Of a DNA stretch of 64,000 bases, positions 1-64,000 are shown piece after piece; the stretch's first letter is position 1; every line of letters starts with the position of its first letter. Under the pieces are notes generated by a model, which ran no database searches, was not told the origin of the DNA, and saw only the letters and a list, made by a program, of their open reading frames with translations. The translations under genes and the position numbers were made by a program. Location: contig NC_092646.1 in NCBI RefSeq assembly GCF_039555335.1, positions 27,767,780 through 27,831,779 of the forward strand, given 5' to 3'. Origin of the DNA: Amphiura filiformis. Its lineage: Eukaryota; Echinodermata; Ophiuroidea; Amphilepidida; Amphiuridae.

Positions 1-148
1 TGGGGACACCGTCTCGAAATCCCCTTCAGTTACAGTCAATTTTCTCCACATAGAAAACACCAATTTGCTTTTCCTTTAGTAATTAATGGGAGTTTATTCC
101 CGTGATAAGAAATCGCACATTTTGAATTATTTCACCAAGAGGTATTTA

Positions 149-221
<73 letters not shown>

Positions 222-244
222 GTTATTGTTTTTGTTCCATGCAG
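1..244 (+). other. 3' part of an intron of receptor gene A
   Basis: Non-coding. It ends in TTCCATGCAG, the acceptor of the big receptor exon. The same arrangement precedes the paralogous exon at 15683, where the acceptor is TTCCACGCAG. Exons coding for the signal peptide and any N-terminal module of gene A should lie upstream of the window. Confidence 0.75.
154..221 (+). repeat. (TTA)n microsatellite at the 3' splice site of gene A
   Basis: About 22 TTA triplets end roughly 20 bases before the acceptor AG, so they occupy the place of the branch-point and pyrimidine-tract region. A longer tract of the same triplet sits at the same place in paralog B (15516-15674). Confidence 0.95.
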
Positions 245-2655
245 ATTTGATGGTGAAAGGTGGACCAAGTGTTCGTTTGTTAGAAGGCGGGCACAGTTGT
301 CGTGATCATTGTCATGAAGGACCCCTCTTCGACCCGAGGATTCATTATTCCGTATACCGATGTTATTGCGATTCTATGTGTAAATTGTTTTGGGACTGTT
401 GCTTTGACTATGATATTGTTTGCCCTCAAAACAAATCTTCCACAATAGGTGATAGTATCATTTTAGAGGAAGTTAGAGATTTTCATTTATCGTCATGTTC
501 TAAATTCTTCAAACTTGATCGAGCTGCTGTCATGGTAACTAAATGTTCACCATCTTGGAAAAATGTATTTGTCAAGGAAAGATGCGAATTAACCGATTAT
601 AATATGACCTTGTCATTAGGTTGGCCAATAATTCACGTGACTAGTAACCTTTTATTTAAGAATATTTATTGTGCTGTATGTAATATGATTAATCTATCTG
701 AAATTGTGGTTATGCGTATGAACGAAACACAGGCTTATACACGTTTTGAAGAGAGTATAGGAATGAATACAAAAATAATACACGTAAATAACGAACTAAG
801 ATTTTGTGATTCCTCAGTTCGTAGTCAATGCCCGCAGGATTATCAAAACATATCGATAAGCTCGGCATGTGATAGCAATTACCAGGGATATCTTTTTTGT
901 GGCAAAGACCAAGACCTAATACATGATGATATGCAATTAGGGAACTTAGGGGACAACATACTCTATAAGAATCCACATTGCGCGAGCTGTAATAAGAAAA
1001 TTGATGGTGTACCATATTGCGAGAATGATCCACATCTCTGGCCTCGTCCTTCTAGAGCGCCTCAAACGCCTCCGTCATATGAAATTATCTGGAATTTCAG
1101 GCCCTCAAGCAGAAATGAATTTAATCAAGGGGATTATTTATGTACCAAAAGCGAAATATATGATTCCGTGAGTCAAACATGCCGTTCTATAACTTGTTTA
1201 GAAGGTTTTACCAGAGAGGAGGAAAAATGTGTTCCAAACTTTGAAATGCCTTGGGTTCTACATGTGGGGTACTTTGGTCATTCCTTTACCAAGATCCTAC
1301 ACGAAGCGTCAGAAATAGAACAGAAATGCTTTCTAGATCATCTTCTTGGAAACTGGTCCTCAGTCCTGTCCACCAGGGGTCTGAATCAATTGACTGGTTT
1401 CAATTTCGGTTTTAATTTTGTGCGTACACGTGATGGTGATGGACACATTAACGATACAAATTATGGAATCGCTTTGATACCAGATGGAGAGATGAATTCC
1501 AACTTGTCAAAGGTGATTGAAGGTGTTGATAAAATTTTGTTATCATCGCACACAAGATTATGCAATATGGCAAAGGTGGAGATCGTATCTCTCTTTGAAT
1601 ACAATGGTAACCTAAATAGACACAATTGTTCTGAGTGGTATCAGGCGAGTCCTGATAATGTCACTCTTGTTAATACAACAATGAAAGAAACGGCGTATCG
1701 CGTGGATGGTAAAATTTTCATTCCTTATTTTGTCATGTATTCTTCTACATACACATTTCAAACAGAAGTTCACCGATTTGTCAAAGAAAGTTTATTAATA
1801 TTTTGTGGAAAGCCAATTTCTGTTCTGAATTGTCCACTATTTACCTTAACCGCAGGTGACTTTAAGATAATACGCAAAGGCAATAATAAAACAATGTTGT
1901 TTTATGGTGATAATTTGTATGATTCGGGTGATTTTGTTTTACTGGAAGATGGTAGAGCTCAAATTTGCAACCAGAAACATAACATATCGTCAAATAGTTC
2001 AAACGATAGAGATGAGCAGGGATTGATTTCACCGCGTGAATTGGTAAATACAATTGGGGTTGGTTTGTCATCCATGGGACTTTTTCTGACGTTTGCTGTA
2101 CATTGTATGTTTTCTGATTTGAGAAATGCTCATGGTCGTGGAATCATGTCGCTTTCTCTGTCGATGTTTCTGGCTCAAATAATGTCCGAGTTTTCAGCTT
2201 GGCTAGATATTCCGCGACACCTATGCATATCATTGGCTGTTATGACTCATTATTTTTGGCTGTCTGCTTTCGTATGGATGTCCATAATTGCAGGTAATTT
2301 ATTCAATACATTTGTTATCAATCCTTTAAGCAGAGCAGAAGACAACTTGTTCACTGTTGTTGGTCATTCACTGTTTGGTTGGGGGTTACCACTTGTCATT
2401 ATTTCCATCACTATGATATGCCATTTTACAAGTGTACCATTAGAATATGCTGACGGCAACACCTGTTGGATATCTGGTGGACAAGGATTGGCTAATCTGT
2501 TTTCATTTGGACTACCTGTTTCAGTGTGTCTGATCATTAATGTTGTTTTCTTTGTGGCAACGGTGGTGTCTTTGTACAAGGCAAGGCAGACATCAAGAGA
2601 ACTTAAGAGCAATGTTTCTGCTGATGACTGGGAGCAGGTGACTATTTCTGCTAAG
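245..2655 (+). CDS. Receptor A, main exon (SMB domain, ectodomain, TM1-TM5)
   Basis: The acceptor is TTCCATGCAG and the donor is GCTAAG/GTAAGT. It enters in phase 1 and exits in phase 0, giving 803 complete codons. The reading frame continues upstream into the microsatellite, but those codons are intronic: the paralogous exon has the same acceptor position and homology begins there. Confidence 0.88.
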
Positions 2656-5600
2656 GTAAGTCTTCTAACAAAATAACTAACGTGAAGCTAAACATGATAA
2701 AATAATATCTAATGTAAGCATTGGAGGAGGTATGGAAGCCTCACTTGAGATGTTGTGGTTTCTCATACCCAGGGCCCTCGCCTAACCATTTTCTCATGGG
2801 GATGTGGAGACATTTTCTGCTGGTATTAATAATGTGTCGAGCGCGAAGCGTATTCACAGCGTTAAGGTCTAGGGGCCGGTCTTTGGACCCTCACGGTACG
2901 CTCCAAGGGAATACATGGGTCACCGAGCCAGAGGGCGTGGTCGAATATCCAAATCGTCCCCCTACCCAGTTAATAAAATTTTGTAATTTCAATTGCTAAT
3001 CAGGCGCTGATCTGCTCTCATAATGGCTTTGTCGTGATAAATCCGGATGCTAAATCGGCCAAAATGGGGTTAATTGTATGTCTAAAACAATCGCAATTAT
3101 TTAATTATTAAAAATGGTTTATTGTTATTTGTATCCCCTCTCTTTCTCACATGTGAGAGACACGTAAATTTCATACTCTAACCCCTCTTCTGTTTGTCCT
3201 TACTCTCCCTCTCGCTCCCACTCTCCCTCCCCTCTATTGGAATCTCTCTGAATAGATAAACGAAGGTGTAAGATATTGGAATCTCTCAGTAAAAAAAAAT
3301 TGTCATTACACTCAGAATGTTACTGACTACCCTCTATTATTATGCATAGTCGTGATTGGACCGATACATTGATATACACATTTTTGCTTTGAAATTAATT
3401 TTCTCAGTCAAATAAAAAGCAATAAATGTATTTTTTTCAGTAATGTCAGATAAAACTATAGCAAAAGCTAAATATCCTGTGTTAAAATTAGGCATGAAAC
3501 TGTGTCTTTTAGTGTTAGATTTAGTGTGGGTTTTTTTCCGGATATTTACTGAACAAATGAACATTATTGCTTTTTATTTGGCCGAAAAATTTAATTTAAA
3601 GTGAAACATTGTAACAAAATTTTTGCTAATTTCAACACCGAATTCGACCGTACAGTGCCTAATTAAATGACTGAGTTGGCCTTGTATAACAATAGCCAGC
3701 GAGTGACCACCGTTCTGAGTGATTATAAGTTACACGTCCAATCCAATATCAGTCCAGGCGATTATAGCATAATGGTACCCCTGGCATATGGTCAATTCAT
3801 AGGTCTGTCACACTACGACGGACTGGATCAACGTACATCACCGAATACAAAAATATTTTATTCGGTGGAAAAATCACCAGTCCGGCAGAAGATTCGGTGG
3901 GATTTTGGGTCCGATTCCCGTTCGTCTCTCTATGCGTTGTGGCCGCTAATAATCCTGCAGGCGTCTTATATCCGATCGTTCAACGTCCGACAAATGACCG
4001 GATTTGGGGGTCAACGTCCGACAAATGACCTAATTTGGGGGTCCGATTCCCGTTCGTCTCTCTATGCGTTGTGGCCGCTAATAATCCTGCAGGCGTCTTA
4101 TATTCGATCGTTCAACGTCCGACAAATGACCGGATTTGGGGGTCAACGTCCGACAAATGTCCGGATTTGGGGGTCCGATTAACGTTCGTCTCTCTAAGCG
4201 TTGTGGCCGCTAATAATCCTGCAGGCGTTTTATATTCAATCGTTCAACGTCCGACAAATGACCGGCGAATCCGTGGCATGTGGCACCAACAGGGACGTCC
4301 ACCCTATCAGAAAAGTGGGGGAGGAGAGGGTGTTTGAGAGGGTTTTTGACTCCTTAGAGGCAGTGACGTAGCAAGCACTTTTTCAGAAGGTGAACAAAGT
4401 GGTGAAAGACAACTTTTAGGGGGGAAAACTTTGACGAAAATGGTCAAATATTGGCTAATAAGTACAAAAGGGCTACAAATCTGATATATCAGGGCAACCA
4501 GCGTCTGGGGGCAATAGAGGTGAGAAACCTTTGGACAATGAAGGCCCAATTGAAGCCATTTGTCATTTTTGGATCAATTTTAGCATTATTATTGGGTACT
4601 ATTTTAGTTTGAAACAGCCGCAAATTGGTGAAACGAAAGCCTAATTGAAGCCATTGAAAAGTTTTCACCATTATTGTATAATATAAACAATTGTTTTAAA
4701 AATAACACGTGGATGTCCATAGCAGAAGCAAAAAGGAAGACTTGTCCATTTTTCAAAATGAAGGTCCAATTGAAGCCATTTGCATTGTGTAAAAATTTAG
4801 TTTTAAAAATGGAAAATTTTGAAAATTGTTTTTGGTGCATCATTTTTATACTATTATTGCCTTAAACAAAAAACAAAGAAGGCCCGAACTGAATTTGCAA
4901 AATTTAAAATGTTACACTGATCCACTGACACTTAGATATAAGACTTCAGACTCGTAATTTCAGGTAAAGCATGCATGGATTGATATGTTAAAGTCAGTAT
5001 ATAATAGACCTAAGTCTTTGGTGACAAAATGTCACGGGCCCTACATATCGACGGGCCGGCAGTAATTTTCACAGGCTTTTGGGCCAAGGAACCACATTTA
5101 AGCACTGCCTATAATAATCACAGGCCTATACTTAGGCTTACTATATACTATCCTGGCCCTACTCAATAACGTACAATTTAACCTTTTCCATGTTTTCTCT
5201 TCTTTTTTCTTTCTTGTCAATCACTAAAACTGGTAGGAATTTGATATTGCGTCCTCTACCCTTCAGAAAGTGCCCCTCCTCAATACTACTTACATGCATA
5301 GGCCTACTAAATTACGTGCAATTTAACTTTTTCTTCTCTTCTCTCTTCAATTTTTCTCACTTTCTTTTCTTTTTCTCTCCTTTCCCCTTTTTTCTACTTG
5401 TCAGTCACTAAAGTACTGGGGAAATATGATATTGCGTCACACACCCTTCAGAAAGCCCCCCCCATGATCGATGCACATGTTCGCCATAGGCCTACATCCG
5501 GCACAAGCGCCTGCGAAACCTTGCAAACACGGTATATAAACGAAAGAATAACGAACAAACCCAGGGTATATATACAGAACAGTACGAACACACATCGGAC

Positions 5601-7313
5601 AACTTCCGAACATGTGTATTCGAGCACACTCCGTTTCAAGTTTTGTGCATGCACAAAACTTGAAACGTATTGTCGACGGACTACACAAACATCACCTAAC
5701 ACGAAACGCATTTGGCGGATAATAGCAGGACATATGAAGAACATAAAACGAACATTGACGAACACTAACGGATTTGCTAAAATACCATCCGTTTCTTATA
5801 CGGAAGACCGATCCGGTGTAGTGTGACACTAACACGGTCTGGGTCAACGTACATCACCGAATGCAAAAATATGCTATCCGGTGGTGAAGGCCTCACAGGA
5901 ACGTATTTGCAACGAACACGGGCCGAAAGAACGAACATGAACGAAAGGAGAGCGAACAAACTCCGGCAATATGCAGCACCATACGAACACACATCGGATA
6001 AATACCGAACATGTGTATTCGGTAAACTCCGTTTCAAGTTTTGTGCATGTACAAAACTTGCCGACGGACTTACGAACATCACCTAACACGAAACGCATTT
6101 GGCGGATGATAGCAGGACATAAAAAGAACTTAAAACGATCATTGACGAACAACAACGGATTTACTAAAATACCATCCGTTTCTTGTACGGAAGACCTATT
6201 CGGTGTAGTGTGACAGACCTATCAAGCGGTTAACCACGGCATGCACATGTCTCCAGAACATTACCTTTCCAGAAAATTGCCTTAGCCTTTCGTGTGGAAG
6301 ACAACGTTCTGATTTTTTTTTTTTTTTCAAAAGGTATTAACGGCTAATATTCTAAATGTTTAATCCAATCCTACAAAAAAACCAACTGTAGTCATTTCTG
6401 TGGATCCAAAATATATTGGCTGTTGCCTTTTCGAGAGCAATATGATTTCTTCCATGCTGTTGTACAGCCAATGTTATGTTGGTTTCATACTTTCTGCCGC
6501 TTGCCGCTGAGCGCCGTGATCGACGCTTCATCATGGCGCTTGCAAGTGGAGCGGCACACCGCTGAGCGGCAGCGGCATGACTCTGAAACCCGGGCTCTGA
6601 AAGCCACTTTCGCCGCTCAGCAGCGCTCCAAAATCGTATTTTGTTCAAATACATCAGAGCGGCACCGCTCCGAGTTGACTTGAATTCAACTCCCAGCGGT
6701 GCTGCCGCATGAGCAAACAACGGAGTTATCAATATATCGGCTTGCCGCTGGTCACCGCTAGCGTTTCTGATGCAATTGCACAGTGAAGCAAAATCATCTT
6801 TAGAGCGGTAAAGCTGCAAGCGGCAGGAAAGTATGAAACCAGGATTAGATGTCTTACTTTCCATATCATGTTGGCGTTGTTCGGAGATTGAATATGTAGT
6901 AGATATGTAATTAAACATGGGCTTATTATAGCATGCACAGCGCATCCCATGTTTAGAAACATATGACAATACTCTAAACAGAATAACAATATAAAGATGA
7001 TATTCTATATTCAAGAGCACAAAATAATCAGCATCCCGGTGATATGCTGCTGACGCAAAACGGACGCAACAACATTTTGCACCAAAATATTTAAAAACAA
7101 GCATAATACTATCCAATTTTGTTCAATTGTTTTTCTCAGATCAGCAGCATAATTGGCTTTACCTGGACACTTGGCTACGTGGCGGGATTTACGAATGTTG
7201 TGGCAGTATGGTGGATATTTATCATCATCAATTCTATACAAGGAGTCTTCATTTTCCTGACGTTTGGAATGAATAGACGTATTAGATCATTGCTTCAAGA
7301 TAAATTTGGATAA
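245..7313 (+). CDS. Receptor A: somatomedin B domain plus class B-type 7TM receptor (5' partial; join 245..2655, 7140..7313)
   Basis: A cell-surface G-protein-coupled receptor with ligand unknown. The first visible exon enters in phase 1 and its reading frame is open to the donor GTAAGT at 2656; the last exon (7140-7313) follows in phase 0. An eight-cysteine somatomedin B pattern (C-C-C-C-C-CC-C) lies at 298-423. Then come about 540 residues of cysteine-rich, N-glycosylation-rich ectodomain and TM1-TM5. TM6-TM7 are in the last exon. Class B signs are the LRNAHGRG motif after TM1, GWGLP in TM4, and a conserved cysteine pair in TM3 and ECL2 (CWISGG). There is no GPS autoproteolysis motif before TM1, so it resembles methuselah-like rather than classical adhesion receptors. 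There is no internal stop or frameshift, so it is probably functional. The 5' exons are outside the window. It is a tandem paralog of the gene at 12105-19063. Confidence 0.88.
3888..4262. repeat. 132-bp tandem repeat, about three copies
   Basis: The landmark GGTCCGATT recurs at 3908, 4040 and 4172, so the period is 132 bp. Each unit carries CGTTCGTCTCTCTATGCG and CCTGCAGGCGT, plus one or two copies of CAACGTCCGACAAATGACC. Open reading frames across it are by-products of a period divisible by three. Confidence 0.9.
4535..4790. repeat. Decayed ~108-bp repeat around AATTGAAGCCATT
   Basis: The word CCAATTGAAGCCATT (one copy CTAATTGAAGCCATT) appears near 4545, 4642 and 4758. The preceding CAGTGACGTAGC at about 4360 resembles one end of an hAT-type element, but I could not find a matching partner end. 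Confidence 0.5.
5210..5460. repeat. ~185-bp direct duplication, pyrimidine-rich
   Basis: TTGTCAATCACTAAAACTGG at about 5215 and its counterpart at about 5399 are both followed by TTGATATTGCGTC-like sequence and CCCTTCAGAAAG. Each is preceded by a TTTCTC-rich tract. Confidence 0.7.
5437..6212. repeat. ~390-bp module duplicated in tandem at the right end of the 2.4-kb element
   Basis: Shared landmarks are CGAACACACATCGGA (5585, 5984), ACGAAACGCATTTGGCGGA (about 5701, 6089), and the end GTGTAGTGTGACA (about 5816, 6203). The first copy contains the short palindrome CAAGTTTTGTGCATGCACAA around 5638-5665. Confidence 0.82.
6480..6841. mobile_element. 362-bp MITE with TIR TGGTTTCATACTTTC
   Basis: The left TGGTTTCATACTTTCTGCCG is mirrored at the right by GGCAGGAAAGTATGAAACCA. 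The interior is full of CCGCT/AGCGG words. No coding capacity is visible. I could not define a target-site duplication. Confidence 0.78.
7140..7313 (+). CDS. Receptor A, last exon (TM6-TM7, stop)
   Basis: The acceptor is TTTTTCTCAG. Phase 0 matches the donor at 2655/2656. It encodes 57 residues beginning ISSIIGFTW and ending LLQDKFG, then TAA. It is near-identical to the last exon of receptor B (18890-19063), and no reading-frame alternative is comparable. Confidence 0.9.
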   Translation: MSSIIGFTWTLGYVAGFTNVVAVWWIFIIINSIQGVFIFLTFGMNRRIRSLLQDKFG

Positions 7314-7369
7314 ATATAACAATATCGCTAGTTAATGCTTATAAACATCTACCAAATCTAATTACCCCC

Positions 7370-7836
7370 TTAAAGCAATATTATGACATTTTCAAACAAA
7401 ATAGATTAGCATTTCTTTGCCATAAAATGTTAGCTTTTACTGTCAGATATATCCCCTTTTATTTTTGAGCCGAACAACTACGGCAAAGCAAAGAAAATTG
7501 GAATTTACTACTAGCGCACATGTCGCCAATACGTACCACTCCTTCTGTCATGTTGTGGTACGACCCTTTGTTGTGTATATCACCGTCCCGCACGCCGTGA
7601 CGTACTGTGTGTTATGAACATCGTGTATGCGTTCGACTAATAATTCCATCGTAATAATAAAGCGCTGAATCAGCCTTTAATTCAAAATCACGGATTTTGA
7701 CAAAACTACAGCACTTAGAGTCTTGATTTTTGCAGGGTATATTGGTTTAATAAAGTACAATTTAATCGTGTAAAAAAGGAATTTTTAAAATTCAGTGAGG
7801 GCGTCTTCCTCAGCAAATGCTATAATATGGCTTTAA
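7370..7836. mobile_element. 467-bp MITE with TTAA ends, copy 1
   Basis: It begins TTAAAGCAATATTATGACATT and ends ATGCTATAATATGGCTTTAA. A second copy with cleaner ends is at 59152-59593. TTAA duplication with a TIR is typical of piggyBac-type elements (inference). It is absent from the equivalent flank of receptor B. Confidence 0.85.
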
Positions 7837-9112
7837 TGAATGACCATTATTCGAAAACGGTTTATCGTATGCAAAATGTGGGATATGCATTCGGAGCAGA
7901 ATTTCTGCGCATTATGACACAAGACAAGTTTAAGATTTGTACACGCATAGCACAATTACAGAATTCTCGGACGATAAAAGACATCTGTGTAATTATTTGA
8001 TAACCGACAACCCTGCATTAAACGCATGCCAATTACAACATGTTCGAAATGTTTACATGGACATTTTACAGTTTTAAATATTATATAAGATGACCAATTA
8101 TTCCATCATCTTTATTCAAGCAATTTAAACATACAAATTTAAAAGAATAAAGAAACCAACAAACATCCAAGACAACTGGGGCCTTTACTGACCACCAGAC
8201 ATGGCGTGAACGAAATACATATTACACATACACAATCTTTAAAACACCAAAAAAAGATACAAAAAAATATATATATAGACTAAAATGAAACAGGTTTTCT
8301 TCCAATATTTTTATAGAGAGCAATTAATGCAGTTAATTTTTGTTGTTGAAAAAATCGAGAAAATGAATGACAATTTCTATAAAAATTTTCCTCAGAATTT
8401 GTTTACAAGTGAGATGAAACCAATAACACTTCTTGAGTTCCGACTGATTTTGCTTGATCGCATCACATATATCAACGTTCACTTCAAATAGTCAGGCAAA
8501 TTCACCGATCGCACGGTCATCTCAAAATGAGTGCGTGCTGTGTGTGCGTTTGCCTGTCAAACGTCAAACGCATGCTTTAATATCTACGTACGCGTTGCAA
8601 AAGCCTTCTGACGCGTTGCTAGAAAAGCGCCAGAAACAAAATGCACATTTTGCGCATGCGTTTACAGGGTGAACCTCGTTTTGGTAGCAAGATGGCGGAT
8701 CCGTGCAAAGGTTGGACAGTATGAAAAAAGGGACATTTTTAACGTTCAACCAGCACAAACCAGATCAAAATCGGACAATTTTTTCATGGTTACAGTGATT
8801 TTTCGTTTGTCCCGTCATTTTGTTGGTACAAACAGTTGTGTTTTTTTTTATTTAAATTTTGGCCAAGAATCTCCAATTCGAAACATTTCGTGCATTTCCA
8901 TGTTCCCTACAAACTACGCGTGCTTGTTGATTATATTGTAGTGATTCAGTATTTGCCAAAATTGGGTATTTAACCGATCTTAATCAGAGTCAATGGGCTA
9001 TTTTAATAGCAATAGGTCATATGCTAATTTCAGTGTCACTTCAAAGTTGTATTCCTTCCGCCTCGGAATCCCAGCAACCGATCGGCCGTAAAGAGGATTA
9101 ATCATCTCGCTA

Positions 9113-9184
9113 TTAGCCTTTTCGAGATTTGGAAATTCAAAAGACTTTATCCATCTCGTGTCCGCCATATCTCGAAAAGGCTAA
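9113..9184. repeat. 72-bp hairpin, TTAGCCTTTTCGAGAT arms
   Basis: The left arm TTAGCCTTTTCGAGAT and right arm ATCTCGAAAAGGCTAA are exact reverse complements around a ~40-base loop. Probably a tiny MITE or a TIR remnant. Confidence 0.75.
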
Positions 9185-9274
9185 TTAGCTATAACACAGG
9201 TAGTACAAAAGACCTCTTTCTCCATCTATTTAAAACTCCTTGAATAAACCAAAGTAGAACTTTAATTTACTAAA

Positions 9275-10359
9275 TGTGACGTGTCATGTCAAAAGGAGAC
9301 ACTTTTGGGCAGGATCGTAAATGGAGAATAGCCAAAAAGCTGCCCGGGGTAATTTTCTTACAATTTAGGTTTGTTGCGAATTTGTGATGTTATTAATGTT
9401 AAAAATATTGTCTGAGAGTTTCAGACCGGAATATAACTGGCATCTTGTATTTTTTGAGACATTTTTCAAGGTAATTCCTACTCTCAACATTGTCAATAAT
9501 ATTTTAAATGCCGATATCTCAATTTCTAATTTTATAGTACCATAACTTACGAACTCAATATCTTCACTTAGGAATGTCCGATTCAATTGGGGAAAACGGC
9601 GTTGTGGAGAAAAATATCTCTATATTTAAGGGATCTGGAATGAGCGTTTTGAGCGTTTCGACAGTATTTTTTATGGAACATGAGAGCACCTCAGACGTAT
9701 CGAATTGCATTTTGAATACGAAGCATGTCTTTCTGATATCAAATAATTTTCATTTTTGAAAATCACGATATAATACAAATTTTATGACAAATTATAAAAA
9801 TTTGATATTTTTCAAATTTTGATATATAACAGTCCTCGAAGTAAATTTTATAAATCTAATGATATATTTTAAAGTGTATGTAGCTGGGAGGAAAAAGCCG
9901 ACGATCAATTGAAAATGTTGACCTTTCATATTGAAGATATGGATTTTTTCCCAAAAGACCTAATTTTTTTTTGGTGTTTTGGGAAAAAAATCCATATCTT
10001 CAATACGAAAGGTCAAAATTTTCAATTGATCGTCGGCTTTTTATCCCACCTACATACACGTTAAGTATATATCATCAGATTTATAAAGTTTACTTCAAGT
10101 ACTGTTAAATATCAAAAATATCAATTTTTAATGATTTGCCATAAAAATGTGTATTAAATTGCGAATTTCAAAAAATCAAAATTATTTGATATCAGAATGA
10201 CATTCTTCGTATTCCGAATGCAATTCGATATGTCTGATGTGCTCTAATGTCCCACAATAAATACTGTCCAAATGTTCATACCCATTCCCTTAAGATATGT
10301 AAAAACCTCAAAATTGATAACCTGCCCAAAAGTGTTTCCTTTTGACATGACACGTCACA
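9275..10359. mobile_element. 1.08-kb foldback element
   Basis: The ends TGTGACGTGTCATGTCAAAA and its mirror at 10340-10359 are matched. The arms pair inward to a centre near 9965-9980, with about 290 bases extra in the left arm. Inner arms include GCCGACGATCAATTGAAAAT and its complement. A fragment of the same family lies in the last intron of receptor B (18086-18215). No coding capacity. Confidence 0.85.
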
Positions 10360-12104
10360 AATATCCATCATACCAAGCACGTTATTAGGTTTGTTGTAAG
10401 ACTTTCATACACTGCCGATATAAATTGTAATATTGTATTTAAATAATTTATTGCTTGATTTGCTTCGATTTTGTGATTTTGGGTGCGGGTCATAAGAGGA
10501 GGGGTGTACGTGTGAGTGTGTACCTGTTGTAATTAGTTTCAAATCATATTTTAAATTTTGTTTTCTGTTGATTTTTGTAATAAAATTACAACGACGATTT
10601 TTATAATAAATGCAAAAATAATCTTGCATACACAATCCTGTCGAAGCGTGATAGTGTTTTATTGTCAATTTCTATAAATAAAAGAAATGCATAAAAGAAC
10701 AAACAGAAAAGTTTCCAGTTTGTTGTCAATTCTTTTAGGAAAAAATTAAAACACGCTCTGGTGAACATGGTGCAGGTAAACTAATGGACAACGGTTATAA
10801 TTCTAGGTATAATTTTATCCGCTAATAACAAATATATATATATAAAACAATACACTCAAAATTAAGGGATGGTCCAGTGGTTTATTGTATTATATCAATC
10901 AATATCATAGGGAAAGGGGTTGTTCCTTTTGTTAGGGTATGAAATCGGAGTTCTGTCAAGATAAAACGTTTAGTTATACAGTATTAATATGATTTATTTG
11001 TTGAAAATGGAGAGAATAGAATTAGAAAAAAGAAGAAGATAATTTGAGAATAAGTAAGAGCAGAACATACTTTGACAGCCATGATGTCATTCACTATACA
11101 AAATTCTACGACTGCAGCAAATCGTAGGTATCAAAACATTTTTACCATGTGCAGCATCCCAAGTTTAATGTAAGATTATTTTCATATTTATCATCGGTAT
11201 AAGCAAGATGGTGTACTCTTGAGGACAGAATAGTCAGCAGTAGTAGATCAATACCAGCGGTTAGGTGGCAGCCTCCCCTGGAAACTGGAAGACTATTTCA
11301 GATAAATTTAGCCTTTCAGCCCCACAGTAATTTAACCACTTTCCAAAACCTGGATCCGTATTTATTTTCATATGAAACTACATATTGGATTTAGTGATTT
11401 ATAGTATCAGGGTATATTTTAGGTAACGTTGAGAATTTTATTTGAATTGAATGAACTGAGTAAATCCACAATATGTAAATATTACTCAATGGAGATAGAG
11501 AACCCAAGTCATATTAATTGAGTGAAATTGACTATAAAATATAGCGGTAGTTCAGTGCAAAAATCTGTGAAATCTGAATTCTTACGCTCATAATTAAAGA
11601 CCTATTCAGTGATTTGCTCATTCGGAAGATCGTATATTTTGTTTGTGTCATAGATGTGCTAACATAGCCTGCTAGTGGTTAACCCAAAAGCCGTGTATTA
11701 AAGACAAATAGCACATTTTACATGAATCTGCCATTTCGCTAAAAGTAGAGAAGCTAGTTATATGAGGCTTCAACTTTGTCAATACTGTTGTTATCCTTGT
11801 TTTTGCTCAATATTTCATTTAAAAAGTACCTAATGACAATTGTAATGTCTTATCCTACACTTTTGAGAAATGGATACAGAATTTTACATTTTTTACGATT
11901 TCGTTGGGATCACTAAATAAGTCTAATGTCAAACGTTCACCTAGCCAAGCAGCTACTATACATGACTCAGTAGTCCTAAAATATCTCTCGAGGAGTATCG
12001 CTCTACTTTATACGTTGTTAGAGGCGTCATCAACCTCATTTCATAATATGGTGCAAGTAGTCATACATGCAGTTCTTGTAATCTCGTTCTCTTAAATATT
12101 CATT

Positions 12105-19063
<6,959 letters not shown>

Positions 19064-19174
19064 ATACATATTGCTCGTTCTTGCCTACATCAAAAGACAA
19101 TTTGTATATACACAGCACAATAATTATTACAAAATCCTCGGATATTAGAAGACATCTGTGTAAACACAATATAC

Positions 19175-19819
19175 ATAATTGAAGGGGTGGGTGTAATATA
19201 GTCCTAACCCTCCCCTGTTAGTTACTACTGGTTTCAAATCAGTTGCAGTTAAAACATATAGATTGGACAACTACTTAATCCATTTTGATAAAAAAAGTAA
19301 TCCTTATATTGTACTTATTAAAATAATGTGTAATTTTTGCACCAATATGAACTTATTGGCATGATTACAGCTATGTAATGTTCCCTGTTTTTCTTCAAAA
19401 AAGAAATGTGGGTTAGCACTATATTGCTACCGACTTTAAACCTGGGGTCCTAGATTTTCTATGAACAACAATTTTGATCTGGAATCATTGAGAGTGTGTT
19501 TCTTACATCAACAACGACTAGATTCGATATTTTTTCAAAGAAATATCCATCTCATAAGTACGTAGTTCTGGAAAGTAGTGTGGAATTCTTGGGGCAAAAA
19601 GATCCTAACCCACTAATTTACAAGTGACTGGTTTGTGTGTAAAAATTGTACGAATGATTTCAACAAAACATTTAGTCTGTTGAAGAAAGCCTATACTTTA
19701 TGCTTGTATACTTTACTTGTGTAAATTCTCATGTACTTGGTCAACAAAAACTTATCGTGAAACCAGTAACATGTGTTTTAGATGGGTTAGGACTTTATTA
19801 CACCCACCCCTTCAATTAT
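19175..19819. mobile_element. 645-bp MITE downstream of receptor B
   Basis: The left ATAATTGAAGGGGTGGGTGT is mirrored by ACACCCACCCCTTCAATTAT. The TIR extends about 33 bp, including AGTCCTAACCC with small differences. It is absent at the matching place downstream of receptor A. It has no coding capacity. Confidence 0.87.
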
Positions 19820-20044
19820 CACAAAATATTGACATGCGAATAGTACAGTTTTGAATATTACACAAGATGACCAAGATAAAAAGAAAGAGGTTTCCTTCCA
19901 AAAACATTCAATCATAACCTCATCAATGAATATTTACATGATGATGTTTAAAGTGCTATCTATTGCATGATGAATTTACATGCGCTGCTTTAAATTTGCA
20001 TTTTATGTATCTATGAATATTCTCAATCATCCAGGTAGTTGAAT

Positions 20045-20496
20045 AAAGTTAGATTAGGTTATAAATCTTATCAACTGGACTTACTGTTTTTGTTGACTGC
20101 AGTATCACGTCATCTCTGATGCTTCATCGATCAGGCCTAGTGATGTGAATTGGCTCTGTGTTATTAACCTGTGACGTCACGGTGGTAGGAGCATACTTTT
20201 GAGGATAAAGACGTTATTGTGCTCGACAAAGAACATAGGTGGTTCGAAAGAGGGGTAAAGGAAGCAATTTATGTTCGCAGGGAGGAACCAACTTTGAATC
20301 GCGGAGGGGGACTACGACACAACTTGTCTCACAGCTACGAACCAACCATCAGGAATATTCCTCGGCAACTCCAGTGTGAGGTCAATAACACAGAGCCAAT
20401 TCACATCACTAGGCCTGATGAAGCGTCAGAGATATGACGTGTTGTCAACAAAAACAGTAAGTCCAGTTGAAAAGATTAATAACCTAATCTAACTTT
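20045..20496. mobile_element. 452-bp inverted-repeat element carrying a retroelement tail
   Basis: The arms AAAGTTAGATTAGGTTATAA and its complement at the right end are about 150 bases long. The right arm is also the 3' end of a protein-coding fragment (20219-20437), so the inverted arm seems to be a duplicated, flipped copy of the retroelement terminus. Confidence 0.75.
20219..20437 (+). pseudogene. C-terminal fragment of a reverse transcriptase/GIY-YIG type retroelement protein
   Basis: The frame begins inside a remnant and reads WFERGVKEAIYVRREEPTLN, then RGGGLRHNLS and a short tail to TGA. The pattern of a residue run ending in KEAIxVRxxxPxLNRxxG is one I associate with the C-terminal end of retroelement proteins (Penelope-like GIY-YIG region or similar) in invertebrates. 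No upstream reverse transcriptase domain remains. Family assignment is from memory, not a search. Confidence 0.5.
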
Positions 20497-20499
20497 GCA

Positions 20500-21340
20500 T
20501 TTTATGCTTCACTGATTTTTCGGACTTTATGTTTGTCTCTCGATTGCATTCATAGAATTTGGTTATGCTTTCTATCTTATTCATTCATACTTTTCTAGCA
20601 TTTCATCAACGTTAACATTTGCAGCTCAATTTATTACTGGTTTATACCTTTCTTTTTCCTTTAAGTTTTACCTGATATTTGCTGCAACATTAAGGGGTTA
20701 CGACGTGTTGTTGGTCGAAGCAGCCAAAAATAAGATTTTCATTATTTAAATCAATATATTATTGAAAAATAACACTTTGACGTTTTGCCAAAGTTCCTTC
20801 TACAAATCATATACTTTGAAAATGTGCTTTATTCATTTAAAGTGTTGTTGTTTCAGCCCTCTTTACAACATAACTCAAGAACCACAGGACCTACAAAAGT
20901 ATATCTGTGATATTTGAATTCTTCTACATGTTCGCTATGACCAATGCATTTTTGCCAAAGCTCACTACCATTCGCAAGATGCTGTGAACTACCAAATTGC
21001 AACAGTTTAAAATAGTTGATAACCTTAAACTTTATTTATATCTTTTATTATCAAGTATGGGTTCATAATCATGTAACCTTACTTAAACATTGAATATTGT
21101 ATTTATGCTATAGACTTGTTATGTAACCATCAAATGGGTGCCACAACTCTACACGCTTTGCGTTTCTATGGCATCCACATCTCTCACACCACCTTCAAAA
21201 GTATTATTTTGTAATATTAATATTAGTATCTCAATTGTAAATTATTTTGCATTGCTTTTTGTATATTGTTTCTAATTTATTACAAAACGTTTTCTCTGCC
21301 CCCCCCCCATCCATAGGGCCTATTTTTATTGAGACACCCT
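20500..21340. other. Unclassified non-coding spacer
   Basis: AT-rich sequence with no repeat partner or gene that I recognise. A short C run (21299-21309) precedes the satellite. Confidence 0.6.
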
Positions 21341-21744
21341 GTATATTATATCGCAGTCACATTATTGAGACCCGCCACATCATTGATCCTTCTTTCTTCA
21401 TACTACACTAGTCAATGGTATCATCTGCAATTCTATATTATATCTTCATCTCTTTATTTGAGCCCCGTCACATCATTGATCCTTATTTCATAACACACCA
21501 GTTAATGTTAATACCAATGTTAACATCTGCAATCCTATACTATACCCCAGTTACATCCTTGATCTCCAACTCTTTATTTGAGCCCCGTCACATCAATGAT
21601 CTTTATTAATTTTCTTCACACTACACTAGTCAATGTTAACACTTGCAATTGTATACTATAGCGCAGTCACATCTTTGATCTTCATCTCTTTATTTGAGCC
21701 CTGTCACATCATTGTGATGATGTGACAGGGCTCAAAGGCTGTCC

Positions 21745-23700
21745 CTATTGGGTCACTCCATATGAAATCAAGGAGGCGTCCCACCTGACCCCTTCAGATT
21801 TGCTTTATATTGTAGTCATATGTTGTACCTGTAAAAATATTAAAAACCTGCAAATTTGAGGTCTGTAGCTCTTACGGATTTTCTGTGGCAGCCATTTAAA
21901 GTTGGAGTAGGTGGGTCTAAATTTGGACCAAAAAGTTGCCCTTTAAATAAATTTCATCTTTGGGAGTCTGTGCCTTCTTTATAAAAAGAAAGAGAGGTCT
22001 GAAACTTTGTATACAAACTAATTGCATGCCCAATTTGTCAAAAAATAAAAAATAAAAAAATTCTGTAATTGCGCGTTGTATCACGGGGTCATTAAATATG
22101 CAAGAAAAAATGTAATGTTTTGTAAACTGGCAAGTTTAGCCCCCCTAAATTCACATTTTTTGTCAGATTAATTATTTGTTGTTATCACTGATGCTATGTA
22201 TAGCATAAATACAATGCATATCAAAAATTGAGGTCACAACTCATTTACATTTCGAACAGCGCCCTCACGAAGATGAAATTTATTGCAAATTCAACATTTT
22301 CAGGGGCCCAAAGTCGATGTGGTCCACCTTCAAAATTTATAAAACATCACTTTTATATAACTACTAGTCTTGAATTACAACTTTGGTAAGTCCCAGTAAT
22401 TGTATAGGTTGATTTCATATAAAATGACAAGCCCAAAGTTGACCATTTTCTTATGATTGCATGTAGTGCAAATGTGCCGAATTCGGAAGGCTTGAAAGTC
22501 AAATTGGCCACAATATTGAAAATAATGATTAGATGAGTAGTTATTGGTCCTATTTACTTTTATTTCCATTTCATTTTCAATATATACAGATTTTCTATGG
22601 TAGCCATTTAAAATTGGTGTATATGAACATTAATGCAAATTCACCATTTTCAGGGGGTCCAAAGTCGATGTGGTCAACCTACAAAATTTATAAAACATCA
22701 CTTTTATATGACTACTGGTCTTAAATTACAACTTTGCTCAATCCCAGTAATTTTATAGGTTGACTTCATATAAAACAACAAGCCCAAAGTTGACCATTTT
22801 CTTATGATTGCATGTACTGCAAATGTGCCGAATTCGGAAGGTTTAAAAGTCAAAATGGCCACAATATTGAAAATAAATGACTAGATGCGTAGTTATTGGC
22901 CCTATTTACTTTTATTTCATTTTATTTTCAATATTGGGGCCAATTTGACTTTCAAGCCTTCCGAATTCGGCACATTTGCACTACATGCAATCATAAGAAA
23001 ATGGTCAACTTTTGGCTTGTTGTTTTATATGAAGTCAACCTATACAATTATTGGGACTTAGCAAAGTTGGAATTTAAGACTAGTAGTTATATAAAAGTGA
23101 TGTTTTATAAATTTTGAAAGTGGACCACATCGACTTTGGGGCCCCTGAAAATGTTGAATTTACAATAAATGTCATCTTCGTGAGGGCGCTGTTCGAAATG
23201 TAAATGAGTTGTGACCTCAATTTTTTGGATATGCATTGTATTTATCCTATATATAGCATCAGTGATAACAAAAAATAATTAATGTGACAAAAAATGTGAA
23301 TTTAAGAGGGTTAAACTTGCCAGTTTACAAAACCTTGCATTTTTTCTTGCATATTTAATGACCCCATGACACAACGCGCAATTACAGAATTTTTTTATTT
23401 TTTATTTTTTTGACAAATTGGGCATGCAGTTAGTTTGTATACAAAGTCTTAGACCTCTCTCTCTTTTTATAAAGAAGGCACAGACTCCCAAAGATGAAAT
23501 TTATTTAAAGGGCAACTTTTGGGTCCAAATTTAGACCCCCTACTCCAACTTTAAATGGCTGCCACAGAAAATCCGCAAGAGCTACAGACCTCAAATTTGC
23601 AGGTTTTAATATTTTTACAGGTACAACATATGACTAAAATATAAAGCAAATCTGAGGGGGTCAGGTGGGCGCCTCCTTGATTTCATATGGAGTAACCCTA
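21745..23700. mobile_element. 1.96-kb foldback element inside the satellite
   Basis: The outer arms CACTCCATATGAAATCAAGG and its mirror near 23670-23690 enclose long complementary arms. The middle holds three copies of a ~220-bp module (about 22314-22535 and 22660-22877 direct, 22920-23140 inverted; marker GTGCCGAATTCGGAAGG). No transposase frame is visible. Confidence 0.88.
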
Positions 23701-23744
23701 TTCTGACCCTATTATAGTTACGCTCAATTATCCCTATTCTTTCT

Positions 23745-24470
23745 TCTTTCTTCTTCTTCCCTTCTTTGCTTTCTATAATCTAGTCGGATAACTTGTATTG
23801 TATTGTTTTGTCCCCTATACCGCCACCAGTTTATACACATGATAAATTATATTTGATTAATTATTGAGGTCCCTGCAGCTTCACGCTATGCGTTTAGCAG
23901 GGTCCTCGTCAGTCAATATTATTTTAGTCACATTATTATTATATGTGACCGTACAGCACTGAATGAGCCGTAAATGTCCTCAATTGTATTCTGAGTTACA
24001 GTGTAAAATGGGCATGAAGGTCATATTCATAGGTATTTCAATTTGGTGCTACGTGTATCTCATTAAATGAGGTACACGTAGCACCAAATTGAGGTACCTA
24101 TGAATACGACCTTCATGCCCATTTTACACTGTAACTCAGAATACAATTGAGGACATTTACGGCTCATTCGTGCTGTACGGTCACATATAAGATAAATTAT
24201 CTGATTTGTAAATTGCCTATATCCACATATAAACACATTATTATATATTGTATATTAACGTCATGAACAGTAATATTATATATTACATAGATTATGTATT
24301 CAAGTTATATTAACCATCACAAATTATTATCAATATATCTTTTTGTTAATATTATTGCAATTTACTCTTATTATTAATTGTTATTATATGTTATTATGTT
24401 ATTATTATATATGCTATGCTATGTATGATATTGATTGATAAAATAAATTTGAACTTTGAACTTTGAACAT
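23745..24470. mobile_element. LINE-like 3' end, interrupted by a hairpin MITE
   Basis: It ends in the iterated tail GAACTTTGAACTTTGAAC, typical of non-LTR retrotransposon 3' termini. The upstream part (TTGTCCCCTATACCGCCACC and a GTCCCTGCAGCTTCACGC stem) looks like a 3' UTR. The hairpin MITE 23940-24189 splits it. No protein-coding part is left. Confidence 0.55.
23940..24189. mobile_element. 250-bp near-perfect hairpin MITE
   Basis: It runs from TATATGTGACCGTACAGCAC to its complement GGTCACATATA. The whole element is a palindrome with a tiny centre near TCATTAAATGA, so the RNA or single strand would fold into one stem of about 120 bp. Confidence 0.92.
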
Positions 24471-25527
24471 TGATCCTTATTTCTTCACACTACACTAGTC
24501 AATGTTAACATCTGCAATTCTATACTAAACCCCAGTTACATCCTTGATCTTCATCTCTTTAATTGAACCCCGTCACATCCTTGATCCTTATTTCTTCACA
24601 CTACATTAGTCAATGTTAACATTCTGCAAATATCCTATACTATACCCCAGTTACATCCTTGATCTTCATCTCTTCAATTGAACCCCGTCACATCCTTGAT
24701 CCTTATTTCTTCACACTACATTAGTCAATGTTAACATTCTGCAAATATGCTATACTATACCCCAGTTACATTCTTGAACTTCATCTCTTTATTTGAGCCC
24801 AGTCACATCCTTGATCCTTATTTTTTCACACTGCACTAGTCAATGTTAACATCTGCAATTCTATACTATAGCGCAGTCACATCCTTGATCTTTATTTCTT
24901 CACACTACACTAGTCAATGTTAACATCTGCAATTTTATACTATACCCCAGTTACATCCTTGACCTTCACCTCTTTATTTGAGCTCCATCACCTCCTTGAT
25001 CCTTATTTCTTCACACTACACTAGTCAATGTTAACATCTGCAATCCTATACTAAACCCCAGTTACATCCTTGATCTTCAACTTTTTATTTGAGCCCCGTC
25101 ACATCCTTGATCCTTATATCTGCACATTGCACTAGTCAATGTTAACACCTGCAATTTTTTACTAGAGCGCAGTCACATCTTTGATCTTCATCTCGTTATT
25201 TGAGCCCCGTCACATCCTTGATCCTTATTTCTTCACACTACACTAGTCAATGTTAACATCTGCAATTCTATACTATAGCGCAGTCACATCCTTGATCGCT
25301 TTATTTGAGCCCCGTCACATCCTTGATCCTTATTTCTTCACATTACACTAGTCAATGTTAACATCTGCAATTCTATAGTAAAGCGCAGTAACAGTAACAT
25401 CCTTGATCTTCAACACTTTATTTGTCACGGCCTTGATCCTCATTTCTTCACACTACACTAGTCAATGTTAACATCTGCAATTCTATACTATAGCGCAGTC
25501 ACATCCTTGATCTTCATCTCTTTATTT

Positions 25528-28430
25528 GAGCTCCGTCACATCCTTGATCCATATTTCTTCACATTACACTAGTCAATGTTAACATCTGCAATTCTATAGT
25601 ATAGCTCAGTAACAGTAACATCCTTGATCTTCAACTCTTTATTTAAGCCCGTCACATCCTTGATCCTTATTTCTTCACACTACACTAGTCAATGTTTACA
25701 TCTGCAATTCTATACTATAGCGCAGTCACATCCTTGATCTTCATCTCTTTATTTGAGCCCCGTCATACCCTTGATCCTTATTTCTTCACACTACACTAGT
25801 CAATGTTAACATCTGCAATTCTATACTATAGCGCAGTCATATCCTTCATCCTTATTTTTTCACACTACACTAGTCAATGTTAACATCTGCAATTCTATAC
25901 TATAGCGCAGTAATATTCTTGATCTTCATCTCTTTATTTGTGCCCCGTCACATCCTTGATCCTTATTTCTTCACACTACATTAGTCAATGTTAACATCTC
26001 CAATTCTATACTATAGCGCAGTCACAACCGTGATCTTCATCTCTTTATTTGAGCCCCGTCACATCCATGATCCTTATTTCTATACACTACATTAGTCAAT
26101 GTTAACATCTGCAATTCAATACTATTATAGCGCAGTCACATGCTTGATCTTCATCTCTTTATATGAGATCCGTCATATCCTTGATCTTCATCTCTTTATT
26201 TGAGCCCCGCCACATCCTTCATCCTTCAGTTTCTTCACACTACACTAGTCAATGTTAACATCTGCAATACTATACTATGGCGCAGTAGCATCCTTGATCT
26301 CCGTCTCTTTATTTGAGCCCCGTCATATCGTTAACCCTTATTCCTTTAAACTACACTAGTCAATGTTAATATCTGCAATTGTATACTATAGCGCAGTCAC
26401 ATCCTTGATCTTCATCTCTTTATTTGAGCCCCGTCACATCCTTGATCCGTATATCTTCACACTACACTAGTGTTAACACCTGCAATTTGTTTCTATAGCG
26501 CAGTCACATCCTTGATCTTCATCTCTTTATTTCAGATCCGTCATATCCTTGATCCTTATTTCTTCACACTACACTAGTCAATGTTAACATCTGCAATTCT
26601 ATACTATAGCGCAGTCACATCCTTGATCTTCAACTCTGTGCCCCATCACATCCTTGATCCTTATTTCTTCACACTACACTAGTCAATGTTAACATCTGCA
26701 ATTCAATAGTATAGCGCAGTCACATCCTTGATCTTCATCTCTGAATTTGAGCCCCGTCACATCCTTGATCCTTATTTCTTCACACTACACTAGTCAATGT
26801 TAACATCTGCAATTCTATACTATAGCGCAGTCACATCCTTGATCTTCAACTCTGTGCCCCATCACATCCTTGATCCTTATTTCTTCACACTACACTAGTC
26901 AATGTTAACATATGCAATTCTATAGTATAGCGCAGTCACATCCTTGATATTTTTCTCTGAATTTGAGCCCCGTCACATCCTTGATCCTTATTTCTTCACA
27001 CTACACTAGTCAATGTTAACATCTGCAATTCTATACTATAGCGCAGTCACATCCTTGATCTTCATCTCTTTATTTGAGCTCCGTCACATCCTTGATCCAT
27101 ATTTCTTCACATTACACTAGTCAATGTTAACATCTGCAATTCTATAGTATAGCTCAGTAACAGTAACATCCTTGATCTTCAACTCTTTTTTTAAGCCCGT
27201 CACATCCTTGATCCTTATTTCTTCACGCTACACTAGTCAATGTTTACATCTGCAATTCTATACTATAGCGCAGTCACATCCTTGATCTTCATCTCTTTAT
27301 TTGAGCCCCGTCATACCCTTGATCCTTATTTCTTCACACTACACTAGTCAATGTTAACATCTGCAATTCTATACTATAGCGCAGTCATATCCTTCATCCT
27401 TATTTTTTCACACTACACTAGTCAATGTTAACATCTGCAATTCTATACTATAGCGCAATAATATTCTTGATCTTCATCTCTTTATTTGTGCCCCGTCACA
27501 TCCTTGATCCTTATTTCTTCACACTACATTAGTCAATGTTAACATCTCCAATTCTATACTATAGCGCAGTCACAACCGTGATCTTCATCTCTTTATTTGA
27601 GCCCCGTCACATCCATGATCCTTATTTCTATACACTACATTAGTCAATGTTAACATCTGCAATTCAATACTATTATAGCGCAGTCACATGCTTGATCTTC
27701 ATCTCTTTATATGAGATCCGTCATATCCTTGATCTTCATCTCTTTATTTGAGCCCCGCCACATCCTTCATCCTTCAGTTTCTTCACACTACACTAGTCAA
27801 TGTTAACATCTGCAATACTATACTATGGCGCAGTAGCATCCTTGATCTCCGTCTCTTTATTTGAGCCCCGTCATATCGTTAACCCTTATTCCTTTAAACT
27901 ACACTAGTCAATGTTAATATCTGCAATTGTATACTATAGCGCAGTCACATCCTTGATCTTCATCTCTTTATTTGAGCCCCGTCACATCCTTGATCCGTAT
28001 ATCTTCACACTACACTAGTGTTAACACCTGCAATTTGTTTCTATAGCGCAGTCACATCCTTGATCTTCATCTCTTTATTTGAGCCCCGCCACATCCTTCA
28101 TCCTTCAGTTTCTTCACACTACACTAGTCAATGTTAACATCTGCAATACTATACTATGGCGCAGTAGCATCCTTGATCTCCGTCTCTTTATTTGAGCCCC
28201 GTCATATCGTTAACCCTTATTCCTTTAAACTACACTAGTCAATGTTAATATCTGCAATTGTATACTATAGCGCAGTCACATCCTTGATCTTCATCTCTTT
28301 ATTTGCGCCCCGTCACATCCTTGATCCGTATATCTTCACACTACACTAGTGTTAACACCTGCAATTTGTTTCTATAGCGCAGTCACATCCTTGATCTTCA
28401 TCTCTTTATTTCAGATCCGTCATATCCTTG
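25528..28430. repeat. Higher-order duplications of the satellite
   Basis: A block with private variants (GAGCTCCGTC at 25528; TGGCGCAGTAGCATCC near 26279) recurs 1548 bp downstream (27076 and about 27827). Part of it recurs again 331 bp later (about 28158). 1548 and 331 are close to 14 and 3 units. Confidence 0.85.
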
Positions 28431-29729
28431 ATCCTTATTGTTCACACTACACTAGTCAATGTTAACATTCTACAATCCTATACTATGCTCCAGTTACATC
28501 CTTGATCTTCATCTCTTCACACTACACTAAACAATGTTTAATATAACAACTGCAATTTTATACTATAGCGCAGTCACATCCTTGAATTTCATCTCTTTAT
28601 TTGAGCCCCTTCACATCCTTGATTATATCTTCACACTACACTAGTCAATGTTAGCATCTGTAATTTTATAGTATAGCGCAGTCATATCCTTGATCTTCAT
28701 CTCTTTATTTGAGCTCCGTCACATCCTTGATCCTTATTTCTTCACACTACACTAGTCAATGTTAACATCTCCAATTCTATACTATAGCGCAGTCACCTCC
28801 TTGATCTTCATCTCCTTATTTGAGCCCCGTCACATCCTTAATCTTTATTTCTTCACATTACACTAGCCAACGTTAACATCTGCAATTCTATACTATATCG
28901 CAGTCACATCCTTGATCTTCATCTTATTTATTTGAGCCCCGTCACATCCTTGATCCTTATTTCTTCACACGACACTAGTCAATGTAAACATCTGCAATTC
29001 TATACTATAGCGCAGTCACATCCTTGATCTTCATCTCTTTATTTGAGCCCCGTCACATCCTTGATCTTTATTACTTCACAGTACAATAGTCAATGTAAAC
29101 ATCTGCAATTCTATACTATAGCGCAGTCACATCCTTGATCTTCAACTCTTTATTTGAGTCTCTTCACGTCCTTGATCCTTATTTCTTCACACTACACTAG
29201 TCAATGTTAACATCTGCAATTCTATACTATAGCGCAGTCACATCCTTGATCTTCATCTCTTTATTTGAGCCCCGTCACATCCTTGATCTTTATTACTTCA
29301 CACTACATTAGTCAATGTTAACATCTCCAATTCCATACTATAGCGCAGTCACATCCGTGATCTTCATCTCTTTATTTGAGTCTCTTCACGTCCTTGATCC
29401 TTATTTCTTCACACTACATTAGTCAATGTTAACATCTCCAATTCTATACTATAGCGCAGTCACATCCGTGATCTTCATCTCTTTATTTGAGCCCCGTCAC
29501 ATCCATGATCCTTATTTCTATACGCAGTCACATCATTGATCTTCATCTCTTTATTTGAGCCCCGTCACATCCTTGATCTCAATTTTTTCACACTACACTA
29601 GTCAATGATAACACCTGCAATTTTATACTATAGCATAGCCACATCCTTGATCGTCATCTCTTTATTTGAGCCCCGTCACATCCCGGGTCACATCCTTGAT
29701 CCTTATTCCATTCTTCTTCACACTACATT

Positions 29730-30027
29730 TCGTCGGTCGCAACACATAGTGGCGTACGTGAAGGACAAAATACGTTTCCGAGCAAATCGTTTTTGAGGGA
29801 TATGCTACTAGTAACAGAGTCGATACGTCTCCCCTATCATCCCTCAGTGTCCCGATTCCATTTGAAATTGTAGTTTAAGGTTCAAACTATTAAACTGTAT
29901 TGTTAATAGTTAACAAGGAATAACTATTATATGATAATAGCTAGCTCTAAACTTATACGCCACTATGTGAAACGGAAAATTTGGAAAATCACTCTACGCC
30001 AGCGCCATTATGTGTTGTGACCGACGA
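29730..30027. mobile_element. 298-bp MITE, TIR TCGTCGGTCRCAACACATA
   Basis: The left TCGTCGGTCGCAACACATAG and right TATGTGTTGTGACCGACGA are complementary for about 25 bases with two mismatches. It is inserted in the satellite, with part of the host unit missing at the junction. Confidence 0.85.
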
Positions 30028-31810
30028 TTTGCAATTCTATACTATAGTCACATCCTTGATCTTCATCTCTTTATTTGTACCCCGTCACATCCTTGATCCT
30101 TATTTCTTCACACTACACTAGTCAGAGTTAACATATGTAATTCTATAGTATAGCGCAGTCACATCCTTGATCTTCATCTCTTTATTTGAGCCTCGTCACA
30201 TCCTTGATGCTTATTTCTTCACCTTGCACTAGTCAATGTTAACACTTGCATTTTTTTTACTATAGTGCAGTCACATCCTTGATCTTCATGTCTTTATTTG
30301 AGCCCATCACATCCTTGATCCTTATTTCTTCACACTGCACTAGTCAATGTTAACATTCTGCAAATATCCTATACTATACCCCAGTTACATCCTTGATCTT
30401 CTTGGGCCCCGTCACATGCTTGATCCTTATTTCTTCACACTACACTAGTCAATGTTAACATCTGCAATACTATACTATATGGCGCAGTAGCATCCTTGAT
30501 CTCCATTTCTTTATTTGAGCCCCGTCATATCGTTGACCTTTATTCCTTTATACTACACTAGTCAATGTTAATATCTGCAATAATTCTATACTAAAGCGCA
30601 GTCGCATCCTTGATCCTCATCTCTTTATTTGCGCCTCGTCACATTCTTGATCCTTCTTTCGTCATACGTAGTCAAAGTTAACATCTCCAAATTATTCTAT
30701 ACTGTATCTGATCCTTATTTCTTCACATTACACTAGTCAATGTTAACACCTGCAATTTTTTACTAGAGCGCAGTCACATCTTTGATCTTCATCTCTTTAT
30801 TTGAGCCCCGTCACATCCTTGATCCTTATTTCTTCACACTACACTAGTCAATGTTAACACCTGCAATTTTTTACTAGAGCGCAGTCACATCTTTGATCTT
30901 CATCTCTTTATTTGAGCCCCGTCACATCCTTGATCCTTATTTATTCACACTACACTAGTCAATGTTAACACCTGCAATTTTTTACTAGAGCGCAGTCACA
31001 TCTTTGATCTTCATCTCTTTATTTGAGCCCCATCACATCCTTGATCCTTATTTCTTCACACTACACTAGTCAATGTTAACATTCTGCAAATATCCTATAC
31101 TATACCCCAGTTACATTCTTGAACTTCATCTCTTTATTTGAGCCCAGTCACATCCTTGATCCTTATTTCTTCACACTGCACTAGTTAATGTTAACACCTG
31201 CAATTTTTTTACTATAGCGCAGTCACATCCTTGATCTTCGTCTCTTTATTTGAGCCCCAACACATCCTTGATCCTTATTTCTTCACACTACACTAGTCAA
31301 TGTTAACATCTCCAATTCTATACTATAGCGCAGTCACCTCCTTGATCTTCATCTCCTTATTTGAGCCCCGTCACATCCTTAATCTTTATTTCTTCACATT
31401 ACACTAGCCAACGTTAACATCTGCAATTCTATACTATATCGCAGTCACATCCTTGATCTTCATCTTATTTATTTGAGCCCCGTCACATCCTTGATCCTTA
31501 TTTCTTCACACGACACTAGTCAATGTAAACATCTGCAATTCTATACTATAGCGCAGTCACATCCTTGATCTTCATCTCTTTATTTGAGCCCCGTCACATC
31601 CTTGATCTTTATTACTTCACAGTACAAACAAAATATATTTTCATTGTAGACTTTAAAAAGTGTATATTTTTTTCATTTGAGCATAATCTAGCAGTTGATG
31701 TTGTTGTTGCAAACTGTGCGCGCAGTAATAAAACAATAATTTAAAATATTTTGTTTTTCTGATGACTTGCAGTTAATGTAAGATGTCTATTTGTGTGGAT
31801 ATAGTGTAAA

Positions 31811-31838
31811 TGATGATGATGATGATGATGACGATGAC

Positions 31839-31889
<51 letters not shown>
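31811..31889. repeat. (GAT)n microsatellite
   Basis: About 26 GAT/GAC triplets inside the 1.54-kb element. Confidence 0.97.
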
Positions 31890-31892
<3 letters not shown>

Positions 31893-32779
31893 TAATACAA
31901 ATAATGTCAGATGATTATTAGAGTCGTGATGGTGATGATGATGGCAGTGATGAGGAATTTAATTTAGTATGAATTTTCCACCCCCCCTCCCGCACCCACC
32001 AGTCAATGTTGTTTTGATACTGAGTCAGGAACGGACAATTGGTCTAGTATTGGCTCCAACATTGGGTTCTATTAGACTCCTAAGAATAAAAAAATTAGGA
32101 TTCAAAATTGTAGAGTCCGAACACGGAGGCTGATCATAAGACCCAGATCAACATTGTTACGGGGGAGGGGGGTCGAATATCAGTTCATGGTCCTCAACTG
32201 TCCTAAGACTAGTTTCCGTACTTTGCGTTTTGTTTACAATTTTACAACATTTAAAAATAAAGTGGATTATTTACATTCGATTTAAAAATATTGTTTTAGA
32301 TAATGATTTGGAAATTCAAAATCATATTTGCCACACAAAGTGCATTTCTTTGAAGTGAATATAATTACATCCGAAATGAACGAATTCGGTGTTGTGTGCT
32401 ATGAGCCAAAAATGACATCATCTCTAAATACACAGTTCAGTGACCTCGAGGCCTCCATTCAACAAGAAAGTTAACCTGCTGTTATAGAAGATGCGTTATT
32501 ATACACAATACGCTCAGAGGTCAATTTATGAGTGCACAGACATTATAAGGTCAACAAACTATGTCTTTATAATTAGAACAGCATGGTCATCGGACCAAGG
32601 CCAAATCGACTTTTACGATGTTTATTGAAGAGATCAGATATGCATAATCTCACTTTGCGAGAAGATAAGGTCAACTTTTTCCATGTTAAAAATAGAATTA
32701 CATGCTAGCAGAGAAGATATAATAAACTTCTCTGATGCTAGGCATGTTTGTTCCTCTTTGTCGTTTGTGTATTAATTTT

Positions 32780-32791
32780 CATCATCATCAT

Positions 32792-32852
<61 letters not shown>

Positions 32853-32947
32853 GTCATCGTCATCATTATCATTATCATCATCATCATCGTCGTCGTCGTC
32901 GTCATCATCATCATCATCATCATATCATCATCATCACCATCATCATT
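32780..32947. repeat. (CAT)n microsatellite with CGT runs
   Basis: About 55 ATC/CGT triplets. Reading frames of poly-His, poly-Ile or poly-Met here are low-complexity artefacts. With the (GAT)n tract near the other end, it forms an inverted pair 900 bp apart. Confidence 0.97.
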
Positions 32948-33732
32948 ACCTGACTACTAGCAACAAACCCATACCAAGGAAAATAAAATCATATCAATTT
33001 TGCTGCAAGCCCTCAGAGAAAATTAATATACAAATATTGAAAATCATGTTTTATTACAACTTATTTAATAAGTAATAGGAATTTACACACAACCATGACA
33101 ACTGCTAAATTAAGCTGAAATGAAGAAAAAGTAGACTATAAAAAAATCTATATTGAAAATAAATATTGTTTACAATAGTCAATGTAAACATCTGCAATTC
33201 TATACTATAGCGCAGTCACATCCTTGATCTTCAACTCTTTATTTGAGTCTCTTCACGTCCTTGATCCTTATTTCTTCACACTACACTAGTCAATGTTAAC
33301 ATCTGCAATTCTATACTATAACGCAGTCACCTCCTTGATCTTCATCTCTTTATTTGAGCCCCGTCACATCCTTGATCCTTATTTCTTCACACTACACTAG
33401 TCAATGTTAACATCTGCAATTCTATACTATAGCGCAGTCAGATCATTGATCTTCATCTCTTTATTTGTACCCCGTCACATCCATGATCTTTATTTCTTCA
33501 CACTACACTAGTCAATGTTAACATCTGCACTTCTATAGTATAGCGCAGTCACATCCTTGATCTTCATCTCTTTATTTGAGCCCCGTCACATCCTTGATCC
33601 TTATTTCTTCACACTACACTAGTCAATGTCAACATCTGCAATTCTATACTATAGCGCAGTCACATCCTTGATGTTCAACTCTTTATTTGAGTCTCTTCAC
33701 GTCCTTGATCCTTATTTCTTCACACTACACTA

Positions 33733-34670
33733 CAGTGCAACAAGGCATAAATGCCCTAAACTGCAATTTTGGACAGATTGACACGTAATTTAAAATCTAG
33801 ATTAAAGTGAAAGATGTCACTTACAACATTTTTTAATCAACCTCTGATCTTTACTAAGGTTGCAAAATTTCACACATTTTCGTACATTTTCATATAATTA
33901 ACATAATAATAAGAAATGTATGAAAAAAATGAATTTCTTTTTTTATCGTCAAAAGTAAATATGTTATAAGAATCAAACTTACAAGAAATATTGACTCTTG
34001 TCAAATCCTACAATTCTGTCAGAGAAAATCTGCATATTTGTATTCATTTTTTAATTAATGGACATAATTGATTAATTAATAAATATTTTTTCAATGATTT
34101 ACCATAACTCCAAACATGTCAAGAAATATGTCAAATTAAAGCTAATGTAATGCTTTATAAATTGGTCAGAGCACATTTTGCAAAATGCATTTAGTATTTT
34201 AGTTATAAAATTCCAAACATTCTATTCCAAATTTTTTGCTATACACGCACAGGAGCTGTACTTTTAAAATCCGCGCCTAATCAATAATGAGTCTTTCACT
34301 CCATTGTTAAAGGACTGTGCTCCCTGTTGCATTATAGAGCGACCAGGTCCTAGAGTGGGATGGTTTTGTAGCAGATGACAGTGTTCATTCAAGCCTGTCA
34401 AGGTCCGTTATTAGCCAATTGCTGAATGGCTGGGCATTATCAGAGCTATCAAAGAGATGCCTTATGCATCTGCCAATCACAGTAGAGGTTTGATAACATT
34501 TTGTTAAAAACCCAAAAGTGATATAAGGACAAAGCTGTGCATGTTGGTACTTGATTGTTTGGATTCATATATGTTGAAAATCCCTTGTAGTAGTATTTTG
34601 CATGTGTAGTGAATATTGTTCATAAATTATATAGCTTTTAAATTTAGGGCATTTATGCCCTGTTGCACTG
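33733..34670. mobile_element. 938-bp TIR element, TA target duplication
   Basis: The TIR is CAGTGCAACAAGGCATAAAT at the left and ATTTATGCCCTGTTGCACTG at the right, flanked by TA on both sides. Joining the flanks restores the satellite CACTAGTCAATG. A TA target with CAGT ends suggests a pogo/Tigger-type Tc1-mariner relative (inference). Non-autonomous. Confidence 0.87.
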
Positions 34671-35205
34671 TAGTCAATGTTAACATCTGCAATTCTATAC
34701 TATAGCGCAGTCACATCCTTGATCTTCATCTCTTTATTTGAGCCCCGTCACATCCTTGATCTTTATTTCTTCACACTACACTAGTCAATGTTAACATCTG
34801 CAATTTTATACTATAACGCAGTCACATCCTTGATCTTCATCTCTTTATTTGGGTCCGTCAGATCCTTGATCCTTATTTCTTCACACGACACTAGTCAATG
34901 TTAACATCTGCAATTCTATACTATAACGCAGTCACCTCCTTGATCTTCATCTCTTTATTTGAGCCCCGTCACATCCTTGATCTTTATTTCTTCACACTAC
35001 ACTAGTCAATGTTAACACTTATTTTCTGGAATAGCCCATTTGAGCCCCGTCACACACATTCTTGGTCCTTATTTCTTCAAAATTTCATTTCTTTCTTATT
35101 ACTAAACTAATCAATGTTAAAATCTGCAATTCCATATACCCTAGTTACATTCTTGATCTTCATCTCTTTATTTGAGCCCGTTGCATCCTTATTTCTTAGG
35201 GTTGT

Positions 35206-35732
35206 TGTGGACAAGGCTATTGTTGACAATGTTATCGACAAAGCAATTTTCCCCATTGTCGACAAGCATGGACCAATTGTCGATTGTCGACAAAGTAAAT
35301 TCTACTCGACATCAGCCCTATTTTATTCACCATCGAATTGTTATAAATATTTATACGTTTAATCCGATTATCACTATCACGCTTTTGAGTTCTGCACCAC
35401 GATCGAAATAGTCGCAACACAAAGTCTATGGAATGTACTACCACTTCCAAAAGGTGCGTGATCCAGTTACCAAGGAGTTATGTGTTAGGGTCTATAGAAT
35501 TATAAAACCTATTCTATATTCAGACTAGAGAACTTTTTTAAAATTCGGACTAGAGAACCGTTTTTCATAATTCAGACTAGAGAATCGTTTTTAAAATTCT
35601 GATTAAAGAATCTTCTAAAGAACCGTCGGATTATAACAGCGTCGAATTTTAGAGCAGTAGCCAAATTGAGCGAACTCATATCTCAGAGTAACACAAATAG
35701 AGCCCTCTCTTGATAAGTATCAACTATCATAG
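35206..35732. other. Spacer after the satellite, with a short tandem repeat
   Basis: 35520-35612 holds three degenerate ~31-bp repeats with AGACTAGAGAA.C.TTTTT. 35206-35300 has repeated TTGTCGACAA/TTGTTGACAA words. No gene seen. Confidence 0.6.
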
Positions 35733-36202
35733 GGGCACACACCACTAAATAATCGTCCCATTGAAATACACGGGAAAATACAAGAAAGTAAGTTTGTTTT
35801 TCTACCCCATGTAACAACATTTTTAATATTTTGATCAAACCAATGTCTTAAATAAAGATTAAACTTTTATTTAAATTTAATTTTTGGGACAAGTTAAGAC
35901 AAACTTGAGAGATACGAACTCCTGAACAGCGCCATCCCGAATTTCAGCCGACACGCTCGCCTCCTTACCAGTTCCGGCCATGATATTGTTCCGAGGGCCT
36001 ATTACCCATGCACATTCGATTTAGAACAATTTCTGAACAGATATGTAATGTTGAGCTCCTATTCTATCCTTTTTATCAAAACAACCAAGAGTCACTCAAA
36101 TTTGATTCCCTCGGGACGCCGATATATTTCGCATTGGCGCTATTTTTTACCGGAACTTTGAAGGGTTACACCAAATGCGGAAGGATTTAGTGTAGTGCAC
36201 CC
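35733..36202. mobile_element. 470-bp MITE, copy 1 of a direct pair
   Basis: The left end GGGCACACACCACTAAATAA pairs with the right ATTTAGTGTAGTGCACCC. The second copy is at 37175-37624. Shared interior landmarks include GAACAGCGCCATCCCGAATT and ACGCCGATATATTTCGCAT. Confidence 0.85.
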
Positions 36203-37174
36203 TTATGAGAAAAAATATTTTTGATATTCTTTATTTTTGGAATCAGTGGTCAACATCCTAAAAAAGTGTAATTGCTTTTAATCGCTGGTCACTCCAAAGT
36301 TATAAAACAGGGCTCCAAACAAGCTCGGACTGAGTGAAAATATGATACTTTTCGCAATTTTCAGCATTCAAGGGCCAGAGCAACATTTTGACCATGTTAA
36401 ACTGTATTTATAATCTCATTAACATCAGGAAAGTGACTTTGTTTACAAAATATATGTACAATCACAAATTTAACGTGACCGAAAAGCGACATGTGATCAT
36501 TTCACCCCCCCACTCTTAGATCATGCATAATAATAAGGACGTGTCAATAGGCATATGCCTTAAGTTGGGGGGTGTTATGGGTAGATAGAACGGTAATTTG
36601 ACACTCTAAAATGTTAAATTTCCAAGTTGCGTGTATTATTTTTGCAAGATCTAAAATTAAGAAACCCCATCATTAGAATTAATTGATAAATTTCTCTCTT
36701 GGGAATTGAACATTTGGTCATGAGATAAAAATGCCGTTATTTTGTCATCATTAGGCCATAATATAGTATGCTTTGACTTTAAATGTCTATTGAGACCCAA
36801 TTAAAGGTTCAGTGATTATTTTCAAAACGGTTATAATTGAGTTTTGATCTTATAATTACATTTTGCATCAAAATAATTCCAAAGATGTTTAATTTTTTCA
36901 GCACCGAGATAACCAAAAGTGACCACTTCTATGATATTGGGGCCAAAATAGCTCAATTTCAAGCACGGTCTTAAATTGTCAATTCGACGGGAACTTGCGT
37001 TTTGAAGCTAATTTCTCGTGCGTTTAAGAATGAAAACGCGTATTTGTAGACGGAAATAGAAAAACAGACTTTTTTTCTTTGCAAAGACATCAGTTTCAGT
37101 CAAAAATTTCAACTTTTTGGCACTTAAAATCAGGTATTAATCATGTCCATAGCATTTAAAAATGAGTCTTCGAA
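36203..37174. other. Unclassified sequence between two identical-family MITEs
   Basis: About 970 AT-rich bases with no gene or repeat partner in the window that I can see. Confidence 0.6.
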
Positions 37175-37624
37175 GGGCACACACCACTAAATAATCGTCC
37201 CATTGAAATACACGGGAAAATACAAGAAAGTAAGTTTGTTTTTCTACCCCATGTAACAACATTTTTAATATTTTGATCAAACCAATGTCTTAAATAAAGA
37301 TTAAACTTTTATTTAAATTTAATTATTTTGGGACAAGTTAAGACAAACTTGAGAGATACGAACTCCTGAACAGCGCCATCCCGAATTTCAGCCGACACGC
37401 TCGCCTCCTTACCAGTTCCGGCCATGATATTGTTCCGAGGGCCTATTACCCATGCACATTCGATTTAGAAAATTTCTGAACAGATATGTAATGTTGAGCT
37501 CCTAATCTATCTTTTTATCAAAACAACCAAGAGTCACTCAAATTTGATTCCCTCGGGACGCCGATATATTTCGCATAGGCGCTATTTTTTACCGGAATGC
37601 GGAAGGATTTAGTGTAGTGCACCC
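37175..37624. mobile_element. 450-bp MITE, copy 2 of a direct pair
   Basis: Same ends and order as 35733-36202, with a ~17-base deletion just before the right end and small indels. Very high similarity suggests recent activity or a local duplication. Confidence 0.85.
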
Positions 37625-37810
37625 ATAGTATGAAAATACTCCTCTTCTCGCCAAACGACAAGTGTTTCTGGAATGCTGCTGAAATAAGAAAACTTTTAAT
37701 GCTAATTTATTGCACATTCTAGGGAAGCGTGGTTACCTTTTTTAAATAGCCGAGTGAGAGGGTTTTCAATGAAATATTTTTTGTGTCAAAATTGAAGCAT
37801 CCTATGTATA

Positions 37811-38203
37811 AGGGGCTGTGCAATAATTATGAGCCCCCCCGGGGGGGGTAAAATTTCCAAACGGCTCGCCAAAAATCGCTTGTCCCCCCCCCCCCCGGCC
37901 CCCCCCCTCTCGGCCCGCCAAAAATGCTTTGCCCCCCCCCCTTGCGCATGCCAAATTTTTGGGATCCCAATTTACGAACCTTAAATGGTCTATATACCTG
38001 TTGCGAGCGCAGCGACAGGAAAATTTGCATATTTAAGCGTTTCCGTACTGTTTTCCTAAGCCTTTTAGAGCGTTTTATTAAAAGGCGCCCCATGAATGTG
38101 TGCCAAAAATCGCTTGCCCCCCCCTCTCAGCTTGCCAAAAATTTCTTGCCCCCCCCCCAATTTTACCCTCCCCCCCATGGCTCATAATTATTGCACAGCC
38201 CCT
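37811..38203. mobile_element. 393-bp C-run MITE, TIR GGGGCTGTGCAATAATTATG
   Basis: The ends AGGGGCTGTGCAATAATTAT and ATAATTATTGCACAGCCCCT are complementary. The interior has repeated GCCAAAAATCGCTTG-type words followed by long C runs. Related copies are at 41362-41684 and, as a partial right end, at about 41195-41217. Confidence 0.88.
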
Positions 38204-38991
38204 AAATGAATATATGAATATTTACTGCACATCATATATAACGATTCGTGATACCCAATTGTGGCACATTTGATGTCGTTTAAGAAGCAGAGAATTTTAT
38301 TTCAATTTTATATAAACCAAAATATTTTTTTAATTGAGCAAGAATAAGGATAGAAAAAACGTTGAAAATTTTAAGTAAAAATTACATTAGACCCCGCCAA
38401 AGATTATTGTTTCGTTTTTATTGTAATCTAATCTTTTATTTCCTGAAAAAATTGAGGTCTAATGTGGACTTTTTATATAAATGATAAAAACATCGAACGT
38501 GTGTATACAAGAAAAATGGTAGGTTCCACTATAATATTATACTGACACACATATACGATGTACGAGCGCACGTGTCCGTCGAGTTAAAATCGATATAATG
38601 TATTGTCCATGTAGAGGCCCATTTATTGTCGGATTTCTGTATATATGTAGAACACGCAGTTAACAACAATTGAGCGCTAATGTTTTTCGGCAAATAAAAT
38701 TCCAAAATATGGTACATTTTCTGCCTTTGCTTATCACGTGGTAGGCCTATGTTGAAGTAGCGATTATATGTTCAAATAAGTTTCAAATGGATACCAACAA
38801 GACAAGTGGCCGGGGTCGGGGTTGTCCAGTCAGTCCCGAACTTGTTAAATGTCAAATCTAATTATCAGTTTAACTACACTAGTAGTAGGCCTGCACTCCT
38901 ATTGGCTATACTACGTGTTGCATGCCAGATTTCGATTCTTTTAAACTGCGCGCTGAATTGTGTGTGCTGATATAACTATCCCAACTGATTG
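38204..38991. other. Unclassified AT-rich spacer
   Basis: No gene seen. A short stem, ACATTAGACC at about 38384 against GGTCTAATGT at about 38455, is the only structure noticed. Confidence 0.55.
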
Positions 38992-39138
38992 CAGAGGCGG
39001 ATTGGGGGCGCCCGTGCCTCCCCACCCCCTTTTGAAGAGCGGCGCCTGACCGTGTATTTTTGCAGAGCGGCGCCTGACTTGGGCGGCGGTGGCGCGCCTA
39101 CCCCCCCCTCCCATTGAAAATTCCTGGATCCGCCCCTG
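38992..39138. mobile_element. 147-bp hAT-like MITE fragment, CAGAGGCGGAT ends
   Basis: It starts CAGAGGCGGATTGGGGG and ends CTGGATCCGCCCCTG. The CAGGGGCGGATCCAG type of terminus is common among hAT non-autonomous elements (family knowledge). No clear 8-bp duplication. Confidence 0.65.
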
Positions 39139-39259
39139 TTTTCAAAATTACTCAGTCCACCTTGCGGACTAGTATACTTGCGAACATAACAACTGTATAA
39201 AATCAGCGCGGATTGCGCCGGGGGGGGGGGGGGGCACTCCAACTTTGGAGGTGACTCGT

Positions 39260-39665
39260 ATGTAGGGCTGTTAAGACCCCCTTTTTCAGCATCGCTGTCA
39301 CCCAAAGACCTCATGCTCTGTCACCCAAAGACCCCTTATTTTTCCATTTGATCTGTCACCCAAAGACCCTTACAAGTTCAATTTGAACAGCAACTTTCAT
39401 TTATAACTGATTTTGTTACTTATTTTGAAAAAACAAAGAATTTTGAAGCCATTTAGAACTAGAAATTCGATTTTCGAGGTTTCTGTGGCGCTGTTTCGGT
39501 TCTCACCCAAAGATTCCGTTTAAAAAAAAGGTCATGTTCTCACCCAATGACCCCATATGTTTTACATTTTGCTCTCACCGAATGCCAAAAATCATGCTCT
39601 CACCCAATGACCCCATATTTTTTACATTTTGCTCTCACCGAATGCCCCTCTCACCGAGTGCCAGC
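39260..39665. repeat. TCACCCAAAGACC / TCACCCAATGACC repeat cluster
   Basis: TCACCCAAAGACC recurs at about 39297, 39322 and 39356. A 67-bp tandem pair with TGCTCTCACC.AATG follows at about 39535-39650. A relative lies at 40585-40690. Confidence 0.7.
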
Positions 39666-40200
39666 CCTACACCTAGGCCTATATCCATTTCAAATTGAAG
39701 TGCCCCCCAGGGATTGCGCTAAGTTGTCCAAAAGCGGTCAGGCAATGATGAGTGATGCTTTGGGCTACTTTACGATGAGGTTATATGAAATAGACGTTTT
39801 TGGACAAATTGGTCAACTTCAGGCAATTTCCCCTGTAAAGAACTTTCAGTGGCGTAGCGAGAAGGGTGGGGCAAGGGGGCGAGAGGGCACGCTCCGCGCG
39901 CAATTGTTTTAAGAATTGAAGGGCATGTATCCTTTAGCCCTGGGGGCCTGGTAGCAGACCTGGTGGAAACAGGTCGAAAATTAAATACGAATACTGCCCT
40001 CTCTTTAATAATAATTTGTTAAGTTTTGGTGATGGCGCTATTTAGTGTCATGATCTCGGAAACAAGATGCATTTTTGATTCTGAATTTCTGAAGTAGGCC
40101 TAGTCAGTAAATTTTGGCATTAGCGGTGACGATTTGCGGAGCTGAGGCCATCATTTTAAAAAGAAATCGGATTTTATATGATTCTTTACTATATTCTCTT

Positions 40201-40584
40201 TAGGCCGTATAAAATTTATGTTTTGGTTCTCGTCCAGAGGATTTTCATGAATTGATGAGGGAGGAGGTGTTTTTTTTTTTTTTTTTTCAATGTAAAATTA
40301 GCATTGTCAGTAGTTTTCGGTCTTCTCCAACAGTGCTCGAGGAAACGATGAGGCCCTTTTTTTTTTTTTTTCAAATGTGAGATTCTGAGGATAAACCCCT
40401 AGAGTACCACAAAAGACTTGGAAGTGATGCTTGTTCTCTAATAAACTTATTCATATGTATGAAGATTTCATAAATCATTCCAAAGTCTAAAAAATTGAAA
40501 AATCTAAAAAAAAAAAAATCTGACAAATCCCAGAAATTGAGGAGGGAGGGACGAGAACCAAAATATTAATTTTACACGGCCTTA
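40201..40584. mobile_element. 384-bp MITE, TAAGGCCGT family, copy 1
   Basis: The ends TAGGCCGTATAAAATTTATG and ATTAATTTTACACGGCCTTA are complementary. The interior has two long T runs and GAGTACCACAAAAGACTTGG. Copies 2 and 3 are at 45171-45568 and 62268-62660. Confidence 0.9.
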
Positions 40585-40689
40585 CCGAATGCCAAAAAAA
40601 CATGCTCTCACCTAATGACCCCAATTTTTTTAATATTTTGCTTTCACCGAATGCTCCCGTACTGCGATTAAGTGCCAACCCCACACCAA

Positions 40690-41361
40690 TACCCATTTCA
40701 TATTGAAGCGATTTTTGGCACAGATATTTTGGGCACCGTTTCTATAATGCCATAAAAAAAGGTGTAGGAAAACAATAGGAACACGTTCAAATAATTATGT
40801 AAAATTTCCTGCTCGCTGCTCTCGCATTGGACTATTCCAGAAAATTGCCCCCCCCCCCCCTATATAAAAGAAATGTCCGAATTTCCAGGTTTACTTCATG
40901 AAAATGACTGGAATTCCAGGTCCCAATGTCAGTAGAAAAAACTTGGAAATGCAATACAAAATCACGGAATTTTTGAAAGTCTGGATTTTCAGCAATCGTA
41001 ACGGGTAAAAAAGATCCTCATTACGGGGTGTGCATCTATTTATTAAAAGAGAATTCAATTTTTAAAATTCGGATTGCCCTAAATCTTAGTAGGTAAAGGG
41101 GGAGGGGTAAGTTGGAATTTTGGCACGTCATAAAGGGGGGGGGGGGGCAAAGACTTTTGGCTGACCACTTTGAGGATTCACCATTCCGGGGGTACACGTA
41201 ATTATTGCACAGCCCTTAAAACTTGTTCAGGTCTCTTGAATTATCCTTAGAACTACTGAGCCATATTTTGTAACATGATTTTTGTACCATGGGTCTCCTT
41301 TATCACGGAGATCCCAGTGATACCAAAATAAGTACAAACATGCCACACATAATGCCGCTAT
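40690..41361. other. Decayed transposon sequence, right end of a C-run MITE
   Basis: C and G runs (about 40848, 41136) and the terminal ATTATTGCACAGCCC at about 41200 show a truncated copy of the GGGGCTGTGCAATAATTATG family. No gene. Confidence 0.6.
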
Positions 41362-41684
41362 GGGTTGTGCAATAATTATGAGCCCTGGGGAGGGTAAAAT
41401 TGTGGGGGGGAGAAATTTTGGCGAGTCGAAAGGGGGAAGCAATTTTGGCAAACCGAGAGGGGGGAGTGATTTTTGGCACACATTCTTGGGGCGCCTTTTT
41501 AAATAAAACACTCTAAAAGGCTTAGGAAAACCGCAACATTCATGTATATAGACCATTTACGGGTTTGCAAATTGGGATCCAAAAAGTTTGACATGTGCAA
41601 GGGGGGGATTTTTTGGCGGGCCGAGGGGGGGGCAAGCGATTTTTGACGAGCCGTTTGGAAATTTTATTATTATTGCACAGCCCC
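41362..41684. mobile_element. 323-bp C-run MITE, second copy
   Basis: It begins GGGTTGTGCAATAATTATGA and ends TATTATTGCACAGCCCC. The interior has G runs and the same CCAAAAATCGCTTG-type words in reverse. Confidence 0.85.
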
Positions 41685-43600
41685 TGATGTGATGGCGCCC
41701 ATGCAAATGGGAAATTCGCAGCTATGTACAAAAGTATAAACAAAATTTCGGCTAAAAATTCTAAAAACATGAAAAAGGTGATTTTCACCGATTTTTTCCT
41801 CAATATAAAAAAGGAAATGATGATTTCAACCTAACTAACAAGTAAAAAGTCAGTAGCTCTAATTTCACAGGAGATAAAATGAAAATCATTGCCATAAGAA
41901 ACCAATGGTGGTGGGCCTATTCCCCGGGTAAGGACCTTGGGTAAAAATGTTATCACGAAATCAAGGTCGTTTCGGTTTTTTTCATAGGCGTAGATCCCCC
42001 CCCATTTTCCAGGGGGGATGGTCCATACAATCATCCCCCAGACCTGTATATGGGTTTTTGACCAAATTAACCTTATTTGGCCATTTTAGCCCTAAAATTG
42101 CCAATTTCCAATTTTTCCGCGCTATACACGAATTTATCCTACTTTTGCAGCATATTTCATCAGTTTAGCTTCAAAATGGCAAAAATTTTCGCGCGCTTCG
42201 TGCAATAAACTTAATATGAATCGAGCACTTTTTGGCGACATATTAAGTTTATTGCGCTTCGTGCAATAAACTTAATATGTCGCCAAAAAGTGCTCGATTC
42301 ATGTACTTCAAGAAATTTTTTCCAACCCCATCCCCCCATGTCAAAAAGAAATCTACGCCACTGTTTTTTTTTTTTTTTTTTTTTTTTTGTGGGGGGGGGG
42401 GTGTGGTTGCGTTTGGGGGTTGTACAGCCTCCCCCCCTCCCTTCGTCTATGGTAATATACGTCATTTTTATGTGTTTTAATGTTTTTACTCCCGTAGTAC
42501 TTTTTGCCGATATTATAGGCCTATGCGAGTGTGACTTTAGCCTGATTGGATCAAATCAGGTCACTTTAGCTAAATTCGGATTACTGAAAGTTTAATAATT
42601 CCTATAATCGTGTATTTTTGTTTGTTTATTTATTTGCTTGTTTGTTTGGGTCTTTTAACGCTTTCAAAATTTCGCTTGGATCACTGATATAGGCCTATCG
42701 TAGTTCATGAATAATTCCAAAATCATGCCACTTTGGCTAACAACATTGACCTCAGTCAAGTCCGTATTTACTAAAAATGTTCACAAAAGCAAGATAATTC
42801 AAATCACGCATGGACAAAAGGCATTAAATACCCAAATATTTTTCTTGCCCCCCAAGAAAGTAAATTTCCACTTTTTGCAGCAATTTTGCGCACAATTTGT
42901 CGATTCCCCCCTGAAATTCACTTTCCCCCCATGCCGCCCACCCCCGAAATTCCTGGCGCCGCCACTGGGTAGGCCTATTGAGCGGGGGAAGGTAGGAGCA
43001 AGCAATTGGCACTAAAAAGAGGGGGAAAGAAAGACTAAAGAGAGTTTTGGTAAGCCAAAAGGAGGGCAAGAGATTTTTTGGACCGTATGTGATACCTTTT
43101 AAATAAAGCTCTCCGAAATGGAAAAAAAAACTTAAGAAAAAAAAAGCCTTTTAAGGTTTGAAATTATTGGGTCAAAAAATTGGCAAGAACTTGAAGAAGT
43201 GCAAGGGGGTGCAGGCTGGGGGAAGCATTTTTGGCAGGCCATTTTGTAAGTTGTAGGATTGTCAAATCGATCTAATTTGATTTCGATTTCAGATCTGATT
43301 AGATTTCTCAGCGATTTGAATTGAAATCATAAATTCCAATTGAATTATATTGATTTTAAAAAGTCCACCACATATTTGGTGTGATGTTTTTGGTTTGTTT
43401 CTCCCTTGAGAACAGGAAAATAAAAGCCCTTTTTGTGACTGAAAGATTTTTAAAAAGTATATGAACAGAGGAACGAAAAATATTTGTATGGCCCTATGAT
43501 TATTAAAATTGAATAGAAAAAAAAAGAAGAAAATGAATCAAGATATTAAAACCCTAATGTAGGCCTATTGGTTTTGACATGATGAAAATAAATAAATACA
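41685..43600. other. Transposon fragments, no gene
   Basis: It contains hAT-like end fragments (GGCGTAGATCCCC at about 41989, CTACGCCACTG at about 42352, GCGCCGCCACTGG at about 42955), a poly-T and G tract at 42363-42400, the 87-bp palindrome, and a C-run MITE remnant at about 43015-43250. No exon-like reading frame recognised. Confidence 0.6.
42216..42302. repeat. 87-bp perfect palindrome
   Basis: The arms ATGAATCGAGCACTTTTTGG and its complement meet at GCGCTTCGTGC. The stem is 41 bp with a five-base loop, and the central words GCTTCGTGCAATAAACTTAA also occur just upstream at about 42195. Confidence 0.93.
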
Positions 43601-43639
43601 CCTGTCGTAGTAAATAGTACACAATTAGCATATCACTTG

Positions 43640-44101
43640 ACGACGGCGATACCAGAAAGCTGATTGGCTGCTCACGCACATGTGACATAAACGTCACAAG
43701 TTTACTTCAATGTTCAAACATGGCCGTTCACTGCAGGTAGCATCGGCACAAATTACGGATGTAAAATCATCCATAAAGTTTATTTTCCTTTTATATTCAG
43801 TAATATTTGAGAGATACTGGTTCTAAAAAACATATAAAAAATAGTGCTTGCTTAGTGTCATTCGTAGGGACGCCACGGTTTTTAACCTGTTGGCTTTGGA
43901 AGTTGGTGCTGTGCTTCCGTGTCGTGTGTTTTGATCTGTGCACTCTGTGGCCAGCAATACGTACACACACACGTAAGGCCAAAACACTGTGTTTTGAATT
44001 GGTAAACCGACATCTCAACATTGCATAAGCTTATGTTATTTGGAGGGTACCGTGGATTATAACCCTCTGGAAGCCAGATGTCATCCCTCTATCGGAAAAC
44101 G
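43640..44101 (+). promoter_or_regulatory. CDC14: Putative CDC14 promoter and 5' UTR
   Basis: Upstream of the CDC14 start. An inverted CCAAT box (GATTGGCTG, about 43662), a CRE-like AACGTCAC (about 43690) and ATGGCCG-type motifs cluster within 60 bases, with no TATA box. The start site is not determinable from sequence alone. Confidence 0.4.
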
Positions 44102-44147
44102 ATGGCGGAGGAGAACGAACTACTTAGTGCCTCAGAAATAATCAAAG
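44102..44147 (+). CDS. CDC14: CDC14 exon 1
   Basis: ATG in context AAACGATGG, 15 codons plus one base, then donor AAAG/GTAATT. The encoded [15 protein letters not shown] aligns in length and pattern with the start of animal CDC14 proteins and joins in phase to exon 2 (next residue D). Confidence 0.85.
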
Positions 44148-47100
44148 GTAATTTTTAACAAAAGTTTTTAAAAACTCCTAACATGATCATGTGATTGATT
44201 GATGAATGATGAACTTGCGGCCTACATTACAATGATTAAACTTTTAAAAGTTTTGCAGTATGACAGTACAGTTTTATGTAGCGTGGCGCTTCTCCGGGGG
44301 GGCTGCTGAAAAGGTAAATTTTGCGGCCCCGTTCAATCATAATTCATCAACAGCCCGAAAAGGCAGACTGCCTTTTACTAGCCTGTATCACGTTTCAGCG
44401 AAAGTACGTCTGTAGTACATACCTGTTTTTAATGACGTTGCAACAATGTTTCTGTTGTCAGCAATAACACCTTGCATTCATACTTTTGAGTTTGTATGGA
44501 GGACGTTCGTACACATTATAAATAAGTGAAATCAGACTATCCTGAAAGGAATTTAGGTAACGAATTGAACGACACTGACCTCGCAGCAGCTAATGTTTTC
44601 ATGTAAACATGGCGGCGTCATTAGACATTTTTAGCCTACGTTTCGTAACCTACTATCGGATCGTTGAAACAAGAAAATCTCATTCCCGGCCTCATTCACG
44701 AATTCACTCACCTTCCTACACCACCAGTTGAAATAAAACTCAAAACATCCCGTGTTATTCCTCAAAACTACATGCACCTTCATTAATAAAAAATTGAAAT
44801 CCTAGTAGAAATCCGTTATCGAAAATTGTTTGATATAAAACGTCAACAAAAGTAATTTTTCTGAAGAGTAGATACCTGTCAAAATGGCGGCTCGCAGTCG
44901 CATCCCCTGCTTTGTACATGTACCCAGGTCACGGTCTGTCTACGTGACGAACAGTCAGGGTCAGAGGACAGCGCAACCTGTATGCCGTAATTCAGTGTTC
45001 GAAATAAGTGGTTGTCCTGTTGTCCGGGACAACCAAAATGTATGTCGGACAACCCAAAATGCTGTAGGCAGTTGTCCGAAGGACAACCATAAAAATGTGC
45101 ACTGCTGTTACCGAGTAAGCTTAATATAAAATGCACTGCATATATCTTGAATTGAAATGTTCAGAAGAAATAAGGCCGTATAAAATTAATGTTTTGGTTC
45201 TCGTCCAGAGGATTTTCATGAATTGATGAGGGAGGGAGGTGTTTTTTTTTTTTTTTTCAATGTAAACAGGCTTTTTTGGTTATTAGTATATTTTTCGAAC
45301 ATTAACCATAATGTCATTTTTTTTTTAAATTTTTTTTTTTTTTTTTTTTTCAAATGTGAGATTCTCAGGGATAAACCCCTAGAGTACCACAAAAAGACTT
45401 GGAAGTGATGCTTGTTCTCTAATAAACTTATTTATATGTATGAAGATTTCATAAATCATTCCAACGGCTAACAAATTGAAAAATCTAAAAAAAAAAAAAA
45501 CTCTGACAAATCCCAGAAATTGAGGAGGGAGGGGCGAGAACCAAAATATTAAATTTTTACACGGCCTAATGACCAAAAATGTTGGTAGTTGTAGTAAAAA
45601 CCTGGGCCTCAAGGAAGAACAGATGATTAATTGTGTTTTCAACTGATTGAGTGTCCCAGGTTAAAGAAGAAATAAAACAAAACAAAACAAAAAACTCCCC
45701 TAAATTTGTAGCCAATATTTTATACCTAACCTTGGCCATGTGCATGTATTGGTATTCGGTTATAATGTAAACAGCTGGCTTGGGGGGCAAATATATTTGA
45801 TATTTTATTAGCAACAAGGTGAGTTTGGGGAAAGTGTGCGATGTGTGAATATTTTAAACATTGGCGGCTGTGTACTGTTTTTTAAACTTGCAACTTAAGC
45901 TCAAAAGGTCATAAAAGTTTCGGACAACCAAAAATATTTTCGGACAACGAAAACATTTGTTGAGGTTGTCCGGTGGACAACCTCAAAAAATACCTTAATT
46001 CGAACGCTGCCGTAATATATGCGTGACATGGGCACAACAACAGGGCGAACAGGCCCACGTTGGATTCTTGGAACCATTGGATTACGGAAGAAATATTCAT
46101 ACCAGGACTGAAGCAATGTGGTCATTTCTATGTTTGTACCGGGTAAGTACCGGACATTTTTCAACACGGAGCTAGCGGAGATTACAACAAATTCGTCCAA
46201 AGGTAAGCAAAGGGTTGGGGATCGCATTTTTAACTTTGACTAACTGTTTCGGAGTTAAAAGACATGCTAAAAGTAGACCATTTCGGGGGCTGTATTTGGT
46301 GTACATGTGACGTTTTGAACAGAGTAAAAAATGACCATTTATTCGCTATTGCTGATATACTCGCCGAATGAGATCAGGTATACCGAAAAGGTTGACCCAA
46401 GTTTTTTTGACGATGGTTTGAAAAAGTGCAAAGCCAAAGAGCAATTTTATTAAATCATTAAGGCGCTACGGAACTACCGAAAATTTGATGTATACTAGTC
46501 CCATTTTTTTCAAAATTTTTAAATTTGTTTCTTTTTTTGCCGCCCCTTTTCGACTACGGCTTCTTCTTCCGCCGCCCTTCTTTTTTGCCTCCCTGATTTT
46601 ATCCCGGGGGCGAGGGGCTCGTGTCCCCAAAGCTGGGCATGATTACAAAATTTTCAAGTAGGTTTTTTCACATGGAAATTATTTTGTTTAAAAAGGTGAT
46701 CATTTAACTTAAAAAATGAGGGGTCAACCATATGCATGTCTGTAGCTCATATCAACAAAGTTATGAGCAAATGTCTGTTTTTAAAATTTTTCATTTTTCT
46801 GCGGCCATCATTGACAATGCCTGTACAAATGAGCCAGTAATGCATCATTTTTCACCACGATGATCCGTTTTACACAAAGGCGATTTTATTTTATGAAATC
46901 TAACTATCAGTCACTGCATGATCATGATGATGACTTCTGTATCAAGGATAAAGGACCAGCACTTTGACTACCGGTACGTCTCAAGTTTCTGGTGTCCAAA
47001 TTTCAAAATTTTGTATTTTCCTGGGGATTACACAGTTAAGCCATTTACTGTGGTCGCAACTTTTTGAGTTGAACGTCGCCCTCTATAATTCTCGATCATT

Positions 47101-50100
47101 AGAAGATGTACCTTCTGCGTCAGCATACTTTTCTACACAACCGAACCTTGACCTAGCAACGACCGTGTGATTGGTCAGTTCTTAAAAGCTGTGTTTGTGC
47201 CGTAAGCGCAGGTATTTGCGTAGCAAATAACTGTGCGTACAGCGTACCCAAGTTGGCTCTCATGATCGAGAATTTAATATTTTGGCTATAGGAAGGTAAA
47301 TTAATTAGCAAAATAATAGATCCAGGTGGTTGTATGATTGGTTGATGCATTCAAGTGTCAAGCGATATCGCTGGGAAGTTGAGATTTCTTCAACTTGCAA
47401 AAGCGACATCATTTTTGCCTCAGTGATTTGAATCAATTGATCGGCTCGACGCTCTGGAAATGTAAGTATAAAATACTCAGAGATGTAGACTCAAGTCGTG
47501 TGACTTGAACTTGAGTCTGACTCAAGTCACTATTTTTGGGACTTGTGACTTGACTTGCAACTTTTGCAAAAGGCCACGCCTTTTGAACTCGCCACCCAAA
47601 AATGGTGGTTTTGTTACGCTTTTCCAAATCGAGACTCGTTCAAATTGTCATATCTCTGCTTACACAAAAGGTATTGTAGTGTGTTTGGTGTCATTTTGTA
47701 GCTAAATGAGTGCCCTAGCAGACCTCCAAAGGAGAATTGTTTATCAGCTAAGATAGTGGAGTTATAGTTTTTTGAGTTGAGAATGGCCGAGGTGGTTGTT
47801 GAGGCGGTGGCGGTATGTACAAAGTCTATGAGAAATACAGATTTTGTGTGTGCGCGTTGAATCAACTGATCATATCTTTACATCCATATGGGCTACAGGC
47901 ATGGTTAAGAGCTCTTTTGAAAGATTATTAATTATGCTAATTGTTTTTTTAAAATCATTTTGAACTCTTTATGATTGGTTTAGTCTATAAAATACAAACT
48001 TTTACGTACAAAACTACCCGTTTTCACAGTAAACACTGTAGTAAGCAATGCGGGTGTCTTCAAAATCTAAAAGTTTCTGTCAATATTTAATTACTTATCC
48101 TATCATAGTCAAAGTATACATTCTCTGAGAGGAAATTTGATGAGGAATCTAAATATGGACTTACTTTTTCTGTATGGGTTAGGGGTAAAATTAGGCATCG
48201 GAGTTTCGCGCGATCACGCAAAAAGCGCAGAAAATCACGATTTTGGGGGTCCATCGCGATTTTGGTGGTCCATCGTGAATTTTGAGAATTTTGCCAAACA
48301 CACTACTTTTCAATGTAAATTCACCAATAATAACCTTTTTACAACATAACAGGCTTCCCGTTAGTGTGCGTCATTGCGACAAACCTGCTGAGAAGTAAAT
48401 TCTGCAATATTTGTAAATGCAACGTCAGGAAATCGTGCACTTTTTGCATGCTTTCCGAACGATCGCTGGCCTGGGGAAGTCCCGATTGATTTATTTACAA
48501 CCAAGCATGTGCCGCTAACGTGCGGTTAATGTTTATTTAATTATTAAATCACAACCTGACAATATTCAATTTTTAATATTTTAAGTTTATTTTCTCATAA
48601 ATAATCTAGGTTTCCTTTATTAGTATTATTATTACGATGAATAAAAGCAATTTTAAAGACAATATCCAAATGATAACCCCTTTTTCGTATTATTTGTGGT
48701 AGCGCGTGTTTTAGTTTTTGTAGCATCAACAACACGTTAATTTAAAAAAAGAAATGCGGAAGTGAAAGTACGAACGAAAATTGCTCAAGATTGACAGACT
48801 TTGCTCATGTTTTTGCACCTGTTTTTGACCACGTTTCGGACCAAAACTGACACAGAAATGAGAAAAATTAGCATGGCGCAAACGGAGATGGAATATCACG
48901 GCGAAAATGCACTTTTATTTTTTTTTAACAATCAACATTTGATGAGGTGTAGACCCAGGGTACGTGTGTATCGTCATAATCGTGAATTTCAGATGGAAGA
49001 AAAAAAATCTGTCTGGACGCAAGTTTTTGACTAGCAGCAGGGTAAATACTGGAAAACGCATTTTCGCGCTTTTTGACTTGAATTTTCGCGCATTTTCGCG
49101 CTTTATAAAAAACCGGCCGCGCATTTTGCCGTTTTAAATCGCGCGAAACTCCGGTGCCTAGGTAAAATGTTGCAGTTCAAAATATGTTGGATTGTAAAAA
49201 AAAATTGAACATATTTTGGGACACCCTGTATTCCGAGATTACCAAACAGCTGTGATTTTTTTTCTTTCCAAGTCAGTAGGCTCCCCCTAACCTCTATCCA
49301 AATCAATGTTGTTTACTGTCAGTTTATAACTGCAAGTTAGTAATACACAAATGTAAGCAATGCATTAAGTGACCCATTTTTTATTTGGAATTTTTTTTAT
49401 TCCACCCTGTATAACTTCAAGGTCACCCTGTACAATGAGTTGAAATGTGTATACCGTATTTCGTCAAATAGTCGCCCCCCCTCAAATAAACGCCCCACCA
49501 CGTTTTTCACCCAAGATGTTTCAAAAATTCCGATATTTCCATGCTATCTTGTGTAGTACATGTAAGCTTACCAAGATGCTCCCATGGTCGGTAATAGCAG
49601 CAATAAATGGCGAAAATCTGCATCGTAAACCCGGAAGTGAACCAAAAGTCAGTGTCAAAGGTTCATAGTTCGTCATTTTAGCGTGACTTTTAAGCTTACC
49701 TAATGATTTTAACGGGAATTGTCGTGCTAAAAATGACCTCTAATAAACGCCCCCCCTTGGGAAAATGTAACGCCCCCGGGGGCGTTTATTTGACGAAATA
49801 CGGTATTTGAATTGCTTATGCCTTCAGCTTTTCAAAAATGTATACTTTTGCTAGTTTAGGGTTGATAGTTGTGTTCTAATTTGAAACTTGATTGGTGTAA
49901 AAATTCATAATATTTGTGATGTAACGCTAAGGGTGGCGAGTTCAAAACACATGGCCAAAATGACTTGACTTACTTGTGACTTACACAAAATGACTTGGAC
50001 TTGACAAAAATGACTTGTCACCAACGCAAGTCTGAGGTTACTTTCCTGTAAATTGAAATTTATGGACTACCGTAGAATTTGTGAATATTAGTAGACGGTA

Positions 50101-53100
50101 GACCTAAAACTTGTTCTTGAACTACAATGTACCAATGTGACCATAAGCTTCACTATTATAGTGATTAGTGCATCAGACTTTGTTAGTACTGTACTCCGAA
50201 ACTCAATTTGATTTCCGCCATATTGAATACCCAATCAACAAATCCCACAATGACCAACGGGTGAATAGACTTGTAGTGACTTGTGACAAATTGTGACTTA
50301 CTTGTGACTTGACTTGTCATTTGATGACTTGTGACTTGACTTGACTTGCAACTTTTTCAAAATGACTTGACTTACTTGGGACTTGGACATAAGGACTTGT
50401 GACTTGGACTTGACTTGCAAAAAATGACTTGTTGACATCTCTGTAAACACTGAGCATGTGTGAGAATCGCTTTTCTGCAAAAGCAATAGAGTATAAATTC
50501 AGCTTGCTAGTAGAGCAGCTAGAGCTAGAGAACAAATGTTGTGCTTTCAACATCTAGTCAGATTTGCTGAAGAATGACACCGTGCATTTAGCAATGGAAG
50601 TTCATTCATAGTAAACAGCGGAATGTTGACAACAGATCGCATCAAAAATAATGCTAAAATGATGCACTTCACCAAAATTTTGAACTGTTCAAAATAAGCA
50701 ATTTTTTATTCACCAGGGCATCTGATTTGCTATTGTAGCTACATGTACTTTGCTAAGCCTGATAAGCGTAGCGGTACAAACCGTAAAAGCGAGAATGTTG
50801 AATTTAACTTTGTTAGAATGTTTCCTGCAAAATCTTATGCAAAAATCAAGTTTGAAACATGTTTTTTGTGCAAATTATGATTAAGTCGTATTTTGCGAGT
50901 TTTTTCTTTGAAAATTGAATTCTAAACGCCCCACATTTTGAACATGCAACGCCCCCGTTTTTTAATGTAGTCCCTAACATTTAATTTGCTACGGTACGGT
51001 ATTTAAATATTTTGAATTGTTTTTGTTTGGTTTTTGCAGATCGGCTGTATTTTGCCACCTTGCGGAATAAACCCCGGAGTACTACTAATACACACTACTT
51101 CAGTATAGATGATGAATTAATGTATGAAAAGTAAGTCAAACAAGTGTTTTTCAATTCTCAGTCATGGTTAGGACTCAGAAATCATACTGTGTCCAAACTG
51201 CAGGGTTCCAAAATAGAGACTTCAGAATTTTTTCATTCAGCCTCATCAGGAGCAGACCTGGGATTCGAACCCTTGACCCTTGGATTTACAGTCCAACGCT
51301 TAAACCGTTAGGCCAGGCTCCCCTCTACCTCAGGTACAATATTTCAGGGATAGTTTTCCATGTTTTTTACAGATGCAAGAGAAAACATGTAATTTTGTAA
51401 AGTATAGAAAACTATGTCTGAGTTGGGTTTGATGCGTTATTTGTATGTAAATGACATTTTTACATTTTTCATCTTCCAAAGAATTCATTGCAGTTGTCAA
51501 TTACTAAAACCCAGGATATTTTTTATTCGCTATAAATGCGCTTTATTTAAACGCAAATAAATTTTTTTCATATGTGCTCGCCATTACCTCTGTTTCTCTA
51601 AACACAGGCCTTGTGTTTTAGATTTTTGCAGGTGAGTTGTTTTACTGCTCCCCTGACATTTTTAAGGAGAGTGGTCAAGCTGTTTTAAAAGGAGATTGGT
51701 GGGCGAGCCAGGAGAGTTGGTCTTCATGCCTAATGGACACCTAGTAGAATGCAAAAAGTGTAATTTTGGATTCAAGTATATTTTTACTGATCAATATTTA
51801 GTCATAATTTGTTAATAAACTTCTGTGAAAACTATTGGGTAAAGTCATAAAAATCAGCTCCTGTGATCCTGCATTTAAGGGGATTGATTTATAGCTCACA
51901 CCAAAAGCATTTTAAAAGGAGAGCTGTAGGAGAGTGACAGCTCTAGCTCTCCTCAAAACAAAAGGCCTGTAAACAAGTATACTCAAAAAACAACATTCAT
52001 AGGAGATGACGCCTTGCCGCAGTAGGCAAACCCTGGCTTTCCATAACCGACCAATCAATTGTCATATTATCGCTTTAACAACTTCTTTGTTCATGAGCTG
52101 ATAGCTTCGTAAGAAAAAACATTTAAGAAAACCACTTACTTTCAAACGCTAGTGCGAACCCTGCTTGCGGATAATGAAAGATTGATGAGAGTTATGATGT
52201 TTAAGATTAGTTGTGTAAATTACACTTAATGGCAATTTGGCAACCACATCCATGTTGACATTTCCATCAAATATGATATTGTACGATTTGTTGTGCTTCT
52301 TTTAAAATCTATTCAGGAGTGCAGTAACCATGGTAACATGACTTGCATGATCATAGTCTTTAACAGTTCACATACCATAGAATTTTAGAAACGTTTGTAT
52401 TATGGCTCTGGTTTTTTTAACATGTATCAAAAGGCTAAATGACACTTTGGGAGACCCCAGCAGAAACACATGACCTATTTCTGGATAACTTTTTATATTT
52501 TTATGTAGTGTATACCTAGGCTAATCTCCCATAGCTTAACAAAATTTGTCCCAGTTTTCTTTCTTTACTTATGACAAGACCAAATGTCCAATTGTTAACG
52601 GAAATTTGTCAACCTAACAAAAGTGACTAATTTGTTTTGTTTACAAAATAAAACCAGATCAGCTCTAAGTATTCTGTTCAATATTTTATGAACACATGTT
52701 AGTACAAGATCCAAGAAATCCAAGATTTACCTAAATAATTTCTAACATGAAAAAATTTTGAGCACTTGAAAATTATGTTTCGGACGTTACATTTTCCGTT
52801 AACAATCTTGCTCTATTTTTAACATCTTCTAAGTGATTGTTTTATCATGTAAAACATACACAAATACTTTAAATGTTTGCCTCAGGGCAATATAAATAAT
52901 TGCAAGTGCAAATTTTGTATCGGTTGAATGTTTTCAAATTATGGTGAAGCATTACTTAAATGGGTCTCATTTTCCGTTAACAGTTTTGTAACATCCGAAA
53001 GAATACATATTGTCTTATAATTATGTGAAGAACAATAGTAGCTTTGAATTTTCATTATTAAGTTGAAGTAGACATGACAACAAGTATCTAAATGAAAAAT

Positions 53101-56100
53101 GATTTCACTTCCTCTTGACTTTATGTAAAATGTTGGCCACACAACATTTCCGTTAACAATGGTAACATCCGAATCAAATGTAACATCCGAGACACAAAGA
53201 GTGACATTTTGTTGAAGAAATTTAATTAGAGGGGAAATAAAAAGGTCAAATGGATCTGAAATCATGGGAAGGCCATAGTAGAAATATTTTTTACCATACC
53301 CAGTTTTGTTCTTTGAGTGTGCAAACTGTTAACATGTCAAGTTTGTTTCGGATGTTACAAGGCAAAATGTTAACGGAAAGTGAGGCCAATAACAGGGCAT
53401 TGTAAGAAGATTTTAGAATATACACTTAAATGAATGTGAATTTCTAGTAAATATGGTGTACATCCTCATTTTCCTAATATTGCTGACTCCATTTTACCTT
53501 TGTAAACCTTGCTAGTGGAAAAAATTACAAGTTGTTAGCTCTACAATATCTATTGTCTCTATGCATAACACATCAGATAAAAAGCAACATAATTAATTTG
53601 GTTCACTCCTTTCAAATTAATTTCATTACTGACATATACACATGTCCTAAGAAATTTATTTTAAATTTGAAAAGCAACTTACACTGAATATTTCTCCATT
53701 ACACTAGCAAAATACTTTGATTTAAAATGTGTTTCGGATGTTACCCATTTTTTGTTAACAAGTCCAAAATGAAGTTGTAATTTCAATTAACTTTATAATA
53801 TTTTAGCATTAGATGATATCTAAAACTTATTGAAAATAATTAAGTAGCAATTTTGTCATAATCATTTATTTCAAAATTGAAAAAAAGCTGCATTTTCATA
53901 AAAAAGTGATCATTTTAACATAAAATATATGTATGTACGTATGTGTTAGGCCTATATTGGAATCACTATGCACATATACCAGAAACGAAGCAGGAGAAAT
54001 ACTTACTATGCTTCGTACAGCTTCATTATGTCCGATAAAACAATAAATTATCAATGGAAACAAATTAACCACTAAGAAAAATACTCTTACAACAGAACAA
54101 GTTTCATGGGAATTATTTGTTAACACCGACTTATGAGCTGTTTTAATACGATCAGTTTTTGCATATTTTATATGTGTGCAAATGATAAATGATTGTGCCT
54201 TGCATTAAAAAATGTATGAGTGTCCATCATGGCAACATACCTGTTATAATGCAATGATCTCATGTTTGTTAATTCAACTTCCAACCATCAAACTTTGTAA
54301 AAATGTTAACATCATGTAACATCCGAATCACTGCCTTTAATTATACACATATTTTGAATCATTTGAATAATTTCAACAGGTTTTCTCATTCAAAGTGATT
54401 GATATTATGCTAAAATAATGAAATGTGCCAAATGTTTCCGAGTGTGATCGGAAATAGGGTAACATTTGGTGAAAAAATAGGATTTATTCAAATTTCCATA
54501 AAAAATGGTTTTAATTTGGTGGAAAGGATTATATTTTAATAATCTAAAAAAAAAAAAAAAATTTGTCGCAAATTTTGTGTTTTCCGTGCCGCTAAAGTTG
54601 CGTGCATTATTTGTAGCGTGAGGGACGGACACTATGTTGCATTTTTATGAAAATACTTCTCTTAGGAAGAGATTAGCTATTGTCAATTTTTGTTTACAGA
54701 TTATTAGTACAACCCTTGCTACAGGAAATATCAATGAGATTTGTAATTGGATGTCTTCCAGAAGATAGGAGGGGTCATGGAAGGTGAACTCTAGAAATTT
54801 TGTCCGTCCCTCACAGATAAAAATCCAAAAAGTTTTTTTCTCTGAGAAACATTTCAAGGAATTAAATTAGCATATACCATATCTATCAATATTAGTGCTC
54901 ACCTTACTAGAGATAAAGAAACTAAAATTCCCAATCTTTAAATCTAAGAGTTATTAGTCCTTAATTGATGTGAGGGACGGACATGTCCGTCCCTCACACC
55001 AACTTATTTTGGATGTACAGGTACCAATGTATGTTGAGTGAAAATATTTTTGTTTACATATCAATAGTGCAACCCCTGCCACATGAAATATCAATGAGAT
55101 TTTTAATTAGATGTCTTTCAGAAGAGAGTTGGAGGTCATGGAAGGTGAATGCTAGAAATTTTGTCCGTCCCTCACGGATAAAAATCCAAAAAAGTTGTTT
55201 CTCTGAGAAATATTCTAAGGAATTAAAATAGCATACACCCTATCTATCAATATTAGTGCTCACCTTACTAGAGATAAAAGAAACTAAAATTACCAATCTT
55301 TAAATCTAAGAGTTATTAGTCCTTAACTAATTAAGGGACTGACATGTCCGTCCCTCACACCAACTTATTTTGGATGTACAGGTACCAATGTATGTTGAGT
55401 GAAAATAGTTGGCCACTAAATATTAAACCCAATTCTTCTACCCAGTCAGAGAGTCTGTCTAAAACAAATTCATGCCAATCCCAGAAGGTCATGCTCCCAA
55501 ACATTTGGAATTGAAGATCCTGTTGCTAAAAAAAGAGGGTCTGTCCGTCCCTCACACCAACTTATTAAAATTAATATTATTGTTAATTACTGCTTCTTTA
55601 TCAGTAAAACTACAATTGGATATTGAAAACAAACAGCATGAAGTAAAACTTCTGTGTAATTTGAAATTAAAAGTGAATTACACACTGAATAAGATATTTA
55701 GGCCATCATATGTCCGTCCCTCACAGACAAGCTGTCCGTCCCTCACACAAGTATTTAGCGGGTATAATCATATGATATTTCCACTGAACTTGAATTATTT
55801 TGACAACTGCATTTCATTTAGATGTCAAGGATAGCATTAGGGGTGGATTTGGAGAAATCTTGCCAAATTTGAAATTTTGTAACATTTTGTCCGTCCCTCA
55901 CATAGAAAATGTCCGTCCCTCACATAAACTTTGGACCCGCTTCATAGGCGCCTTGAAAACAAACTGAGTCAAATTTCTTAATTTTTGGAGGGATGGAACA
56001 TTACTCTTTCATGAAAAGTATATATTGATTAAACATGTGTATAAGTTTCAATAGAAAACTTGAAGATGTAACTAATGGTAGTGATTGCTTATTCTATTGA

Positions 56101-57578
56101 TTTCCGTCCCTCACACGTGAAAATTTTGTATAGCTTAAATAATTGATGCACATGTGGCAACATTTTCATGCATGAAATAACTATTGGTTGAAGGGTTATA
56201 TATTAACCTAACTTAGAGGAATAAATTTTAACAAGGGTTAATTAAACACAGCAATTAATCTATTGATGTCCGTCCCTCACGTGAGGGACGGATTCCGATC
56301 ACACTCTTCCCTCAATAAGTTCAATTAGATTGCAATTGCATGTTAACGTAATGTAACATCCGAAACACTCTTAAGTTGAGAAGACGTAAAAGAAAGCCTG
56401 ATTATGATTGTAAGAAAGGTGTAGCCCTTTGTATTATCAACTTAATGCTTCAGGGAGCTAATTAATTTGGTTTATTATGATGTCCAGTGCACATTTACAA
56501 TAAGGATGTGGGTAACAATGTATATGAATAAATGCCATATCAGTACATGTACATGTATATACATCTAAATTAAAAAATTTCTTCAGTAAGATGAAAATAT
56601 CATTTAATGATGATTAGATTTTCAAGTGATAGGTTTAATCATCTGACAGTGATTATCATTTACATTTTTGAACTAATATGTGCTTAGAAATAGGGCCAGA
56701 TACCTGCAAATATTGCATGTTAACAAAATAATGTAACATCCGACACCCACGAGTATCTAGAGTTACATTTTTACTACAAATGCATTATCAAACTTATTTT
56801 GATATGTCAGTACTTGGTTATCATTACCTTGTTCACATATGGATTAGCAATATATGTGGATGAAATTAATTACATTTAGAGCATATTTTTGACCACCAAA
56901 CCTGCTATTTTGCCCATTTTCAGTTTCATATGCCTGAAAAGTTACCTAAAAGTGATCGCAGAATGGCCATATTTGGTCAATAGTAACTTGGACTCATTAT
57001 TTTCCTATGACAACTAATTTGGTAACTAATGGGCATTACAGGAAGCAATATCTAGCTTTGGCAACAAGATGCTTTTTTATGAAAAAATCTCATTTGGCCA
57101 AAGGGTCTACAAAGTTTACAGACCAAATGAACAGAATTAAGCTCCAAGTTTTGTATTTTCATAAAATTCAAGTCATCTGCTTTGAGAAATGACATATTTT
57201 AAGTGTCTTCTGTCAATTTCATTTTTACCCTCTCAGTTCACACTTTTGATACATGTTAAAAAAACCAGAGCCTTATTCTGGTTTACCCTGTGCACCCTGT
57301 GACTTCAAGACAATTCTGGTTTAGGCTACCCTGTACCTTCAAGACAATTCTGGTTTTCCCTGTGCAACCCTATTTTTTAGGAGTTAGGGTAAAGGTTAGG
57401 GTTAGAATTAGGGTTAATACTAGTTTTGTGTGCAGGGTATACCAGAATTATTCTGAAACGTTATTGACCACCTATAAACCAATTTGTTTTCTTTGATTAC
57501 AGTTTCTATGCAGATTTCGGTCCTCTAAATTTGGCCTTGTTGTACAGATACTGTTGTAAAGTGAACAAAAAATTAAAG
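44102..57578 (+). CDS. CDC14: CDC14 dual-specificity phosphatase, N-terminal part (join 44102..44147, 51040..51130, 57503..57578; continues past the window)
   Basis: CDC14 phosphatases remove CDK-type pSer-Pro marks and act in mitotic exit, centrosome, cilia and DNA repair functions. Three exons with phases 1 and 2 join to 213 bases, 71 residues, starting [15 protein letters not shown]. Hallmark stretches of the CDC14 N-terminal domain follow: [56 protein letters not shown]. All junctions are GT..AG. The catalytic HCxxGxxR loop belongs to later exons that I could not find before 64000. Introns 1 and 2 are 6.9 kb and 6.4 kb and mostly transposons. Whether it is co-orthologous to vertebrate CDC14A and CDC14B is an inference; an A/B assignment is not possible here. 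Confidence 0.93.
44993..46019. mobile_element. 1.03-kb hAT-like element, GGACAACC subterminal repeats
   Basis: The TIR is CAGTGTTCGAAATAAG against CTTAATTCGAACGCTG. The flanks CCGTAATT and CCGTAATA are an 8-bp duplication with one change, the hAT signature. Both ends carry clusters of TTGTCC/GGACAACC in both orientations (about five left, four right). It is split by MITE 45171-45568. No transposase remains. Confidence 0.8.
45171..45568. mobile_element. 398-bp MITE, TAAGGCCGT family, copy 2 (nested)
   Basis: The ends TAAGGCCGTATAAAATTAAT and ACACGGCCTA match copies at 40201 and 62268. The segment between the two T runs differs from the other copies (a replaced ~65-base block). Confidence 0.88.
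48192..49160. mobile_element. 969-bp nested element with perfect 8-bp target duplication
   Basis: The TIR is TAGGCATCGGAGTTTCGCGC against GCGCGAAACTCCGGTGCCTA. GGTAAAAT at 48184-48191 is repeated exactly at 49161-49168. An 8-bp duplication fits the hAT type. Words such as TTTTCGCGC recur near the right end. No transposase frame. Confidence 0.9.
49452..49805. mobile_element. 354-bp nested MITE, TIR TACCGTATTTCGTCAAATA
   Basis: The right end TATTTGACGAAATACGGTA mirrors the left TACCGTATTTCGTCAAATA. Inside the TIRs are CGCCCCC runs. TA ends. Confidence 0.92.
51040..51130 (+). CDS. CDC14: CDC14 exon 2
   Basis: The acceptor TTTTTGCAG and donor GAAAA/GTAAGT enclose 91 bases that read in phase 1 in and phase 2 out. 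The encoded [20 protein letters not shown] and SIDDELMYE are diagnostic for CDC14. Confidence 0.95.
51248..51322 (-). repeat. tRNA-like sequence (anticodon GTA), probably a SINE head or tRNA pseudogene
   Basis: On the minus strand, box A-like TGGCCTAACGGTTTAAGC, an anticodon stem TTGGA/TCCAA with loop CTGTAAA, and box B GGTTCGAATCC are in tRNA order and spacing over 75 bases. The acceptor stem pairs 6 of 7 only if two extra bases precede its 3' strand, and the T stem is broken. A functional tRNA-Tyr is therefore unlikely. Confidence 0.6.
51605..51969. mobile_element. 365-bp element, CAGGCCTTGTGTTTT ends
   Basis: CAGGCCTTGTGTTTT at the left and AAAACAAAAGGCCTG at the right are complementary with one gap or mismatch, flanked by TAAACA on both sides. 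Several GGAGAG.TG words are inside. Probably hAT-like or similar. Confidence 0.6.
52404..57272. mobile_element. 4.87-kb TIR element with iterated GTTAAC / TAACATCCGA motif
   Basis: The exact ~30-bp TIR begins GGCTCTGGTTTTTTTAACAT and is mirrored at 57243-57272; the flank TTAT is repeated on both sides. Inside, a composite motif (TGTTAAC, then within about 4-15 bases GTAACATCCGA, or its reverse) recurs at about 52594, 52778, 52973, 53143, 53348, 53733, 54304, 56341 and 56718. No transposase frame is recognised; the longest frames are about 100 codons. A second element is nested at 54440-56306. Confidence 0.82.
54440..56306. mobile_element. 1.87-kb nested element with iterated TCCGTCCCTCAC motif
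   Basis: The TIR is GAGTGTGATCGGAA against TTCCGATCACACTC, flanked by TTCC on both sides. The 12-mer TCCGTCCCTCAC or its complement occurs about 14 times across the element. Two copies form palindromes: head-to-head at about 54971-54998 and tail-to-tail at about 56269-56292. Two ~200-bp internal blocks (about 54660-54900 and 55040-55270) are direct repeats. No coding region. Confidence 0.82.
57503..57578 (+). CDS. CDC14: CDC14 exon 3
   Basis: The acceptor TTTGATTACAG and donor AAG/GTAAGT enclose 76 bases completing an Asn codon and then [20 protein letters not shown] and NKKLK, ending in phase 0. This is a typical CDC14 N-terminal domain sequence. The following exon was not found. Confidence 0.95.
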
Positions 57579-57691
57579 GTAAGTATGGGAGTTGGTATGG
57601 ATGTACAATGTATGTGTATATATTTGGGTCCATATGTAATCGCTCATGAGTCTTGATTATTTTCTGTAGTTGGGTCATCTGGAGCGATTGC

Positions 57692-57810
57692 CGAAAAGGG
57701 TGCAACTCGACTAGTCTGATTACAAGACTGCCCTACCCCAACCCTAAACCCTAACCCTAAACTCTGTAAACGAGGACTGGACTCAAGTCTAGCAAGTTGC
57801 ACCCTATTCG
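57692..57810. mobile_element. 119-bp MITE, GGGTGCAACT ends, telomere-like core
   Basis: CGAAAAGGGTGCAACTCGACTAG-type left end and CTAGCAAGTTGCACCCTATTCG-type right end are complementary with a few changes (short core GGGTGCAACT). The middle holds AACCCTAAACCCTAACCCTA, like vertebrate-type telomere repeats. Confidence 0.7.
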
Positions 57811-58086
57811 TAATTGTACCGGTCATCTTTTGTGACTACAAATTCTGTCCAAAATGAGGGATGGACAGCGCATGTTGATGACAAAATGCGTTGCTGGCTT
57901 TATGTACAAGTCTATCTCATCTGTCATGATTGAGTTGCACTCCTATTCCTAAATGTTTACATCATTAGAATTAGATCTAATTGAGTACTTGTCATAAATA
58001 CATCCTATGTCTGATTATTAATTATGACCTATCTGCTCCGAGGAGCATTTCATGTTGTATTCCATTGATCATATCGTTGCTGTTCT

Positions 58087-58196
58087 GGCAAAACCTTTTA
58101 ACACCAATAGCTGCTATGTGTTAAATATGTACAATACAATATATTGTATTGTACATATTTAACATGTGGCAGCTATTGGAGTTATGAGGTTTTGCC
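58087..58196. repeat. 110-bp near-perfect hairpin
   Basis: The arms GGCAAAACC...TAAATATGTACAATACAAT and the complement meet at the centre ATATAT. A few mismatches and small bulges occur in the outer part. Hairpin MITE or a miRNA-like stem; sequence alone cannot decide. Confidence 0.85.
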
Positions 58197-58840
58197 TGAT
58201 TGATGATTTAATAGGATCATCAATTAGTTAATGTCCTGATGATTTCAATATGATTTTATTCAATGTCATCGGAAATTAATTAAAATGATGATTAAAGGTG
58301 TAGGGCTGTGCAGATGCATCAATTTCAAAAAGAATTGAATCTTGTAGTCATAGTAGCCTAACTAAAAAGTTGTTTGATAAATTTTTTTATCAAAACATAT
58401 AATGTGTCACTATGTTCCCTCAATTTCATGTGTATCATCAAGTAATATACGGATCAGCACTAGCACATTGTATTCTGTATACATGTGATGTCCGCTTCTT
58501 CAGCATGTTCAGTTCTGAATAAATTAATTAAAACCATTTTTCTGAGTTAACCAACATTGGTACAAATGGTCAAAAAAATTGGAAGCTAGTGTCATGTTTC
58601 CTATTTCTTAGCTACGCATTTTCCAGGGCAAACACTGTCAAAAATTTTGTTTTTTGTACCCAAAAATATCATTTTGGGGACAACTGAAATAGTTAAAGTT
58701 TATTTCGTTATTTCGGAGACTGATTGTACATTCATATTATATTGTTCACATAATTTGTTCGATATTAGAATGCAATGATCCCATGATCAATTTTGTATAG
58801 TATGCATTGTAATCTGAGCATGTTTTTACTGGTTGAGCAC

Positions 58841-59072
58841 CTCGCATTATAGCACTACTTTCGGGCTCTGTTGCTATTAGTATACTATCCAGAGAGGTTG
58901 CGTCAGCAACCTCGCGCTGACGCGCTTCGATTGAACGTCTCGCGCACGCTCGGTTCCTCACGCTACGCGCTCGCTAAGTCCGTGAGGGCCACAGACTGCG
59001 GCTACTCGCATTATAGCACTACTTTCGGGCTCTGTTGCTATTAGTATACTATCCAGAGAGGTTGCGTCAGCG
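58841..59072. repeat. 68-bp direct repeat pair
   Basis: CTCGCATTATAGCACTACTT through GAGGTTGCGTCAGC occurs at 58841-58908 and 59005-59072. A third truncated start (CTCGCATTA) follows at about 59077. Confidence 0.9.
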
Positions 59073-59151
59073 GCTACTCGCATTACTGCAAATTCACCTT
59101 CACCAGCAATAATGAGCATTTTAATTCTTTTACAAATATAACATTCTTAAG

Positions 59152-59593
59152 TTAAAGCCATATTATAACATTTTCAAACAAAATAGATTAGCATTTCTTT
59201 GCCATAAAATATTAGCTTTTACTGTCAGATATATCCCTTTTATTTTCGAGCGAACAACTACGGCAAAGCAAAGAAAATTGGAATTTACTACCAGCGACAG
59301 CGGTCATGTTGTGGTACGACCCTTTGTTGTGTATCACCATCCCGCACGCCGTGTAACGTACTGTGTGTTATGAACATCGTGTATGCGTTCGACTAATAAT
59401 TCCATCGTAATAATAAAGCTACCGGTTCGGCGTTTTATTCAAAATCTCGCTTTTTGACAAAACTACAGCACCTAGAGTCTTGATTTTTGCAGGGTATATT
59501 GGTTTAATAAAGTACAATTTAATCGTGTAAAAAAGGAATTTTATAAATTCAGTGAGGGCGTCTTCCTCAGCAAATGTTATAATATGGCTTTAA
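59152..59593. mobile_element. 442-bp MITE with TTAA ends, copy 2
   Basis: It begins TTAAAGCCATATTATAACAT and ends ATGTTATAATATGGCTTTAA, a perfect terminal match. Most of its length aligns with 7370-7836. Confidence 0.92.
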
Positions 59594-60009
59594 CTGTACA
59601 TGTACGTACAATATATAAATGTACAATTAGTATCCGAAATAAGGAAAAGCCTATATTCTGCTCAAGTGTTCTGAAAATATTTCAGTTGTTCCAAAACTGT
59701 GCTGTATCACATTTGTGTAGAGCATTGATTTGCAATTCTAGTCAATAAGAAACCCCTGGGCAGGTAAAGGTTAGTATAAATTTGCTTCCTGCTCTAAACA
59801 GAATTGATCCAGCCTGGTTCTTGGAAATTGAAGGTTGTTACACTTTACCAATTATTAACTTGTGTGTACATGACTGCATGTAGGTCATTGTTAATGGTGC
59901 CATTTATGGTAATAGACATGTAGATTGCAAAATCGATACAAGTAAATACTAGTGGCAAATGGTGGTCATAGACCACAAACCTAGCTGGGGCATGTTGGTG
60001 TTTTAGAGG

Positions 60010-60660
60010 TAGGCCTATCTGACCCCTGCAAAATGTTCCAAAAAAGGTTCCACTGGTCATGAGGTTTGGCGTCACCGAGTTTGAGTCCCTTACTCCTTAC
60101 AAACGCCCAGAAAATTAAATTCTAAGATTTGACCCAGATAACCTTTGACCTGACCCCTGCACAGCATTCCCCTGGTCAGTAAGTTTCTTGTCACAAGAGT
60201 TTGAGCCCCGTATCCCTTACAGATGTCCAGAAAATGCATTTCGAAACTTTGACATCTGCATGACCTTTGACCTGACCCCTGCAAACTGTTCCCCTGTTCA
60301 TGAGATTTGTTGTCACCGAGTTTGAGTCCCATACTCCTTACAGATGCCCAGAAAATTAAATTCTAAGATTTGACCCAGATGACCTTTGACCTGACCTCTG
60401 CACAGCGTTCCAAAGTGTTCCCCTAGTCAGTAAGTTTCTTGTCACAAGAGTTTGAGCCCCGTATCCCTTACAGATGTCCAGAAAATGCATTTTGAAAATT
60501 TGACCTCTGCATGACCTTTGACCTGACCCCTGTAAAATGTTCCCTGATCATGAGATTTGTTGTCACTGATTTTGAGCCCCACACCCCTTACAGATGTTGA
60601 GATAAGGCAATTGTAAGATTTTACCCCCTTAATGACCTTTGACCCCAATTCTGAGTGCAA
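60010..60660. repeat. ~120-bp tandem repeat with TGACCTTTGACC in each unit
   Basis: Landmarks TGACCTTTGACCTGACC at 60261, 60380 and 60512, a variant at about 60139 and a shorter form at 60633 give spacings of 119-132 bp. Alternate units are more alike (for example AATTCTAAGATTTGACCCAG at about 60119 and 60360), a two-unit higher-order period of about 240 bp. Other shared words are TTTGAGTCCC/TTTGAGCCCC and CCTTACAGATG. Confidence 0.9.
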
Positions 60661-60689
60661 GGTATGGGCACTGGGTAAAGCCGATGCGG

Positions 60690-63600
60690 GCCTGTTTCAA
60701 AATGGGTCATCAACTTGCTCAATTTTGAAACTTCCTTCTAAATGAAGTTACAGTACATTTTATGTAAGATTCATATCTATCCTTTCATAAAATAACATTT
60801 TTCTTGTGAAAACTACAAAATTTCTTAATTATTTTGATGTTTTTTCACAGGTATACAAAAACGCAAGCATGTCGGACGGAATTTTTGGAAACAAATAACA
60901 GGGCTCCTTGAGCACTTATAATTCAATTGTTTTATTTTTTTGTACTTGCACAATAAATATACACCTTACTAAGTTGATAAATATAAAAATTAAAACCATA
61001 TGTCATCAACTTTAGATTTCTTGCAATTTTAGAAATGTAAACACTAAATTTTCCGTCCGACATGCATGAATTTTCCAATAAGTTTTTCCTGTAAAAAACT
61101 ACTCAAAATTTTATTTATTTATTCCTGTGAAGTATCCACGAATTTAATGTAGAAAATGAATCAATAGTTGTTTTAGTCAATTACCTTTAAAAAAATGGAC
61201 AAATTAAGGGCTACATTTTTTTCTGTCCGACATGAAAACCAGCATGTCGGACGGAATTCTTTACAAGGGCACATTTTGCATTGCCCCCATGCAGGATAAT
61301 GGGATATTTCCCACTTAAAAATGACCAGTTTCATCACATGTACTTTCCTGCAGTCTGATTGGACAAAAGTAGGATGTTCTGTACAATGTACACGATATGC
61401 AAATTAGCCTAGGATAATCTGTCATTTGTGCAGAACAAGGTGTACATGTAGCAGTTTTTCTGGCTTCTAATCTGCTCACACATGTCTGCTTACACTGTAT
61501 GTGTGTGTGTTCACTGTGAAGGTTTACAAGCTCATATTTTAATTCCAATTAATGACTTTTTTACATTATTTTGTGTAATTGAAAATAGATTAGTAGTCTG
61601 TTATTTTAAATCCCAACACTTTTCATGATAACTAAGGGCCCTGATGTAGGGCCTCAAGTACATTGAAATTTGAAATTTTTAGCTAACAAGTTACCGCTTC
61701 AAATACATGTGTAGGCCGACACACTCACTACACTGTACAATGTACACAGAGAAGAAAACATAAAGTGCATGCATGTCAGTTTATTTAAAATGTTGAAGAA
61801 ATAAATGCCACTATAGACTAAATGACTCATAGCCAAAATAGCCACTCTGAGTGTATGGAGACTGGAGGCGGGTATTATGGTCTCAGGTATGGCATGTTTT
61901 TGTTTGTTTTAAACATAGTTTTCGCTAAAATCTACATCGATCAGAAGCTCATTTTGCCTGATACTGGTATCTTTACAATTACACACAAAATAATGTAAAA
62001 GAAGCCAGAAAGACTGCTCATCCCACAGTGCCCTGTGCAAAGCATTTATTTGCAGTCTGCACATAATTATGTGCTACATGTACATCTTGTTCTGCACAGA
62101 TTAGGCTAATGAAAGTTGATTCTTAGTTTCCCGTCACCCGCCCGCATCGTCTTTTCAATTTGACCGAAACTTTCATTATTTTTTATAAAAAAGTCAATTA
62201 TCTGCAAATTGAGATGGCAATAACCAAAATTGAAACTCTCAAAATATCTGACATCCCCTGCTGATCATAAGGCCGTGTAAAATTAATATTTTGGTTCTCC
62301 TCCCCTCCCTCCTCAATTTCTGGGATTTGTCAGATTTTTTTTTTTTTTAGAATTTTTCAATTTTTTAGACTTTGGAATGATTTATGAAATCTTCATACAT
62401 ATAAATAAGTTTATTAGAGAACAAGCATCACTTCCAAGTCTTTTGTGGTACTCTAGGGGTTTATCCTCAGAATCTCACATTTGAAAAAAAAAAAAAAAGG
62501 GCCTCATCGTTTCCTCGAGCACTGTTGGAGAAGACCGAAAACTACTGACAATGCTAATTTTACATTGAAAAAAAAAAAAAAAAAAAAAAAAACCCTCCTC
62601 CCTCATCAATTCATGAAAATCCTCTGGACGAGAACCAAAACATTAATTTTATACGGCCTAATCAGCATTTTTCCTTAGTTGTAGGTAGAGGATGTAGTAA
62701 ATAATGGAATTTAAGGGTTACCTCGTCATGTTTCAAGTGCCTACAAAAATTGTAAGCACTTTAAAAAAAAAACAAATTCAGATTTTTTTAAATCTGTTGC
62801 AAAATGTCTGTAATGATGATCTTAGCATTAATACCTGTTTTGAGATGGTCTTTCATCAACAATATCTAGGTAATAGCCATATAAACAAAAGTTTTGACAA
62901 TAATGAAATTTTCCAAAATAATGAATAATGAAATCATGACCTCATATTTCACTGAAAAAAATGTGATTGGAAACTAATCATTTCACTTCATTAGCCTTAT
63001 CCTAGGCTAATTGGCATTATTGTGTACATTGTACAGAACATCCTACTTTTGTTCAATCAGACTGCAGGAAAGTACACATGATGAAACTGGTCATTTTTAA
63101 GTGGGAAATATGCCATTATCCTGCATGGGGCCAATGCAAAATGTGCCCTTGTAAACAGTTCCGTCCGACATGCTGGTTTTCATGTAGCCCTTAATTTGTC
63201 CATTTTTTTTAAAGGTAATTGACTAAAACAACTATTGATTCATTTTCTACATTAAATTCATGGATACTTCACAGGAATAAATAAATAAAATTTTGAGTAG
63301 GTTTTTACAGGAAACACTTCTTAGAAAAGAAAATTCATGCATGTCGGATGGAAAATTCAGTGTTTACATTTTTAAAATTGCAAGAAGTCTAAAGTTGATG
63401 ACATATGGTTTTAATTTTTTAAATGATTAACTAAATAAGGTGTGTATTTATTGTGTAAGTACAAAAAAATAAAACAATTGAAATATAAGTGCTCAAGGAG
63501 CCCTTGTTAATTGTTTCCAAAAAATCCGTCCGACATGCTTGTGTTTTTGTATACCCATGAAAAAACGTCAAAATAGTTAAGAAATCTTGTTGTTTTCATA

Positions 63601-64000
63601 AGAAAAAGTTTATTTTATGAAAGAATAGATATGAATCTTACATAAAATGTATTGTAACTTCATTTCTAAGAAGTAAGTTTCAAAATTAAGCAAGTTGGGG
63701 ACCAATTTTCAATTCATTATCATGTCGGACGGAATCTAGCATGTCGGATGGAATTTGTCAATATTTCCATTATTACATCTTTAATAAATAGAGGTCAATA
63801 CTTTAAAAGTATATACAGCATTAGTACATGACCTTATCTTTATAATGCAGGTAAAAAATATTAAATTTTGAGAAGTTGCTAAAAAAGTCAACATTTCATT
63901 CCGTCCGACATGATGCATTCCGTCCGACATGGCCCATTTTTGAGATGTTGCCGTTTCCTTGACAATGATTGTTGAATAAAGATTGTATGAGAAATTTAAT
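60690..64000. mobile_element. Large inverted-repeat element with iterated TCCGTCCGACATG motif (continues past the window)
   Basis: The left arm 60690-61420 is complementary to the right arm about 62990-63695 (for example TGCTCAAGGAGCCC against GGGCTCCTTGAGCA). The loop of about 1.55 kb holds MITE copy 3. TCCGTCCGACATG or its reverse occurs at about 60870, 61051, 61224, 61241, 63163, 63344, 63528, 63721, 63740, 63901 and 63919 (two with an A/T change). The right end is not in the window, so the true termini are unknown. No coding region. Confidence 0.75.
62268..62660. mobile_element. 393-bp MITE, TAAGGCCGT family, copy 3
   Basis: The ends TAAGGCCGTGTAAAATTAAT and ATTAATTTTATACGGCCTA, with two A runs in place of the T runs, show it lies in the opposite orientation to copies 1 and 2. 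Confidence 0.9.

Follow-up and report, generated by a model that had tools for sequence, protein, structure and literature searches.

To our knowledge, how a transposase finds and pairs ends lying kilobases apart in packaged chromatin is an open problem, most work having been done on bare DNA. P-type elements make 8-bp target-site duplications (TSDs). The Galileo element carries several THAP-domain sites in its long inverted repeats, near 70, 561-577 and 701-718 bp, according to the available part of PMC3688188. Kolobok elements target TTAA and have 5'-RR..YY-3' ends (PMC9587614, available part). KolobokP elements make 3-5 bp duplications with no strong target preference and carry terminal direct repeats that have their own terminal inverted repeats (TIRs), as stated in the available parts of PMC9587614 and PMC6004289. 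For Sola2, the cases described in the available part of PMC3627910 show AT-rich 4-bp duplications.

The locus compared here lies in a single window, that is, the whole 64,000-nucleotide stretch of Amphiura filiformis DNA analysed, and the sample comprises a single copy of each element. A CDC14-like gene, its first exon judged by eye, begins near 44.08 kb and has another exon near 51.04 kb. Its exon at 57.5 kb matches the Pfam domain DSPn (E 4.1e-10), on which the name CDC14-like rests and which agrees with the gene assignment in the initial annotation. The first intron of this gene holds elements A and B, the next intron holds element C with element D nested inside it, and element E lies 3' of the 57.5-kb exon. 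Mobile borders were found on all five elements, the right end of E being probable.

44993-46009, unstranded: element A, hAT-like, with subterminal GGACAACC
47478-50443, unstranded: element B, hAT-like, with mainly subterminal GACTTG words
52404-57272, unstranded: element C, located in a CDC14 intron and split by D, best explained as a non-autonomous DNA transposon
54440-56306, unstranded: element D, best explained as a non-autonomous DNA transposon, inside C
60697-63945, unstranded: element E, foldback-like, right end probable

Elements A and B resemble the hAT superfamily in their 8-bp flanks, their TIRs and their mainly end-placed words, as had been proposed initially. The TIRs of both are short and begin with CAG (CAGYGTTCGAAWTAAG, CAGYGTTCGAA, in A; CAGAGATGT in B). 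The flanks of A, CCGTAATT and CCGTAATA, are alike at 7 of 8 bp, and those of B (aaaatact and taaacact) at 6 of 8, making them weaker than A's. The exact words of A are subterminal, and 26 of the 28 GACTTG copies in B lie within 80 bp of its left end or within 485 bp of its right end. One open reading frame (ORF) within B and one overlapping A, the only two scanned for these elements, gave no Pfam match.

Elements C, D and E are best explained as non-autonomous cut-and-paste DNA transposons. C has identical 30-bp TIRs (GGCTCTGGTTTTTTTAACATGTATCAAAAG) and a TTAT duplication (52400-52403 and 57273-57276), while D has 14-bp TIRs (GAGTGTGATCGGAA) and a TTCC duplication (54436-54439 and 56307-56310). 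To place the borders of E, 70 x 70 bp at its two ends were searched blind, which returned an imperfect TIR (TCAAAATGGG and TCTCAAAAATGGG) with a TGTT duplication; 1 of 200 random region pairs equalled that score. The right border of E probably falls at 63945, short of the window's edge, and the extent to 64000 first assigned to E is not sustained. All three elements lack the 8-bp duplications of hAT elements and have 4-bp ones (TTAT, TTCC and probably TGTT), which upholds the earlier separation of the last three elements from hAT. The termini read GG..CC in C, GA..TC in D and TC..GA in E, the latter unlike the other two. Self-comparison revealed no terminal direct repeats in C, D or E. E contains inverted arms of ~720 bp (60696-61417 and 62997-63712) with 89.6% identity (BLAST). 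Of the 16 ORFs that reach 60 aa and are fully contained in C, D or E, none had a domain above the cut-off, the best scores below it being DUF3244 (E 0.013) and COX2_TM (E 0.16), and no transposase was found among the ORFs scanned for domains. That the TIRs are copies of the repeated words described below was considered and rejected as weak (p 0.02 for the C half-site and 0.08-0.98 for the remaining three comparisons). Further, D contains a tandem duplication and the spacer of E a recent MITE, which differs from a copy at 40200-40584 at 4 of 385 aligned bases.

54686-55410, plus strand: 361-bp tandem duplication in D, about 2 lattice steps long
62268-62661, minus strand: recent MITE in the E spacer, removed before the phase test

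The initial annotation had drawn attention to a short iterated word in each element, and this observation largely holds. Words were counted on both strands and compared with 300 dinucleotide shuffles per element, the element ends used here and for the body CpGs below differing from the final borders by 1 base (A, B and D) or 55 bases (right end of E). All five words exceeded the shuffled expectation: 7 copies of GGACAACC in A (shuffle mean 0.03, maximum 1), 28 of GACTTG in B (mean 1.43, maximum 6), 8 of TAACATCCGA in C (shuffle 0) together with 11 of GTTAAC (mean 0.99, maximum 4), 14 of TCCGTCCCTCAC in D (shuffle 0) and 8 exact copies of TCCGTCCGACATG in E (shuffle 0). The last count rises to 11 if CpG transitions are admitted, by which alone the three inexact copies deviate. 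The claim that every element owns a private word stands for A (7 of the 8 window copies lie within it), for TAACATCCGA in C (8/8), for D (14/14) and for E (8/8), but not for GACTTG, with 28 of 46 window copies in B, or GTTAAC, with 11 of 80 in C. The C word is bipartite, GTTAAC-N(5-11)-TAACATCCGA, and GTTAAC precedes 8 of the 9 TAAC(A/G)TCCGA copies in C by 5-11 bp on the same strand.

In the last three elements the words had been described as spread over the whole element. This is nearly true of D, which lacks them only in its first 178 bp, but not of C, whose outer 190 bp on the left and ~530 bp on the right are bare, nor of E, whose words are confined to the inverted arms and the right flank; between 61256 and 63159 no copy with up to 3 mismatches was found. 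Word orientation is mixed within C, D and E. Some of the copies in D stem from the 361-bp duplication, and the palindrome of E pairs three right-arm copies with left-arm copies. Same-strand neighbours no more than 60 bp apart in A, C, D and E are spaced by 18-22 bp in 7 of 8 cases (partly non-independent, with two each in A, D and E), and the eighth pair, in A, overlaps at 8 bp. In each of C, D and E the first site stands alone on the minus strand, 171-190 bp inside the left end (a half-site in C), and a word doublet adjoins the right TIR of D and of E.

The D and E words do share the core TCCGTCC, as first noted, although the suggestion that one system diversified its word is weakly supported by this alone (shuffle p ~0.015, for one pair out of 21 examined). 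C, D and E also have a design in common, namely a lattice of ~187 bp and a lone first site on the minus strand, and this is stronger evidence than the letters in common. The words of A, C, D and E hold six CpG contexts, all of them TCCG(A/T), versus 8.6% of 1412 other window CpGs, a pattern spotted post hoc. As the hAT element A has it too, convergence is pointed to as much as descent.

The ~187-bp lattice is the main feature of these elements and goes beyond what had been observed initially. After sites less than 45 bp apart were merged into clusters, the words of C, D and E fell at the following places.

52594-54326, unstranded: C sites left of D, bipartite GTTAAC-N(5-11)-TAACATCCGA clusters near 52594 (half-site only), 52788, 52982, 53165, 53348, 53744, 54119 (GTTAAC only) and 54311
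56342-56743, unstranded: C sites to the right of D, with composite words spanning 56342-56363 and 56719-56743
54618-56292, unstranded: D lattice, 10 clusters holding 14 exact copies of TCCGTCCCTCAC, with steps of ~172-205 bp
60868-61255, unstranded: E left-arm lattice, TCCGTCCGACATG at 60868 (minus), 61052 (plus), 61222 (plus, with one CpG transition) and 61243 (minus)
63160-63931, unstranded: E right-arm and right-flank lattice, 63160 (plus), 63340 (minus), 63525 (plus), 63721 (minus), 63740 (minus), 63900 (plus) and 63919 (plus), with one CpG transition each at 63340 and 63740

The cluster steps are 185, 175, 186, 175, 205, 180, 177, 202 and 172 bp in D (a decayed copy included), 184 and 180 bp in the left arm and 180, 185, 206 and 179 bp in the right arm of E, and 194, 194, 183, 183, 396, 375, 192, 166 and 379 bp in C (GTTAAC included, D excised). 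The standard deviation of the steps is 12 bp for D and 10 bp for E. Periods of 60-400 bp were searched with 2000 permutations (floor p 0.0005) under a null of uniform placement with a minimum gap of 45 bp, and the best period for exact words was 188 bp in C (R 0.962, p 0.0025), 185 bp in D (R 0.982, p 0.0005) and 189 bp in E (R 0.990, p 0.0005). The half-site GTTAAC of C by itself yields 188 bp (p 0.001), removing one copy of the 361-bp duplication leaves D at 186 bp (R 0.984, p 0.0003), and the single arms of E reach p 0.016 (right) and 0.03 (left). C stays in phase across two double steps (386 and 380 bp) and one triple step (583 bp), so a minimum-distance rule alone is insufficient. The same test on the hAT element B found no lattice (p 0.45), and A has 2 clusters only, too few for it.

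All 8-mers were also scanned (at least 3 different letters, at least 5 clusters, span of at most 3.2 kb, nested inserts cut, the satellite at 24.3-35.1 kb excluded). The E word (7.69) and the C word (6.57) ranked top, with periods of 185-190 bp; the D word, excised from this cut scan, scored 9.63 alone at 185-190 bp and also came first in a scan of the uncut window. Eight Markov-1 null runs peaked at 4.56-5.18 with scattered periods, and the D, E and C words exceeded all eight. The best of the unrelated words, GCCAAAAA (score 5.63, period 126 bp) and TGCAAAAA (5.29, 200 bp), slightly exceeded them as well, implying that the Markov null is somewhat lenient. Within this window the ~187-bp ruler is statistically solid. 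The transposon ends lie close to it, with residuals of -9 and -35 bp in C, 6 and 23 bp in D and 21 and 26 bp in E, and the elements measure 15.86, 10.09 and 15.03 periods, respectively. By a rough count with a limit set post hoc, the chance that all six ends would fall within 35 bp of the lattice is 0.003. The vacant lattice places (7 in the centre of E and 3 in C) hold no recognisable word, none rising above background.

The lattice could be a relic of tandem growth by a ~187-bp unit in which everything but the selected word has diverged. Nucleosome-length monomers are common among satellites, and a satellite elsewhere in the window shows 185-bp higher-order arrays. Further, D has a true tandem duplication of about two steps, and the arms of E are a duplication as well, albeit inverted. 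However, outside the words, in-phase units of C and D are no closer to each other than random pairs from the same element, the median gapped scores being 19.5 versus 19.0 in C (30 pairs) and 17 versus 17 in D (26 pairs); the left half of E gave 2 unit pairs only and was uninformative. Ungapped flank identities for in-phase versus random pairs are 0.286 versus 0.290 in C, 0.286 versus 0.276 in D and 0.316 versus 0.282 in E, the known duplicates of D and E being retained. The words also point in both directions within C, D and E, which is not expected from head-to-tail duplication. As no likeness between units was detected beyond the word and their orientation is mixed, simple tandem duplication is unlikely, and we consider the relic an improbable account, albeit one that deserves weight. 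C, D and E are not satellites devoid of mobile borders, in keeping with their initial description as transposons: TIRs and TSDs are present, and the units of C and D are not detectably homologous apart from D's duplication.

Nucleosome positioning encoded in the sequence itself was considered and rejected, there being no clear signal in the DNA between sites: no AT/GC phase pattern was seen by eye, nor any strong 10-bp AA/TT/TA signal (assessed without a null run). With no evident sequence positioning, any nucleosome phasing would need a bound protein. Helical phasing of the plus-strand sites at 10.0-11.0 bp was likewise rejected, as it did not reach significance in C (0.73 over 6 sites, p 0.31), in D (0.53 over 11 sites, p 0.35) or in E (0.87 over 5 sites, p 0.14). 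These values bear on the possibility that the words are sites for a transposase or accessory protein spaced by the geometry of the complex, through looping or a filament, with no role for nucleosomes. If the complex were rigid and the DNA bare, a helical phase should be required, and the scatter of the lattice steps in D and E given above speaks against this possibility too. On the other side, the doublets at 18-22 bp match about two helical turns, and the long repeats of Galileo hold several sites for a transposase domain (available part of PMC3688188). We hold this explanation to be unlikely.

Outside the words, C, D and E are poor in CpG, with observed/expected ratios of 0.16, 0.25 and 0.25, respectively; the ratio is 0.58 in A, 1.03 in B and 0.75 in the window. 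In contrast to this loss, 47 of 52 word CpGs, identified through the remaining word letters, are intact (9/9 in C, 5/7 in the C half-sites, 14/14 in D and 19/22 in E, leaving out the D copy at 55331, decayed by 3 changes), versus 36 body CpGs where 167 are expected (Fisher p 2e-19 assuming an ancestral ratio of 1, and 1e-14 at 0.75). Aligned with each other, the two arms of E have 5 of 6 CpGs in common within the words but 0 of 4 in the body (p only 0.05). This suggests that the words were retained by selection while the bodies decayed. The CDC14 introns around the elements are themselves CpG-poor, at 0.26-0.5 in places, from which methylation of the CDC14-like gene appears likely. Plain gene-body methylation after insertion was therefore weighed as the sole source of the CpG poverty; it contributes, yet B and an element at 59 kb, both within this gene, are not CpG-poor, and the word CpGs survive. 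A CpG-poor insert is also present at 33.7-34.7 kb, in a stretch omitted from the lattice scan.

A further possibility is that the words act for the host, or in regulating the element, and have no part in transposition. They could be sites at which a host protein (a repressor, an insulator or one resembling CENP-B) brings nucleosomes into phase or silences the element. The bare outer 190 and ~530 bp of C, where transposase binding would be expected, favour this, and the transposase-derived CENP-B binds a 17-bp box in the 171-bp repeats of alpha-satellite (available part of PMC5371998). But each element has its own word, unlike what a single host protein for all would predict, and the D and E words adjoin the right ends. 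A host protein seems quite improbable as the reader of these words.

The account we put forward is a different one. Inner recognition sites, often paired, would be arrayed with one cluster per nucleosome repeat (~187 bp). Their reader would be a matching transposase, or an accessory DNA-binding protein, supplied from another genomic locus by an autonomous partner, and it would bind the CpG-bearing word in the linkers between successive nucleosomes. As the transposon ends lie near the lattice phase, the packaged element would expose the ends together with every one of the sites. The weak contributions of many sites could then sum to a specific recognition and draw the ends together. A length of ~187 bp is roughly that of nucleosome spacing, though the host's own repeat may differ. 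Equating the period with the nucleosome repeat is an inference, as are the binding of the word by a protein and the encoding of this protein by an element. That C, D and E, as non-autonomous transposons, carry a chromatin-read array of candidate sites, one per nucleosome linker, strikes us as plausible at somewhat below an even chance. The broader proposal is still more tentative: C, D and E may represent a class of DNA transposons that has a putative recognition array on a nucleosome ruler with its ends near phase, and whose families keep the ruler while swapping the CpG-bearing word, so that what is recognised would be the element in its chromatin form rather than naked DNA.

Different words set on a common ~187-bp ruler in three elements would amount to natural evidence, at the level of sequence, of transposon site spacing fitted to nucleosomes. 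It would also open a possible route by which spaced words resembling CENP-B boxes arise in mobile elements and later become satellites. No description of nucleosome-spaced words in transposons was found among the titles and abstract openings returned from the CC-licensed PMC literature, a body distinct from subscription papers, Repbase and most preprints. Exact-pattern scans gave 0 matches in viral contigs and 7 loci in genome contigs (six actinobacteria and one Salinigranum), which are taken as chance matches in GC-rich genomes.

Among known systems, the subterminal repeats of hAT elements and the TnpA sites of CACTA/Spm likewise consist of a short, many-copy word in both orientations, and the Spm word contains a CpG. 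Unlike in C, D and E, however, these words cluster near the ends, and we know of no fixed ~187-bp step in either; element B follows the hAT pattern without a lattice. The 4-bp duplications of C, D and E differ from the 8 bp of P-type elements. In layout, Galileo and Foldback (P superfamily) resemble E, in that several short protein-binding sites lie in long inverted repeats, some at hundreds of bp from the end (available part of PMC3688188), and E fits them with its arms of ~720 bp and words only there and in the right flank. Yet the sites reported in that part of PMC3688188 show no ~187-bp lattice, and the words of C and D, unlike those of Galileo, are not confined to inverted repeats.

Kolobok ends of the RR..YY type are matched by C (GG..CC) and D (GA..TC) but not by E (TC..GA), and none of the three has the TTAA duplication of Kolobok. 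Their 4-bp duplications fall within the 3-5 bp of KolobokP, whose long terminal direct repeats they lack. The AT-rich duplication of Sola2 is compatible with TTAT in C but not with TTCC in D, and no transposase was found among the C, D and E ORFs scanned. Collectively, no description of Kolobok, KolobokP, Sola2 or Galileo fits C, D and E in full. The nearest functional parallel is the CENP-B box, which combines a short box, a transposase-derived binder and repetition on the nucleosome scale (available part of PMC5371998). Alpha-satellite, however, consists of homologous tandem monomers, whereas the lattice units of C, D and E share the word only and lie inside single transposons.

Besides element E, the foldback-like element, the window has these other repeats and gene-like features.

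Features of the window
223-2676 and 15277-18057: long open frames, a duplicated pair
3802-6219: element with TIR GGTCTGTCACACTAC and TA flanks
7370-7836 and 59152-59593: another element, with two copies at separate positions
24470-35017: large satellite with a 111-bp unit (3 x 37 bp)
33733-34670: element with 28-bp TIR CAGTGCAACAAGGCATAAATGCCCTAAA and TA flanks, within the 111-bp satellite
35733-37624: composite element with two direct repeats (470/450 bp)
40202-40582, 45173-45567 and 62268-62661: ~390-bp MITE, three copies, ends GGCCGTATAAAATTAATGTTTTGGTTCTC
51250-51322, minus strand: tRNA-like match (32.9 bits) in an intron of the CDC14-like gene
58841-59071: 67-bp exact duplication
60043-60644: TGACCTTTGACCT-rich array with units of ~120/251 bp

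The TGACCTTTGACCT-rich array adjoins element E on its left, and the TGACCTTTGACCT word is similar to a nuclear-receptor DR1 site. The word of the 132-bp minisatellite inside the 3802-6219 element has 9 bp, CGTCCGACA, in common with element E (shuffle p 0.001). The 111-bp satellite, which in places forms 185-bp higher-order arrays, was excluded from the lattice scan, the 8-mer search for regularly spaced words; the region of the TA-flanked element that it contains is also CpG-poor (0.38).

Two of the three MITE copies differ at only 4 of 385 aligned bases, which means that this MITE was mobile recently. The 7370-7836 and 59152-59593 copies show 22 differences over 439 aligned bases. The tRNA-like match is probably a tRNA-derived SINE. 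Read by eye, the duplicated frames resemble seven-pass receptors whose N-terminal domain is cysteine-rich.

The direct repeats of the composite element align with 448 identical, 3 mismatched and 24 gapped positions. Each carries short GGG..CCC inverted ends, and ATAG flanks the element on both sides, a layout that is the one set out for KolobokP (PMC9587614).
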